Origin: Nioella sp. MMSF_3534
Lineage (GTDB): Bacteria > Pseudomonadota > Alphaproteobacteria > Rhodobacterales > Rhodobacteraceae
NCBI RefSeq assembly: GCF_030732985.1
Contig: NZ_JASHJX010000030.1
Location: 1 to 52,348 of the forward strand
Direction of reading: 5' to 3'
DNA: 52,348 nucleotides
Shown: in pieces, positions 1-52,348 of the stretch
Layout of the letters: each line of letters opens with the position of its first letter
Position numbering within the stretch: the first letter of the stretch is position 1
The notes under the pieces: model-generated
Databases searched by the model: none
The model's input: only the letters and a program-made list of their open reading frames with translations
What the model was told of the DNA's origin: nothing
Position numbers and translations under genes: made by a program

Positions 1-1
1 G

Positions 2-103
2 CTGTCCGCCTCCGTCGCAACAACACACCAGATGCTGAAATCACTGGGGCTGCGGGCCGAAGTCAAGAATTGCGGCCAATTGCTGTCAGGGGCTTACGCC
101 TGA
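2..103 (+). CDS. C-terminal end of an Asp/Glu racemase-fold (maleate isomerase/arylmalonate decarboxylase-like) protein, partial
   Basis: Only the last 33 codons are inside the window, read in the second frame and ending in TGA at 101-103. The piece has the look of the final helix and tail of the maleate cis-trans isomerase/arylmalonate decarboxylase branch of the Asp/Glu racemase fold: a T-x-H-Q-M-L-K-x-L-G-L helix, then a short tail ending G-x-L-L-S-G. It precedes the tctB start by 38 bases on the same strand, so it is probably the promoter-proximal neighbour of the transporter genes. The family call rests on a short tail and is tentative; substrate and catalytic residues cannot be seen. 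Confidence 0.45.
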   Translation: MSASVATTHQMLKSLGLRAEVKNCGQLLSGAYA

Positions 104-141
104 CCGGACCGCCTGGATCTCCAACAGGGAGGAGAAGGACC

Positions 142-681
142 ATGACGAGACTTAAGACCTTTCAGGAACTCTTCAAAAGGGACCGCAGACCCGGCGATCT
201 GGTTTTCGCGGTTCTTTTCCTCGGGTTCTGCCTTTTTCTGCTGGCCAACCTGCGCAGTCAGGCGCAGTGGCTGGACAACACGGCAACCGTCGCACAACCC
301 GCTTTCTGGCCCACCGTGGCCGTGATCGGGATGAGCTTTTTCGCAGGTCTGCACCTGATCGGATCCATGGTGTCGCCGCGCATTCCCGGGCGTCTCAAGG
401 AGGGCATCTTCTGGCTGCGCTCGGCCGAATACGCGGTCTATTTCCTGATCTATGTCTGGAGCGTTCCGATTGTCGGCTACCTGCTGTCGACCATCCTCTT
501 CTCGCTCTTCCTGACGATCCGGCTTGGCTATCGAAGCCACACGGCGATCATCATGTCGGTGCTGTTTGGTCTTTCGGTCGTGCTGGTCTTCCGCACCGGG
601 TTGCAGGTGAGAATCCCGCCCGGGCAGATCTATCAGTACCTGCCCGACAGCATCCGCACTTTTGCAATGGTTTATCTGTGA
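142..681 (+). CDS. tctB: TctB-family small membrane subunit of a tripartite tricarboxylate transporter
   Basis: Encodes 179 residues with about four hydrophobic segments (near residues 19-36, 56-77, 92-112 and 114-150), the layout of the small TctB subunit. TctB works with TctA and a periplasmic TctC protein to import carboxylates using an ion gradient. I chose the ATG at 142 because a GGAGAAGG ribosome-binding site lies just upstream; the frame is open further upstream but without a plausible start. tctA begins 11 bases after the stop, so the two are co-transcribed. Family membership is supported by topology and neighbours more than by conserved residues, since TctB is poorly conserved. Confidence 0.85.
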   Translation: MTRLKTFQELFKRDRRPGDLVFAVLFLGFCLFLLANLRSQAQWLDNTATVAQPAFWPTVAVIGMSFFAGLHLIGSMVSPRIPGRLKEGIFWLRSAEYAVYFLIYVWSVPIVGYLLSTILFSLFLTIRLGYRSHTAIIMSVLFGLSVVLVFRTGLQVRIPPGQIYQYLPDSIRTFAMVYL

Positions 682-692
682 GGGCCTGAACA

Positions 693-2237
693 ATGGAAGC
701 ACTACTTGGTGGAATTCAAATCCTGATGTCCTGGCAGGTGCTGGTGGCCCTGCTGATCGGATCGGTGGGGGGCGTGATCATCGGCGCGATCCCCGGGGTT
801 GGGGCCGCGGTGGCCATTGCCATCCTTCTTCCCGCAACCTTTGCCTTTGAACCGATTGTCGGGCTGACCGTCCTTCTGGGGATTTACGGCAGCGCGATGT
901 ATGGCGGATCGATCCCGGCGATCCTTCTCAATACGCCCGGTACGCCCGTCAACGCGCTGACTACGTATGACGGCTACCCCATGACCAAGCGGGGGCAGGC
1001 GCATCGGGCACTGTCCCTTGCCTATTCGGCCAGTTTCTTTGGCGGCGTGTTCGCAATCATCTGTCTGATCCTGTTCGCTCCGGTGCTGGCCTGGGTTGCG
1101 CCCAACTTCGGCAGCCGCGAGATCTTCCTGGCGGCGCTTCTGGGCATCATCCTGGTGATCCTCGCGCATCGCGGTCAGATCATGGCGGCGGGTATGATGG
1201 CGTTTCTGGGGATATTCCTGAGCACGATCGGGCTGGAACCGGCCCGCTACACGCATCGTTTCACCTTCGGGCAAGGCTGGCTGACCAGCGGCATCAACCT
1301 GATCGTGATCGTGCTTGGCCTGTTTGCGATTTCCCAGGCACTGTTGTTGCTGCTGGACAAGGAACGCAAACCGGAATCCGCCCGTGTCGAGGGCAGCCTG
1401 TGGGGGGGCTTTGTCGAGCTTCTGGGGCTGAAGCGCGTTGCGGGTGTTGCCTCCAGCCTTGGGGTGATGATGGGGACCATTCCCGGCGTGGGTGAATTTA
1501 CCGCGCAGTTCCTGAGCTACACCTACGCCCAGAAAACCTCGAAAACCCCCGAAGCCTTCGGTGACGGGTCGCCCGAGGGGCTCGTCGCTTCGGAATGCGC
1601 CAATAACGCGGTTCCCGCCGCTGCCATGATCCCGCTTTTGGCGCTTGGTGTCCCAGGGGAGGCCCTGACGGCGATGATGCTGTCGGTGTTCTACGTGCAC
1701 AACGTCATTCCGGGGCCGCAGCTCTTTCAGAACGAGATGGACTTCGTCATGGCGCTCTACATGGCGATGCTGCTGCTGAACGTGATCGTGATTGTCTTCC
1801 TGCTGTCATCGACCAACCTGCTGCTGAAGATCACGCAGATCCCGACGCGGTTCCTTGGGATGATGATCCTCGTTCTCAGCTTCGTGGGGGTCTATTCCCT
1901 GCGCAACTCTGCCGTGGATTGTGCCTTGGCCGCCGGGTTCGGTGTCTTCGGGTTGATCCTGAAACGGCTGAACCTGCCGATTGTTCCGATCGTCTTGGGT
2001 GTCGTTCTGGGCGCGATCATGGAAGTGAAACTGCGCAGCGCGATTGCCCGGATCAACGAGCCGCTGGACTGGTTCAACCGGCCGATCTCGGTCGTGCTGA
2101 TCCTGCTGATTCTGTTCGTGGTGGGCAACCATTACCGGGCCGTCCTGCTGGAACACCGGCAGCGGGTTCAGCGCGCGGCAGACGGCGACCTGAAGGACCG
2201 GGAAGGGGAGGCGCCGGTCGCTCCCGAAGGGTTCTGA
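693..2237 (+). CDS. tctA: TctA-family large permease subunit of a tripartite tricarboxylate transporter
   Basis: Encodes 514 residues, the usual TctA length, almost entirely hydrophobic with 10-12 membrane segments. Two copies of the family's Gly/Pro-rich signature are visible: I-I-G-A-I-P-G-V-G near residue 30 and G-T-I-P-G-V-G-E-F near residue 263, the latter followed by the short motif F-L-S-Y. It should form the translocation channel for a carboxylate delivered by the TctC protein encoded next. A GAGGG site lies ahead of the ATG. The substrate cannot be read from the permease; the neighbouring oxygenase/CoA-ligase operon suggests an aromatic or substituted acid, which is inference. Confidence 0.95.
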   Translation: MEALLGGIQILMSWQVLVALLIGSVGGVIIGAIPGVGAAVAIAILLPATFAFEPIVGLTVLLGIYGSAMYGGSIPAILLNTPGTPVNALTTYDGYPMTKRGQAHRALSLAYSASFFGGVFAIICLILFAPVLAWVAPNFGSREIFLAALLGIILVILAHRGQIMAAGMMAFLGIFLSTIGLEPARYTHRFTFGQGWLTSGINLIVIVLGLFAISQALLLLLDKERKPESARVEGSLWGGFVELLGLKRVAGVASSLGVMMGTIPGVGEFTAQFLSYTYAQKTSKTPEAFGDGSPEGLVASECANNAVPAAAMIPLLALGVPGEALTAMMLSVFYVHNVIPGPQLFQNEMDFVMALYMAMLLLNVIVIVFLLSSTNLLLKITQIPTRFLGMMILVLSFVGVYSLRNSAVDCALAAGFGVFGLILKRLNLPIVPIVLGVVLGAIMEVKLRSAIARINEPLDWFNRPISVVLILLILFVVGNHYRAVLLEHRQRVQRAADGDLKDREGEAPVAPEGF

Positions 2238-2274
2238 GTGCATAGATGAGTATGTATGCAAATGAAACGGTTAA

Positions 2275-2292
2275 CATATAAAATAAAATATG
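2275..2292. promoter_or_regulatory. AT-rich dyad in the promoter region of tctC
   Basis: The 134-base gap between tctA and tctC is much richer in A+T than its surroundings and contains CATAT and ATATG arms separated by 8 bases (AAAATAAA). This suggests tctC has its own promoter or operator, which fits the higher need for a periplasmic binding protein. A stronger AT-only palindrome precedes the oxygenase operon at 5216-5231; one regulator could bind both, but no regulator gene for this block is in the window. Operator function is inferred only from symmetry and position. Confidence 0.3.
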
Positions 2293-2371
2293 CTACGCCT
2301 GTCCTACGAACAGAAAGTGGATGGCAAAACTCGCAAAACCTGCACGCCACACCACCGGCAGAGAGGAAACC

Positions 2372-3313
2372 ATGATGAAAAAACTACTGACAGCACTTGC
2401 GCTCGGAACGAGCATGCTGGGAACCGTAGCAATCGCGGATTACCCCGAACGGCCCGTCGAGTTTGTCGTTCCGTTCCCGCCCGGCGATCTGGAAGACCTG
2501 CTGACGCGGATCATCGCCGACGAGTTCCAGGCGACCTACGGCGTTCCCGCGGCGGTCATCAACCGCCCCGGCGGCGGCGGCGGGCCCTTCCCCGGCGCGA
2601 TCTCGGTGGCCAACGCCCCGGCGGACGGCTACACGATCGGGTCTTTCGTGATCGGCGTGCCCGTTGTCGGACCGACCATCGGCATCCCCGATCTCACCCC
2701 CGATCCGTTTGAGCCGATCGGGATCTTCCTGACTTATCCGTTCGTCGTCGCGGCCAGTGCCAACGCGCCCTATTCCACCATGGAAGAACTGGCCGAGTAC
2801 GCACAGGATAACGACGTTCTCTTCGGGCATTTCGGAGAGCGCAGCATTCCGCGTCGCCATATGATTGCGATGTCACGGCACCTTGGGTTCGAATTCTCCT
2901 CCGAAGCCGGCTTCGATGCGCTGGACTGCAATACGCTTGCATCTGGCGACGCGGATGTCATCTCAACCACGGCACAGCTGATCTTCCCATGCATCGACGA
3001 TTTGAACATTCTTGCCACGGCAACGAATGACCGGATCTCGATCATGCCGGACGTGCCGACCATGGGCGAACTGGCCCCGGAACTCGACCTGTCGACCTGG
3101 AACGGGTTGTTCGTTCACCGCGACACCCCGGCCGAGATCCGCGACATGATCGAAGCGGTCGCCATCAGCGCGATGAGCTCTGATGCGGCACTGGAACTGG
3201 CGGAAAACACCGGGGCGCTCATCTACTGGATGCCGGCGGAAGAGGCTGCGGCCCAGATCCAAAGCGACATCCAGACGCTTGCCGTTATCGACGCGCTGGT
3301 CGAGGGCAACTAA
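2372..3313 (+). CDS. tctC: TctC-family periplasmic solute-binding protein
   Basis: Encodes 313 residues starting with a classic Sec signal peptide (M-M-K-K-L-L-T, then a hydrophobic run, cleaved after V-A-I-A near residue 22). The mature protein begins Y-P-E-R-P-V-E-F-V-V-P-F-P-P-G, the standard opening of TctC/Bug receptors. I placed the start at 2372 because a GAGAGG site precedes it; an upstream in-frame ATG at 2321 would add residues ahead of the signal peptide and is unlikely. The role is high-affinity capture of a carboxylate for TctAB. A strong terminator follows the stop. Bug-type receptors bind many acids, so the ligand is unknown. Confidence 0.92.
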   Translation: MMKKLLTALALGTSMLGTVAIADYPERPVEFVVPFPPGDLEDLLTRIIADEFQATYGVPAAVINRPGGGGGPFPGAISVANAPADGYTIGSFVIGVPVVGPTIGIPDLTPDPFEPIGIFLTYPFVVAASANAPYSTMEELAEYAQDNDVLFGHFGERSIPRRHMIAMSRHLGFEFSSEAGFDALDCNTLASGDADVISTTAQLIFPCIDDLNILATATNDRISIMPDVPTMGELAPELDLSTWNGLFVHRDTPAEIRDMIEAVAISAMSSDAALELAENTGALIYWMPAEEAAAQIQSDIQTLAVIDALVEGN

Positions 3314-3319
3314 GATCCT

Positions 3320-3351
3320 TGCCACCGGGTGCTCTGCCCGGTGGCATTTTT
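3320..3351 (+). terminator. Rho-independent terminator after tctC
   Basis: A perfect 10-base-pair stem (TGCCACCGGG pairing with CCCGGTGGCA) with a 7-base loop is followed by TTTTT. It begins 6 bases after the tctC stop and ends about 20 bases before the next ATG, so it should end most tctC transcripts. The hydrolase gene downstream would then depend on read-through or its own weak start. Confidence 0.9.
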
Positions 3352-3370
3352 CCCGTCATGAGCCGGACCA

Positions 3371-5032
3371 ATGACGACACAGCGAAACATTCTCTGGATC
3401 ATGTGCGACCAGCTGAGGTTTGATTACCTCAGCTGTTATGGTCATGACCGGCTGCACACACCCAGTATCGACCGTCTCGCCGCACGCGGCGTGCGGTTCA
3501 ACAATGCCTATGTGCAGGCGACCGTCTGCGGACCGTCCCGCATGTCGGCCTATACCGGGCGTTACATGCGGTCACATGGGTCAACTCAAAACGCCGTTCC
3601 GCTCAGGGTAGGGGAGCCGACGCTTGGCGATCACCTGGCTGAGACCGGAACCCGCTGCGTCCTGATCGGCAAAACCCATATGCGGCCCGATCTGGAGGGG
3701 ATGAAGCGGCTCGGGATTGACCCGGCATCCGAGATCGGGGCGCGGGTGGCCGAAGGCGGGTTTGAGGCGTTCGACCGCGATGACGGGGTTCACCCAACGG
3801 GCTATCGCAAGAAGGAACCCGCCTATAACGCCTATCTGCGCCATGCCGGGTTCCAGGCGGAAAACCCGTGGGAATTCTGGGCGAACTCGGCTGAAGGGGC
3901 GGACGGCACCAACCAGAGCGGCTGGCTGCTGACCCATGCGGATAAACCTGCGCGTGTTCCTGAAGAGCATTCGGAAACCGCCTATATGACCAACCGCGCC
4001 ATGGCCTTCATGGAGGCAGCAGAAGCGGACGGGCGACCGTGGTGCGCGCACCTGTCCTATATCAAGCCTCACTGGCCCTATATCGTTCCGGCGCCCTACC
4101 ATGACATGTACGGCCCCGAGGATGTGAAGCCTGCCGTGCGAAGCGAGGCAGAGCTGGAAAACGCCCATCCCCTGTTCAAGGCCATCACCGAAGAGGTCTA
4201 TTCGCGCAATTTCTCCCGCGACGAGGTGCGTGAAAAGGTGATCCCGGCCTATATGGGGCTGATCAAACAGATCGACGATCAGCTTGGCCAGCTTTTTGCC
4301 TTCATGGACGAACGCGGGCTGACGGACAACACCATGATCGTGTTCACCTCGGATCACGGGGACTATCTGGGCGATCACTGGATGGGCGAAAAATACATGT
4401 TCTACCAGCAGGCGGCGAAGGTGCCCCTGATCGTCGTGGATCCTTCAAGTGAGGCGGATGCGACGCGCGGAACGGTGTCGGATGCATTGGTCGAGATGAT
4501 CGACCTGGCGCCAACCTTCGTGGAGTATACCGGTGGAACCCCTGCCATGCATATCCTTGAAGGACGGTCCCTGATGCCGCTGCTGCGCGACAGCACTGCG
4601 GACTGGACGCGAACCCATGTCTTTTCAGAGCTCGACTACTCCAACCTGCCAGCCCGGCTAAAACTGGGGCGCGACGTGCAGGAGTGCTGCGCGACCATGG
4701 TGTTTGACGGTCGGTTCAAGATGATCGAGGTGCAGGGAATGCGGCCAATCCTGTTCGATCTGGGGACCGATCCCGATGAGCTGACCGATCTGGGCGACGA
4801 TCCTGCGCAGGAAGACGTGCGTATGCGGCTGCAATCCGCGCTGGACCAGTGGCACCGTGACACCCGTCAGCGCATCACCAAAAGCGACGCGGCCTACAGG
4901 GCCATGGATCCGGTTCTGCGGGAAAGCGACCCCGATCTCTTGGCGGGGGTCATCATCGGCTATTGGGACGAGGAAGAGGTTGAGGCCGAGCGGCGGAAGA
5001 TCGCGCGGATTCTGTCGCAAGGCAATGACTGA
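3371..5032 (+). CDS. Formylglycine-dependent hydrolase: phosphonate monoester hydrolase / arylsulfatase family
   Basis: Encodes 553 residues of the alkaline phosphatase superfamily. Asp13 near the N terminus and the T-S-D-H-G motif near residue 327 supply metal ligands. Cys53 sits in C-G-P-S-R, the signature whose cysteine is converted to formylglycine, the nucleophile of type I sulfatases and phosphonate monoester hydrolases. The overall sequence (Y-x-x-P-H-x-P-Y-I-V-P-A-P-Y-H-x-M-Y, G-L-I-x-Q-I-D-D, C-terminal D-P-x-E-L) resembles the phosphonate monoester hydrolase/phosphodiesterase branch as much as true arylsulfatases. It would hydrolyse a sulfate ester, phosphonate monoester or phosphodiester, in the cytoplasm since no signal peptide is visible. 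The ribosome-binding site is weak and a terminator precedes the gene. The formylglycine-generating enzyme is not in the window. Confidence 0.85.
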   Translation: MTTQRNILWIMCDQLRFDYLSCYGHDRLHTPSIDRLAARGVRFNNAYVQATVCGPSRMSAYTGRYMRSHGSTQNAVPLRVGEPTLGDHLAETGTRCVLIGKTHMRPDLEGMKRLGIDPASEIGARVAEGGFEAFDRDDGVHPTGYRKKEPAYNAYLRHAGFQAENPWEFWANSAEGADGTNQSGWLLTHADKPARVPEEHSETAYMTNRAMAFMEAAEADGRPWCAHLSYIKPHWPYIVPAPYHDMYGPEDVKPAVRSEAELENAHPLFKAITEEVYSRNFSRDEVREKVIPAYMGLIKQIDDQLGQLFAFMDERGLTDNTMIVFTSDHGDYLGDHWMGEKYMFYQQAAKVPLIVVDPSSEADATRGTVSDALVEMIDLAPTFVEYTGGTPAMHILEGRSLMPLLRDSTADWTRTHVFSELDYSNLPARLKLGRDVQECCATMVFDGRFKMIEVQGMRPILFDLGTDPDELTDLGDDPAQEDVRMRLQSALDQWHRDTRQRITKSDAAYRAMDPVLRESDPDLLAGVIIGYWDEEEVEAERRKIARILSQGND

Positions 5033-5269
5033 CGCACGCCCTTCGGCCGCCACGGTCCATGTTTCCTGCCGACGGTTCAACTTCCATCTTGCTGACCCGG
5101 TCTGAAAGCCTCCCTTCCTGATTACCTGGCTGGGAGGAGGGGGGTGGGTCTCTTTTCTGGTCCGACTGGAACATCCTGCATCAATTGGGTTTTCCCGACT
5201 TGATTGACTTCATACATTTTATATATAAAATTATGCAAACGCATGGGATTTGATTCTACAGGGATGCCA
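5033..5269 (+). promoter_or_regulatory. Intergenic promoter region of the oxygenase operon, with a 16-bp AT palindrome at 5216-5231
   Basis: This 237-base gap holds no convincing gene. Its last part is a sharp A+T peak containing a perfect 16-base palindrome at 5216-5231 (ATTTTATA followed by TATAAAAT), about 40 bases before the chosen start of the reductase gene. Such AT-rich dyads are typical of GntR/FCD-type operators, and the position fits a promoter/operator for the catabolic operon. A CCTCCC/GGGAGG inverted repeat further upstream (about 5107-5140) may be a weak terminator for the hydrolase gene. Function is inferred from position and symmetry. Confidence 0.45.
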
Positions 5270-6214
5270 ATGTCGATTGTTCACGCCGAAGTTGCCGCTG
5301 TTTCGTCCGAGACACCTGCCATCAAACGGATTCTGCTGACACCGCAGGGGGATGGTTTTGGTGACTGGCAGGCCGGGGCGCATCTGCGGGTGCAGCTGAC
5401 CGGTGGCGGCAGCCGCGCCTATTCGCTGCTGCGCCTGCCCGATCTGGCCCCTGATCAAGTGGCACTGGGCGTGCTTCTGGAACAGAAAAGCACCGGTGGG
5501 TCGAAGTTCATGCATGCGCTGAAACCCGGCGACATGATCAAGGTCTCGCCGCCCGCCAACCAGTTCGCGCTTGGTGATCACGCCGGACATGCGGTGCTGA
5601 TCGCGGGCGGCATCGGGATCACCCCGATCCTGTCCATGGCCGCGGATCTGGCTGCGGCGGGACGGCCCTTCGAAGTGCATTTCGCCGGCAGGACAGAGGG
5701 CGCGCTGGCTTTCGTCCCCGAGATGACTGCCATCTGCAAGGATGCCCTGCATCTGCATTATGACGACCAACCCAGTGCCATGGATATCAGGGCCATTCTG
5801 GAAGGCGCGCCTGACGGGTCTCACGTCTATTTCTGCGGGCCCGCTGGCATGACAGAGGCCGTGAAAACCCGCGCCTCAGCCCTGGGATGGGATGACGCTC
5901 GCATTCACTACGAGCTGTTCACCACCGATGCGGACGCAAGCGAGAACACCGCCTTCGACGTCGAGATCAGCGACACCGGCCAGATCATCCACGTGCCCGC
6001 CGACAAAAGCATTATCGAGGCGCTGGAAGAGGCCGGGCTCGACCCGCTCTACGACTGCCAGCGCGGGGATTGCGGGATTTGCCAGTGCGATGTGATCGAC
6101 GGCATTCCCGACCACCGCGATGTCATCCTGACCGATGCCGAGAAGGCCTCGAATACCGTCATGCAGATCTGCGTGTCGCGGTCCAAGACCCCCAAACTCG
6201 TCCTCGACCTTTAA
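5270..6214 (+). CDS. Phthalate-dioxygenase-type reductase (FMN/NAD domain with C-terminal [2Fe-2S] ferredoxin)
   Basis: Encodes 314 residues with the domain order of phthalate dioxygenase reductase and VanB: a flavin domain with R-A-Y-S-L, an NAD(P)H-binding domain with G-G-I-G-I-T-P-I-L, and a C-terminal plant-type ferredoxin with C-x4-C-x2-C and a fourth cysteine about 30 residues on. It would pass electrons from NAD(P)H to the Rieske oxygenase encoded next. Three in-frame ATGs are possible; I prefer 5270 because CAGGG lies 6 bases ahead, while 5204 overlaps the promoter palindrome. It is first in the operon and ends 22 bases before the alpha subunit. Reductases of this type more often serve oxygenases made only of alpha subunits. 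Confidence 0.9.
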   Translation: MSIVHAEVAAVSSETPAIKRILLTPQGDGFGDWQAGAHLRVQLTGGGSRAYSLLRLPDLAPDQVALGVLLEQKSTGGSKFMHALKPGDMIKVSPPANQFALGDHAGHAVLIAGGIGITPILSMAADLAAAGRPFEVHFAGRTEGALAFVPEMTAICKDALHLHYDDQPSAMDIRAILEGAPDGSHVYFCGPAGMTEAVKTRASALGWDDARIHYELFTTDADASENTAFDVEISDTGQIIHVPADKSIIEALEEAGLDPLYDCQRGDCGICQCDVIDGIPDHRDVILTDAEKASNTVMQICVSRSKTPKLVLDL

Positions 6215-6236
6215 CCAACAGCCAAAGGATACCAGC

Positions 6237-7577
6237 ATGGAACGATACCGTGGAAACCCGAGAGCCGTTGAAAACCTGGTCAAAGGGCACGCCGTGCACC
6301 GTGATGTCTATGTCGACCGCGAGATCTTCGATCTGGAGATGGAGCAGCTGTTTCCAAACTCCTGGGTCTATGTCGGGCATGAAAGCCAACTGAAAGACCC
6401 TGGCGACTACATCACCAGCAAGATCGGCCATCAGCCCATTCTGGTGTCGCGGCATAAGAACGGCACGATCCACGTGCTGCACAACCGCTGCCCCCACAAG
6501 GGCGTCAAGATCGCGTCCGAGCCCTGCGGCAACACCGGCAAGTTCTTCCGCTGCCCCTATCACGCCTGGAGTTTCAAGACCGACGGATCACTTTTGGCCA
6601 TCCCGCTGAAGAAGGGATACGAAGGCACCGGGTTCGACACTGACAAGGCGTCGAAGGGGCTGCCCCGGGTCGAAAACGTGCAGATCTACCGGGGCTTCAT
6701 CTTTGCCCGCCTGTCGGACACCGGGCTGAGCTTCGAGGAGTATTTCGGAGACTCCCTCTCGACAATCGACAACATGGTGGATCGGTCGCCCATGGGCGAG
6801 GTCGAGATCATCGCCGCGCCGATCCGCTACATGCATAGCTGCAACTGGAAGATGCTGGTCGACAACCAGACCGACACCTGCCACCCAATGGTGGCCCATG
6901 AAAGCAGCGCGGGCACCGCCGTCAGCGTATGGGAACGCGAAAAGCACCGCTTCACCGAAACGCCAATGGCAGTGCAGCTTTATGCGCCCTTCATGAGCCC
7001 CTACGAGTTCTACGAAGGTGCGGGCATCCGCGTCTGGCCGAACGGGCACGGGCATTCCGGTGTGTCCGGGTCGATCCATCAGGATTATGACGATGTCGAA
7101 GGCTATCTAGAGATGATGGTCGAGGCTTACGGCGAAACCCGCGCCCGTGAGATCCTGGGCGATATTCGCCACAACACGCTCTACTTCCCGAACGTGATGG
7201 TGAAGGGACCAGTGGGTATCCTGCGCAACTTCATCCCCATAGCGGTCGACAAGACCCTGGTGGAAAGCTGGGCCTTCCGGCTGGTGGGGGCGCCCGACAA
7301 AATCTACGAACGCGCGCTGATGTATAACCGCTTCATCAACGCGCCCACTTCCATCGTCGGGCATGACGATCTGGAAATGTACGAACGCGCGCAGGAGGGC
7401 CTGCTGTCGGACGCCAATGAGTGGATCAACCTGCGCAGGCTCTACGAGGAGGGGGAGCCTGAGGATGTGACCGAGGTCGTCAACGGCACGTCCGAACGGC
7501 AGATGCGCAACACCTTCTATGCGTGGCGGAAATTCATGGTCCAGGGCATGGATCAGAAAGCGGAGGTCGGCGCATGA
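6237..7577 (+). CDS. Rieske non-heme iron oxygenase, alpha (catalytic) subunit
   Basis: Encodes 446 residues. The N-terminal Rieske domain has Cys85-x-His87 and Cys106-x2-His109 ligands for the [2Fe-2S] cluster. The catalytic domain has D-N-Q-T-D-T-C-H-P-M-V-A-H, giving bridging Asp213 and iron ligands His216 and His221; the third carboxylate is probably in H-D-D-L-E-M near residue 377. This is the ring-hydroxylating oxygenase alpha subunit, which inserts both atoms of O2 into an aromatic ring or performs related monooxygenations. The start at 6237 follows AAAGGA; longer frames overlap the reductase gene. The beta-subunit gene overlaps its stop by 4 bases. The substrate is not determinable by eye; the CoA ligase downstream suggests a carboxylated compound. 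Confidence 0.95.
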   Translation: MERYRGNPRAVENLVKGHAVHRDVYVDREIFDLEMEQLFPNSWVYVGHESQLKDPGDYITSKIGHQPILVSRHKNGTIHVLHNRCPHKGVKIASEPCGNTGKFFRCPYHAWSFKTDGSLLAIPLKKGYEGTGFDTDKASKGLPRVENVQIYRGFIFARLSDTGLSFEEYFGDSLSTIDNMVDRSPMGEVEIIAAPIRYMHSCNWKMLVDNQTDTCHPMVAHESSAGTAVSVWEREKHRFTETPMAVQLYAPFMSPYEFYEGAGIRVWPNGHGHSGVSGSIHQDYDDVEGYLEMMVEAYGETRAREILGDIRHNTLYFPNVMVKGPVGILRNFIPIAVDKTLVESWAFRLVGAPDKIYERALMYNRFINAPTSIVGHDDLEMYERAQEGLLSDANEWINLRRLYEEGEPEDVTEVVNGTSERQMRNTFYAWRKFMVQGMDQKAEVGA

Positions 7578-8047
7578 CCCCCGAGAGGTTGATTGATTTC
7601 GTCTATGACGAGGCCGCCACGCTGGACGAGATGCGGTGGGAGGACTGGCTGGCGCTGTTCCATGAGGACGGGCGCTACTGGATGCCACTGGAATGGCAGC
7701 AGCAGGACCCGGTTTTGCAACCATCGCTCATGTATGAAGACCAGCTTTTGCTGACGGTCCGGGTGGAACGGCTGTCGGGCGAACGCACCTTCAGCCAGAA
7801 ACCGAAAAGCCGCTGTCATCACCTGATGCAGCGCCCGCGTGTGCTGTCGCTTGGGCAGGAGGATGGCATCTATAGGCTGCGCACCTCATTCATCTACACC
7901 GAGACCCGTGGCGACCATCTGGAGCGCTACTCGGGTTGGGTCAGTCATGAACTGGTAGAAGTCGAGGGAACGCTCAAGATCATGCTCAAGCGTGTTGACC
8001 TGATCAATTTCGACGCGCCCTTCGGCAATCTTCAGCTGTTCATTTGA
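7574..8047 (+). CDS. Ring-hydroxylating oxygenase beta subunit
   Basis: Encodes 157 residues, the usual length of the small structural subunit that pairs with the alpha chain in alpha3-beta3 oxygenases (SnoaL/NTF2-like cone fold). Characteristic features are an N-terminal helix with L-I-D-F-V-Y-D-E-A, the D-W-L-A-L-F-H-E-D-G-R-Y-W-M-P segment shared by the family, R-V-E-R-L near residue 62 and a C-terminal strand ending in L-Q-L-F-I. Its ATG overlaps the alpha stop (ATGA), so the subunits are translationally coupled. It has no known catalytic residues. Confidence 0.93.
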   Translation: MTPERLIDFVYDEAATLDEMRWEDWLALFHEDGRYWMPLEWQQQDPVLQPSLMYEDQLLLTVRVERLSGERTFSQKPKSRCHHLMQRPRVLSLGQEDGIYRLRTSFIYTETRGDHLERYSGWVSHELVEVEGTLKIMLKRVDLINFDAPFGNLQLFI

Positions 8048-8060
8048 GGGGCCTGTCAGA

Positions 8061-9668
8061 ATGAGCACCGTATGTGGCCGCTTCGCTGAAACCGCGAACC
8101 GGCGCGGGGACGCGCCTTTCCTGCATGTGCTGGAAGAAACCGCAGCGATCTATGGTATTCCGGCGGGCGACATTTCCTATGCAGAGATGGCCCGGCGTGT
8201 TGCCGACTGGGAAGACCGCCTTTCCGCTGCCGGGGTCGGGCATGGGCACCGGGTGGGGCTGCTTTTGCAGAACCGGCCCGTGTTCATCGAAATCTGGCTC
8301 GCCCTGAACAGCCTTGGTGCATCGGTTGTTCCGATCAATCCCGATCTGCGGCTGGCGGAACTGGAATACCTGGCAGAACATTCCGAAATGGTGCTGGCCA
8401 TCGTCCTGCCGGACCGGGTGGCGGAAATGTCGGATGCGGTGACCAATGCGGGGTCGCCTGCGCGGGTGATCACACCCGATGACGCCATTCCCAAGGCCCC
8501 CGCCCCGGCAGCGGATACCGAAGAGCTGGGGTCCGGGACCGAATGCGCCCTGCTTTACACATCGGGCACGACGGGACGGCCAAAGGGCTGCATCCTGACC
8601 AATGAATACTTCCTGCATTCGGGTGACTGGTACGCCGAGACCGGCGGCCATATCAGCCTGCGCCGCGATACGGAGCGTATGCTGACCCCTCTGCCGCTTT
8701 TCCACATGAACGCCATGGCGGTCTCTGTCATGGCGATGATCACCACAGGCGGCTGCCTGACGCTGCTGGACCGGTTTCACCCGCGCAGCTGGTGGGACTC
8801 GGTGCGCAAGTCGCGGGCGACGGTCGTGCATTACCTCGGGGTCATGCCGCCGATGCTGATGGGGGCGGCGCCATCGCAAGCCGATCGGGACCACACTGTC
8901 CGGTTCGGCTTTGGCGCCGGGGTCGATCCCAAGCTTCATGCCGAGTTCGAAGCCCGCTACGGTTTTCCGCTGATCGAGGCATGGGCCTGCACCGAGACCG
9001 GCAGCGGCGGCGTCATCAGCGCTCATGAGGAACCGCGCAAGGTGGGCACGTCCTGTTTCGGGCGACCCTGTGCCGATGTCGAGGTTCGGGTCGTGGACGA
9101 TGCCGGGCAGGATGCCGTCACCGGAATGCCCGGAGAGCTGCTGGTTCGTCGGGCGGGGGACAACCCTCGGTATGGGTTTTGCGCTGGCTACCTGAAGAAC
9201 CCGGAAGCCACCGCTGAGCTGTGGAAAGGCGGCTGGCTGAACACCGGTGATGTTGTCTTTCAGGACCAAGACGGTTCGCTGCATTTCGTGGATCGCAAGA
9301 AGAACGTCATCCGCCGGTCAGGTGAAAACATCGCCGCCGTGGAGGTTGAAAGCATCCTCAACCGGCATGAAGATATCCGCATTTCCGCAGCGGCCGCCCA
9401 TCCCGATGAGCTGCGCGGAGACGAGGTTGCGGTCTTCCTGATCCTCGAAAGCGGCGGCGGCAGCCCTCAGAAAGCGCATGAGATTGCCACCTGGGCGCTG
9501 GACCAGATGGCCTATTACAAGGTGCCGGGCTGGATCGCCTTCGTGGAAGACCTGCCCCTGACGGCCACCCAGAAAATCCTGCGTGGAAAGCTGAAAGGTC
9601 TCTTGGAAGAGACCATCGCACAGGGCGGTTTCATCGACACCCGCCACCTGAAGAAGCGGCAGCGCTGA
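8061..9668 (+). CDS. AMP-forming acyl-CoA synthetase (ligase)
   Basis: Encodes 535 residues of the ANL superfamily. The AMP/phosphate-binding loop Y-T-S-G-T-T-G-R-P-K-G lies near residue 165, the aromatic A5-type motif is A-W-A-C-T-E-T-G-S-G, the hinge region has G-W-L-N-T-G-D and D-R-K-K-N-V-I-R-R-S-G-E-N, and the catalytic lysine is Lys505 in T-A-T-Q-K-I. It activates a carboxylate to its CoA thioester via an acyl-adenylate. In this operon it probably loads the imported acid or a later intermediate onto CoA before the thiolase-like/DUF35 step. A GAGGGG site precedes the ATG, and the stop overlaps the next start (TGATG). The closest subgroup cannot be settled by eye. Confidence 0.93.
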   Translation: MSTVCGRFAETANRRGDAPFLHVLEETAAIYGIPAGDISYAEMARRVADWEDRLSAAGVGHGHRVGLLLQNRPVFIEIWLALNSLGASVVPINPDLRLAELEYLAEHSEMVLAIVLPDRVAEMSDAVTNAGSPARVITPDDAIPKAPAPAADTEELGSGTECALLYTSGTTGRPKGCILTNEYFLHSGDWYAETGGHISLRRDTERMLTPLPLFHMNAMAVSVMAMITTGGCLTLLDRFHPRSWWDSVRKSRATVVHYLGVMPPMLMGAAPSQADRDHTVRFGFGAGVDPKLHAEFEARYGFPLIEAWACTETGSGGVISAHEEPRKVGTSCFGRPCADVEVRVVDDAGQDAVTGMPGELLVRRAGDNPRYGFCAGYLKNPEATAELWKGGWLNTGDVVFQDQDGSLHFVDRKKNVIRRSGENIAAVEVESILNRHEDIRISAAAAHPDELRGDEVAVFLILESGGGSPQKAHEIATWALDQMAYYKVPGWIAFVEDLPLTATQKILRGKLKGLLEETIAQGGFIDTRHLKKRQR

Positions 9669-10843
9669 TGGGGCTGCAATCCCCATATGAGGGCGTTGCG
9701 ATCTGTGCGCCGACGACCGTGCCATATGTCAGGTTCTCGCCCGAATCCGCCCATTGGTGGGCGGGCGCAGCCCTGCAATCCTTGGCACAAACGACGGGCC
9801 TTGGACCTGCCGACATCGACGGTTTCTGCTTCGCCAGCTTCTCCGCCGCGCCCGATACGGTCGTGGGCATGGTCCAGCATCTGGGCCTCAGCCCGCGCTG
9901 GATGGACCACATCCCGACGGGCGGCGCCAGCGGGGTTATGGCGCTCAGGCGCGCGGCGCGGGCCGTGCAATGCGGCGACGCCGAGGTGGTGGCCTGCGTG
10001 GCGGCCGACACCAACCAGATCGACAGCTATCGTCAGACGCTGGCCGGGTTTTCACGGTTCTCTCAGGACGCAACCTATCCCTACGGGTTCGGCGGCCCGA
10101 ACGCGACCTTTGCGCTGATCACCGGCAATTTCATGCGCCAGTTCGGCGTGACCCGCGAAACCTTCGGCAAGCTCTGCGTGGCGCAGCGGCAGAATGCCCT
10201 GTCCAACCCGCTGGCGCTGATGAAAACGCCCCTGACGCTGGACCAATACATGAGCGCCCGGCCCATTTCAGACCCGGTGCATCTGTTCGATTGCGTGATG
10301 CCCTGCGCAGGGGCTGAGGCGTTTCTGGTCACGACCCCCGAGAAGGCCGAAGAGCTGGGGCTGTCATCGGCGCGGGTCCTCGCCACCATCGAACGCCACA
10401 ATGCGTTTACCGAGGACAGTGTGCAATTTCGCGGCGGGTGGGAACGTGATCGCGAGGCACTTTGGCAGCGCGCGGGCTGCGTGCCTGAGGATATGCATTG
10501 TGTTCAGGTCTATGACGATTACCCGGTGATCGTCGCCATGCAGCTTGCCGATCTCGGGTTCTGTGAGAAACCGGACTTGACGGATTTCATCGCCGCCAAT
10601 GACTTCACCATACCGGGCTCCCTGCCGCTCAACACCAATGGCGGGCAGCTTTCTGCCGGGCAGGCCGGGGCCGCTGGCGGGTTTCAGAACCTGACCGAGG
10701 GGCTGCGGCAGATCCTGCGATGCCCGCTTGGCGACCAGGTGCCCGAGGCTGCCCGCGCCCTGGTGTCCGGTTTCGGGCTGGTGAATTACGACCGCGGCGT
10801 CTGCACCGGGGCTGCGGTGCTGGAAAGGCAGGCCCTGAGATGA
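9668..10843 (+). CDS. Thiolase-like (SCP2/lipid-transfer type) protein lacking the catalytic Cys and His
   Basis: Encodes 391 residues with a thiolase fold: the motif G-G-A-S-G-V-M-A-L near residue 87 and N-G-G-Q-L-S-A-G-Q-A-G-A near residue 325. In true thiolases the first motif carries the nucleophilic Cys and the second a G-H-P with catalytic His; here these are Ala87 and Gln (about 330). It is therefore unlikely to be a normal thiolase. Cys-less homologues paired with DUF35 proteins, such as Ltp2 in steroid side-chain degradation, act as retro-aldolases on beta-hydroxyacyl-CoA, and the next gene here does encode DUF35. I infer a retro-aldol or other CoA-thioester reaction. The gene overlaps both neighbours (TGATG, ATGA). 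Confidence 0.85.
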   Translation: MGLQSPYEGVAICAPTTVPYVRFSPESAHWWAGAALQSLAQTTGLGPADIDGFCFASFSAAPDTVVGMVQHLGLSPRWMDHIPTGGASGVMALRRAARAVQCGDAEVVACVAADTNQIDSYRQTLAGFSRFSQDATYPYGFGGPNATFALITGNFMRQFGVTRETFGKLCVAQRQNALSNPLALMKTPLTLDQYMSARPISDPVHLFDCVMPCAGAEAFLVTTPEKAEELGLSSARVLATIERHNAFTEDSVQFRGGWERDREALWQRAGCVPEDMHCVQVYDDYPVIVAMQLADLGFCEKPDLTDFIAANDFTIPGSLPLNTNGGQLSAGQAGAAGGFQNLTEGLRQILRCPLGDQVPEAARALVSGFGLVNYDRGVCTGAAVLERQALR

Positions 10844-12078
10844 CCGAGCCGCTTCCCATCCCCAAACGCAAGGACCCGCTGAAGCGCAGCAGGTTCGGCC
10901 TTGTGCCGCCCGGTCTGCGCAGCCGTGCAGCGAGCGAGATGGCGACATTTGCCGCGCAGGGGCGTTTCGTTCTGCAAAGCTGTGACCGGTGCCGGTCCAT
11001 CACCTACCCGCCGCGCGACCGCTGCCCTTCATGCTGGGGAACGCTGACCTGGGCTGATCAGGATAGAGGCGCGCGCATTGAGGCCGTCACCACGATCCGC
11101 CACTCCACCGACAATTTCTTTCGCAACCACATGCCCTGGCGGATCGGAACCGCTCGCCTGGACGCGGGACCGGTCGCCATCGTGCATCTTCATGGCGAGG
11201 TGCAACAGGGCGACCGGGTTCGCATGACGCTCCGGCTTGATCGGGGCGGCAACCCCGCCCTGTTCGCCGTGCCGCAAAAGGAGACACCGAACATGCAGGA
11301 CGATCCCCAGCTACGCTGTTTCACGGCTGATCCGAAGCACCGTCGGGTTCTGGTCACGGACGGGCGAACCGCCATCGGGCAGGCGATTGCGCGTGCGCTT
11401 CTCAAGGCCGGGGCGCAGACTGTGTTTCTGGGCGATGCCGACCCTCTGATGCGCTATCCCGGCAAGGCGGAGATCGAGGCACAGGAGGGCATCGAGCCGG
11501 TCTCCCTGAACCTGACCGACAGCGGCAGCGTTCAGGAGCTTGCCGCACAACTTGGCGGACGCGTGGATATCGTGGTCAACACCGCCGGGTTCGTGCGCCC
11601 GGGCGGCGTGGCCTTCGGGGCCAAGCTTTCGGATCTGCAGGCCACGTTTGATCTCGGTGCCGTCGGGCTTGCCCGACTTGCGCAGGGTTTCGCCCCGGCC
11701 ATGAGCGCGCGTTCCGATGACGGGGTGAATTCAGCCGCCGCCTTCCTGGATATCGTGCCGGTGTCAGGCCTCAGCGGGCAATCCGGCTATGCCGGGGCCG
11801 CCGCCAGCGCTGCCGCACGGCTTTCGCTGATGTCCGGATTGCGAGGCGAGATGCAGCAGTCCGGCATTCGTGTGCTGTCGGTCCTGACCGGCCCCGTCGA
11901 TGACGACTGGCACCAGGACCTGCCGCAACCGAAAGTCGCGCCGGGGCAACTGGCACGGGCGGTGGTTCACGCCCTGACCGAGGGACAGGGCATCACCTGC
12001 GCCGGGGATGTTGCGAAAGATCTCTTTGCCCGCTGGCAGGCCAACCCGCTTCTGACCATGAGGGAGGAAAACCGATGA
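10840..12078 (+). CDS. DUF35 (zinc-ribbon/OB-fold) protein fused to a degenerate SDR domain
   Basis: Encodes 412 residues with two modules. Residues about 35-145 form a DUF35 unit: a zinc ribbon with Cys48-x2-Cys51 and Cys62-x2-Cys65, then an OB-fold; DUF35 proteins are obligate partners of SCP2-type thiolase-like enzymes. Residues about 165-400 form a short-chain dehydrogenase-like Rossmann domain. Its cofactor loop reads T-D-G-R-T-A-I-G (canonical T-G-x3-G-x-G), the N-A-G motif is N-T-A-G, and the active site keeps Ser309 and Tyr317, but the essential Lys four residues on is Ala321 and the helix Asn is also missing. The SDR half is probably structural or binding rather than a dehydrogenase. 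It overlaps the thiolase-like gene upstream and the cyclase downstream by ATGA. The fusion looks unusual to me. Confidence 0.85.
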   Translation: MTEPLPIPKRKDPLKRSRFGLVPPGLRSRAASEMATFAAQGRFVLQSCDRCRSITYPPRDRCPSCWGTLTWADQDRGARIEAVTTIRHSTDNFFRNHMPWRIGTARLDAGPVAIVHLHGEVQQGDRVRMTLRLDRGGNPALFAVPQKETPNMQDDPQLRCFTADPKHRRVLVTDGRTAIGQAIARALLKAGAQTVFLGDADPLMRYPGKAEIEAQEGIEPVSLNLTDSGSVQELAAQLGGRVDIVVNTAGFVRPGGVAFGAKLSDLQATFDLGAVGLARLAQGFAPAMSARSDDGVNSAAAFLDIVPVSGLSGQSGYAGAAASAAARLSLMSGLRGEMQQSGIRVLSVLTGPVDDDWHQDLPQPKVAPGQLARAVVHALTEGQGITCAGDVAKDLFARWQANPLLTMREENR

Positions 12079-12866
12079 CCCGCTCACCCCTGACCTTGCT
12101 GGCCGAGGCGCTGGCTGACCGCACCGTCGAATGCATCGACCTGACCAACACGCTCAGCCCCGATTTTCCGGTCATTGTGCTGCCCGCCGAGTTCGGCCAA
12201 TGCGCCCCGTTCCGGATGGAGAAGGTGTCTCGCTACGACGACAATGGCCCCGCCTGGTACTGGAACAATATCTCGATGAACGAACATACCGGCACCCATT
12301 TCGACGCCCCGGCGCATTGGGTGACGGGGAAAGACCTGCCCTCTAACACCGTCGATGCGGTTCCCGCGCAGGATTTCGTGGCCCCTGCCGTGGTGATCGA
12401 CATCTCGAACGAGGCCGCAGCGGATGCGGATTTCGTGCTGACCCGCGCTTTCCTTGAAGACTGGGAGGCGCAGCACGGAGAAATCCCGAAGCGCCATTGG
12501 ATCGCGCTGCGCACCGACTGGTACAAGCGCGTCGGCACGCCAGACTATTTGAACCTGAAAGAGGATGGCGCTCATTCGCCCGGCCCTGACGGCAGAGCGA
12601 TGGAGTTTCTGGTGCATGAGCGGGACTGCGTCGGTCTGGCGGTGGAAACCGTGGGCACCGATGCGGGTCAAGCCTTTCACTTCAACCCGCCGCTTCCGGC
12701 GCATTCGATCCTGCATGGCAACGGGCGCTACGGGCTGCAATGCCTGACGAACCTGGACAAACTGCCGACCTTCGGCGCGATGATCATCGCCTGTCCGCTG
12801 AAGATCGAGGGCGGGTCGGGCAGCCCGCTAAGGGTCATTGCACTGGTAGAAAGGACACCGGCATGA
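12075..12866 (+). CDS. Cyclase-family metal-dependent hydrolase (kynurenine formamidase-like)
   Basis: Encodes 263 residues. The diagnostic H-T-G-T-H-F-D-A-P-A-H-W motif near residue 72 supplies the histidine and aspartate metal ligands of the cyclase family (PF04199), which includes kynurenine formamidase and isatin hydrolase. Members hydrolyse amides, lactones or cyclic imides. Here it may open a ring or remove an acyl or CoA group late in the pathway; that is inferred from operon position. The start overlaps the DUF35-SDR stop (ATGA) and its own stop overlaps the next ATG. Confidence 0.88.
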   Translation: MTRSPLTLLAEALADRTVECIDLTNTLSPDFPVIVLPAEFGQCAPFRMEKVSRYDDNGPAWYWNNISMNEHTGTHFDAPAHWVTGKDLPSNTVDAVPAQDFVAPAVVIDISNEAAADADFVLTRAFLEDWEAQHGEIPKRHWIALRTDWYKRVGTPDYLNLKEDGAHSPGPDGRAMEFLVHERDCVGLAVETVGTDAGQAFHFNPPLPAHSILHGNGRYGLQCLTNLDKLPTFGAMIIACPLKIEGGSGSPLRVIALVERTPA

Positions 12867-13588
12867 GCAAGCGCACGACATTGATCACCGGCGGCAATTC
12901 CGGCATCGGCGCAGCTATCGGACGGGCGTTGCTGGCCAAGGGAGAGGCTGTCGTATCGCTTGGGCTGGAGATGCCCGACGACAGGCATGATGACCTGTTC
13001 GGCTACACCGCCGACCTGACCGACGCGGCGGAAACAGCGGAGGTGGCGGCCCGGATCTGCGCGGCCCACCAGATCGACGCCATTGTGCATAACGCCGGCC
13101 TGATCCTGCCCAATCTGCTGGAAGATGCCGACCCGGCCGACGTGCTCAAGCTGGCGCAACTGCATCTGGCCGCCCCCATGGCCCTGACTCAGGCGGCGCT
13201 GCCGGGAATGGTCGAACGCGGTAGCGGGCGGGTTGTCTTCGTCAGTTCGCGGTCCTTGCAGGGCATGCCCACCCGGTCCGCCTATTCCGCGACCAAGGCG
13301 GGGATAAACGGGCTGGCCCGCACCTGGGCGCTGGAGCTTGCGCCCAAGGGCATCACCGTCAACGTCATCGCCCCCGGCCCTGTGCTGACCGAGAATTTCT
13401 GGGCCATCGTGCCCAAGGATGGAGAGCAGCAGAAGAAAATCGCGAACGGCATCCCCGTGCGCCGGATCGGCACCGCAGAGGATATTGCGAACGCGGCCCT
13501 GTTCTTTCTGGATGACCGGTCAGGCTTCGTCACCGGGCAGGTGCTCTTCGTCTGTGGAGGAACCAGCCTCGCAGGCCAGATCAGCTAG
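12863..13588 (+). CDS. Short-chain dehydrogenase/reductase (classical SDR)
   Basis: Encodes 241 residues with all classical SDR elements: T-G-G-N-S-G-I-G cofactor loop at the N terminus, H-N-A-G, catalytic Ser in V-S-S-R, and Y-S-A-T-K supplying Tyr and Lys, with the usual C-terminal G-Q-V-L-F-V-C-G-G. It should be an active NAD(P)-dependent alcohol dehydrogenase or ketoreductase, possibly cis-dihydrodiol or hydroxyacyl dehydrogenation after the oxygenase, in contrast to the degenerate SDR domain two genes upstream. It ends the operon. Its TAG stop abuts the outer end of a decayed insertion sequence (GGGTCAGG starting at 13588). Confidence 0.93.
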   Translation: MSKRTTLITGGNSGIGAAIGRALLAKGEAVVSLGLEMPDDRHDDLFGYTADLTDAAETAEVAARICAAHQIDAIVHNAGLILPNLLEDADPADVLKLAQLHLAAPMALTQAALPGMVERGSGRVVFVSSRSLQGMPTRSAYSATKAGINGLARTWALELAPKGITVNVIAPGPVLTENFWAIVPKDGEQQKKIANGIPVRRIGTAEDIANAALFFLDDRSGFVTGQVLFVCGGTSLAGQIS

Positions 13589-13975
13589 GGTCAGGTCTTG
13601 TCGCCAGTGAATGACGGTTGCTGCGAGCGCGATGGCCGAGTGGAAGACCGTCGCAAGGGGATCGTATCTGGACGCCAAACGCCGCCCGTCATTGAACCTG
13701 CCAAACATGATCTCGATCATTGCCCGGCAGGGCATTGTACAATGATCTGCTCTGCTCTGCTCTGAGCCTGCGGCCATGGGTTGGCCCTGTTGCAGCTTTT
13801 CCGGGGGTGGTCCCCTTGTCTTCAAGGGCTTCAAGCCGCCAGTCTGCATCCTACACATGGTCCGCCCGAGGTGTTCGGCGGGAGGCAGGCCGTCCGGCAA
13901 TTCCGACGCGCCGAAACAGTCACGCCGCTGGCCAGCCGTCACATACAGACGCGTGGCCGCTTCCGAGGCGCGTCA
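13588..13975 (-). pseudogene. Decayed IS5-family transposase remnant
   Basis: On the minus strand the remains of an IS5-type DDE transposase can be read across at least two frameshifts and an in-frame stop. The order is T-A-G-Q-R-R-D-C, then L-P-P-A-E-H-L, then in another frame D-A-D-W-R-L-E-A-L-E-D-K-G (normally D-R-G-Y-D-A-D-W), then back in the first frame I-E-I-M-F-G-R-F-N-D-G-R-R-L and R-Y-D-P-L-A-T-V-F, with the hydrophobic tail A-I-A-L-A-A-T-V-I. The N-terminal part is missing. A GGGTCAGGTCTTG run at 13588-13600 resembles the terminal repeat of such elements. The remnant lies between the catabolic operon and phnM and cannot be functional. The stretch 13976-14015 holds nothing recognisable. 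Confidence 0.85.
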
Positions 13976-14015
13976 ATCCGGTCCACAGGCACGGCAGAGC
14001 AAAGCGGTTGCGACC

Positions 14016-15158
14016 TCATGCAATCCGCTGGCCGCCGACCCAGGTTCCGCGAATGGCGCCGCTGGTGCCAAAACGGTGAACCCGAACCACGTCGGCACGT
14101 GCGCCGAGTTCCAATCGTCCCCGATCGGCCAGTCCCGTGGCTTCAGCGGGCGTCCGGGTAACCGTCGCGATCCCCCGCGCGAGGTCACCCCAGATTTCAC
14201 CAAGGATCAGGGCACCGCTCAGCAGCGACGAGGGAACATAATCCGAGGACAGGATTGTCAGCAGGTTGTCATTGGCAAGGTCACGTGCGGCGACGTTGCC
14301 GGAATGAGACCCGCCCCGGATCAGGTTCGGTGCCCCCATCATGACGGCGATCCCGTGCTTGGCACAGGTGCGCGCGGCCACGGTCGTGGTCGGGAATTCG
14401 GCAATCGTGGCGCCATGGGCGGCAGACTCTGCGACGTGATCCGCCGTTGTGTCATCATGGCTGGCCAATGTGGCGCCCAGATGCTGTGCGGCGGCGACAG
14501 CGGCCTGTTCATGAGCGCCGCGCACCCGGTTGCCCAAAGCCGTCTGGATGTCGACATGGGCCAGGAATTCTTCCTCGGTCAGCCCGTATTTGCCGCGCAT
14601 GTAACGCCGCAGCTGCGCAAGATCGGCAAACTGGCGCTGTCCGGGTGTGTGATCCATCAGGCTTACGATTCCGACGCTGTCTTCCGGCCCGAATTTTTCC
14701 AGCTCGGCCGTCAGGGTTTCCGAACAGACCTCGGCCCGCAAGTGGATCAGATGGTTCACACGCAGAACGCCCGCCTTGCGCGCCGCAAGGATCTCGTCGG
14801 CCATCTGGCGCGCATATTCCCGCGCGCCCCGATCGCGCGAAACCAGGGACCCGACGCGGAGCGCATCGAAAACCGTCGTGATGCCGACGCTTGCAAGCTC
14901 GGCGTCATGGGCGATGATGGCAGGGGTATGGGGCCAGTCGACTCCGGGACGCGGCTGGATATGCCGTTCCAGATTGTCGGTGTGCAGTTCGATCAGGCCG
15001 GGGATGACCAGATCGCCCTCGCAATCAATGGCTCCGGCTGGAATCGCGGCGCTGTCGTCTATCCTGCTGATCACACCGTTCTCGAAATGGATCGCACCGT
15101 GTTGGGTGCGCTCGGGCAACACGAGCGTTGCATTGGCTAGGATCGTCGTCATGGTCAT
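14016..15158 (-). CDS. phnM: Alpha-D-ribose 1-methylphosphonate 5-triphosphate diphosphatase PhnM
   Basis: Encodes 380 residues of the amidohydrolase superfamily. H-x-D in L-H-T-D-N-L-E-R-H near residue 60, S-H-D-D-T-T, G-A-P-N-L-I-R-G-G-S-H-S-G-N and S-S-D-Y-V-P are all typical of PhnM. The enzyme removes pyrophosphate from ribose 1-phosphonate 5-triphosphate, giving the substrate of the C-P lyase core. I chose the ATG at 15158 (AGGA ahead); 15152 is a second in-frame ATG. It is the last gene of the leftward phn operon, and its start overlaps the stop of a small ORF (ATGA). A divergent paralogue lies at 21312-22481; this copy is closer to the usual PhnM sequence. Confidence 0.95.
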   Translation of the reverse strand: MTMTTILANATLVLPERTQHGAIHFENGVISRIDDSAAIPAGAIDCEGDLVIPGLIELHTDNLERHIQPRPGVDWPHTPAIIAHDAELASVGITTVFDALRVGSLVSRDRGAREYARQMADEILAARKAGVLRVNHLIHLRAEVCSETLTAELEKFGPEDSVGIVSLMDHTPGQRQFADLAQLRRYMRGKYGLTEEEFLAHVDIQTALGNRVRGAHEQAAVAAAQHLGATLASHDDTTADHVAESAAHGATIAEFPTTTVAARTCAKHGIAVMMGAPNLIRGGSHSGNVAARDLANDNLLTILSSDYVPSSLLSGALILGEIWGDLARGIATVTRTPAEATGLADRGRLELGARADVVRVHRFGTSGAIRGTWVGGQRIA

Positions 15159-15397
15159 GCTGCGTCCTGTGGGGTAAGTAATGGCCTGTCGGCCCGCAAA
15201 TACCGTGGGGATGTCACGAAACCGTGACGCAAACCGCGCGGTGTCGCGCGGTGGAACGCCAGTCTCTTCCTGTCGCCCCGTGGCCCGGTCCGCAGGCCGT
15301 GGCGACACGGAAAACGATCCGGTTGAGCGCCATCCGGTTCAACCGGGTCGCGGTCTATGGGCACTCCGGGCGCGGCATGTTCCATCGGCTCGCTCAT
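15155..15397 (-). CDS. Possible 80-residue small protein between phnN and phnM
   Basis: An open frame of 80 codons exactly fills the gap between phnN and phnM. Its ATG overlaps the phnN stop (ATGA) and its TGA overlaps the phnM start (ATGA). The product would be Arg- and Pro-rich, basic, without membrane segments or a motif I recognise. Codon use is unlike its neighbours, with ATA, AGA, AGG and TTA codons, and a CGGTTGA/TCAACCG inverted repeat lies within it. It could be a coupling peptide, a decayed gene (many alphaproteobacterial phn operons carry DUF1045 here, but no DUF1045 sequence is visible) or chance. Low confidence as a real protein. Confidence 0.35.
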   Translation of the reverse strand: MSEPMEHAAPGVPIDRDPVEPDGAQPDRFPCRHGLRTGPRGDRKRLAFHRATPRGLRHGFVTSPRYLRADRPLLTPQDAA

Positions 15398-15933
15398 GGC
15401 CCATCGGGCCGAAGCGCCGCGCGCAGCCGTGCGACCCCGTCGTCGATCGTCGTGTCGTTGACAATCTCGATCACCGGCAGCCGCGCCGGAATGGCCTCGA
15501 CATCCCGCGCCATCCGCGCTTCGATCTGCCCGAGGGTTTCGCGGCCACGCCCTTTCAGCCGCTCGGCCAGGATCTGTGCGGGGGCGGAAATATGTATCAC
15601 CGCGAGATCCGGAAACACGCTGGCCGCATGGGAAAGCGCGGCACGGGATCCATTGAACAGAACATCCCGCCCCGTATCCAGAAACGCCAGTTCACGGCGC
15701 GGGATGCCATAGGCCAGGCCATGGGCATGCCACGTCAGGGCAAAGTCGCCCCGTGCCTCTCGTCGCGCGAATTCCGCATCGGTGATGCCCTCGAAGGGCT
15801 CGCCCCCCGCGCTTTCGGGGCGGGTGATCGCGCGCCGGACCCAGTAGGGCCCCGCCGCACCGCAAACCCCGGCAAGCAGCGTATCCTTGCCTGCGCCCGA
15901 TGGGCCGACCACGGCAAACAAACGTCCGGTCAT
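15394..15933 (-). CDS. phnN: Ribose 1,5-bisphosphate phosphokinase PhnN
   Basis: Encodes 179 residues of the guanylate-kinase-like P-loop fold, beginning with [10 protein letters not shown] (Walker A, residues about 10-19). PhnN phosphorylates ribose 1,5-bisphosphate to PRPP, recycling the ribose moiety after C-P bond cleavage. R-R-A-I-T-R-P and the E-x2-F-x-G segment are usual for PhnN. Its start overlaps the phnL stop by ATGA. An upstream in-frame start would add residues inside phnL, so I use 15933. Confidence 0.93.
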
Positions 15934-16607
15934 AGGCCCTCCGAAAAGCCGGTGACATCGACAAGCCGGTCGCACACCTGGTTGCGCGCGTCCTCGTCAT
16001 GGAAAATTCCCAGGATCGCCGACCCCCGAGACTTGGCCTCGCGGATCAGGTCCAGCACGACGGCCCGGTTTCCGGCGTCGAGACTGGCGGTCGGTTCATC
16101 AAGCAGCATCGCCGGCCAGTCGTGAATGAACCCGCGCGCGATGTTCACCCGCTGCTGCTCGCCCCCCGAAAACGTCGTCGGCGACAGGGTCCACAGCCGT
16201 TCCGGGATGTTGAGACGGGTCAGAACCGTCTCGGCCCGCGCGCGCGCCGCATCCGGCGCCACCCCGAGCCGCATGAGCGGTTCGGCAACCACCTCGATGG
16301 TCGGCACCCGCGGCACCACGCGCAGGAACTGGCTGACATAGCCCAGGGTCCCGCGCCTGAGCGCGATGATCTCGCGCGGTTCTGCCCCTGCGACTTCGGT
16401 TTCGCCGACCCTGATCGACCCGCCATCGGTGCGGTAATTGCCCCAGATCATCCGCATGAGCGTCGACTTGCCCGACCCCGAAGCTCCGATCAGCCCCACG
16501 CATTCGCCCGCAGCGACGCGCAAAGCCGCGCCTGCCATCACCGGCAACACGGCGCTGCCCTGATTGTGGAGCGTAAAGCTCTTTGACACATTCGCGACCG
16601 CAATCAT
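15930..16607 (-). CDS. phnL: C-P lyase complex ABC-type ATPase PhnL
   Basis: Encodes 225 residues, an ABC ATPase: Walker [10 protein letters not shown] near residue 42, Q-loop, signature [14 protein letters not shown], and Walker [12 protein letters not shown]. PhnL has no permease partner; it belongs to the PhnGHIJKL machinery and, with PhnI, PhnG and PhnH, takes part in nucleotide-phosphonate ribosylation. It begins 57 bases after phnK stops and overlaps phnN. The V-N-I-A-R-G signature is characteristic of PhnL rather than transporter ATPases. Confidence 0.95.
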
Positions 16608-16664
16608 CCTGGATCCTTCATCCTGCTCTCAAGCCTCATGCCCCGCGGGCCATCGGCACCAATG

Positions 16665-17441
16665 TCAAACCTGTAGAACCGAACTGACCAGCAACTGGGT
16701 ATAGGCATGTTGCGGGTCGTCCAGCACCTGATCGGTCAGGCCCTGTTCCACAACGCGCCCGTCCTTCATCACCATCAGCCGGTCTGCCAGCAGCCGCACG
16801 ACCGCAAGGTCATGGGTGACGATCACGGCGCTCAACCCCATCTGCCGCACCAACCCGCGCAACAGGTCCAGAAGCCGAGCCTGTACGCTGACATCGAGAC
16901 CGCCGGTCGGTTCATCCATGAACACCAGGCGCGGGCCGGTCACGAGGTTCCGGGCGATCTGAAGGCGTTGCTGCATGCCCCCGGAAAACTGACGCGGCCG
17001 GTCGTCGATCCGGTCGGACGAGATCTCGACCCTGCCAAGCCAGTCGACTGCCTGTTCGCGGATCGACCCATAGTGTCGCGCCCCGACCGCCATCAGCCGC
17101 TCTCCGACATTGCCACCGGCACTGACGCCCATGCGCAATCCGTCACGGGGGTTCTGGTGCACGAAGGCCCAGTCCGTGCGCGCCAGCATGCGGCGCTCGG
17201 GTTCGTTCATCGCCAACACGTCGCGGGGGCCGTCAGAACGGGTGTCGAAGATGACGCGGCCGCTGTCCGGGGCCAGATGCCCCGCCATGCAGCTCAGAAG
17301 CGTCGATTTGCCCGAGCCGGATTCTCCGACGATGCCCATCACCTCGCCGGGCCAGAGGTCGAAGGACACATCGGCACATCCGATCCGCCCGCCATAGGTC
17401 TTGGTGATGTCGGAAACCTGCAAAAGCGGATGTTCGGTCAT
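16665..17441 (-). CDS. phnK: C-P lyase complex ABC-type ATPase PhnK
   Basis: Encodes 258 residues with a full ABC ATPase set: G-E-S-G-S-G-K-S-T Walker A, F-S-G-G-M-Q-Q-R-L-Q-I-A-R-N signature, L-V-F-M-D-E-P-T-G-G-L-D Walker B, and a switch His in I-V-T-H-D. PhnK docks on the PhnGHIJ core through PhnJ and powers conformational change. The ATG at 17441 overlaps the phnJ stop (ATGA), the normal phnJ-phnK coupling. The nearest look-alikes are peptide transporter ATPases, but position and the R-I-G-C-x-D-V-S-F-D segment fit PhnK. Confidence 0.95.
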   Translation of the reverse strand: MTEHPLLQVSDITKTYGGRIGCADVSFDLWPGEVMGIVGESGSGKSTLLSCMAGHLAPDSGRVIFDTRSDGPRDVLAMNEPERRMLARTDWAFVHQNPRDGLRMGVSAGGNVGERLMAVGARHYGSIREQAVDWLGRVEISSDRIDDRPRQFSGGMQQRLQIARNLVTGPRLVFMDEPTGGLDVSVQARLLDLLRGLVRQMGLSAVIVTHDLAVVRLLADRLMVMKDGRVVEQGLTDQVLDDPQHAYTQLLVSSVLQV

Positions 17442-18304
17442 GCCGCGTCCCCTTGTGTCGACAGCCGTCCGCCATGGCCCTCGGCCTGGCGGCTGGCGCA
17501 ATGGTCGGTGTCCGAACAGACGAACATGCGCCCGCCCCGATCGTCGGTGATCACCTCGTCGAGATAGCTGCCCTCATCTCCGCACAGATCGCATGGGTGC
17601 GGGGCCTTCGTCGCTTCGAACGGGTAGTCCTCGAAATCGAGGCTGACGACCTTTGTAAAGGGCGGGATCGCGTAGATCCGTTGTTCGCGTCCGGCCCCGA
17701 AAAGCTGAAGCGCGGGGGTTCCGGACAGTTTCGGATTGTCGAATTTCGGGATCGGCGAGGGATCCATGACATAGCGCCCCTCGACCTTGACCGGATAGGC
17801 GTAGCTGGTGGCGATGGCGCCGTTGCGGGCGATGTCTTCGTAGAGTTTTACATGCATCAGGCCATAATCCTCGAGCGCATGCATCCGCCGGGTTTCCGTC
17901 TCGCGCGGCTCCAGAAAGCGCAGCGGTTCGGGGATGGGAACCTGATAGACCAGGATCTGGCCCGCGATCAGCGGACGTTCGGGAATCCGGTGGCGGGTCT
18001 GGATCAGCGTTGCGGCGCCCGTATGCTCGGTTACCGCAACAGCGGCAGTGCGCTGGAAGAACTTGCGGATGCTGACGGCGTTGGTGGTGTCATCGGCCCC
18101 CTGGTCGATGACCTTGAGCCTGTCATCGGGCGTCAGACAGGCAGCCGTGACCTGCACGCCGCCTGTGCCCCAACCGTAGGGCATCGGCATTTCGCGACTG
18201 GCGAAAGGCACCTGGTAGCCGGGCACCGCGACCCCCTTGAGGATCGCGCGGCGGATCATCCGCTTGGTCTGCTCGTCGAGATAGGCGAAATTGTAGTCGC
18301 TCAT
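17438..18304 (-). CDS. phnJ: Alpha-D-ribose 1-methylphosphonate 5-phosphate C-P lyase PhnJ
   Basis: Encodes 288 residues, the radical-SAM enzyme that breaks the carbon-phosphorus bond. The non-canonical cluster motif is intact at the C terminus: C-D-L-C, then 21 residues, C, five residues, C (C-x2-C-x21-C-x5-C). The N-terminal Y-N-F-A-Y-L-D-E-Q-T-K-R-M-I-R-R and the P-M-P-Y-G-W-G-T-G-G segment are highly conserved in the family. It works in the PhnGHIJ core. Upstream it overlaps a 28-codon ORF rather than phnI directly; downstream it overlaps phnK. Confidence 0.97.
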   Translation of the reverse strand: MSDYNFAYLDEQTKRMIRRAILKGVAVPGYQVPFASREMPMPYGWGTGGVQVTAACLTPDDRLKVIDQGADDTTNAVSIRKFFQRTAAVAVTEHTGAATLIQTRHRIPERPLIAGQILVYQVPIPEPLRFLEPRETETRRMHALEDYGLMHVKLYEDIARNGAIATSYAYPVKVEGRYVMDPSPIPKFDNPKLSGTPALQLFGAGREQRIYAIPPFTKVVSLDFEDYPFEATKAPHPCDLCGDEGSYLDEVITDDRGGRMFVCSDTDHCASRQAEGHGGRLSTQGDAA

Positions 18305-18387
18305 GCCGCGTCTCCGGGTTGCTGATCGGCCCGTGCAGGCCCCTTCGCGATGACGGACCGCAGGGATGTGAAGACAGGTCCGGTCAT
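18301..18387 (-). CDS. Candidate 28-residue small protein between phnI and phnJ
   Basis: A 29-codon frame exactly bridges phnI and phnJ. Its ATG overlaps the phnI stop (ATGA at 18384-18387), and its TGA overlaps the phnJ start (ATGA at 18301-18304). The predicted peptide starts M-T-G-P-V-F-T-S-L-R-S-V-I-A-K-G, with a short amphipathic first half and a polar Ala/Asp/Gln tail. I do not recognise it. It could be a real micropeptide of the C-P lyase operon or a coupling leader that carries ribosomes from phnI to phnJ. The double overlap is what makes it worth listing; expression is unproven. Confidence 0.45.
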   Translation of the reverse strand: MTGPVFTSLRSVIAKGPARADQQPGDAA

Positions 18388-19454
18388 TCCGCCGCCTCCG
18401 TCATGCCCGCCCGCAGACGCCGCACCAGTTCCAGCTCGGACTGGAAATCGACGTAGTGGGGCAGCTTGATATGCTCGAGGAATCCGGTCGCCTGAATATT
18501 GTCCGCATGCATCAGGACAAATTCCTGGTCCTGAACCGGTGCGCCGGTGTCATCTTCACCCAGTTCCTTCCAGCGCAGCGCCCGATCCACCAAGGACATC
18601 GAGATCGCCTTGCGTTCGGTTTGCCCGAACACAAGCCCATAACCGCGGGTGAATTGCGGCGGCTGGGTTTTGGAACCGGTGAACTGGTTCACGGTCTCGC
18701 ATTCCGTGACGGTGATCTCGCCGATCTCGATGGCGACCCCCAGTTCGGAGATGTCCATCTCGACCGCGACCTCGCCAATGCGCAATTCCCCGACGAAGGG
18801 ATGGGTGCGCCCAAAGCCACGCTGGCTGGAATAGGCCAGCGACAGGATGAACCCCTCGTCCCCTCGTGTCAGGGCCTGAAGGCGCAAGGCCCGGTCGGCG
18901 GGCAGTTCCATCGGTTCGCGTGTCAGGTCACCCGGCGTGGCGTCCGAGGCGGGTTCCTCCTCGATCAGCCCCTCGCGGTCCAGAAAGCCGGTGACGCGCG
19001 GCACGTCGCCCAGAGGGGAGGCTTGCGGCGCGGGCGGTGCATCCCCTTCGGCCGCCAGAGCAAAGTCGATCAGACGGTGGGTGTAGTCAAAGGTCGGCCC
19101 CAGGATCTGCCCGCCCGGCAAGTCCTTGTAGGTCGCCGAAATCCGCCGCGTCGTGGCCATCTTGCCGGTGTCGACGGGGGTGGAATACCCAAGACGGGGC
19201 AGGGTGGTGCGATAGGCACGGATCAGAAAGATCGCCTCGATCAGGTCACCGCGCGCTTGCTTGATCGCCAGCGCCGCAAGATCAGGATCATAGAGCGAGC
19301 CCTCGGTCATGACCCGGTTCACGGCCAGCGCCATTTGCTCGCGGATCTGTGCAACTGACAGGTCCGGGACCGCCGGATCGCCGCGACGTTCCTCGGCCAG
19401 GAAGGCATGTGCGTTGTCGATGGCCCGTTCGCCACCCTTGACGGCGACATACAT
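18384..19454 (-). CDS. phnI: C-P lyase core subunit PhnI (nucleosidase/phosphonate ribosyl transfer)
   Basis: Encodes 356 residues, beginning M-Y-V-A-V-K-G-G-E-R-A-I, the usual PhnI start, with the conserved R-R-I-S-A-T-Y-K-D-L-P-G-G-Q and L-x-L-A-Y-S-S-Q-R-G-F-G-R-T-H-P-F stretches. PhnI with PhnG, PhnH and PhnL swaps the adenine of ATP for a phosphonate; alone it is a purine nucleosidase. I set the ATG at 19454, overlapping the phnH stop by one base, because an upstream in-frame start lies within phnH. Confidence 0.96.
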   Translation of the reverse strand: MYVAVKGGERAIDNAHAFLAEERRGDPAVPDLSVAQIREQMALAVNRVMTEGSLYDPDLAALAIKQARGDLIEAIFLIRAYRTTLPRLGYSTPVDTGKMATTRRISATYKDLPGGQILGPTFDYTHRLIDFALAAEGDAPPAPQASPLGDVPRVTGFLDREGLIEEEPASDATPGDLTREPMELPADRALRLQALTRGDEGFILSLAYSSQRGFGRTHPFVGELRIGEVAVEMDISELGVAIEIGEITVTECETVNQFTGSKTQPPQFTRGYGLVFGQTERKAISMSLVDRALRWKELGEDDTGAPVQDQEFVLMHADNIQATGFLEHIKLPHYVDFQSELELVRRLRAGMTEAAE

Positions 19455-20023
19455 TACACATCCTCCACGATGGTGCTGCGCGGCAGGCCTGCCAGCCGAT
19501 CGCCGCACGCCAGCAGCGTATCGAACCCAAGGGGAAACAACGCGCGATTGACCTTGAAGGCCTGAAGCTCGGGCAGGGACAGGCGCGCAGTCGTTTCGAT
19601 CCCGGGACCGCGCAGCACCGCTCCGTCGCTGTCCAGCCGGTCCATCTCGACGATCAGGGTCGCGGCGCGGTCGGGATATTCCGGGGTGCCGATGGCGAAG
19701 CGCGCCACCGGCAACAACGCATCCCAGCTCCCAAAGGCAAACATCGCATGCTCTGCCTCAACAAGGGGTGCGCCGGTGTGGAAGGTGATCCAGTCGCGCA
19801 CGGACTGACACGCATGAGGCCCCGCAAGATGGACGGGTGTGGTGCCATCGAGCAGCACCAGCGCCGCCGTACCAGCGGCGGCAGACAGCGGCGCGGGGGG
19901 CCGCACGCCTGCAACCGCAACGATTTCGCCGGGCTGCGACAGCGCGCGAAGGATGGCGCGGAATCCGCAGGCGGATTGCACCGGGGCATCGGCGAAACCG
20001 CCGGTCATGGCGTCAGGCGTCAT
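19454..20023 (-). CDS. phnH: C-P lyase core subunit PhnH
   Basis: Encodes 189 residues of the PhnH family, a subunit of the PhnGHIJ core related in fold to PLP-dependent transferases but without the cofactor. Family features include the N-terminal F-R-A-I-L-R-A-L-S-Q-P-G and the later G-P-G-I segment with R-L-F-P-L-G-type sequence (here R-A-L-F-P-L-G-F-D). The ATG at 20023 overlaps the phnG stop as TGATG; a TTG one codon earlier is possible. Its function is structural and ATP-linked within the complex. Confidence 0.94.
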   Translation of the reverse strand: MTPDAMTGGFADAPVQSACGFRAILRALSQPGEIVAVAGVRPPAPLSAAAGTAALVLLDGTTPVHLAGPHACQSVRDWITFHTGAPLVEAEHAMFAFGSWDALLPVARFAIGTPEYPDRAATLIVEMDRLDSDGAVLRGPGIETTARLSLPELQAFKVNRALFPLGFDTLLACGDRLAGLPRSTIVEDV

Positions 20024-20463
20024 CAATCCTCTCCACGAACCATGGTGAAAAACTCGACCTTCGTGGCCGCCGCCTTCGACGCGCGCGCTGTGCGTTGCGC
20101 GCTTTCAGCCTCGGCCAGCGGGGCCAGCACCCGGGCGGTCACCTCGCCGATCGCCTCGGTTTGCAGCAGGGCATCCAGCACCGCCGCCCGGCGCGCATGA
20201 TCCTTGTTGCGTCCCTGAACATAGGCATGCCCGTCCTTGCCGCAGGGAAGGCGCACCGAGCAGCGCGTCAGGGTCATTTCTCCCAGATTGAACGGTGCGC
20301 CGGTGCCGCCTTGCCGCCCGCGCACCATGACCGCACCGGTTTCGGGGCCGCGCAGCACGGCATGTTCCGAGATATGGGGATACAGTGCCGCAAGCCGGTC
20401 GGCAGGGGCCCGGGCGAGCAACCCCATGGACTGCGCTCGGTCGAAGGTCTGTGGATTGGACAT
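20023..20463 (-). CDS. phnG: C-P lyase core subunit PhnG
   Basis: Encodes 146 residues of the PhnG family: N-terminal R-A-x-S-M-G-L-L-A-R-A, G-A-V-M-V-R-G-R, F-N-L-G-E-M-T-L-T-R-C-S-V-R-L and the Y-V-Q-G-R-N-K-D-H-A-R-R-A-A segment are all typical. It is the first gene of the leftward C-P lyase operon and part of the PhnGHIJ core. It is divergent from phnF, with the likely PhnF operator starting 10 bases upstream of its ATG, so its expression should respond to PhnF. Confidence 0.95.
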   Translation of the reverse strand: MSNPQTFDRAQSMGLLARAPADRLAALYPHISEHAVLRGPETGAVMVRGRQGGTGAPFNLGEMTLTRCSVRLPCGKDGHAYVQGRNKDHARRAAVLDALLQTEAIGEVTARVLAPLAEAESAQRTARASKAAATKVEFFTMVRGED

Positions 20464-20472
20464 CTTGCTTAT

Positions 20473-20492
20473 TTGTCTACATTACTATACAA
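20473..20492. promoter_or_regulatory. Candidate PhnF operator between phnG and phnF
   Basis: The 77-base divergent gap carries an inverted repeat TTGTCTA - 6 bases - TATACAA, matching as TTGTnTA/TAnACAA, on an A+T-rich background. GntR/HutC regulators typically bind GT-n-TA/TA-n-AC dyads of this kind. It lies 10 bases from the phnG start codon, where binding would block the phnG promoter or early elongation, and about 49 bases upstream of phnF. Binding by PhnF is inferred. Confidence 0.55.
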
Positions 20493-20540
20493 CTCGACAT
20501 ATCTTAGCAGGCCATATCCAATCCTTCACGTGAAGTTTCT

Positions 20541-21254
20541 ATGACACGCACGGAACACGCCCTTTGGCGTCAGATCGCCGAAACGATCACCCGGGACATC
20601 GAAGAGCGTCTTGGTCCGGGCGACAAGCTGCCGACGGAAGCCGAGCTTGCAGCGCGTTTCGGGGTGAACCGGCACACGGTCCGCCGCGCTCTGGCCAGTT
20701 TGACCCAGTCGGGACTGATCCATACCCGCCGCGGCGCGGGCGCCTTCGTCACCGCGCGTCCGACCGAATATCCGCTGTCCCGAAGGATGCGGTTTCATCG
20801 GGCGGTGTCCGCAACCGGACGGGTTCCCGGCCGGCGCATCCTGGGCACCCTGTCGGCACCAGCCAGCGATACCGAGGCAAAAGCGCTGCAAATCGGCGTC
20901 GGGGCCGGCGTGTTGCGGGTCGAAGGATTGACCCTGTCGGATGGCGTGACGATCGGGCATTTCCGGTCCTCCTTTCCCGGCGACCGCCTTGCGGGCATGT
21001 CCGACGCCCTGGCCAGGGGGCTGGGGATCACCGATGCCCTGGCGGCCAGCGGGATCGACGACTATCTGCGCGCCTGGACCCGCCTGTCCGCCCGCTCTGC
21101 GGATTCGATCCTGGCCGGGCACCTGTCGCTGCGGCCCGGCGATCCGGTGATGCGGGCCGAGGCGCTCAACACCACTCCCGAAGGAACGCCGGTCGAATAC
21201 GCGGAGGGGCATTTTGCCGGGGAAAGAGTCACTTTGACCGTAACACCCGACTGA
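20541..21254 (+). CDS. phnF: Phosphonate-system GntR/HutC-family transcriptional regulator PhnF
   Basis: Encodes 237 residues: an N-terminal GntR winged helix (residues about 5-75, with L-P-T-E-A-E-L-A-A-R-F-G-V-N-R-H-T-V recognition region) and a C-terminal UTRA ligand-binding domain. PhnF proteins repress phn genes and respond to phosphate or phosphonate status. It is divergent from phnG and followed after 57 bases by a second phnM-type gene on the same strand, an unusual two-gene unit. A GTGAAG site precedes the ATG. Confidence 0.93.
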   Translation: MTRTEHALWRQIAETITRDIEERLGPGDKLPTEAELAARFGVNRHTVRRALASLTQSGLIHTRRGAGAFVTARPTEYPLSRRMRFHRAVSATGRVPGRRILGTLSAPASDTEAKALQIGVGAGVLRVEGLTLSDGVTIGHFRSSFPGDRLAGMSDALARGLGITDALAASGIDDYLRAWTRLSARSADSILAGHLSLRPGDPVMRAEALNTTPEGTPVEYAEGHFAGERVTLTVTPD

Positions 21255-21311
21255 TCGTCACCAAACTGTCATGGGAACGCGGGATAGAGGGGCAGTTTCT
21301 CGGAGCCCATC

Positions 21312-22481
21312 ATGCCCCTGCTTCCCCCTCTCCGCCTGACAGGTGCGCGCATTCTGCGCGATGGCGGTCTTTGCGACGATGCTCTGACGCTGGCCGATGG
21401 CATCATCCAGGATTGTCCCGCGCGCGAGCTTGACCTGTCGGGATACCTCGTCCTGCCCGGCATCGTCGATTTGCATGGGGACGGGTTTGAACGGCATCTT
21501 TCCCCGCGTCCCGCCGCGCCCTTTGACAAGACCCGTGCCTTGCGTTCGGTCGCGGCGGAACTGGCGGCGAATGGTGTCACCACCGCCTGGTTGGCGCAAA
21601 GCTGGAGCTGGGAAGGCGGATTTCGCAGTGCAGACGCGACCGAGGCCCTGCTTGCCGCGCTGGACCATGCCCGACCCGGATTGTTGCCGGATATCCGCGT
21701 GCAGATCCGGCTGGAAACCCATGTCCCGGACGAGCACGCGCGCCTGTTGCGGGCGATTGCGCGCCATGGGGTCGACTACGTGGTGTTCAACAACCACCTG
21801 CCCGAGGCGCAGCAGATGGCGCAGCACCACCCGCAGCGATTCGCGCAATGGGCTGCACAGCAGGGGCGCAGCCCACGGGAACTGCTGACCATTATCGAGA
21901 GGGCCGGGCAGATGGATGACCGGGTGCCGCAGGCCCTGTCTTCCCTGGCCATGACAATGGCCGCGCAGGGCGTTGCAATGGGGTCGCATGACGATGGTGA
22001 TGCCATGACACGCGGGCGGTTCCGATCCATCGGGGCCCCGATCTGCGAGTTTCCGACCACCGCCGAGGCGGCGCGCGACGCCATCGCGGCGGGTGAGCCG
22101 GTGCTGATGGGAGCCCCCAACGTGGTGCGCGGCGGCAGCCAGTCCGGCAATATTGCGGCTGAGGGGCTGATCGCAGACGGGCTCTGCACGGCGCTTGTGT
22201 CGGACTACTATTATCCGGCCTTGCCACAGGCGGCGTTCGCACTGGCCGATCGGGGCACGCTGCCCCTGGTGCAGGCCTGGGACCTGCTGTCGGGGGCTCC
22301 GGCCCGGGCGATGGGATTGTCTGACCGGGGCGGGCTGGAACCGGGGCAGCGTGCCGATCTCATCGTCGTCGCTCCCGACACATATGCCATCGAGGCCACG
22401 ATCACCGGTGGACGGCTGGCCCATGCCCATGGCGCGGCAGCGCGCCGGTTGATGGGCGGTGCTGCGATGGCGGCGCAGTAA
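21312..22481 (+). CDS. Second PhnM-family alpha-D-ribose 1-methylphosphonate 5-triphosphate diphosphatase
   Basis: Encodes 389 residues homologous to phnM in this same window. It keeps D-L-H-G-D-G-F-E-R-H, S-H-D-D-G-D, G-A-P-N-V-V-R-G-G-S-Q-S-G-N and V-S-D-Y-Y-Y-P, so the metal-site histidines and aspartates are present. It differs clearly from the first copy (for example H-T-D-N-L to H-G-D-G-F, and S-H-S-G to S-Q-S-G), so it is a divergent paralogue rather than a recent duplicate. It could hydrolyse a different ribosylated phosphonate or act under PhnF control while phnM follows the main operon. Its 3' end converges with the hexapeptide transferase gene. Confidence 0.9.
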   Translation: MPLLPPLRLTGARILRDGGLCDDALTLADGIIQDCPARELDLSGYLVLPGIVDLHGDGFERHLSPRPAAPFDKTRALRSVAAELAANGVTTAWLAQSWSWEGGFRSADATEALLAALDHARPGLLPDIRVQIRLETHVPDEHARLLRAIARHGVDYVVFNNHLPEAQQMAQHHPQRFAQWAAQQGRSPRELLTIIERAGQMDDRVPQALSSLAMTMAAQGVAMGSHDDGDAMTRGRFRSIGAPICEFPTTAEAARDAIAAGEPVLMGAPNVVRGGSQSGNIAAEGLIADGLCTALVSDYYYPALPQAAFALADRGTLPLVQAWDLLSGAPARAMGLSDRGGLEPGQRADLIVVAPDTYAIEATITGGRLAHAHGAAARRLMGGAAMAAQ

Positions 22482-22535
22482 CCGCGATCACCCTCCGGCG
22501 CGGTGCTGAAGGGCACGCGCTTGCGCGGGGCTTTT

Positions 22536-23153
22536 CTACCCGCCGTAGATCTCCAGGAACGCCTCTGCGGGCAGGGCGCGAAAATCATCGAGCGCCGCGC
22601 GCAGGCGGTCGTGAGACCAGTCCCACCAGGCCAGTGCCAGCAACCGCTCGATCACCGCTTCGGCGAACCGTGCCCGGACCGGCCGCGCCGGAACCCCGGC
22701 GACGATCATGAAGGGCGGCACGTCGCGGGTGACCACCGCACCCGCTGCGGCAATGGCCCCGATGCCCAGTGTCACCTCGGGCATGATGATCGCGCCATGG
22801 CCGATCCAGCAGTCATGTCCCAGACTGCAACGGCGCGAGGCGCGATGGTCGAAAAAGGCCGCGTCATTCGTCGCGTCGTCCCAGTAGTCCGCCGACCGAT
22901 ACAGGAAATGATGCTGCGCGGCATTGGCCATCGGGTGATCCGTGGGGCCGATCCGCGTAAGGGCGGCAATATTGGCGAACTTGCCGACGGTGCAATTGGC
23001 GATATCCGCATAGCGGTCGCAATAGGCGTAGTCGCCGAATTCCGAGTTCAGGATACGGCTGCCGCGCCCGACCTCGCAAAAGGCTCCGAAGCTGCTGTTG
23101 GAAATCTCGCAATCCGGGTGGATATGCGGATCGTTGGCGGTAAGCTTGGTCAT
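22536..23153 (-). CDS. Phosphonate-cluster hexapeptide-repeat (left-handed beta-helix) acetyltransferase-like protein
   Basis: Encodes 205 residues with the irregular I/V/L-G-x4 periodicity of a left-handed beta-helix, including I-G-H-G-A-I-I-M-P-E-V-T-L-G-I-G-A-I-A-A-A-G and the xenobiotic-acetyltransferase-like V-A-G-V-P-A-R-P-V. A hexapeptide transferase is a recurrent companion of phn operons (TIGR03308-type). It may acetylate an aminoalkylphosphonate or a sugar intermediate; the substrate is not known to me. It is the last gene of the phnCDEE-SDR unit, starting 2 bases after the SDR stop. Confidence 0.87.
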   Translation of the reverse strand: MTKLTANDPHIHPDCEISNSSFGAFCEVGRGSRILNSEFGDYAYCDRYADIANCTVGKFANIAALTRIGPTDHPMANAAQHHFLYRSADYWDDATNDAAFFDHRASRRCSLGHDCWIGHGAIIMPEVTLGIGAIAAAGAVVTRDVPPFMIVAGVPARPVRARFAEAVIERLLALAWWDWSHDRLRAALDDFRALPAEAFLEIYGG

Positions 23154-23155
23154 TG

Positions 23156-23833
23156 TCAGAACGCGCGCTGCTGGCCATCGTAGCGAAAGAAATTCCCGGT
23201 GTCCTGAAGGGTCAGTCGCTCGGCGAGCGTCAGGATTCCCGCGGCCACGGTCTCTGGGTCCAGATCGGCCTCGGGGCCACCCATGTCGGTCCGCACCCAG
23301 CCCGGATCGACCAGCGCCACGGCAATGCCTTCGGGGGAAAGATCGGTCGCAAGCCCCTGCATCACCTTGTTCAGCGCCGCCTTCGACGCGCGGTAGGCGA
23401 TGCGGTCCGATTTGGCATAGCCCATCCAGGCCATCAGGCTGGACACCGACAGGATGCGCGCTGCCGGTGCTGCGCGCAGATTGGGCAGAAGGGCTTGGGC
23501 AACCGCGAGCGGGGCCAGCGTGTTGACCGCCAGTGTCTGCGCAAAGCCCGCGAAATCCATGTCCAGCGTCGATTGCCGCGCGGGACCGATGATGCCGGCA
23601 TTGTTGATCAGGATATCCACCGGGCCGATTGCGGCGGCAAAATCCGCCAGGGCCGCATGATCGGTCACGTCGATCACCGCCTGTGCCGCGCCCTCGGGCG
23701 CGTTGCCGTCGCGGGTTGTCACGGTAACGCGCCAGCCGCGTTCAAGCGCCATTTCAGCCATCTGACGACCGATGCCGCGGCTGCCGCCGGTGATGACGAC
23801 ATGAGTCGCCGGGGAGAGGTTGTTTTCGATCAC
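23156..23833 (-). CDS. SDR-family oxidoreductase in the phosphonate transport operon
   Basis: Encodes 225 residues with classical SDR motifs: T-G-G-S-R-G-I-G, N-N-A-G-I-I-G, S-V-S-S and Y-R-A-S-K with intact Tyr and Lys. The start codon is GTG, overlapping the stop of phnE (GTGA). No dehydrogenase is needed for the core C-P lyase pathway, so it may process a specific phosphonate or an aldehyde/alcohol released from one; that is inferred from operon membership only. Confidence 0.88.
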   Translation of the reverse strand: MIENNLSPATHVVITGGSRGIGRQMAEMALERGWRVTVTTRDGNAPEGAAQAVIDVTDHAALADFAAAIGPVDILINNAGIIGPARQSTLDMDFAGFAQTLAVNTLAPLAVAQALLPNLRAAPAARILSVSSLMAWMGYAKSDRIAYRASKAALNKVMQGLATDLSPEGIAVALVDPGWVRTDMGGPEADLDPETVAAGILTLAERLTLQDTGNFFRYDGQQRAF

Positions 23834-25149
23834 GCGTCACCCTTGATCAGTTTGCGCCGCAGCCAGCCCGAGAGCTGATCCATGGCGATGACCATAAGCA
23901 CGATAAGGATGATGTAATAGGTCACCTTTTCCCAATCCGCCGTGGTCTGGATCGCCTGTGTCAGCAACAGCCCGATCCCGCCGCCGACAATGGCCCCGAT
24001 GATCGTAGCCGAGCGGGTGTTGGATTCGAAGAGATACAGCACCTGGCTCAGCAACACGGGCATCACCTGCGGGATGACACCAAACCGGTAGCCCTGCACC
24101 GCGTTCGCACCGGTTGAACGCACACCCTCGATCTGCTTGTCATCGACGTTTTCCAGCGCTTCCGAGAACATCTTGCCGAAACTGCCAGTGTCCGTGGTCA
24201 GGATCGCCAGCGCGCCAGTCATCGGGCCGGGGCCGAAGGCGCGGCTCAGGATGATGGTGAAGATCAGCGCATCGACGCCGCGCACGAAGTCGAAGATCCG
24301 GCGCACGACGAAGCGCACGGCCCTCGACGGCGCAAAATTCCCCGCCGCCAGGAAGGCCAGCGGTAAAGCCACGATCGCCGCGCCGAAGGTGCCCAGGAAC
24401 GCCATGAGGATCGTTTCTCCGAGCGCCCAAATCACGTCCCCATGCCGCCATATGCCGTTATACCAGACGTCGTGCACCATCAGCGACAGGTTGCTGCGCG
24501 CCGGGTCGATCCGTTCGCCCTGCAGAACCGTCGAAACGACGTCGCCCACGCCCAGGCCCCAGAACGGGCTGGACAGGTCGAAGAAGAACAACTCCCACCC
24601 CGGAACATAGCGCAGGGTCTCGGTCCTCGAACGGGTCATCGACAGGCGCCCGGCCTCGGTTGTGATCGACACGCGGGTGTTCGAGGCGTTGATCCAATCG
24701 GGCAGGTTGTCGGTCGGCAGCTCCAGCTGGATGCCATCGTCGGACCAGATGCGGATCTGCCCATAGTCCGGGTGATCGTAGGTCACGTTCGGTCCGTCAT
24801 AGGTCACTGAATGACCCAGAGGCAGCTCGATCCGCGCCGCATCGCCGTCGATCGTGATCCAGTCGGGGCGCTGGTCCTCGCTGAAGACCATGCGGCGCGA
24901 GCCTTCGATGGACGCCTCGATGTCGCCGCGCCGGTTGTCACGCGTGACATGGACCCGGTGCGAGACGGCATCGCTAAGCAGGATTGCGGCGTTGTCCAGC
25001 CGGGCGCGCGAGGCGATACCGGAAATGTCGAAGGCGAAGAAGATGTAGACGAAATAGGCAAGGATCACGCCCGGAATGACAAATGCCTGAATGCGCTTGC
25101 CACGGAAATGCGCGAGAACCTCGTCCCGCATTGCTGCGCTTGCGGCCAT
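23830..25149 (-). CDS. phnE: Phosphonate ABC transporter permease PhnE with a large extracytoplasmic insertion
   Basis: Encodes 439 residues, about 150 more than typical PhnE. A first membrane segment (about 20-42) is followed by a polar stretch of roughly 160-200 residues rich in Asp and aromatic residues, predicted to be periplasmic. The normal binding-protein-dependent permease domain follows, with the EAA-like loop E-G-V-R-S-T-G-A-N and a final R-R-K-L-I-K tail. It should form the inner-membrane channel with the second PhnE for PhnC/PhnD-dependent phosphonate uptake. The long PhnE version may be a group-specific form. It begins 4 bases after phnE-2 stops. Confidence 0.92.
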   Translation of the reverse strand: MAASAAMRDEVLAHFRGKRIQAFVIPGVILAYFVYIFFAFDISGIASRARLDNAAILLSDAVSHRVHVTRDNRRGDIEASIEGSRRMVFSEDQRPDWITIDGDAARIELPLGHSVTYDGPNVTYDHPDYGQIRIWSDDGIQLELPTDNLPDWINASNTRVSITTEAGRLSMTRSRTETLRYVPGWELFFFDLSSPFWGLGVGDVVSTVLQGERIDPARSNLSLMVHDVWYNGIWRHGDVIWALGETILMAFLGTFGAAIVALPLAFLAAGNFAPSRAVRFVVRRIFDFVRGVDALIFTIILSRAFGPGPMTGALAILTTDTGSFGKMFSEALENVDDKQIEGVRSTGANAVQGYRFGVIPQVMPVLLSQVLYLFESNTRSATIIGAIVGGGIGLLLTQAIQTTADWEKVTYYIILIVLMVIAMDQLSGWLRRKLIKGDA

Positions 25150-25153
25150 GATA

Positions 25154-26017
25154 TCAGCCTCCGTAGGTCAGTCGGTTGCGGATCAGGCTGGACATCTGAT
25201 CGAAAAAGACGATCGTCGCGAAAAGCACGATGAAGATGCCAGCCGCCTCGTCCAGCTTGCCCTGGCCGAACGTCATGGCGTTCTTGAGCTCATAGCCGAT
25301 ACCACCGGCCCCGACGAAGCCGAGGATTGCCGAGGCGCGGATATTGATCTCGAAGCGCAGCAGCGCATAGCTGAAATAGTTGGGCGCGACCTGCGGGATC
25401 ACACCCAGCCACATGCGCTGGCCCCAGGTCGCGCCGACCGAGGCGAGGCCTTCGAGCGGTTTCCGGTCGACATTCTCGTTGACCTCGGAAAACAGCTTGC
25501 CCATTGCGCCTGCCGTGTGCAGCGCGATGGCGATGGCGGCAGGGACGGGACCGCCCCCCAGGACAAAGATCAGCACCAGTGCCACGACGATCTCGGGCAC
25601 AGCGCGCAAGATGTCGGACAGCCGCCGAAACACACCGGTCAGGCGCGGCCACGGGGCCAGCCCGCGCGTCGCCAGCAGGGCCAGCATCATCCCGGCCAGC
25701 GTGCCGGTCAGGGTGGACACCGCGGCGATATTGACGGTCTCTAGCAGGGCAGGCAGCACATCGACGATATGGCCGGGCAGGTTCGCCGCCTTCTCGATGG
25801 CTTCGGACAGGACGGAGGCTGGAAAATCCGGCAGTTGCGGCAGCCCGTCGATGAACCCGCCCGCATTGCGGTCCTGCGCGATCTGGAAGCCCGAAATGAA
25901 GAGGACCACGAAGATCAGCAGCATGATCCCGGAATACATCCGCTTGCGGCGGGTCATCGCGAGATAGGACTCGCGGATTGAATCTGTGCCGCGGGGGGCG
26001 GAATCGCTGAGGGTCAT
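25154..26017 (-). CDS. phnE: Phosphonate ABC transporter permease PhnE (standard size)
   Basis: Encodes 287 residues with about six membrane segments and an EAA loop (E-G-L-A-S-V-G-A-T-W), followed by I-P-Q-V-A-P-N-Y-F-S-Y and a G-A-G-G-I-G-Y-E-L segment typical of PhnE. It forms the permease pair with the longer PhnE encoded just downstream. phn clusters with two permease genes are common. It follows phnD after 58 bases containing a strong hairpin. Confidence 0.93.
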   Translation of the reverse strand: MTLSDSAPRGTDSIRESYLAMTRRKRMYSGIMLLIFVVLFISGFQIAQDRNAGGFIDGLPQLPDFPASVLSEAIEKAANLPGHIVDVLPALLETVNIAAVSTLTGTLAGMMLALLATRGLAPWPRLTGVFRRLSDILRAVPEIVVALVLIFVLGGGPVPAAIAIALHTAGAMGKLFSEVNENVDRKPLEGLASVGATWGQRMWLGVIPQVAPNYFSYALLRFEINIRASAILGFVGAGGIGYELKNAMTFGQGKLDEAAGIFIVLFATIVFFDQMSSLIRNRLTYGG

Positions 26018-26038
26018 GGGAAAGCCGGAGATAAGGGG

Positions 26039-26069
26039 GCCGGGCCCCGCATGGGTGGCGGGGCCCGGC
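26039..26069 (-). repeat. Intercistronic hairpin between phnD and phnE
   Basis: A perfect 12-base-pair GC stem (GCCGGGCCCCGC pairing with GCGGGGCCCGGC) with a 7-base loop lies just after the phnD stop. There is no T-run, so it is more likely a 3' mRNA-stabilising or partial attenuating structure that raises the level of the binding-protein message over the permease message. Confidence 0.75.
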
Positions 26070-26075
26070 GAGGGA

Positions 26076-26978
26076 TCAGTTCATCTGTGCCTGACGGACG
26101 GCAATGATGGTCTCATAGGCTTCGTGGGTGATCGGCTCGAACCCTGCGGTTTCGCCAGCGGCGACGCCATAGGCGCAGTCGGGGTCGACGTCGATCAGGT
26201 TGGCCAGCAGCTCGGTCACGGTGTCACGAACGTCCTGCGGCAGCGAGGCGCGCAGCACGATCGGCCCCTCGGGGATCGGGCGCGACCGCCAGATTTCAAC
26301 CAGATCGTTCATGTCCACCAGACCGGCGTCCACCGCGCGGCGCAGAGCGCCCGAATTGTAGCCGTCTTCCCAGGCGCCCAGGCCGTCGGCCCAGGTCACG
26401 CCGCCATCGACGCTGCCATTGTTGACCGCGATGATGGTCTGTTCGTGGCCGCCGGTGAACACGACCTCACCGAAGTAGTCGCCCGAGTCCATCGTGGCAC
26501 CGGTGATCTGCGGGATCTCCACCGACGGGATCAGGAAGCCAGAGGTGGAGTTCGGATCGCCGAAGCCGAAGATGCGGCCCTGAAGGTCTTCCAGCGAGGT
26601 GATGCCGCTGTCGGCGCGGGCAAAGCCGATCGAGTGGTACGAGAACGACCCATCGAGGTTGGTCTTGACCAGAACCGGAATGACCGCTTCCGGATCGGCA
26701 AGGTAAGTCGCGGCATAGGACGAAGCGCCGAGCCAAGCGAAGTCCAGCGTGCCGCCAACGAGTCCCTGGATCACGCCATTGTAGTCGGCGGGGGTGAACA
26801 GGCGGGTCGGGACGCCGAGGGCTTCTTCGACATAGGCGCGGAAGCACTCGTTATTGGCCAGACGGTCCTGGGCGTTTTCGCCGCCCAGAAGGCCAATGTT
26901 GAATTCTGTTATTTCCTGGGCCTGGACCATGCCAGTCAGGATGGTGGTCAGGGCCAGAGCGGCGGCAAGCTTCTTCAT
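26076..26978 (-). CDS. phnD: Phosphonate ABC transporter periplasmic binding protein PhnD
   Basis: Encodes 300 residues with a Sec signal peptide (M-K-K-L then hydrophobic run, cleaved after M-V-Q-A near residue 20). The mature part begins I-T-E-F-N-I-G-L-L-G-G-E-N and contains D-F-A-W-L-G-A-S-S-Y and F-G-D-P-N-S-T-S-G, the phosphonate/phosphate-binding loop of PhnD family proteins, plus the conserved S-x-P-I-P-E-G-P-I-V-L-R near the end. It captures phosphonates for PhnC/PhnE. A GGAGAG site precedes the ATG. Sequence alone does not tell which phosphonate is preferred. Confidence 0.95.
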   Translation of the reverse strand: MKKLAAALALTTILTGMVQAQEITEFNIGLLGGENAQDRLANNECFRAYVEEALGVPTRLFTPADYNGVIQGLVGGTLDFAWLGASSYAATYLADPEAVIPVLVKTNLDGSFSYHSIGFARADSGITSLEDLQGRIFGFGDPNSTSGFLIPSVEIPQITGATMDSGDYFGEVVFTGGHEQTIIAVNNGSVDGGVTWADGLGAWEDGYNSGALRRAVDAGLVDMNDLVEIWRSRPIPEGPIVLRASLPQDVRDTVTELLANLIDVDPDCAYGVAAGETAGFEPITHEAYETIIAVRQAQMN

Positions 26979-27035
26979 CGGGTCTCTCCGTTGCGATGAG
27001 CGGCCCCGGACGGGGACCGGGGGTGGTAAACCGGG

Positions 27036-27854
27036 TTACTGGGCGGCCATGGCCAATTCGCGAACACGGGTCGCGGTCTGGCCGGGAATCGCGGTCGAGG
27101 TCGCTTCTTCGTTGAAACTCTCGTCCGCGCCGTAGATTTCACGCGCGGCATCGGTGGTCAGGTCGCTTGGCGGACCGTCGAAAACCAGAATACCGTCGCG
27201 CAGGCCGATCACCCGGTCGCAATAGCGGCGCGCGGTGTCCAGCGTGTGCAGGTTGGCGATGACCATCCGGCCATCCTCGGTGTTGATCTTCTTGAGCGTG
27301 TCCATCACCACCTGCGCGTTCATCGGGTCAAGGCTGGCAATGGGTTCATCCGCGAGGATGATCTTGGGGTCCTGCATCAGCGCACGGGCGATGGCGACGC
27401 GCTGTTGCTGGCCACCCGACAGCGCTTCGGCCCGCTTGGGGGCCTGCTCTGCGATGCCAAGCCGGTCGAGGATATCGAGCGCCTTCAGGATGTCTTCGCG
27501 GGACCACAGGTTGAACATCGTCGCCAGTGTCGAGCGGCGATTGAGCTGGCCATGCATAACGTTCGACGCCACGTCCAGCCGCGGAACAAGGTTGAATTGC
27601 TGGAAGATCATCGCGCACTGACTTTGCCAGGCGCGCGCCTCGGCCCCCCTGAGCGAGAGGATATCGCGGCCCTCGACAAGGATCTCGCCCGATGAGGCCT
27701 GTAGAAGACGATTCATCATGCGCAGGAAGGTCGATTTCCCAGCTCCCGAGCGCCCGATGATGCCTACGAATTGCGGCCGGTCGATGGAGAAACTGACGGC
27801 ATCCACCGCCTTGCGATTGCCAAACACGCGTGTGACATTGCGGACTTCGAGCAC
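27036..27854 (-). CDS. phnC: Phosphonate ABC transporter ATP-binding protein PhnC
   Basis: Encodes 272 residues with G-R-S-G-A-G-K-S-T Walker [10 protein letters not shown]-loop, [14 protein letters not shown] signature, [12 protein letters not shown] Walker B and switch His in N-L-H-T-L. The Q-Q-F-N-L-V-P-R-L region is typical for PhnC. It energises phosphonate import and is the first gene of the phnCDEE-SDR-transferase operon. The start codon is GTG behind an AGGGGG site. A short GC hairpin (27004-27022) separates it from phnD. Confidence 0.95.
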
Positions 27855-27897
27855 CTGAACCCCCTGTGCGTTTTCGGGGTCCTTCTGTCTGCATGCC

Positions 27898-27940
27898 GTG
27901 ACAGTCTCGCGTCATCACATTTACAGTTTTGTAAAATGTG
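27898..27940 (-). promoter_or_regulatory. Candidate regulatory region upstream of phnC: Pho-box-like repeats and an A+T dyad
   Basis: On the coding (minus) strand, CTGTAAA and CTGTCAC units lie exactly 22 bases apart (two helical turns) at 27926-27920 and 27904-27898, resembling degenerate Pho-box half sites. They overlap a dyad with CACATTT and AAATGTG arms at 27916-27940. Phosphate-starvation control of phnC is common, so a PhoB or PhnF site is plausible, but the match is imperfect. The rest of the 27855-28114 gap holds no recognisable gene. Confidence 0.35.
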
Positions 27941-28114
27941 CCCTCTTTCGCCGCATGTGTTCACCGGATTGGGTGCGCGCCAGCAAAGCACGGCACAGGA
28001 TCGTGGGCGTTAGCGGATGACCTCGTTCCAGATATCCCGCCCCGTCGTGCCGCTGCGCCCTGAGGCGAGACAAATCCACGCGAAGAACGGACCCCGGTTG
28101 GATGGGGCGGATCG

Positions 28115-29029
28115 CTACCCGCTGCCGGCACCGCGCATGATATCCGGCAGTTCGCGGCGCAGGAAGGCGGCGAAGGCGTCGACCTGAGGCGGGTTGCCTC
28201 GTCTTTCGTGCATCAGAAGGCTGATTTCCGGCACCCCCGCGGTCCAGTCCGGCAGCAGGCGGCTCAGTCGCCCTGCCGCGACATCCTCGGCGCAGGCATA
28301 GGCGGGCAGGGCCACCACGCCGAGTCCTTCTGCGGCCGCTCGTTTGAGGGTGGCCATGTCATCGCTGCGCAGACGCGCGGCATATGGCACCGATGCGGTC
28401 CGTCCGTCAGGCCCCTGCAAGGACCAGGAGTTGCCTCCGGGGCGCCAGCCAAGCGCGAGTCCGGGCAGGCCTTCGAGGTCCGAGGGTGTGACCGCAGCCG
28501 CAACCTGTTGCGCAAGGCCCGGTGACCCGAACAGGTGCCAAGGGGTTTCCGTGATGCGCCGCTGGATCAGCCCGGAATCGGGCAACAGCCTGGCATGGCC
28601 CCGAATGGCGAGGTCGATGCCATCGCCGATCATGTCGGCATAATCGTTCGAGGCCTGTAGCCGCAGGACGACGCGCGGGTTTTCGGCCAGAAAGCGCGGC
28701 AGGATCCGGCCAAGCGCGAACTGCGCGACCCCGACCGAACAGGACAGGGTGACGGTGCCCTCCAACGCGTCCCTGTCTTTTCGCACCGCCGCTTCGGCGG
28801 CCATCATGCAATCCAGTGCCATCTTCGCATGACGGTAGTAGGCTTCGCCCGCTTCCGTCAGCGACATATGTCTCGAATCCCGGTTGAGCAGGCGCGTTCC
28901 AAGGGTTTCCTCAAGGGTTTTCACCTGTCGGCTGATCCGCGACTTTGGGATTCCCAATGCCCGAGCCGCCGCCGAGAAGCCCTGTTTTTCAACGACATGC
29001 ACGAGGTAGTAGGCTTGGTTGAGGTCCAT
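28115..29029 (-). CDS. LysR-family transcriptional regulator (divergent from the pirin operon)
   Basis: Encodes 304 residues: N-terminal LysR winged helix (residues 1-60, with F-S-A-A-A-R-A-L-G-I-P-K-S-R-I-S-R) and a C-terminal periplasmic-binding-like effector domain. It resembles the AaeR/DhaK-type subgroup with L-L-N-R-D-S-R-H. It is transcribed away from pirin, and the gap holds a clear TTCGTTC/GAACGAA dyad, so it probably controls the pirin-isochorismatase-FMN reductase unit and itself. The effector is unknown. Confidence 0.92.
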   Translation of the reverse strand: MDLNQAYYLVHVVEKQGFSAAARALGIPKSRISRQVKTLEETLGTRLLNRDSRHMSLTEAGEAYYRHAKMALDCMMAAEAAVRKDRDALEGTVTLSCSVGVAQFALGRILPRFLAENPRVVLRLQASNDYADMIGDGIDLAIRGHARLLPDSGLIQRRITETPWHLFGSPGLAQQVAAAVTPSDLEGLPGLALGWRPGGNSWSLQGPDGRTASVPYAARLRSDDMATLKRAAAEGLGVVALPAYACAEDVAAGRLSRLLPDWTAGVPEISLLMHERRGNPPQVDAFAAFLRRELPDIMRGAGSG

Positions 29030-29053
29030 GGTCCGGCCTTCTCGATTGCGAGG

Positions 29054-29075
29054 TTCGTTCCAAATACAGAACGAA
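29054..29075. promoter_or_regulatory. Candidate LysR operator between the LysR gene and pirin
   Basis: A perfect inverted repeat TTCGTTC - 8 bases - GAACGAA lies 24 bases upstream of the LysR start. A further GTTCGTTC half site occurs at 29121-29128, near the pirin ribosome-binding site. This arrangement of one strong dyad plus a distal half site is typical of LysR recognition and activation sites. Confidence 0.6.
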
Positions 29076-29147
29076 GGGTTCCAGAATCAACGGATTTTCG
29101 ACACATCGTTCGGGGAATAGGTTCGTTCTCAGCAAAAGGAGGCGAAC

Positions 29148-30014
29148 ATGACTGTTCAACACAACGCTCGGACGACCATGCCCCCGGCCGCGATCACCGC
29201 GGTCCAGCACGGGGAGAAGATGAGCCGGGGCAAGGGTTTCAAGGCGCTCAGCTTCATCCATCGTCAGCTGGACGGGCTGATGGACCCGCTGATCATGGTC
29301 GACCATTTCACCATGACCGCGCCGACCTTCGCACCCCACGCGCATGCGGGGCTTTCGGCGGTGAGTGTGCTGTTCGAGGACAGCACCGGCAGCTTTCGCA
29401 ACCGTGACTCGCTTGGCAACGACATCGAGCTGTCGCCCGGCGATCTCTACTGGCTGAAAGCCGCCCGCGGTGCGGTGCATGACGAGGCGCCTACGCCCGG
29501 TTCGCACACCCATGCCTTGCAAATCTTCGTCAACCTGCCCGCCGCACAGAAGCTTGACGCACCCGCTTCGCGTCACGTCGCCGCCGCGCAGATGCCGGTG
29601 ATCGAAGGTCCGGGCCATCGGGTGCGGGTGATGACCGGCCAAAGCAACGGCGTCATTGGCGCGACCCCGCCCGCCTTGCCCCTCACGATCCTCGATATCT
29701 CCCTTCAGGCGGGCGGAAACTTCACCCATCGTGCCGATCGCCAAGACGCGGCCTGGCTGCACCTCATCCGCGGCGAGGTCGAGGTCGTGATCGACGGAAC
29801 CCGCCACCGGCTGAGCGGCGACATGGCGCTGGCCACACATGGCGCCGGGGAGATCCGCCTGCAGAGCGGCGATGGCGGCCAAGCGGTCCTGCTTGGCGGC
29901 ACCCCCTTGCGCGAACCCTTCGTGCAGAAAGGCCCCTTCGCGATGCGTGACGCGGATCAATTGGAGGCCGTCATCGCCGCCCACGCCGCCGGCGAGCTCG
30001 GCACCATCGACTGA
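29148..30014 (+). CDS. Pirin-family cupin protein
   Basis: Encodes 288 residues of the bicupin pirin family. The metal-binding segment is visible as V-D-H-F-x9-F-A-P-H-A-H-A-G-L (residues about 51-67), with R-G-A-V-H-D-E-A-P providing the later His and Glu. Bacterial pirins include quercetin 2,3-dioxygenase-like enzymes and redox-responsive regulators. A strong AAGGAGG site precedes the ATG. Its neighbours (YcaC-like hydrolase, FMN reductase, DUF2798) form a recurring unit usually tied to electrophile or quinone stress; substrate unknown. Confidence 0.93.
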   Translation: MTVQHNARTTMPPAAITAVQHGEKMSRGKGFKALSFIHRQLDGLMDPLIMVDHFTMTAPTFAPHAHAGLSAVSVLFEDSTGSFRNRDSLGNDIELSPGDLYWLKAARGAVHDEAPTPGSHTHALQIFVNLPAAQKLDAPASRHVAAAQMPVIEGPGHRVRVMTGQSNGVIGATPPALPLTILDISLQAGGNFTHRADRQDAAWLHLIRGEVEVVIDGTRHRLSGDMALATHGAGEIRLQSGDGGQAVLLGGTPLREPFVQKGPFAMRDADQLEAVIAAHAAGELGTID

Positions 30015-30074
30015 GCGCCCCTACCTCCCGAACCGAAACCCCAACCAACCCTTCAAGACAAAAAGGAAAGCCTA

Positions 30075-30707
30075 ATGAATTTCATCAATCCCGAACCGAT
30101 GACGGCAGACACCACCGCGCTTGTTCTGGTCGACCACCAGGTCGGCCTGATGACCGGCGTGCGCGATTACCCGGTCGCCGAACTCAAGCACAATGTTGTC
30201 GGGCTGGCCAAGGCCGCCAAGGCCCTCGGGCTGCCGATTGTCACCACCACCACCTCTGCCAAGACGCTCTGGGGCCCCGCCTTTCCCGAGCTGGCCGCCG
30301 CACTGCCCGGACACGACTTCATCGACCGGACCTCGGTCAACGCCTGGGATGACCCGCGCGTCGCCGCGGCGATCGAGGCGACCGGGCGCAAGAACCTGAT
30401 CTTCGCCGGTGTGTCGCTCGAAGTCTGCGCCGCCTTCCCGGCGATGACCGCGCAACGCAAGGGCTACAACGCCTATGTGGCGATGGATGCCTCGGGCACG
30501 TTCAACCAGACCAAGCGAGACACCGGTCTGCTGCGCCTGTCGCAGGCGGGCGTGGTCGTTGCCGACGGGGCCAGTCTGATGGTCGAGATCCTCGCCGACA
30601 ATGCCCGCCCGGTCGCCCGTGAGGTCTACGGTGCCCTCCACATGGACTGGGCGGTGCTGGTCGGTCAGGTCCGCGACGGCGTGGAACCCGCCGACAGGGC
30701 GGCCTGA
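30075..30707 (+). CDS. Isochorismatase-superfamily cysteine hydrolase (YcaC-like)
   Basis: Encodes 210 residues with the catalytic Asp in V-L-V-D-H-Q-V-G-L near residue 20 and the nucleophilic Cys in A-G-V-S-L-E-V-C-A-A-F-P near residue 118, followed by D-A-S-G-T-F-N. The sequence closely follows the YcaC subgroup, octameric hydrolases of uncertain substrate. It sits 60 bases after pirin behind an A/C-rich leader with an AAGGAAA site and is followed by a large inverted repeat. Hydrolysis of an amide or carbamate is possible; nothing here identifies it. Confidence 0.92.
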   Translation: MNFINPEPMTADTTALVLVDHQVGLMTGVRDYPVAELKHNVVGLAKAAKALGLPIVTTTTSAKTLWGPAFPELAAALPGHDFIDRTSVNAWDDPRVAAAIEATGRKNLIFAGVSLEVCAAFPAMTAQRKGYNAYVAMDASGTFNQTKRDTGLLRLSQAGVVVADGASLMVEILADNARPVAREVYGALHMDWAVLVGQVRDGVEPADRAA

Positions 30708-30749
30708 TCTCGGCCAGGGCCACACCCGCTGGCAAGCCCCGGCAGAAAG

Positions 30750-30802
30750 CACGAGGCGGCGCTTCCCGTCCGTCGGAACCGCAAGGCGGATGCCGCCTCG
30801 TG
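30750..30802 (+). repeat. Intercistronic inverted repeat (11-bp arms)
   Basis: CACGAGGCGGC and GCCGCCTCGTG form a perfect 11-base-pair stem with a 31-base loop in the 141-base gap between the YcaC-like gene and the FMN reductase gene. There is no T-run. It may attenuate transcription or protect the upstream mRNA; the FMN reductase gene may also have its own promoter in the A+T-richer 3' part of the gap. Confidence 0.6.
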
Positions 30803-30848
30803 ATCGCCCATTTCAATTCAATCCTCCGATCCAGATAGGAGAATACCC

Positions 30849-31388
30849 ATGAAAATCCTGGCTTTCGGTGCAAGTAACCGCAAGACCTCCATCAACAAGG
30901 CCTTGGCGCGGTTCACTGCCCAGTTGGTCCCCGATGCCGAGATAGAGGTCCTGGATCTAAGTGACTACGACCTGCCGATCTTCAGCGAGGATCTCGAAAG
31001 AGAGATCGGCAAACCCCAACCGGCAAAAGCGTTCTTCAACAAGATCGGGGCCGCTGACGCGGTGATCGTCTCCTTCGCGGAACATAACGGCTCCTATTCC
31101 GCCGCCTACAAGAACCTCTTTGATTGGGCGAGCCGGATTGATCAGAAAGTATTTCAGGACAAGCCCGCAGTCTTCCTGTCGACCTCACCGGGGCCCGGTG
31201 GCGCGGGCAGCGTGCTGGCGTCCGCGAAAGGCTCTGCCCGGTTCTTCGGGGTGGATCTCAGGGCGGCGGTTTCCGTGGCCAATTTCCACGATGTCTTCGA
31301 TGCCGAATCCGGGCGCATCACGGAGCCAAACGCATTGGCCGACCTGACCGCCGCGGCCGAGGCCCTGGCCCTGCGGGAGGCCGCTTGA
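30849..31388 (+). CDS. NADPH-dependent FMN reductase (flavodoxin-like)
   Basis: Encodes 179 residues starting M-K-I-L-A-F-G-A-S-N-R, a flavodoxin-like phosphate-binding start, with S-F-A-E-H-N-G-S-Y-S-A-A-Y-K-N-L-F-D-W matching the P-E-Y-N-x-S-x2-x-L-K-N-x-x-D-W flavin site of the FMN_red family (here A-E-H-N replaces P-E-Y-N). It would reduce FMN, quinones or azo compounds with NAD(P)H. AGGAG precedes the ATG. It ends one base before the DUF2798 start. Confidence 0.92.
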   Translation: MKILAFGASNRKTSINKALARFTAQLVPDAEIEVLDLSDYDLPIFSEDLEREIGKPQPAKAFFNKIGAADAVIVSFAEHNGSYSAAYKNLFDWASRIDQKVFQDKPAVFLSTSPGPGGAGSVLASAKGSARFFGVDLRAAVSVANFHDVFDAESGRITEPNALADLTAAAEALALREAA

Positions 31389-31389
31389 C

Positions 31390-31635
31390 ATGATGGATCG
31401 TCGGTACCTTCACAGGCTTTCGGGCTCTCTGGTCATGTCGTCTTTCATGTCCATGGCTTTGTCGGGTGTGTTCAGCCTTCTTGAACTCGGGGTCTCATGG
31501 TCGTGGCTGCTGGCTTGGGGGCAAAGCATCCTGATCGCCCTGCCGATCGCGTTCTCGCTGGACATGATGTTCGGAGACAAGCTCCGTCTTCTGTCGGGCA
31601 AGCTGGCCGACATGGCAGCAAGAGCCTGGCCATGA
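31390..31635 (+). CDS. DUF2798-family small membrane protein
   Basis: Encodes 81 residues with two membrane segments (about 11-32 and 38-59) and a short positively charged N terminus and C-terminal tail, fitting DUF2798 proteins. Function unknown. It starts one base after the FMN reductase stop, with GGGAGG upstream, so it belongs to the same operon. The 121 bases between it and the convergent racemase-family gene contain nothing recognisable. Confidence 0.8.
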   Translation: MMDRRYLHRLSGSLVMSSFMSMALSGVFSLLELGVSWSWLLAWGQSILIALPIAFSLDMMFGDKLRLLSGKLADMAARAWP

Positions 31636-31756
31636 TCGTTCTGGCCCGAGCAGGTGGCACAGGCTTTCCGAGCTTGGTGCAGTCCACAAGGCGTCCCCCG
31701 GTCCAGCCAATGGATCGCACCGTCAGAACACGCGTCGAACGGCCAGCGGTCGGGGT

Positions 31757-32494
31757 CTACCAGCGGGGGTCGTCGATCCCACCTGAGAAACGGCGCGGCA
31801 TCAGCCCCGCCTGAAACCAGCTGACGAAACTGTAGATCGACCAGACCGGCAGGCCGGTGGCGGCGCGGATATCGGCGGCATAGGGCACCATATTGGTGCA
31901 TTCCAGCACGATGCCGCCGACGTCCGGGTGTTTGTCTGTCAGCTCGGTCGCGGCGTCGAGCAGGTCGAGCCGGCAGGCCTCGAAATCGATCTCTGGCGCA
32001 TCGCCGAGGATATCGCGGGTGAAAGCACGCCCGTTTTCGGTGCCCATCACCGGCGTATCCAGCGCCACGCCCGCCGCTTTCAGGTGTTCGGGGCTGAGCG
32101 TGCCTGCCGAGACTGTCAATATGCCGACCCTCTTGCCCGGCGGCAGCAGCCGTTCCACCAGCGGCACCTGCATCAGCGACGAGGTCGCCACCGGCACGCC
32201 AAGCGCCGCCGCCATGTCACCTTGCAACAGCGACAGGAACCCGCAATTCGTCGTGATCCCGTCGCATCCCATAGCCACCAGATCCTGCGCGGCGGCGATG
32301 AAATCCTGCACCCGGTCCAGCGGCGCACCGCGCACGATATTGTCGGGCGTGGCCCCGCGCACCACCCGGAAATGCACCGGGAAGGGCCAGGTCAGCGCGT
32401 TGCCGATATCGCCGGGGATGCGGGGGAACTGCGTTTCCAGCATCAATATGCCGACGCTTGCCCCGTAAACCGTCTTGCCGCCGCGTGTGGTCAT
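31757..32494 (-). CDS. Aspartate/glutamate racemase-family protein
   Basis: Encodes 245 residues with two conserved cysteines in the expected places: T-T-N-C-G-F near residue 85 and G-I-V-L-E-C-T-N-M near residue 200. These are the paired acid/base cysteines of the Asp/Glu/hydantoin racemase fold, together with G-x-L-T-V-S-A-G-T. It may racemise or isomerise a carboxylated substrate; maleate or hydantoin enzymes are alternatives. It starts 1 base after the GntR stop, so the two are co-transcribed and the enzyme probably acts with the divergent ThDP enzyme. Confidence 0.85.
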   Translation of the reverse strand: MTTRGGKTVYGASVGILMLETQFPRIPGDIGNALTWPFPVHFRVVRGATPDNIVRGAPLDRVQDFIAAAQDLVAMGCDGITTNCGFLSLLQGDMAAALGVPVATSSLMQVPLVERLLPPGKRVGILTVSAGTLSPEHLKAAGVALDTPVMGTENGRAFTRDILGDAPEIDFEACRLDLLDAATELTDKHPDVGGIVLECTNMVPYAADIRAATGLPVWSIYSFVSWFQAGLMPRRFSGGIDDPRW

Positions 32495-32495
32495 G

Positions 32496-33185
32496 TCAGC
32501 CTGCCTGAACGTAGATGTGAGAGAATGCCTCGCGCACGGCGCGGGTCGCGTCTTCCTTGCGCAGCTCGATATGGGCGCGCAGGGTGGCCAGCGCACGGCG
32601 CTCGTCACGGTCGGCCAGCGCGTCGAGAATGGCGCGGTGTGCCGACATGCGGATGGCCGCGCCGCGTTCCATGTTCAGCCCGATCATCCGCACATAGCGG
32701 ATGCGTCCGTTGATATTGTCGAGCATATTGGTCAGTTCGGCGTTCCGCGACAGACGGGCGAGGGACATGTGAAAGGCTTCGTCCATGTCGAGCAGCGCGA
32801 TACGGTCGGTGGCCGAGTTATATAGCGGCTCAGAGCGGTCGAGGTCGTCCCTGAGCGCGCGGATATCGGTGTCCGAGGCGCGGGTCAGGGCCAGCCGCAT
32901 CGCCTCGCATTCCACCGCCGCGCGGGCCTCGTAGAGGTCTAGGATACGCTCCGGCGTCAGAGATCGGCAGAAGAAGCCCTGACCGCCGGTGAAGGTCAGA
33001 AAGCCCTCTGACACCAGCCGGTTCAGCGCCTCGCGTAGCGGAGTACGGCTGACCGAGAGGCGTTTTGCCATCTCGCCTTCGCGAATGCGTTCATCGGGCT
33101 TGATCTCGAACTCCGCCGCCATGCGCCGAAGCTGCGCGGTGATGCGGTCGACATTGCTTTCGGGTTTGGGGGCGGGGTCGGTCAT
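32496..33185 (-). CDS. GntR-family regulator with FCD domain
   Basis: Encodes 229 residues: N-terminal GntR winged helix (residues about 10-75, with R-E-G-E-M-A-K-R-L-S-V-S-R-T-P-L-R-E-A) and an all-helical FCD domain with the metal-site residues D-x3-H in M-D-E-A-F-H-M and later H-R-A-I. I start it at 33185 (ATG); the same frame stays open for a long way upstream but runs antisense to the ThDP gene and is not coding. FCD regulators bind carboxylic acids. A perfect GCTGTATACAGC palindrome in the divergent gap is its likely operator. Confidence 0.93.
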   Translation of the reverse strand: MTDPAPKPESNVDRITAQLRRMAAEFEIKPDERIREGEMAKRLSVSRTPLREALNRLVSEGFLTFTGGQGFFCRSLTPERILDLYEARAAVECEAMRLALTRASDTDIRALRDDLDRSEPLYNSATDRIALLDMDEAFHMSLARLSRNAELTNMLDNINGRIRYVRMIGLNMERGAAIRMSAHRAILDALADRDERRALATLRAHIELRKEDATRAVREAFSHIYVQAG

Positions 33186-33254
33186 TTCAGCGGCTCTTTC
33201 CGGCGTTCTGTCGGCACAGTGATATTTCGGGTTGAGTTTTGCAAGATATTTTGA

Positions 33255-33266
33255 GCTGTATACAGC
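33255..33266. promoter_or_regulatory. Perfect palindrome, candidate GntR/FCD operator
   Basis: GCTGTATACAGC is a perfect 12-base palindrome with the TGTATACA core often bound by FCD-type GntR regulators. It lies 31 bases upstream of the ThDP enzyme start and 70 bases upstream of the GntR start, so it can control both divergent transcripts. Confidence 0.6.
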
Positions 33267-33296
33267 GTGAAATACGAATCCGGGAGGGTGTGACAG

Positions 33297-34982
33297 ATGA
33301 CCAACCAGATGAACGGGGCCGAGGCGCTGGTGAAGATGCTGGAGGCGCAGGGGGTGCGGCATGTGTTCGGGCTGTGCGGTGATACGAGCCTGCCTTTCTA
33401 TGACGCGATGCGCGGCATGGATCACGGTATCACCCATGTGCTGACCCGCGATGAACGCTCCGCGACCTACATGGCCGATGCCTATGCCCGCGTGACGGGG
33501 CACCCCGGTGTCTGCGAGGGGCCGTCGGGGGGCGGTGCGACCTATATTCTGCCGGGGCTGATCGAGGCCTCGGAAAGCAGCTATTCGGTTCTGGCGATCA
33601 CCTCGGATATCTCGGTCGGGACCTACGGGAAATACCCGCTGACCGAGGTCGATCAGGACGCGCTGATGCGGCCCTTGACCAAATGGAACACGGTCATCAA
33701 GCAGGCGGTGCATATTCCCCGCATGGTGCGCGGCGCGTTCCGGGCGATGACCACGGGCCGCCCCGGCGCGGCGCATCTGGGGCTGCCCTATGACATCCAG
33801 TATGACCCGGTTGATCCCTCCGATATCTGGGCCGATCCTGCCACCCATACCTTCCCCGCCTACCGGCAGGGGCCAGAACCCGGCGCGGCGGAGGCGGCGG
33901 TCGACGCGATCCTGTCGGCGAAACAGCCATTGATCGTCTGCGGCGGAGGCGTTGTCATCTCCGGCGCGTGGGAAGAACTGGCGCGGTTGGCGGAACGGCT
34001 GGATATTCCGGTGGCGACGTCGATTTCCGGGCAGGGGAGCCTTGCGGACAGCCACCCCAACATGCTCGGTGTCGTCGGGTCGAACGGCGGCACGGATGAG
34101 ACATGGGAGGCGATGGAAGCTGCCGATCTGGTGGTGTTCATGGGCATCCGGGCCGGGTCCACCACCACGGCCCGGTGGGAAGCGCCGAAACCCGGCACAC
34201 GCATCGTGCATTTCGACAGCGATCCGATGGTGATCGGGGCGAACTATCCGACCGAGGTGGGCGTCGTGGGCGACCTGCGCCTGTCGCTGGCCGAGGTGAA
34301 TTCGGTTCTCGACGGGCGTGAAGTGATGGGGTTTGGCGGGGCCTTGGTGGTGGCCGAGCGCAAGGCGCGCAAATTCGCGCGGTTCCGGGCTTTGGCCGAA
34401 AGCGATGAGGCCCCAATCCGGCCCGAGCGGGTGATTGCCACCCTGAACCGGCTTTTGCCGCCCGATGCCACCATCGTCTCGGACCCCGGCACCAGCTGCC
34501 CCTATATGTCGGCCTATTACCAGCAGGACCTGCCGGGGCGTTTCTTCATCACCAACCGGGCACACGGGGCGCTTGGCTATTCCTTGTCCGCGTCTTTGGG
34601 GGCCTGGTACGGGCGGCCCGCGTCCAAGACCGTGGCGCTGATGGGGGACGGGTCTTTCGGCTTCACGGCGGGCGAGCTGGAAACCGTGACGCGCCATCGC
34701 GCGCCGATCACCTTCGTGGTCTTCTCCAACGCCAATTTCGGATGGATCAAGGCCAGCCAGATGGCCGACAAGGGCGCGCGCTATTACAACGTGGATTTCG
34801 ACCGGGTGGATCATGCGGCGGTGGCGGCGGCCTATGGGGTGAAATCCTGGCGGGTGGAAGACCCTGCTGAGCTCGACAAGGTGATGACCGAGGCGATTGC
34901 CCATGACGGGCCGACATTGGTCGATGTGGTGGTGCAACCGCTGGAGGAAGCCGCCGCGCCTGTCAGAAGGTGGATGGGCTGA
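33297..34982 (+). CDS. Thiamine diphosphate-dependent enzyme (acetolactate synthase-like)
   Basis: Encodes 561 residues with the three-domain layout of ThDP decarboxylases/synthases: a catalytic Glu in T-R-D-E-R-S-A-T-Y-M-A-D-A-Y-A-R near residue 52, and the ThDP/Mg-binding M-G-D-G-S-F-G-F then about 25 residues to F-S-N-A-N-F-G-W near residue 475. Family members decarboxylate 2-oxo acids or condense them. It differs from anabolic IlvB in sequence details, and there is no small-subunit gene, so a catabolic role is more likely. GGGAGG precedes the ATG. It is controlled, by position, by the divergent GntR and probably works with the racemase-family enzyme. Reaction unknown. Confidence 0.9.
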   Translation: MTNQMNGAEALVKMLEAQGVRHVFGLCGDTSLPFYDAMRGMDHGITHVLTRDERSATYMADAYARVTGHPGVCEGPSGGGATYILPGLIEASESSYSVLAITSDISVGTYGKYPLTEVDQDALMRPLTKWNTVIKQAVHIPRMVRGAFRAMTTGRPGAAHLGLPYDIQYDPVDPSDIWADPATHTFPAYRQGPEPGAAEAAVDAILSAKQPLIVCGGGVVISGAWEELARLAERLDIPVATSISGQGSLADSHPNMLGVVGSNGGTDETWEAMEAADLVVFMGIRAGSTTTARWEAPKPGTRIVHFDSDPMVIGANYPTEVGVVGDLRLSLAEVNSVLDGREVMGFGGALVVAERKARKFARFRALAESDEAPIRPERVIATLNRLLPPDATIVSDPGTSCPYMSAYYQQDLPGRFFITNRAHGALGYSLSASLGAWYGRPASKTVALMGDGSFGFTAGELETVTRHRAPITFVVFSNANFGWIKASQMADKGARYYNVDFDRVDHAAVAAAYGVKSWRVEDPAELDKVMTEAIAHDGPTLVDVVVQPLEEAAAPVRRWMG

Positions 34983-34990
34983 GCCGGGCG

Positions 34991-35042
34991 GGGGGAAGCG
35001 GCTTGCAAGCCGCTTGAAAGGGCCTTGCAAGGCCCTTCCCCC
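34991..35042. repeat. Tandem 20-bp palindromes inside an outer GC stem between convergent genes
   Basis: Two perfect 20-base palindromes lie side by side with a 2-base spacer: 34996-35015 (AAGCGGCTTG/CAAGCCGCTT) and 35018-35037 (AAGGGCCTTG/CAAGGCCCTT). Both share the centre CTTGCAAG. They are enclosed by GGGGG and CCCCC arms, so the whole could fold as a two-hairpin clover. It sits exactly between the stops of the ThDP gene and the LysR gene, fitting a bidirectional terminator or a dispersed REP-like repeat. Confidence 0.7.
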
Positions 35043-35051
35043 GCGCCCAGA

Positions 35052-35963
35052 TCAGCCGTTTGTGCCGGGGCTGCAATCGTAGGGCTTCAGCTCCTCCAAT
35101 AGCAGCGCCAGGAACTCCTGCCCGACCGCCGACATGGGCCGGGTGCGCGAGGTGATCACCGCCATGTCCATCAGGATGCGCGGGCGAAAGGGGCGGGTGA
35201 TGAAGCCGCCCTCGAAGTCGAAATGCAGCGCGAAAGGGTCCAGAACGGCAACCCCCATGCCTTCCTTCACGAAGCTGAGCAGGTTCTTGAACAGGTGTGA
35301 GTGGACGCGCGTCCGCAGGGGGATGCCCGCGTTGTGAAACGCTTCCCTCGTGCGCCTGTGGGTCATGTGTTCCGGCCCCATGACGATGAAGGGCGTACCA
35401 TCCAGAAGTTCCGGCGTCAGCACCTCATGCTCGGCAAGCGGGCTGTCCTCGGGCAGGGCCAGCAGGGTTTCGATCTGCAGGGGATGCACATTCAGTGCGT
35501 CATGCAGCAGCGGCAATTCGCAAATCCCGATCTCGAAGAGGCCCGATTGCACCCATTCCTGGATCTTCACCGAATATTGCGACTGGAAGGAAATCGACAT
35601 GTCGGGCCGGTCCCTGGCGAAACGGGCAATCAGCCGGGGCATGAAGCCGAAGGACATGGAATGCTGCGAGGCGACCTGAAGTTGGCCCGCTTGTTTGTTC
35701 TGCAGGTCGACAACCGCCTGGCTGACATGGTCGAGCCCGCGCACCACGGTGTCGACCTCCTGGTAGAGCACTTCCGCTTCGGGCGTCGGCACCAGACGGC
35801 CGCGCACCCGTTCGAACAGTTTGAACCGGGTCTGGCGTTCCAGTTGCGACAGGAGGTTCGAAATGCCGGGCTGCGAAATGCCAAGCTGATCGGCGGCGGC
35901 GGTGACCGTGCCGGTCTCGACAATGGCGTGAAAGGCCTGAAGCTGGCGGAAGCGGAGGGACAT
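35052..35963 (-). CDS. LysR-family transcriptional regulator (divergent from enolase-superfamily gene)
   Basis: Encodes 303 residues with the LysR helix-turn-helix (F-H-A-I-V-E-T-G-T-V-T-A-A-A-D-Q-L-G-I-S-Q-P-G-I-S) and a substrate-binding domain. The start at 35963 follows an AGGTGG site; the frame extends further upstream without a better start. It is transcribed away from the enolase-superfamily gene across 100 bases with a TCATCA/TGATGA dyad, so it likely controls that gene. The effector is unknown; the degree of similarity to NocR/OccR-type regulators (opine/amino-acid sensors) cannot be judged by eye. Confidence 0.93.
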   Translation of the reverse strand: MSLRFRQLQAFHAIVETGTVTAAADQLGISQPGISNLLSQLERQTRFKLFERVRGRLVPTPEAEVLYQEVDTVVRGLDHVSQAVVDLQNKQAGQLQVASQHSMSFGFMPRLIARFARDRPDMSISFQSQYSVKIQEWVQSGLFEIGICELPLLHDALNVHPLQIETLLALPEDSPLAEHEVLTPELLDGTPFIVMGPEHMTHRRTREAFHNAGIPLRTRVHSHLFKNLLSFVKEGMGVAVLDPFALHFDFEGGFITRPFRPRILMDMAVITSRTRPMSAVGQEFLALLLEELKPYDCSPGTNG

Positions 35964-35971
35964 GCCCCACC

Positions 35972-35990
35972 TCATCATTTTTTCTGATGA
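35972..35990. promoter_or_regulatory. Candidate LysR operator
   Basis: Perfect inverted repeat TCATCA - 7 bases - TGATGA located 9 bases upstream of the LysR start codon and about 74 bases before the divergent enolase-superfamily gene, on an A+T-rich background. Its position is right for an autoregulatory LysR recognition site. Confidence 0.5.
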
Positions 35991-36063
35991 AGGATAGATA
36001 AATGAATATTGGAAATGATGGAATAGGGGCGGCAGGGTGGACCAAGGGAAATATGGGGACAGC

Positions 36064-37191
36064 ATGTCGACCTGGGACCAGACGATCACGGGAATGGACC
36101 TGTGGCATCTCGCGCTGCCGGTGAATGCGCGGCGCGACCATGGCATCGGCTCGGTGGAGCATGTCGTGGATATTGTGGTGCTGCGTCTGGTGACCGAGGG
36201 CGGGCTGCAGGGCTGGGGCGAGGCAAGCCCCTGGGTGGTGTTCACCGGCTCTGCCGAGGCGACCTATGCGGCGCTGGACCGCTATTTCCGGCCCCTCGTC
36301 GTGGGGCGTAAACTGTCGGACCGGGCGCGGATCATGGCGGACGCTCAGTACGCGGTGGCCCATTGCACCGAGGCCAAGGCGGCGCTGGAAACGGCCCTGC
36401 TGGATCTTATGGGTAAGGCGGCGGGGCTGCCGGTGTCGGAGCTGCTTGGCGGCACCTATCGCGCGCGCATTCCGCTGTCCTGTTCGATCGCCGACCCCGA
36501 TTTCGACCGCGACCTTGTCCTGATGGACCGGCTGCGCGCCGATGGGGTGCGGATCATCAAGCTGAAAACCGGGTTCAAGGATCATGCGTTCGACATGATG
36601 CGGCTGGAGCGGTTGCGCGCGGACTATCCGGAGTTCGATATCCGCGTGGACTATAACCAGGGGTTGCATCATGACGTGGCCCTGGCCTGCGTGCGGGATG
36701 TGGCGACGTTCCGGCCCACCTTCATCGAACAACCCGTGAAGGCGCATCTGCGGGAGTTGATGGCGCGGATCAGGGGGGAGATCGATGTGCCCCTGCTGGC
36801 GGATGAGAGCGTTTTCGGGCCGGAGGACATGGCGCTTGGCCTGTCCATGGGGATTGCTGACGGGGTCTCCATCAAGATCATGAAATCGGGCGGACTGAGC
36901 CGCGCGCAGACCGTGGCGCGGATGGCGGCGGCCTCTGGCCTGTCGGCCTATGGCGGCGACATGTTCGAGGCGGGGATCGCCCATCTGGCGGGGGCCCACA
37001 TGATCGCGGCGACGCCCGAGATCACGCTTGGCTGCGAGTTCTACCAGGCGAGTTACTTCCTCGTTGAGGATGTGCTGGCGACGCCCTTCCCGGTCGAAAA
37101 TGGAGAAGTGGTGCTGCCGACCGGCCCCGGCCTTGGCATCGACCCGAACCCGGATGTGTTGGAGAAATACCGGCGGAGGGCAAGGGGATGA
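36064..37191 (+). CDS. Enolase-superfamily enzyme, muconate-lactonising subgroup (mandelate racemase/MLE-like)
   Basis: Encodes 375 residues. The barrel catalytic residues are all visible: K-L-K-T-G (K-x-K), D-Y-N-Q-G (metal Asp), I-E-Q-P-V (metal Glu), A-D-E-S (metal Asp) and K-I-M-K-S-G-G (second catalytic Lys), with the N-terminal capping domain ahead. Members cycloisomerise muconate, epimerise dipeptides or proline betaines, or dehydrate hydroxyprolines; the exact reaction cannot be told from motifs. I set the start at 36064 (GGGGA upstream). It is flanked by LysR and, tail to tail, MarR; the amino-acid-type oxidase/TRAP genes beyond suggest an amino-acid-like substrate, which is inference. 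Confidence 0.9.
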
Positions 37192-37193
37192 GC

Positions 37194-37709
37194 CTAGTAG
37201 GTCGTCGCGGCGCGGGCCGCCTGATCGTATTGCCCGGACATGAGGCGCAAAAGCGTGCTCAGCCGCGAAATCTGCTCGGGCTCGAACCCAAGCTCATGCA
37301 CCGCGCGCAGAAGCAGCGCCTCGCGAATATCCCGGTAGCGTTCGCAGGCCGCCGCCCCCGCCTCGGTCGCCGTCACGGTCTTTTCCTTGCCCTGCCGGCC
37401 CTCGCGTACCAGCCCCGCCTTGGCGAGCTTCTTGATCGCGTAGTTCACCGTGTGGGTGTCCTCGATGCCAAGGCCAAGGCAGAGATCGGCCAGCGTCTTG
37501 GCGCGGCCCCTGTGGTGGACGGAATGCATCACCTGCACCTCCAGCGCCGACATGTCCGGGTGCCCGGACGCCGCCATCGCACGCATCATCCAGCGCTGGA
37601 AGGCGTTGTTGGCCAGGGTCAGCCCATACTCGAATTCCGAGATCTGCGGAAAGCTGCCATCGGCGAGATGGGCAGAGGAAACAACGGGGCCAGGATCAGT
37701 GTGTGACAT
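37194..37709 (-). CDS. MarR-family winged-helix transcriptional regulator
   Basis: Encodes 171 residues with a winged helix (residues about 50-125: M-S-A-L-E-V-Q-V-M-H-S-V, then K-T-L-A-D-L-C-L-G-L-G-I-E-D-T-H-T-V-N-Y-A-I-K-K-L and the wing R-Q-G-K-E-K-T-V-T). It belongs to the MarR group often predicted to control aromatic or amino-acid catabolism. It is divergent from the FAD oxidoreductase/TRAP operon, with a nested dyad in between that is its likely operator. Its stop lies two bases from the convergent enolase-superfamily stop. Confidence 0.9.
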   Translation of the reverse strand: MSHTDPGPVVSSAHLADGSFPQISEFEYGLTLANNAFQRWMMRAMAASGHPDMSALEVQVMHSVHHRGRAKTLADLCLGLGIEDTHTVNYAIKKLAKAGLVREGRQGKEKTVTATEAGAAACERYRDIREALLLRAVHELGFEPEQISRLSTLLRLMSGQYDQAARAATTY

Positions 37710-37729
37710 GTCTTCAAACTGCGCCTTTC

Positions 37730-37764
37730 TGATAAATTGTCAACAAAATGTTGACGTATTATCA
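37730..37764. promoter_or_regulatory. Nested palindrome, candidate MarR operator
   Basis: A 35-base dyad with a single centre at 37747: inner arms GTCAACA/TGTTGAC separated by 3 bases, outer arms TGATAA/TTATCA each 3 bases further out. All arms are perfect. It lies 21 bases upstream of the MarR start and 78 bases before the oxidoreductase start, on A+T-rich DNA, which is right for repression of both. Confidence 0.7.
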
Positions 37765-37841
37765 ATTAGCGGCAAAGCTTACCCTAGGGAATCGCCCGAA
37801 ACCGGCGATTTTGCCCGAAACCGGATGGGAGGATGTCCCGC

Positions 37842-39083
37842 ATGAGCGGTCGCATCGTTGTCATAGGCGCAGGTATTGTCGGCGTGTCCGCCGCGATCTG
37901 GCTGCGCCGGGCCGGGCGCGAGGTGATGCTGGTGGACCGGGGCGATCCGGGGCAGGGGACGTCTTACGGCAATGCCGGGGTGCTGGCGTCTTGTGCCATC
38001 GTGCCGGTGACCACGCCGGGGCTGATTGCCAAGGGGCCGGGTTACCTGATGGACCCCAATTTCCCGCTCTTCATGCGCTGGTCCTATGTGCCGCGGATGA
38101 TCCCCTGGCTGGTGAAATACCTGGGCCACGCCAATGACCGCGATACGCGGCGCATTGCCGGAGGGATCAACGGCGTGATCGGCGACAGTGTCGATCAGCA
38201 TTTGGCTTTGGCGCGGGGCACGCGGGCCGAGGAATGGGTGGTCGAAAGCGATTACACCTTCGCCTATGCCGACCGCGCGGCGTTCGAGAAGGACAGCTAT
38301 GTCTGGACCCTGCGCCGCGAAGGCGGCTTCGTGCCCGAGCTGATCGAAGGCGCGGCGGTGCATGAGTATCAGGACTGCTTTTCCGACAAGGTCGGCTGTC
38401 TGGCGGTCATGAAGAACCACGGCTTCATCCGCGATCCGGGCGGATACGTGGCGGCGCTGGCCGAGGAGTTCAAGGCGCTCGGTGGCACGTTCCGCAAGGC
38501 CGACGTCAAGGATTTCACACTGACCGATGGCAAGGTCAGCGCGGTGCAGACCACGGAAGGTGAGATCGCCTGCGATCAGGTGGTTCTGACCACGGGTGTC
38601 TGGTCAAAACCCCTGATGAAAAAGCTTGGCATCACCGTGCCGATTGAAACCGAACGCGGCTATCACATCGTGTTCGAGAACGCGACCGGCGGGCCGACGG
38701 TGCCGGTGATGGTCGCCAGCGGAAAATTTGTCGCCACACCAATGGCTCAGGGCGTAAGATGCGCGGGCGTGGTGGAATTTGGCGGGCTGGACGCAGGGCC
38801 ATCGAAAGCACCGTTCGAGCTGCTGAGACGGCAGGTGGCAGAGACCTTCCCCAAGCTCAAGGCCACGGATGAGATCGAATGGCAGGGCCACCGCCCGGCG
38901 CCCACGGACAGCCTGCCGCTGATCGGTGAGGTGCGGGGAACCGGCGTCTTCGCGGGCTTTGGCCACCACCATATCGGCCTGACGGGCGGGCCGAAAACCG
39001 GGCGTTGGCTGGCGCAGATGATCACGGGCCAGCGGCCCAATACCGACATGACCCCCTACGACCCACAACGGTTCGCAGGGTGA
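37842..39083 (+). CDS. FAD-dependent amino-acid oxidoreductase (DadA/glycine oxidase family)
   Basis: Encodes 413 residues of the DAO family. The N-terminal V-V-I-G-A-G-I-V-G-V-S-A-A is the FAD dinucleotide-binding motif, followed by G-x-G-T-S-Y-G-N-A-G (the DadA-type T-S-x-G-N-A-G), and the C-terminal G-F-G-H-H-H-I-G-L-T-G-G-P is the usual FAD-contact segment. It oxidises a primary or secondary amine of an amino acid to an imino/oxo acid, passing electrons to the respiratory chain or O2. I start at 37842 because GGAGG lies 9 bases ahead, while ATG 37833 abuts it. It is followed by a TRAP transporter, suggesting import and oxidation of the same compound. Substrate unknown. Confidence 0.92.
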   Translation: MSGRIVVIGAGIVGVSAAIWLRRAGREVMLVDRGDPGQGTSYGNAGVLASCAIVPVTTPGLIAKGPGYLMDPNFPLFMRWSYVPRMIPWLVKYLGHANDRDTRRIAGGINGVIGDSVDQHLALARGTRAEEWVVESDYTFAYADRAAFEKDSYVWTLRREGGFVPELIEGAAVHEYQDCFSDKVGCLAVMKNHGFIRDPGGYVAALAEEFKALGGTFRKADVKDFTLTDGKVSAVQTTEGEIACDQVVLTTGVWSKPLMKKLGITVPIETERGYHIVFENATGGPTVPVMVASGKFVATPMAQGVRCAGVVEFGGLDAGPSKAPFELLRRQVAETFPKLKATDEIEWQGHRPAPTDSLPLIGEVRGTGVFAGFGHHHIGLTGGPKTGRWLAQMITGQRPNTDMTPYDPQRFAG

Positions 39084-39130
39084 CCCGAGATAACAAGACC
39101 AAGAATGCAGCAACCAACAAGGAGACTGAC

Positions 39131-40114
39131 ATGAAGACCTTCAAACTGACCCTCGCCGCTGCGGCAACCGTGCTGGCAGGCCCGGCGCTGGCCGATACCT
39201 GGGATATGCCGATGGCCTATTCCGGGTCCAACTTCCACTCGGTGACGGGTGCGGAGTTTGCCCAGTGCGTGACCACGGGCACCGGCGGCGAGATCGAGAT
39301 CGTGACCCATCCGGGTGGCTCGCTTTTCGCGGGTGCGGACATCAAGCGCGCTGTTCAGACCGGGCAGGTGCCGATCGGCGAGCGTCTGCTGTCTGGCCAC
39401 CAGAACGAAAACGCGCTCTTCGGTGTGGACTCGATCCCCTTCCTCGTCTCCTCTTTCGAAGAGCATGACGTGCTGTGGGAAATCGCAGAGCCCTATATCA
39501 CCGACCTTCTGGCCGAACAGAACCTCGTGCTGCTCTATTCCGTGCCGTGGCCGCCGCAGGGGCTTTACTTCAACCAGGAAGTGAACTCGGTCGCAGACAT
39601 GGAAGGCATCCGCTTCCGGTCCTATTCCAACGCCACGAACCGTCTGGCGGAGCTGACCGGCATGTTGCCGGTGACCATCGAAGCGGCTGAAATCAGCCAG
39701 GCCTTTGCCACCGGCGTGGCCTCGTCCATGGTGTCCTCGGGCGCGACCGGCTATGACCGCCGTGTGTGGGAAAGCCTGAGCCACTTCTACGAAGTCGACG
39801 CATGGCTGCCGCGCAACTATGTCTTCGTGAATGCCGATGTCTGGTCCGACACCTCGGAAGCCAACCAGAACATCGTCCGGGCCTGTGCAGGCATGGCGGA
39901 GTATGCGGGTGCATGGCGTGCGCGGGAGTATACCGGTTTCACCCTTGCGGGTCTGGCTGCCGGTGGCATGACCGTGCAGCGCGCGGGCGATCAGCTGGTT
40001 GCCGACCTTCAGGAAATCGGTGCCGTGATGACCGAGGAATGGCTGGCCGATGCCGGTGAAGACGGTCAGGCGATCGTCGATGCCTATCGCGCGGCGATGG
40101 CTGCACAGCAGTAA
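39131..40114 (+). CDS. TRAP transporter periplasmic substrate-binding protein (DctP family)
   Basis: Encodes 327 residues with a 21-residue Sec signal peptide (M-K-T-F-K-L then Ala/Leu run, cleaved after P-A-L-A). The mature domain has the DctP features F-N-Q-E-V-N-S-V-A-D-M-E-G-I-R-F-R and E-I-S-Q-A-F-A-T-G-V. The conserved Arg in I-R-F-R usually contacts the substrate carboxylate. It delivers an organic acid or amino-acid-like substrate to DctQM. AAGGAG precedes the ATG; a hairpin follows the stop. Confidence 0.93.
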   Translation: MKTFKLTLAAAATVLAGPALADTWDMPMAYSGSNFHSVTGAEFAQCVTTGTGGEIEIVTHPGGSLFAGADIKRAVQTGQVPIGERLLSGHQNENALFGVDSIPFLVSSFEEHDVLWEIAEPYITDLLAEQNLVLLYSVPWPPQGLYFNQEVNSVADMEGIRFRSYSNATNRLAELTGMLPVTIEAAEISQAFATGVASSMVSSGATGYDRRVWESLSHFYEVDAWLPRNYVFVNADVWSDTSEANQNIVRACAGMAEYAGAWRAREYTGFTLAGLAAGGMTVQRAGDQLVADLQEIGAVMTEEWLADAGEDGQAIVDAYRAAMAAQQ

Positions 40115-40128
40115 CGCTGTCTCTCCCG

Positions 40129-40167
40129 CCTCGGGGGCGCTGTGACCGTGGTCCGGTGCCCCCGAGG
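40129..40167 (+). repeat. Intercistronic hairpin between dctP and dctQ
   Basis: CCTCGGGGGC and GCCCCCGAGG form a perfect 10-base-pair stem with a 19-base loop in the 82-base gap after the binding-protein gene. No T-run follows. As for phnD/phnE, it may keep the binding-protein transcript more abundant than the membrane-subunit part. Confidence 0.65.
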
Positions 40168-40196
40168 GTCTTCCCCTTCCGAATAGAGGCTGATCC

Positions 40197-40733
40197 ATGA
40201 CCGGAACTCTCGGAGTGCTGCGCAGATTGCTTGACGGGTTATACAAGGGCTCCGGTGTTCTGGCCGCCCTGTGCCTTGTCACCATCCTTCTGCTGATCGT
40301 TGCCCAAATGGTGGCCCGCTGGACCGGCGAGCTGTTTCCCGGTGCCCCCAATTACGCGGGCTATGTCATGGCCGCGGCAAGCTTTCTTGCCTTTGCCAGC
40401 GCCCTGAATGGCGGCGCGCATATTCGCGTGTCGATCCTGCTGAATGCCGTTCCGGTACGCATCAAATGGCTGCTGGAAATCTGGTGTTTCGGGGTGGCTA
40501 CGGCCATTTCCGCCTATTTCGTCTACTACGCCTACTGGTTCGTCTACTGGTCGTGGAAGTTCAACGAGGTCAGCCAGGCGCAGGACGCCACGCCGCTGTG
40601 GATCCCGCAGTCGGTCATGGTCATTGGCGGGGCCATCCTGACCATCGCCTTCCTCGACAACCTGATTTCGGTCCTCTTCAAGGGCGAAAGCAGGTTGGGC
40701 AGCAACATCGTCGATCAAAGCTTCGGGGAGTGA
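40197..40733 (+). CDS. TRAP transporter small membrane subunit (DctQ family)
   Basis: Encodes 178 residues with four membrane segments (about 20-38, 53-73, 93-113 and 138-157) and the conserved small-subunit segment A-S-F-L-A-F-A-S-A-L-N-G-G-A-H-I-R-V. DctQ bridges the binding protein and the large permease. The ATG follows AGAGG and dctM starts 4 bases after the stop. Confidence 0.92.
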   Translation: MTGTLGVLRRLLDGLYKGSGVLAALCLVTILLLIVAQMVARWTGELFPGAPNYAGYVMAAASFLAFASALNGGAHIRVSILLNAVPVRIKWLLEIWCFGVATAISAYFVYYAYWFVYWSWKFNEVSQAQDATPLWIPQSVMVIGGAILTIAFLDNLISVLFKGESRLGSNIVDQSFGE

Positions 40734-40737
40734 TGAC

Positions 40738-42048
40738 ATGACCGAACTTCTTGCCATCATCATCTTCCTTGCGGTTCTCTTCTTCCTGCTCGGCACCGGT
40801 GTCTGGGTCGGGATCGCCCTGATGGGTGTGGCCTGGGTCGGTATGGAGCTGTTCACCTCGCGCCCCGTGGGCGACACGATGATCACCACGATCTGGGCCT
40901 CGTCCTCGAGCTGGACCATCACCGCCCTGCCGCTTTTCATCTGGATGGGCGAAATCCTCTACCGAACGCGGCTGTCAGAGGACATGTTCCGCGGGCTGTC
41001 GCCCTGGCTGGCGCGGCTGCCGGGGGGGCTGGTGCATACCAATATCGTGGGCTGCACGGTCTTCGCGGCGGTCTCTGGTTCCTCTGCCGCGACGCTGACC
41101 ACCGTCGGCAAAATGTCGATCCCGGAACTGCGCGCGCGCAAGTACCCGGAACATATTGTCATCGGCACGCTGGCCGGTGCTGCGACGCTTGGCCTGATGA
41201 TCCCACCCTCTCTGGCGCTGATCGTCTATGGCGTGGCGGTGAACCAGTCCATTACCGAACTGTTCTTTGCCGGCGTCTTCCCCGGCCTGGTGCTGGCGCT
41301 GATGTTCATGGGTTATGTCGCCATTTACTCCTTCATGGCGAAGGGCTGGCAGCCGACCTTGGAAACGGCGATGAGTTTTGCCGAGAAGGTCCGCAATTCC
41401 CGGTTCCTCATTCCCGTCATGGTGCTGATCTTCGTGGTGATCGGGTCGATGTATACCGGCACGGCCACCGCGACAGAGGCCGCAGCTATCGGCGTCATCG
41501 GGTCACTGGTTCTGGCGGCAAGCCAGGGGTCCTTGAACTGGGACAGCTTCCGCGAAAGCCTGATGGGGGCGACGCGCACCTCGGCCATGATCATGCTGAT
41601 CCTTGCGGGGGCGGCCTTTCTGAAGCTGTCCATGGGGTTCACCGGGCTGCCGCGTGCGCTGGCCGATGGCATCGCGGCGATGGAGCTGAGCCGGTTCGAA
41701 CTGCTGATGATGCTGCTGGTCTTCTACATCATCCTCGGCATGTTCCTCGATGGCATTTCATCCGTGGTGCTGACCATGGCGGTTGTGGAACCGATGGTGC
41801 TGGAGGCCGGGATCGACCTGATCTGGTTCGGCATCTTCGTCATCGTCGTGGTCGAGATGGCCCAGATCACGCCGCCCATTGGCTTCAACCTCTTCGTGCT
41901 GCAGGGCATGACGGGCCATGAAATGAGCTATATCGCCAAGGCCGCGCTGCCGATGTTCGCGATCATGGTTCTGATGTGCTTCGTGCTGATCTGGTTCCCG
42001 GAGCTGGCGCTGTGGCTGCCGGAATCGATGCGATCGGTTCCACAGTGA
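40738..42048 (+). CDS. TRAP transporter large permease subunit (DctM family)
   Basis: Encodes 436 residues with about 12 membrane segments. Typical DctM stretches are V-F-A-A-V-S-G-S-S-A-A-T-L-T-T-V-G, I-P-P-S-L-A-L-I-V-Y-G, A-T-E-A-A-A-I-G-V and I-T-P-P-I-G-F-N-L-F-V. It is the sodium-driven channel of the importer. GGGAG precedes the ATG, and its stop overlaps the next start (TGATG). Confidence 0.95.
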   Translation: MTELLAIIIFLAVLFFLLGTGVWVGIALMGVAWVGMELFTSRPVGDTMITTIWASSSSWTITALPLFIWMGEILYRTRLSEDMFRGLSPWLARLPGGLVHTNIVGCTVFAAVSGSSAATLTTVGKMSIPELRARKYPEHIVIGTLAGAATLGLMIPPSLALIVYGVAVNQSITELFFAGVFPGLVLALMFMGYVAIYSFMAKGWQPTLETAMSFAEKVRNSRFLIPVMVLIFVVIGSMYTGTATATEAAAIGVIGSLVLAASQGSLNWDSFRESLMGATRTSAMIMLILAGAAFLKLSMGFTGLPRALADGIAAMELSRFELLMMLLVFYIILGMFLDGISSVVLTMAVVEPMVLEAGIDLIWFGIFVIVVVEMAQITPPIGFNLFVLQGMTGHEMSYIAKAALPMFAIMVLMCFVLIWFPELALWLPESMRSVPQ

Positions 42049-42983
42049 TGCAGGCAATCGGGCGGGCGCTGGAGATCTGCGCCCGCCACGGTCGCCTTGT
42101 CCTTGTTGCGGGGCTGGTGGCCGGGATTTCCCTTCCCGATCTGGCGCAGGCCATGCGGCCCCATCTGCCCTGGATGGTGGCCGTTCTGCTGTTCTTCTCG
42201 GCCTTCCGCATCGGCCCGGCGGAAACGCTTGGCCAGTTGACCCGACTTTGGCGGCCCCTGCGCGACGTGGTGGCGCTGCAACTGCTGATGCCGGTTCTGG
42301 GCTTTGCGCTGTTCACGCTGGCAGGCGTCATCGACACGGTGCCCGCGCTGGCGGTGATGCTGATGCTGTCGGCGCCCTCCATCACCGGGGCACCCAATTT
42401 CATGGTGCTCGCGGGCAAGGACCCGGCACCCGCGATGCAGATTCTGATCTTCGGCACGGCGCTGTTCCCGCTGACGGTGCTGCCCATCCTGTGGCTGATG
42501 CAGGGCGCGATGCCGGGGGCGGGGGACGTGCTGGCCGCTGCGGGGCGGCTGGTGCTGGTCGTGGCGCTGGCGGTGGCGCTTGGCTTTGGCGCGCGGGTGT
42601 TGATCTTGCCGCGCCCCGATGCGGGGCAGACCCGTCAACTGGACGGGGTGGGGGTGGTCCTTCTGGCCATTATCGTCATCGGGTTGATGGCGGGGGTCGC
42701 GCCGTTGATCGAGACAGGCTGGCAGGCCGTGGGCTTCTGGCTGGCCGTGGTGTTCGCCGCCAATTTCGGGCTGCAACTGGCCGTGTTCCTGGCCCTGCGC
42801 GCCCGCACGTCGCAGGAGGTGGCGCTGTCGATCATCGCGGGCAACCGCAACGTGGCGCTGTTCCTCGTGGCACTGCCAGCGGCCACGGTTGACGCGCTTC
42901 TGCCCTTCATCGCCTGCTATCAATTCCCGATGTACCTGACACCGCTATTGCTCGGCTGGCTGCACAAGCGGTCAGAGACCTGA
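42048..42983 (+). CDS. Bile acid:sodium symporter (BASS)/arsenite-permease-like membrane transporter
   Basis: Encodes 311 residues with 9-10 membrane segments of the BASS fold: L-M-L-S-A-P-S-I-T-G-A-P-N-F-M near residue 105 and I-I-A-G-N-R-N-V-A-L near residue 265 resemble the crossing motifs of the family. It would move an organic anion with sodium. Its start overlaps the dctM stop, so it is translated with the TRAP genes and may transport the same compound, a product or a counter-solute. Substrate unknown; the family call is fairly secure from topology and motifs. Confidence 0.75.
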   Translation: MQAIGRALEICARHGRLVLVAGLVAGISLPDLAQAMRPHLPWMVAVLLFFSAFRIGPAETLGQLTRLWRPLRDVVALQLLMPVLGFALFTLAGVIDTVPALAVMLMLSAPSITGAPNFMVLAGKDPAPAMQILIFGTALFPLTVLPILWLMQGAMPGAGDVLAAAGRLVLVVALAVALGFGARVLILPRPDAGQTRQLDGVGVVLLAIIVIGLMAGVAPLIETGWQAVGFWLAVVFAANFGLQLAVFLALRARTSQEVALSIIAGNRNVALFLVALPAATVDALLPFIACYQFPMYLTPLLLGWLHKRSET

Positions 42984-43052
42984 GCGCATCGCGCGGCGTG
43001 ACCTTGCGCGCGTTCTCTGCCAAGCTTGCGCATCATTGGGAAGGGACAGGGG

Positions 43053-43901
43053 ATGACGCGCATGGGGCGGGCAGTTGCGGGGCTGGTGTTTCTGGCCATG
43101 GCAGGCTGCGCCGCCGCGCCCATGCCGCCCGATGCGACGCGGGCCGATCCGTCCCGGATTGTTGCCGGATGCTGTCAGGGCGCGGGGCCATACCCGGACT
43201 GGATGATCGCGCTGGCCGATGCCAATGTCGGGACACTGCGCCAGCTTGGATTGATCCAGTTCCGGCCCGGCCGCATGACCACGCAGCCAGAGGCCACGGC
43301 GTTGCTGCAAGGCGCTCTGCGCCCGATGGATCTGGTGTTCTTTCATTCCGACAACCGGGTTTCGGGCCTGCTGATTCCCGGTCAGTTCACCCATGGCGCG
43401 ACCTATATCGGCAACGAGGCGCAACTGCGCGCGGCGGGGCTGTGGCATTTGCCTGCGCTGGTGCCGTTTCACGATCAGATCAGGGCAGGGAACCTCTATC
43501 TAGAGGCGGTAGACGGGGGCGTTCGGCTGGCCCCCGCCGAGGTGGTGCTGGATACCGATGCGGTGGTGGCCCTGCGCCCGCCCCGGTCCACCCGTGCGAC
43601 TTCGCTTCGTCGAGGCATGGCGCAGATGGGCACACCGTTTGACATGCGGTTCGACGCGGGCGACCCGTCAGAGCTGTTCTGCGCCGAGTTGATCGCGCTG
43701 ATGTTCGCCGAGGCCGAGCTGCCCCGCACCCCGGTACCGGGGCGCGAGACGATCCTGATCGACGCGATTGTGGCGGGTGCGTTGACGAGCGATCTGCCCT
43801 TCGATCTGGTGGGCTATGTCGAGGCGACGCCGGGGGGAGGGGCTCGCGTTGCGTCGGTCCGGGATCTGGCCTGGGATCTGCGCCGGAACTGGCCAGAGTG
43901 A
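43053..43901 (+). CDS. YiiX/YebB-like permuted NlpC/P60 amidase, predicted lipoprotein
   Basis: Encodes 282 residues. A short signal peptide ends in L-A-M-A-G-C, a lipobox-like site, so the protein is probably membrane-anchored in the periplasm. The permuted papain-like core is supported by D-L-V-F-F, a histidine in F-T-H-G-A-T-Y-I-G near residue 113 and a nucleophilic Cys in E-L-F-C-A-E-L-I near residue 209, the usual order for the YiiX/C92 family. It may cleave an amide in the cell wall, a lipid or a peptide. The start at 43053 follows a GGGACAGGG site. Its stop faces bhcD 8 bases away; it seems unrelated to the transporter upstream. Confidence 0.82.
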   Translation: MTRMGRAVAGLVFLAMAGCAAAPMPPDATRADPSRIVAGCCQGAGPYPDWMIALADANVGTLRQLGLIQFRPGRMTTQPEATALLQGALRPMDLVFFHSDNRVSGLLIPGQFTHGATYIGNEAQLRAAGLWHLPALVPFHDQIRAGNLYLEAVDGGVRLAPAEVVLDTDAVVALRPPRSTRATSLRRGMAQMGTPFDMRFDAGDPSELFCAELIALMFAEAELPRTPVPGRETILIDAIVAGALTSDLPFDLVGYVEATPGGGARVASVRDLAWDLRRNWPE

Positions 43902-43908
43902 GCCGCGC

Positions 43909-44874
43909 TTACAGATCGACCTCGATGGCAACACCCTTTTCGACCGCCAGATCGACCAGGGCGGCGGACACCGCCAGATCCTGAAGCCCGACACCGGTGC
44001 CGTCAAACAGCGTGATCTCATCCGCCGAGCTGCGTCCCGGATGGCTGCCATTGATCACCGCGCCGATCTGGGAAACATCGGCTTCCGTGATCAGCCCCGC
44101 AGCAATCGCGTGCTGGCATTCCCCGATGGAGATCGACTGCGCCACTTCATCCGTGAACAGCGTGGCGCGCGCGACCAGGTCGGCGCTGGCTTCCTGTTTG
44201 CCCTTCGTGTCGGTGCCCATGCAGGCGATATGCGTACCGGGGCTGACATGGTGTTCCAGCAGGATCGGGGCGAAGCTGGAGGTGATCGTGATGATCACGT
44301 CGGCCTCAACCAGCCCGTCAAGCTCGACCGCCTCGAAGGGCAGCCCCGCCTCTGCGGCGACCTTTTCCAGATTGGCCAGCATCTCGGGGTGATAGTTCCA
44401 GCCGATCACCTTCTCGAACGGGCGCTGCTCCAACGCGGCGCGCAGCTGGAAGCTGGCCTGATGACCGGCGCCGACCATGCCCATCACGCGGGCATCCTTG
44501 CGGGCCAGATGGTTGATCGACACCGAAGACGCGGCGGCGGTGCGCAGCGCGGTGGAGTAGTTGCCCCCTACCATGGCGCGCACCATGCCGGTATCGGGAT
44601 CGAACAGAAAAACGGTGGACTGATGGTTGATGATGCCATGCGTGTCGAGATTGTGGGGCCAGTAGCCCCCGGCCTTGAGGCCAAGCGATCCACCAACGCG
44701 GTCGAAGCCGCCCTTGAAGCCGTAAAGCGCATCTTCATGGCCGATGGCTTCGCGGATGACAGGGAAGTTGTAGGCATCGCCCGACGCCATGGCGGCAAAG
44801 ACGTTTTCGACCGCCTTGTAAGAGGCGTCGCGCGTCAGCAAGTCGGGGATTACGCGTTCTGGAACGATGATCAT
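43909..44874 (-). CDS. bhcD: Iminosuccinate reductase of the beta-hydroxyaspartate cycle (ornithine cyclodeaminase family)
   Basis: Encodes 321 residues of the ornithine cyclodeaminase/mu-crystallin family, with the NAD-binding G-M-V-G-A-G-H-Q-A-S and the conserved K-A-G-G-Y-W, G-x-D-T-x-G-K-Q-E and D-G-T-G-V-G-L-Q-D segments. In the beta-hydroxyaspartate cycle BhcD reduces iminosuccinate to aspartate with NADH, regenerating the amino donor. The position after bhcA-B-C with a divergent IclR gene is the published layout (Paracoccus denitrificans), which decides the call over a simple cyclodeaminase. A hairpin separates it from bhcC. Confidence 0.9.
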   Translation of the reverse strand: MIIVPERVIPDLLTRDASYKAVENVFAAMASGDAYNFPVIREAIGHEDALYGFKGGFDRVGGSLGLKAGGYWPHNLDTHGIINHQSTVFLFDPDTGMVRAMVGGNYSTALRTAAASSVSINHLARKDARVMGMVGAGHQASFQLRAALEQRPFEKVIGWNYHPEMLANLEKVAAEAGLPFEAVELDGLVEADVIITITSSFAPILLEHHVSPGTHIACMGTDTKGKQEASADLVARATLFTDEVAQSISIGECQHAIAAGLITEADVSQIGAVINGSHPGRSSADEITLFDGTGVGLQDLAVSAALVDLAVEKGVAIEVDL

Positions 44875-44901
44875 GGCAGGTGCTTTCTGGGGGTTGGGGG
44901 G

Positions 44902-44924
44902 CGGGGCCGGTCGGGCCGACCCCG
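44902..44924 (-). repeat. Intercistronic hairpin between bhcC and bhcD
   Basis: On the coding strand CGGGGTCGG pairs with CCGGCCCCG (nine pairs including one G-T) around a 5-base loop in the 72-base gap between bhcC and bhcD. No T-run follows. It could lower bhcD expression relative to bhcABC or stabilise the upstream message. Confidence 0.6.
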
Positions 44925-44946
44925 TCTAAGTCGCTATGGGCAGAGA

Positions 44947-46110
44947 TCAGAACGCCTTGCCACGGGCCGACACGGGCCAGAGCGCTTCGACCTTGCCGTT
45001 CCGAACGCCCACATACCAATCATGGACATTGCAGGTCGGGTCGCAATGGCCCGGCACCAGCCGCAGCTTGTCATTGACCTTCAGCGCGCCTTTGGGGTCG
45101 CTGACGACGCCATGTTCATCCGAGCATTTGACGTATTCCACATCGTCCCGCCCAAAAACGACCGGCAGCCCGCTATCGACCGATTGCGCCTTGAGGCCAG
45201 CATCCACAATCGCCTTGTCGGCCTTGGCATGGCTCATGACAGAGGTCAGAATGAACAGGGCGTTCTCCCACTCACCCCGGTCGATGCGCTGGCCGTTTTC
45301 ATCGAGGATACGACCGTAATCGGCATCCATGAAGGCGTAGGATCCGCATTGCAGTTCGTTGTAAACCCCTGAATTGCTTTCGAAATAATAGGACCCGGTG
45401 CCGCCGCCAGAGACCAGTTCCGGCTCCAGCCCGTTGGCCTTCAACCCCTGAACGGCATCCTCGACCATGGCAATTGCCGCATCCAGCTTGGCCTTGCGGT
45501 CCTCAAACTTGTCCATGTGCTGCATGGCGCCCTGATAGGCCTGGATGCCGGTGAATTTCAGCCCCGGCGCGGCGTCAACGGCCTTGGCGATGGTCACCAC
45601 GTCCTCGGTGCGCGTCACCCCGCAGCGCCCGGCGCCGCAGTCGATCTCGACGAAGACCTCCAGCTCGGTGCCATGCTTTTCCGCCGCCGCCGACAGCTCT
45701 GCCACATTGTCCGGATCGTCCACGCAAACGATGATCCGGCTGCCCAGTTTCGGCAGACGCGCCAGACGGTCGATCTTGGCGGGGTCGCGCACCTGGTTCG
45801 AGACCAGCACATCCTTGATGCCGCCGCGCACGAAGACCTCGGCCTCGCTGACCTTCTGGCAGCAGACCCCAACGGCCCCGCCCAGGCTTTCCTGCAGCTT
45901 CTGCACATCCACGGATTTGTGCATCTTGCCATGGCTGCGATGGCGCATGCCGTGGGCCTTGGCATAGTCGCCCATCTTCTTCACGTTGCGTTCCAGCGCG
46001 TCGAGATCGAGGATCAGGCAGGGCGTCTGGATGTCGGCCTCGTTCATGCCGGGCTTGGCGGGGATGTCGAAGCCAACGTCGTAAGCGTCGAGATTGGTCA
46101 GGTCTTTCAT
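44947..46110 (-). CDS. bhcC: Beta-hydroxyaspartate aldolase of the beta-hydroxyaspartate cycle (D-threonine aldolase family)
   Basis: Encodes 387 residues of the PLP-dependent D-threonine aldolase/alanine racemase-barrel family. The Schiff-base Lys is in R-S-H-G-K-M-H-K near residue 62, and the metal site is the C-terminal P-G-H-C-D-P-T-C-N. BhcC condenses glycine with glyoxylate to (2R,3S)-beta-hydroxyaspartate, the carbon-joining step of the cycle. AAGGAG precedes the ATG, 39 bases after bhcB. The name comes from both family and the characteristic four-gene order. Confidence 0.93.
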   Translation of the reverse strand: MKDLTNLDAYDVGFDIPAKPGMNEADIQTPCLILDLDALERNVKKMGDYAKAHGMRHRSHGKMHKSVDVQKLQESLGGAVGVCCQKVSEAEVFVRGGIKDVLVSNQVRDPAKIDRLARLPKLGSRIIVCVDDPDNVAELSAAAEKHGTELEVFVEIDCGAGRCGVTRTEDVVTIAKAVDAAPGLKFTGIQAYQGAMQHMDKFEDRKAKLDAAIAMVEDAVQGLKANGLEPELVSGGGTGSYYFESNSGVYNELQCGSYAFMDADYGRILDENGQRIDRGEWENALFILTSVMSHAKADKAIVDAGLKAQSVDSGLPVVFGRDDVEYVKCSDEHGVVSDPKGALKVNDKLRLVPGHCDPTCNVHDWYVGVRNGKVEALWPVSARGKAF

Positions 46111-46140
46111 GATGTACTCCTTCGTTGGATGGGGGCGTAG

Positions 46141-46159
46141 GGTGGGCTGTTAGCCCACC
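46141..46159 (-). repeat. Hairpin overlapping the bhcB stop codon
   Basis: GGTGGGCT and AGCCCACC form a perfect 8-base-pair stem with a 3-base loop; the bhcB stop lies within it. It may be a processing or stabilising element between bhcB and bhcC. It lacks a T-run. Confidence 0.5.
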
Positions 46160-47124
46160 ATCCACGGCAACCGGTCCAGATCGACGTTGCCGCCGGTGAT
46201 GATGACACCGACGCGGCGGCCGGCATAGATGTCGCGGTTCCTTAAAATCGTGGCCAACGGCACGGCGCTGGAGGGTTCCATCACCACGCGCAGCGTTTTC
46301 CAGGTCAGCTTCATCGCGTCGATGATCTCCTGTTCGGATGCGGTCTGCACATCGGTCACGAAGCGCGAAACGAAATGCCAGGTGTTTTCCTTGAGCGGCA
46401 CTTTCAGCCCGTCGGCGATGGTCTCGGGCGCGTCATCGGCGATGATATGACCGGCGCGGAAGCTGCGGGCGGCGTCGTCGGCCTGTTCCGGTTCGGCGGC
46501 GTAAATCGCGGTTTCGGGCGAAAGGTTTGACAGCGTCAGGCAGGTGCCCGAGATCATGCCACCGCCCCCAATCGGGGCCACGACCGCATCGAGCCCGCCG
46601 GTCTGCTCCAGCAGTTCCGCCGAACAGGTCGCCTGACCCGCGATCACGCGCGGATCGTTATAGGGATGGACGAACTCGCCCCCCGTGCGCGCCTGAACCT
46701 CGGCAAAGACCGCCTCTCGGCTGCTGGTCGAGGGCTCGCATTCGGTGATGATGCCCCCGTAGCGGCGCACAGCGTCTTTCTTGGCCTGCGGCGCGGTGCG
46801 GGGCATCACCACATTGCAGGGAATGCCCCGCCGCCCCGCCGCGTAAGACAGCGACAGCGCGTGGTTGCCGGAGCTGTGGGTGCAGACGCCCGCCGCGGCC
46901 ATCTCCTCAGACAGCCCGAACACCGCGTTACAGGCCCCGCGCACCTTGAAGGCCCCGGCCTCCTGCAAATTCTCGCATTTGAAGAACAGCTCGGCCCCGG
47001 TCAACTCGTTCAGGAATTCCGACTGCAAGACGGGTGTGCGACGGATATGCGGCCTGATCCGCTCATGCGCGGCGCGCATGTCGTCGATGGTCAGGGTCTC
47101 AACGGCTGTGGTTGCGTCCAGCAT
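46150..47124 (-). CDS. bhcB: Beta-hydroxyaspartate dehydratase of the beta-hydroxyaspartate cycle (serine/threonine dehydratase family)
   Basis: Encodes 324 residues of fold type II PLP enzymes. The PLP Lys is in G-A-F-K-V-R-G-A near residue 60, the phosphate-binding loop is G-G-G-G-M, and the S-S-G-N-H-A motif near residue 83 is intact. BhcB removes water from beta-hydroxyaspartate to give iminosuccinate. I choose the ATG at 47124 because AGGAGG lies 6 bases ahead; the ATG at 47139 overlaps the bhcA stop but lacks such a site. Context, rather than motifs alone, separates it from threonine dehydratase or serine racemase. Confidence 0.92.
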   Translation of the reverse strand: MLDATTAVETLTIDDMRAAHERIRPHIRRTPVLQSEFLNELTGAELFFKCENLQEAGAFKVRGACNAVFGLSEEMAAAGVCTHSSGNHALSLSYAAGRRGIPCNVVMPRTAPQAKKDAVRRYGGIITECEPSTSSREAVFAEVQARTGGEFVHPYNDPRVIAGQATCSAELLEQTGGLDAVVAPIGGGGMISGTCLTLSNLSPETAIYAAEPEQADDAARSFRAGHIIADDAPETIADGLKVPLKENTWHFVSRFVTDVQTASEQEIIDAMKLTWKTLRVVMEPSSAVPLATILRNRDIYAGRRVGVIITGGNVDLDRLPWMVG

Positions 47125-47135
47125 CTTGGGCCTCC

Positions 47136-48326
47136 TCATGCTGCCGATTTCAGGGCGTCGGCGCGGCTGGCGCGGAAGTATTCCTGCGCTGCCGCCACGC
47201 CGGAGCCGAGCGTGATCGGATAGTCCAGATCGGCCATGGCCATCTCGATCGTGGCCAGTCCCGACAGCACCATGACATCGGTCAGGCTGCCCAGATGGCC
47301 GATGCGGAAGGCCTTGCCGTTCATCTGCCCCAGACCGATGCCGAAGCTGACGCCATAGGCGGTGAAGGCATGATCTGTCAGGGCGTTGCTGTCGAACCCG
47401 TCCGGCACGTAGATCGCGCTGACGGTGTCGGAATAGAGGTCCGGCGACTGCGCGACCAGCCTCAATCCCCAGGCATCAATCGCCCGGCGCACGCCTTCGG
47501 CCAGCCGGTGGTGGCGGGCGTAGACATTGTCCAACCCTTCCTCGAACAGCATCTTCAGGCTTTCCCGCAGCCCGTAGATCAGTTGCAGGGGCGGGGTGTA
47601 AGGGAAGCCGCCCGAGGCATTGGCGGTCATCATGTCGCGGAAGTCGAAGAAGGTGCGGGGCAGGGTGGCCGTTTCCATCGCGGCCAGCGCCTTGGGGCTG
47701 ACGCAGAGGATCGCCATGCCGGTGGCCAGCATGAAGCCCTTCTGCGACCCGGACACCGCGATATCCACGCCCCAGGCGTCGAAATTGAAGGGCATCGAGG
47801 CCAGCGAACTGACGCAATCAACGAAGAGCATCGCGGGATGGCCCGCCGCATCCATCGCCCGGCGCACGGCGGCAATGTCCGAGACGACGCCGGTCGCGGT
47901 TTCGTTATGGGTGACCAGAACGGCCTTGATCTGGTGGGCGCTGTCGGCACTCAACGCGGCCTCGAACGCATCGGCAGGCGCCCCTGCGCCCCAATCGCAG
48001 TCGATCACCTGAACCTCCAGCCCGTGGCGCTGGCACAGGTCGATCCAGCGATGGCTGAACATGCCGTAACGCGCCACAAGAACCCGGTCGCCGGGCGACA
48101 GCGTGTTGGTAACGGATGCCTCCCACCCGCCGGTGCCGCTGGAGGGGAAGGTGATGATTGTGCCCTCTGTGCTGCCGAAAACGCGCTTCGTGTCCTCCAG
48201 CACTGGCGCGAAGGTCTCGACGAAATCGGGCGCGCGGTGGTCCTGCGTCTGCACATGCATCGCAAGGCGCAGCCGGTCGGGCATGTTGGTGGGGCCGGGA
48301 ATGAAGATCGGGTTCTGGGTCGACAT
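47136..48326 (-). CDS. bhcA: Aspartate-glyoxylate aminotransferase of the beta-hydroxyaspartate cycle
   Basis: Encodes 396 residues of the class V aminotransferase family (alanine/serine-glyoxylate type). F-I-P-G-P-T-N-M-P at the start, S-S-G-T-G-G-W-E-A for the PLP phosphate, V-D-C-V-S-S near residue 154 and the PLP Lys in S-G-S-Q-K-G-F near residue 195 are all present. BhcA moves the amino group of aspartate to glyoxylate, giving glycine and oxaloacetate, the net product of the cycle. It is the first bhc gene, with GGAGG before the ATG. The promoter region is shared with bhcR. Confidence 0.94.
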   Translation of the reverse strand: MSTQNPIFIPGPTNMPDRLRLAMHVQTQDHRAPDFVETFAPVLEDTKRVFGSTEGTIITFPSSGTGGWEASVTNTLSPGDRVLVARYGMFSHRWIDLCQRHGLEVQVIDCDWGAGAPADAFEAALSADSAHQIKAVLVTHNETATGVVSDIAAVRRAMDAAGHPAMLFVDCVSSLASMPFNFDAWGVDIAVSGSQKGFMLATGMAILCVSPKALAAMETATLPRTFFDFRDMMTANASGGFPYTPPLQLIYGLRESLKMLFEEGLDNVYARHHRLAEGVRRAIDAWGLRLVAQSPDLYSDTVSAIYVPDGFDSNALTDHAFTAYGVSFGIGLGQMNGKAFRIGHLGSLTDVMVLSGLATIEMAMADLDYPITLGSGVAAAQEYFRASRADALKSAA

Positions 48327-48378
48327 GGGGGTTCCTCCGCTATGCCCACAGGATCGGGCAGGGCGCGGGGTTTTGCAA

Positions 48379-48473
48379 TTTTCTCAGAAAAGGTTTTTGA
48401 AGGGGGTGAGGAGCACGCAAACCAATTGTATTACAAGGAAAAATATTTATCGCAAAAAACGGAAAATAATTCC
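48379..48473. promoter_or_regulatory. bhcA-bhcR divergent promoter region with two dyads
   Basis: The 215-base gap between bhcA and bhcR is A+T-rich and carries a perfect 13-base palindrome TTTTCTCAGAAAA (48379-48391, 53 bases ahead of bhcA) and a second dyad GGAA-5-TTCC (48461-48473, 69 bases ahead of bhcR). The second resembles the GGAAAT/ATTTCC operators of IclR-family regulators. Either could be the BhcR site; binding by BhcR, which is known to sense glyoxylate, is inferred. Confidence 0.5.
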
Positions 48474-48541
48474 ATAATGAGTGGATGGGCGCGCAGGCCC
48501 CGTTTATCACTCCCGGATTCGCACCCCAGAAAGGCCCCGAT

Positions 48542-49360
48542 ATGGCAGATCAGAAACGCGCCCGCGGGCGGCCCAAATCGCAGTTCAGGGAAAGCTCTGC
48601 CAGCACATTGAATTCGCTCGACCGGGCGCTCGGGCTGCTGACCACGCTGGCGCAGGCGGAACGGGCGACGCTGACCGATCTGGCGCTGTCGGCGGGTGTG
48701 CCCACGGCCACCACGCACCGCATCCTGACCACCCTGCAAAAGCGGGGTTTCGTCAGTTTCGACGAGGACCGGCAGGACTGGATGATCGGGCTGGAGGCCT
48801 ATCGCACTGGCGTCTCTTACCTGTCCCGCAACGGCATCGTGGAGGCCGGGCAGGTGATCCTGCCGCAGCTGATGCGCGAAACGGCAGAGACCGCGAACCT
48901 TGCCGTGCCGGACGGGGCCGAGGTGGTCTTTGTCGGGCAGGTGGAAACCAAGAACCCGGTGCGCGCCTTCTTCCCGCCCGGTGCGCGCACGCCGATGCAT
49001 GCCTCGGGCACCGGCAAGGCGATTCTGGCGGCGATGGCGGAGGATCAGGCGCAGAAACTGTTGCAGGGGGCGGGGTTGCAGCGGTTCACCGATAACACTC
49101 TGTCCACCCCTGCCGCCCTGTTCGACGACCTCGCGCTGACCCGCGCGCGGGGCTTTTCCTTTGATCGGGAGGAACGGTTCGCGGGCATGTCCTGCGTGGG
49201 GGCCGCGATCTTTGATGAAAACGGGCTGCCTTGCGCCGGTGTCTCCGTCTCCGGCCCCGATGCGCGGTTCGATGCGGGCAGCGTTGCAGGGTTCGGCGCC
49301 GCCGTGGCCCGTGCGGCGCGAGAGATCACCCGGATCAGCGGCGGGCGCATGCCCGGCTGA
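48542..49360 (+). CDS. bhcR: IclR-family regulator of the beta-hydroxyaspartate cycle genes
   Basis: Encodes 272 residues: an N-terminal winged helix (residues about 20-80, with L-T-D-L-A-L-S-A-G-V-P-T-A-T-T-H-R-I-L) and an IclR effector domain with the conserved H-A-S-G-T-G-K-A-I-L and G-M-S-C-V-G-A-A-I-F. A basic G-R-P-K tract precedes the helix. BhcR activates or derepresses bhcABCD in response to glyoxylate in Paracoccus. It is divergent from bhcA. I use the ATG at 48542 (AAAGG ahead); 48485 is an upstream alternative without a good site. Its stop directly abuts the hemP stop. Confidence 0.92.
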   Translation: MADQKRARGRPKSQFRESSASTLNSLDRALGLLTTLAQAERATLTDLALSAGVPTATTHRILTTLQKRGFVSFDEDRQDWMIGLEAYRTGVSYLSRNGIVEAGQVILPQLMRETAETANLAVPDGAEVVFVGQVETKNPVRAFFPPGARTPMHASGTGKAILAAMAEDQAQKLLQGAGLQRFTDNTLSTPAALFDDLALTRARGFSFDREERFAGMSCVGAAIFDENGLPCAGVSVSGPDARFDAGSVAGFGAAVARAAREITRISGGRMPG

Positions 49361-49522
49361 TTATTTGGTCAGCAGCAGCTTGCCCGCCCGCGTCAGGCGC
49401 AGGGTATAGACCTGATCCTCCAGCGCGATATAGGCGACGCGGCTGTCGCCGAGCAATTCATCGGCACTGTGGACCGGCGCGGATTGGGCCAGGCTTTGGG
49501 GCAGGGGGATCTGGGCGGTCAT
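49361..49522 (-). CDS. hemP: Hemin uptake protein HemP
   Basis: Encodes 53 residues; the C-terminal half reads [16 protein letters not shown], the diagnostic HemP motif. HemP is a small protein tied to haem/iron uptake and in some bacteria activates haem receptor genes. The ATG at 49522 follows AGGAG at 9 bases. A perfect 15-base palindrome about 94 bases upstream suggests iron-responsive control. It stands alone: no haem receptor or transporter is next to it in this window. The longer frame upstream crosses the promoter and is rejected. Confidence 0.92.
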
Positions 49523-49615
49523 CTTGGGGCACTCCTGTTTCCGGGCAGCGTGTTCGCTGCATCTGTCGCGGTTCCTGTTGACGTCAGTGGCTGCGGGAGG
49601 CTGGCTGGTGACAGG

Positions 49616-49630
49616 TTTAATCTGATTAAA
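49616..49630. promoter_or_regulatory. Perfect palindrome upstream of hemP, candidate iron-responsive operator
   Basis: TTTAATC-T-GATTAAA is a perfect 15-base palindrome in the hemP/tig divergent gap, 94 bases ahead of hemP and 187 bases ahead of tig. Its form (TTTA...TAAA with 1-base centre) resembles Irr/Fur-type iron boxes of alphaproteobacteria without matching the Irr consensus exactly. Function is inferred from symmetry and the downstream hemP gene. Confidence 0.55.
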
Positions 49631-49816
49631 AGAGTCGGATATGTCAAGCCCGAGGTGGCGCCCGGAAAAACAGGAATGCGCGGGATTCCCGGCCATTCGG
49701 GCCATCGGCCCCGGCTTTGGGCTTGCATGCCCGCCCCCGCCACCCTAGAAGGCCACAGATTTTCTTATCCCGTCGCGTCCCCCCGGATGCCACGGGCCCG
49801 GCGAACGAGGAAAAAC

Positions 49817-51142
49817 ATGCAGGTCAACGAGACCCTGAACGAAGGGCTGAAGCGCGGTTACGAGATCACGATCACCGGGGCCGAGCTGGAAGCCAAAGTC
49901 AACGAAAAGCTGGAAGAAGCCCGCCCCGAAGTGGCGATGAAGGGCTTCCGCAAGGGCAAGGTGCCGATGGCGCTGCTGAAAAAGCAGTTCGGCCCCCGCG
50001 TCATGGGCGAAGCGATGCAGGAATCCGTCGATGGCGCGATGCAGGCCCATCTGGAGGAATCCGGCGACCGCCCTGCGATGCAGCCCGAAGTGAAGATGGT
50101 CAACGAGGACTGGAAAGAGGGCGACGATGTTGTCGTCTCCATGTCCTATGAAAAACTGCCCGAGATCCCGGAAGTCGACTACAAGGCGCTGAGCCTTGAG
50201 AAACTGGTCGTCGCCCCGGCAGAGGATGACGTGCAGGACGCGCTGAAAAACCTGGCCGAGTCGGCGCAGAACTTCGCCACCAAGAAGGGCAAGGCCGCCG
50301 ATGGCGATCAGGTCGTGATCGACTTCGTTGGCAAGGTTGACGGTGAGGCGTTCGAAGGCGGCTCCGCCGAGGATTACCCGCTGGTCCTGGGCTCCAACAG
50401 CTTCATCCCCGGTTTCGAGGAGCAGCTGGTTGGCGTGAAGGCCGGTGAAGAAAAGGCCGTCGAGGTGTCCTTCCCCGAGGAATACGGCGCCGAGCATCTG
50501 GCCGGTAAGGCCGCTGTCTTCGACTGCACCGTCAAGGAAGTGAAAAAGCCGGTCGCCGCCGAGATCGACGATGAGCTGGCCCAGAAATACGGTGCCGAAG
50601 ACCTCGCCGCCCTGAAAGGCCAGATCGAAGAGCGTCTGAAGGCCGAATATGCCGGTGCCGCCCGCGCGGTCATGAAGCGCAAGCTTCTCGATCAGCTTGA
50701 TCAGGCCGTGAAATTCGACCTGCCGCCGTCGCTGGTCGAGGCCGAAGCCAAGCAGATCGCGCATCAGCTGTGGCACGAGGAAAACCCGGACGTTCATGGC
50801 CACGATCACCCCGAGATCGAGCCGACCGACGAGCACAACGGCCTGGCCGAACGTCGCGTGCGCCTTGGCCTGCTGCTGGCCGAGCTGGGCCAGAAGAACG
50901 AAGTTCAGGTTTCTGACGCCGAGATGACCCAGGCGATCATGAACCAGGCGCGTCAGTACCCGGGCCAGGAACGCCAGTTCTTCGAGTTCATCCAGCAAAA
51001 CCAGGCCGCTCAGCAGCAGCTGCGCGCGCCGCTTTTTGAAGACAAGGTCGTCGATTTCGTCTTCGAAATGTCCTCCGTGACCGAAAAAGAGGTCACCAAG
51101 GACGAGCTTCAGGCGGCTGTCGAGGCGCTGGAAGAAGAATAA
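49817..51142 (+). CDS. tig: Trigger factor, ribosome-associated chaperone and peptidyl-prolyl isomerase
   Basis: Encodes 441 residues. The N-terminal ribosome-binding domain has the signature G-F-R-K-G-K-V-P near residue 44, the middle FKBP-type isomerase domain spans about 150-235 ([13 protein letters not shown] and G-F-E-E-Q-L-V-G), and the C-terminal helical chaperone arms follow. It binds nascent chains at the ribosome exit. The start at 49817 follows GAGGAAAA; the longer frame upstream lies in the divergent promoter region. The middle linker has a His/Asp-rich stretch (H-G-H-D-H-P), unusual but not disruptive. A good terminator follows. Confidence 0.97.
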
Positions 51143-51168
51143 TCCCGACCCGGTTGGGCCGAAACAGG

Positions 51169-51200
51169 GGGCTGCGCTACGGCGCGGCCCTTTTCTTGTT
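51169..51200 (+). terminator. Rho-independent terminator of tig
   Basis: GGGCTGCGC pairs with GCGCGGCCC (nine pairs, one G-T) around a TACG loop and is followed by TTTTCTTGTT. It starts 26 bases after the tig stop. Confidence 0.88.
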
Positions 51201-51502
51201 GCGATATGATGCGCGCAAAGCCCCGATTGGGAAACAATATTTTTGCCAAATGGTCCGAGTTTTCATTGGCCATGCCGCGCATAACGCGGTTATGCTTTGC
51301 TCGAGCCATAATCCTGTGCCATGCTGGTGACGATTTTTTTGAACCTTTAGCGCCGCTTGCGGCACCTACACCCAGATGGGCACGCGTCCCGTCGCACGTC
51401 GGAAAGCGGATTCGGCCCGCCATAGGTCTGACCGGTTTCACAGATGAAACGGCCCAAGCGGCCCCCGAATGTGCTGTAGGGAACCAAAGGGAGGAAACGG
51501 AC
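51201..51502 (+). other. Intergenic stretch between tig terminator and small membrane-protein gene
   Basis: About 300 bases without a convincing gene. It is A+T-richer than the coding regions, with T-runs (TTTTT near 51240, TTTTTTT near 51333) and a CCGCG/CGCGG mini-hairpin near 51274-51288. Promoter-like A+T segments lie in 51230-51340, but I cannot assign specific -35/-10 boxes. It could hold a promoter with a long leader for the small gene at 51503 or an untranslated RNA; nothing beyond that is supported. Confidence 0.3.
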
Positions 51503-51673
51503 ATGCGATCGGTTTTGCCGATGAACATGATCCATACGGGACTGTTTCCGGCCATCGCGGCAGGTCTCTTTATCCTTGTTCAGTTCCTCGCCGCCCCCCT
51601 GATCCGTCCTGATGCACGACCCGTTCCGGTCCGCGCCACGCGTGATCACCACCCGACCCGGAGGCCGCGATGA
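51503..51673 (+). CDS. Hypothetical 56-residue single-pass membrane protein
   Basis: A strong GGGAGGAAA ribosome-binding site precedes ATG 51503. The predicted peptide has a short polar start, one membrane segment (about residues 12-32: T-G-L-F-P-A-I-A-A-G-L-F-I-L-V-Q-F-L) and a basic, Arg/His/Pro-rich tail. I recognise no family. The good start signal and hydrophobic segment support a real small protein. A 170-base gap with an imperfect hairpin (51731-51756) separates it from the next gene. Confidence 0.5.
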   Translation: MRSVLPMNMIHTGLFPAIAAGLFILVQFLAAPLIRPDARPVPVRATRDHHPTRRPR

Positions 51674-51843
51674 TCCGGGAATGCCAATCAGTTTTTGCGA
51701 ATGACAGGGGCGCGCGCCGCCTCTGTTCAACGGTCCTGTCCGAACGGGCAGGGCCGAGCCGGTCGGAAAAGATCATGACCGCCCGGCGCTTTGGGACACA
51801 TTCTGTTCATGATCATCACCCCCGTATCTTTGGAGGAAAACCC

Positions 51844-52348
51844 GTGAGATACCTAGCAACGGCCGCATTCGGCCTCATCGCCATGACGACGGCGGCGGCA
51901 GCCTGTCCGACATATAGTCAGACCGGCGCCAGCTATACCTATACCGGAGATCAGCTCTACACGCCGCAAAGCTTCGGCGTTGTGGCCGGTGGACAGAACA
52001 ACATTGCCAACTGTGGCGTTCCGGGCGTGAACCGCACCGGCTGGGTCACCAGCGCCCCTGACTTCAGCTTCTACCTGTCGGGCATGGATCAGTACTATCT
52101 GGTGGCCGATGTGGTCAGCCAGTGTGATGCCGTCCTGCTGGTGAACACCGCGAACACCACCTGGATGTTCGACGACGATTCCAACGGCAACCTTGACCCG
52201 CGCCTGGAAATCCGTGGCGCCAACAATCTCAATGGCCGTCTTGACGTCTGGGTGGGCACCTATAACGGCACCTATTGCGACGCGACGCTGAACATGGAAA
52301 CCTGGTACGCGCAGGCCCCCGCACCCGCTCCGGCCCCTGGCGGCGGTG
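51844..52348 (+). CDS. Secreted cysteine-containing protein, N-terminal part (runs off the window)
   Basis: Starts with GTG behind a strong GGAGG site. A signal peptide (R-Y-L-A-T-A-A-F-G-L-I-A-M-T-T-A-A-A-A, cleaved just before or after C-P-T-Y) is followed by a domain of about 135 residues with several Cys (C-P-T-Y, N-C-G-V, Q-C-D-A, Y-C-D-A) and repeated aromatic/Gly/Asn segments such as T-W-M-F-D-D-D-S-N-G and G-T-Y-N-G-T-Y. Then an A-P-A-P-A-P linker begins, implying a further C-terminal domain outside the window. Cysteine spacing suggests disulfides and export. It may be the N-terminal module of a larger secreted enzyme; family not identified. Confidence 0.75.
   Translation, partial: MRYLATAAFGLIAMTTAAAACPTYSQTGASYTYTGDQLYTPQSFGVVAGGQNNIANCGVPGVNRTGWVTSAPDFSFYLSGMDQYYLVADVVSQCDAVLLVNTANTTWMFDDDSNGNLDPRLEIRGANNLNGRLDVWVGTYNGTYCDATLNMETWYAQAPAPAPAPGGG

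Follow-up and report, generated by a model that had tools for sequence, protein, structure and literature searches.

An iad-type auxin degradation operon in Nioella sp. MMSF_3534 with a predicted redox-free retro-aldol step for side-chain removal

Given the encoded protein families, gene order and conserved residues, eight genes in a 52,348-nucleotide stretch of Nioella sp. MMSF_3534 DNA (NZ_JASHJX010000030.1, hereafter the window) were identified as a known type of bacterial operon, iadCDEFGHIJ, predicted to convert the auxin indole-3-acetic acid (IAA) to anthranilate. We consider it highly probable that this is an iad operon of a distinct subclade, that IadG and IadH perform a redox-free retro-aldol cleavage and that the SDR domain of IadH is a pseudoenzyme. 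The operon itself was already known; what is added here is a mechanism for removal of the two-carbon side chain, in a process, bacterial auxin breakdown, by which root growth is shaped.

Conversion of IAA to anthranilate has been shown for Variovorax. According to the available text of a 2025 preprint on iadC-K2 of this genus (PMC12633357), IadCDE oxygenate IAA, IadJ makes C10H9NO4, i.e., dioxindole-3-acetic acid, and F, G, H and I then lead towards anthranilate; F, G and H were assigned by annotation, and a 2,3-epoxide intermediate is a proposal of the authors. The IMG gene numbers of Variovorax CL14 run C, D, E/F, G, H-J, K2, K3 (available text of PMC10374108). Elsewhere, iac-like and iad-like loci were defined, iadA and iadB being indolepyruvate oxidoreductase-like genes, and Ruegeria pomeroyi was found to degrade IAA (available text of PMC9613470). 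'Fragmented' iad-like operons are described for sphingomonads (PMC11630574, in part). The 'iad' names in the accessible part of PMC8383072 refer to an iac-like cluster of Pseudomonas LY1; neither this paper nor PMC11321319 alters the account given here.

Gene content and packing

Translation and start checks bore out the tight packing of eight genes described in a sequence-only reading of this DNA. The genes occupy 5264-13588 on the + strand with overlaps of 1-4 bases or short gaps, the junctions between consecutive genes from iadC to iadJ being 22, -4, 13, -1, -4, -4 and -4 bases. An alternative in-frame ATG at 5270 may be the real start of iadC. Pfam and NCBIfam served for domain assignment; because no NCBIfam model among the matches listed for the eight proteins reached its curated cut-off, specific protein names were taken from closer comparisons.

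iadC, 5264-6214, + strand: FNR-type reductase (NAD-binding) with C-terminal 2Fe-2S ferredoxin domain, from Pfam
iadD, 6237-7577, + strand: Rieske oxygenase alpha subunit; Pfam Rieske and Ring_hydroxyl_A; PDB 7yls/8h2t, 2.5e-161
iadE, 7574-8047, + strand: Rieske oxygenase beta subunit; Ring_hydroxyl_B, PF00866, 4.5e-24
iadF, 8061-9668, + strand: AMP-forming acyl-CoA ligase; AMP-binding, PF00501, 1.1e-60
iadG, 9668-10843, + strand: thiolase-fold protein, predicted retro-aldolase; Thiolase_C_1; Gly86, Y282-D-D-Y285, Q327, Q332
iadH, 10840-12078, + strand: ChsH2/DUF35 zinc ribbon and OB fold (about 38-131) fused to a degenerate SDR (about 166-404); Pfam zf-ChsH2 and OB_ChsH2_C, then adh_short, in one chain
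iadI, 12075-12866, + strand: isatin hydrolase-type cyclase-family hydrolase; Pfam Cyclase; PDB 5nnb, 6.7e-108
iadJ, 12863-13588, + strand: SDR dehydrogenase with intact active-site motifs; Pfam adh_short

This gene content agrees well with the chemical outline of the sequence-only reading, namely oxygenation, CoA activation and carbon-carbon cleavage by a thiolase-like/DUF35 pair, with a cyclase-type hydrolase and an SDR as helpers. The same reading had held that the gene order was not that of a characterised pathway, which proved incorrect: the iadC-J families stand together in one operon in the window, and both families and order match the published iad genes of Variovorax, as well as the operon of R. 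pomeroyi.

Identity of the operon

Window IadD aligned end to end with the 7yls/8h2t chain (residues 2-436 of 446), and 9o71 matched equally well. These PDB codes are not printed in the searchable text of PMC10374108. Every residue named in that text, e.g., Asn210, His216, Arg329 and Asp377, occurs in the chain at the stated number, and because of this agreement in residues and numbering 7yls/8h2t was taken to be Variovorax IadD. Eight of the nine IAA-pocket residues of solved IadD are identical in the window protein, the ninth, Leu211, being replaced by Gln. Among 48 IadD sequences, the eight pocket residues never varied, nor did the ligands of the iron or the four of the Rieske centre (48/48); position 211 was Gln in 38 sequences and Leu in 10. 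IadI, besides its homology to isatin hydrolase A (PDB 5nnb), contained HxxxHxDxxxH, which we take to be the isatin hydrolase metal motif, together with Glu191 in 79/79 sequences. A steroid or bile-acid side-chain pathway was discarded because IadD and isatin hydrolase are much better matches for the oxygenase and the hydrolase.

With the iad operon known from Variovorax paradoxus CL14, and also from Achromobacter and Bradyrhizobium, the window operon shares the C-J gene set, families, order and IAA-pocket and metal residues. It differs in that neither an IadR-like MarR gene nor an IadK ABC transporter was seen beside it (the contig begins 5 kb upstream), that the iadAB-like genes are on another contig and that it belongs to a distinct sequence clade. 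On the megaplasmid of R. pomeroyi DSS-3 (SPO_RS20500-20465), all eight genes are arranged as in the window and are 75-95% identical to those found there (79% for iadC).

Distribution and gene order

The check for co-occurrence of the eight families by neighbourhood was run on 85 loci: the best 80 of at least 559 relatives in an IadG-profile scan of genome contigs, and five plasmid loci examined from 44 matching plasmid records. These loci were picked by similarity to window IadG and are not a random sample; 69 of the 85 had enough flank. All eight genes in the order C-D-E-F-G-H-I-J were found at 26 of the 85 loci, each time on one strand with gaps of less than 400 bases. The packing of the eight genes is thus not a product of chance, since order, strand and short gaps are kept at these 26 loci. 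The same order was noted in R. pomeroyi, Sulfitobacter sp. THAF37, Roseibium and S. indolifex and, at 40-64% identity, in Variovorax dokdonensis (one locus) and two Achromobacter loci. Rearranged or partial sets appeared at other loci, e.g., I-C-D-E-F-G-J at three Alcaligenes loci, in which iadH was not found at the cut-offs used, F-G-H-I alone at 20/85 loci and F-G-H at 3/85. Residue and locus counts are based on tblastn-derived genes, and the residue counts exclude genes that fell under identity cut-offs, had less than 80% coverage or were broken by a contig end.

Within the family of the window, an IadD match at 1e-100 or better was present in 34 of 394 genomes (own genome counted) and an IadG match at 1e-60 or better in 21 of 248. 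The single other genome of the same genus had neither match at these thresholds.

Predicted mechanism of side-chain removal

From residues and predicted models, we infer that IadG and IadH cleave dioxindole-3-acetyl-CoA to isatin and acetyl-CoA with no redox step. In the proposed pathway, IadC, D and E would oxygenate IAA, IadJ would dehydrogenate the hydrated product to dioxindole-3-acetate and IadF would presumably form the CoA thioester. IadG, resting on the IadH DUF35 domain, would then cleave this tertiary beta-hydroxy thioester by a retro-aldol reaction, the SDR domain of IadH serving as a structural pseudoenzyme, and IadI would, by homology, convert isatin to isatinate en route to anthranilate.

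The position of the thiolase cysteine is occupied by Gly86 in 97/97 IadG sequences, so the nucleophilic Cys of SCP2-type thiolases was not found in any of them, and YDDY (Y282-D-D-Y285), Q327 and Q332 were likewise invariant (97/97). In a profile alignment read by eye, Gly86, Tyr282, Gln327 and Gln332 of IadG fell on Gly89, Tyr302, Gln347 and Gln352 of the steroid aldolase CtSal, and Asp284 on its Cys304. As described in the available text of PMC12329534, CtSal has Tyr302 and Cys304 of YDCY, Gly in place of the nucleophilic Cys of thiolases, and Gln347 and Gln352 close by; TcLtp2 uses YDHF, Sal Gln352 is paired with Ltp2 Tyr344, and CtSal with C304A, S or H had no activity, indicating that Cys304 is needed. 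IadG thus has the Cys-to-Gly replacement and YDxx Tyr of the Sal/Ltp2 type (97/97) and a DUF35 partner with an intact zinc ribbon (four Cys in 87/87 IadH sequences), but the second catalytic residue of Sal (Cys304) or Ltp2 (Tyr344) is absent, with Asp284 at the former position and Gln332 aligned with Sal Gln352. These residues suggest that IadG works like Sal and Ltp2, although it is not classed as either.

A predicted model of IadG (pLDDT 83.4, with low confidence around 118-139 and 200-210) had Sal-Shy (1.4e-27) and Ltp2-ChsH2 (2.1e-26) as its nearest structures, with thiolases ranking below them. The Ltp2/DUF35 precedent invoked in the sequence-only reading was a good comparison. IadG/IadH and these steroid aldolases have in common the thiolase fold, the lost Cys, YDxx, the DUF35 partner and, as proposed here, a beta-hydroxy thioester substrate. 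They differ in the motif itself (YDDY as opposed to YDCY in Sal and YDHF in Ltp2), in the partner domain (degenerate SDR in IadH, MaoC in Shy) and in the substrate, which is much smaller for IadG/IadH. The benzoylsuccinyl-CoA thiolase BbsAB is likewise a thiolase-like and DUF35 pair; BbsB, however, has Cys at the aligned nucleophile position and is described as a thiolase, whereas IadG has Gly. Benzylsuccinate-type thiolysis was dropped as a model for IadG because the thiolase Cys is missing.

The predicted model of IadH (pLDDT 92.2) contained an SDR fold (5u4s, 1.2e-18). TGxxxGxG and YxxxK are the classical SDR motifs; in the SDR domain of IadH the catalytic Lys was present in 0/87 sequences and the Tyr in 21/87, and Asp174 replaced the first Gly of TGxxxGxG in 87/87, a pattern that differs from that of classical SDR dehydrogenases. 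In IadJ from the same loci, used as a control, T-G-G-G, N, Y and K were present in 53/53 sequences, the Ser position being mostly Ser or Thr. The pseudo-SDR of BbsCD is presumably a parallel to the SDR domain of IadH.

Thiolysis calls for a 3-oxoacyl-CoA, which oxidation of a tertiary alcohol cannot provide. Because the substrate is such an alcohol, dioxindole-3-acetyl-CoA would not be open to 3-oxoacyl-CoA thiolysis. This point, with Gly at the nucleophile position of IadG (97/97) and loss of the SDR lysine from IadH (87/87), makes it quite unlikely that, within the same iad operon, IadG is a ketothiolase and IadH an alcohol dehydrogenase which together yield dioxindole. That assignment was made from annotation in the available text of PMC12633357, where Variovorax without iadI is reported to accumulate C8H7NO2, the formula of dioxindole, taken by the authors as a sign of reductive side-chain removal. 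The same observation counts against the retro-aldol proposal, under which a side reduction of isatin would be needed to explain C8H7NO2, as do Asp at a position that is essential in CtSal, the low-confidence stretches of the IadG model and the three Alcaligenes loci at which iadH was not found at the cut-offs used. Taken together, the residues suggest that an aldolase-type enzyme takes off the side chain, and not a thiolase working with a dehydrogenase.

The practical consequence is that a step assigned by annotation in the available text of PMC12633357 is predicted from residues to give isatin, not dioxindole, with no cofactor. The terms retro-aldol, aldolase and DUF35 are absent from the main text of that preprint. 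A retro-aldol proposal for iad was not found among the literature matches listed, from a collection that takes in few subscription papers, and hence no claim is made that the proposal is unpublished. If correct, the proposal would carry an aldolase mechanism of the steroid type over to a small plant hormone.

The A-type subclade and F-G-H-I loci

In FastTree trees with local supports, the window operon falls in a distinct subclade, labelled here the A type, which occurs in Ruegeria, Sulfitobacter, a Tepidamorphus MAG and a Rhodobacteraceae MAG. In trees of D, E and J the window grouped with the R. pomeroyi megaplasmid, Sulfitobacter DFL-14, EhC04 and THAF37 and the two MAGs (support 1.0, 0.998 and 1.0). 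In trees of F, G, H and I this group was joined by Celeribacter (0.999, 0.779, 0.919 and 0.971), and the A-type group formed one clade with loci of Novosphingobium, Azospirillum and relatives (1.0, 1.0, 1.0 and 0.998), in which IadD was not found alongside.

The separate clade of the A type also bears on whether the operon is a paralogue that performs identical reactions on an indole-3-acetic acid other than IAA itself, be it a ring-substituted or a related compound, a reading that is compatible with the others. Sulfitobacter DFL-14 and EhC04 each have an A-type IadD (83%) and a second IadD (63%), and it is the second that adjoins a 71% match to the IadR-like MarR of S. indolifex; a match to this MarR (1e-8) stood beside the A-type operon in none of the 5 genomes or records searched. 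Nevertheless, a different substrate appears unlikely, given that every metal ligand and eight of the nine residues of the IAA pocket are the same in all sequences of either type (48/48) and that Gln211, the ninth residue, is the commonest there (38/48). As for R. pomeroyi, the IAA-binding MarR of this species, 3CDH, is similar to the one that adjoins the S. indolifex operon (3.3e-46), and a match of only 30% to the latter is present on the megaplasmid, where the A-type operon lies; because of this, a second locus may be responsible for IAA degradation by this species.

At the cut-offs used, 37 loci had G but not D. Among 25 genomes of such loci, for which completeness is unstated, there was no IadD match (1e-30) in 10 and a 64% match in one, and in the remaining 14 the best IadD match was 29-49% identical. 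Genes next to F-G-H-I varied between loci without IadD. We lean towards the combined proposal that IadG/IadH represent a third type of DUF35-dependent retro-aldolase, in which a Tyr-Asp dyad goes together with a DUF35 domain fused to a pseudo-SDR scaffold, and that F-G-H-I is a portable cassette from dioxindole-3-acetate to isatinate, coupled to different oxygenases by lineage, the 10 genomes with no IadD match included. If so, surveys keyed to the Rieske oxygenase would miss F-G-H-I loci or score them as 'fragmented'.

Several neighbourhoods were recorded separately. F-G-H-I loci without a Rieske oxygenase lie beside IorAB-like genes at L025 (by Pfam), L026 and L034 (by clustering) and similar loci; L025 and L034 also have a MarR gene, and L025 an amino-acid permease and an aldehyde dehydrogenase. 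At L095 (13807-17151) and, by clustering, L097, F-G-H-I occurs with a luciferase-like monooxygenase and a RutF-like flavin reductase, which are a possible alternative oxidase. Three Sulfitobacter loci, L018 (9448-15781) and, by clustering, L022 and L036, have a second thiolase downstream of the A-type iad operon, accompanied at L018 by an OB-fold partner, a TRAP transporter and an acyl-CoA ligase.

Flanking regions and the rest of the genome

The region before iadC contains one feature of note.

promoter/operator-like block, 5199-5245, + strand: CTTGA -35-like element, palindrome TTTTATATATAAAA (5217-5230) and inverted arms ATGC/GCAT (5233-5244), palindromes found by eye

This block was partly conserved in six aligned A-type upstream regions (the window and five others), the rest of which differed. 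The only sigma-70-like match in 4900-14000 lay just before iadC at 5204-5231, shifted by 4 bases, and means little alone since shuffles gave 1.5 such matches on average. The presence of a promoter- and palindrome-like block fits a separate iad transcript.

TctB-A-C and sulfatase genes lie upstream of iadC, the sulfatase side abutting it, so that the adjacency of a TctABC importer given in the sequence-only reading held; a functional link is not supported. TctC and the sulfatase were found near the operon at 1/85 loci, that of R. pomeroyi (84% each; 14-kb flanks, as opposed to 10 kb or less at other loci, where a more distant copy would have escaped notice), and on this ground TctABC was dropped as part of the system; the case for a link with iad is weak. 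In R. pomeroyi the Tct/sulfatase cluster is about 9 kb off on the other strand, separated from iad by IS5, CHAT and AAA genes, and follows cupin, FAH-family and Asp/Glu racemase genes, a set that we read as gentisate-like. Direct adjacency in the window is what would favour an uncharacterised pathway for another aromatic acid imported by TctABC. This reading is very improbable indeed in view of the end-to-end match to IadD and the match to isatin hydrolase, the identical operon elsewhere and the company of the Tct cluster at the one locus of 85 where it was found.

Elsewhere in the Nioella genome, contig C77 carries an iadA-like gene (77% to the copy at L025), an iadB-like gene, a 4HBT_2 thioesterase and two MarR genes, and a second iadA-like copy (53%) lies on contig C44. 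For the IadR-like MarR of S. indolifex, this genome had only weak counterparts, at 35% on C28 (the best) and 30% on C77.

Just after iadJ, a - strand ORF (13520-13942) has a transposase DDE match (PF13586, 4.6e-8, about 13607-13774), to be compared with the IS5 element between iad and the Tct cluster in R. pomeroyi. A beta-hydroxyaspartate cycle cluster lies at 43909-49360 of the window, where bhcD, bhcC, bhcB and bhcA occupy the - strand and each exceeds its NCBIfam cut-off, the + strand having a bhcR-like regulator (335.5 of 350 bits); bhcR of R. pomeroyi is also about 9 kb from its iad operon. The region 15394-27854 is one of phosphonate utilisation, in which PhnC was confirmed and other phn-like genes were read from translations.
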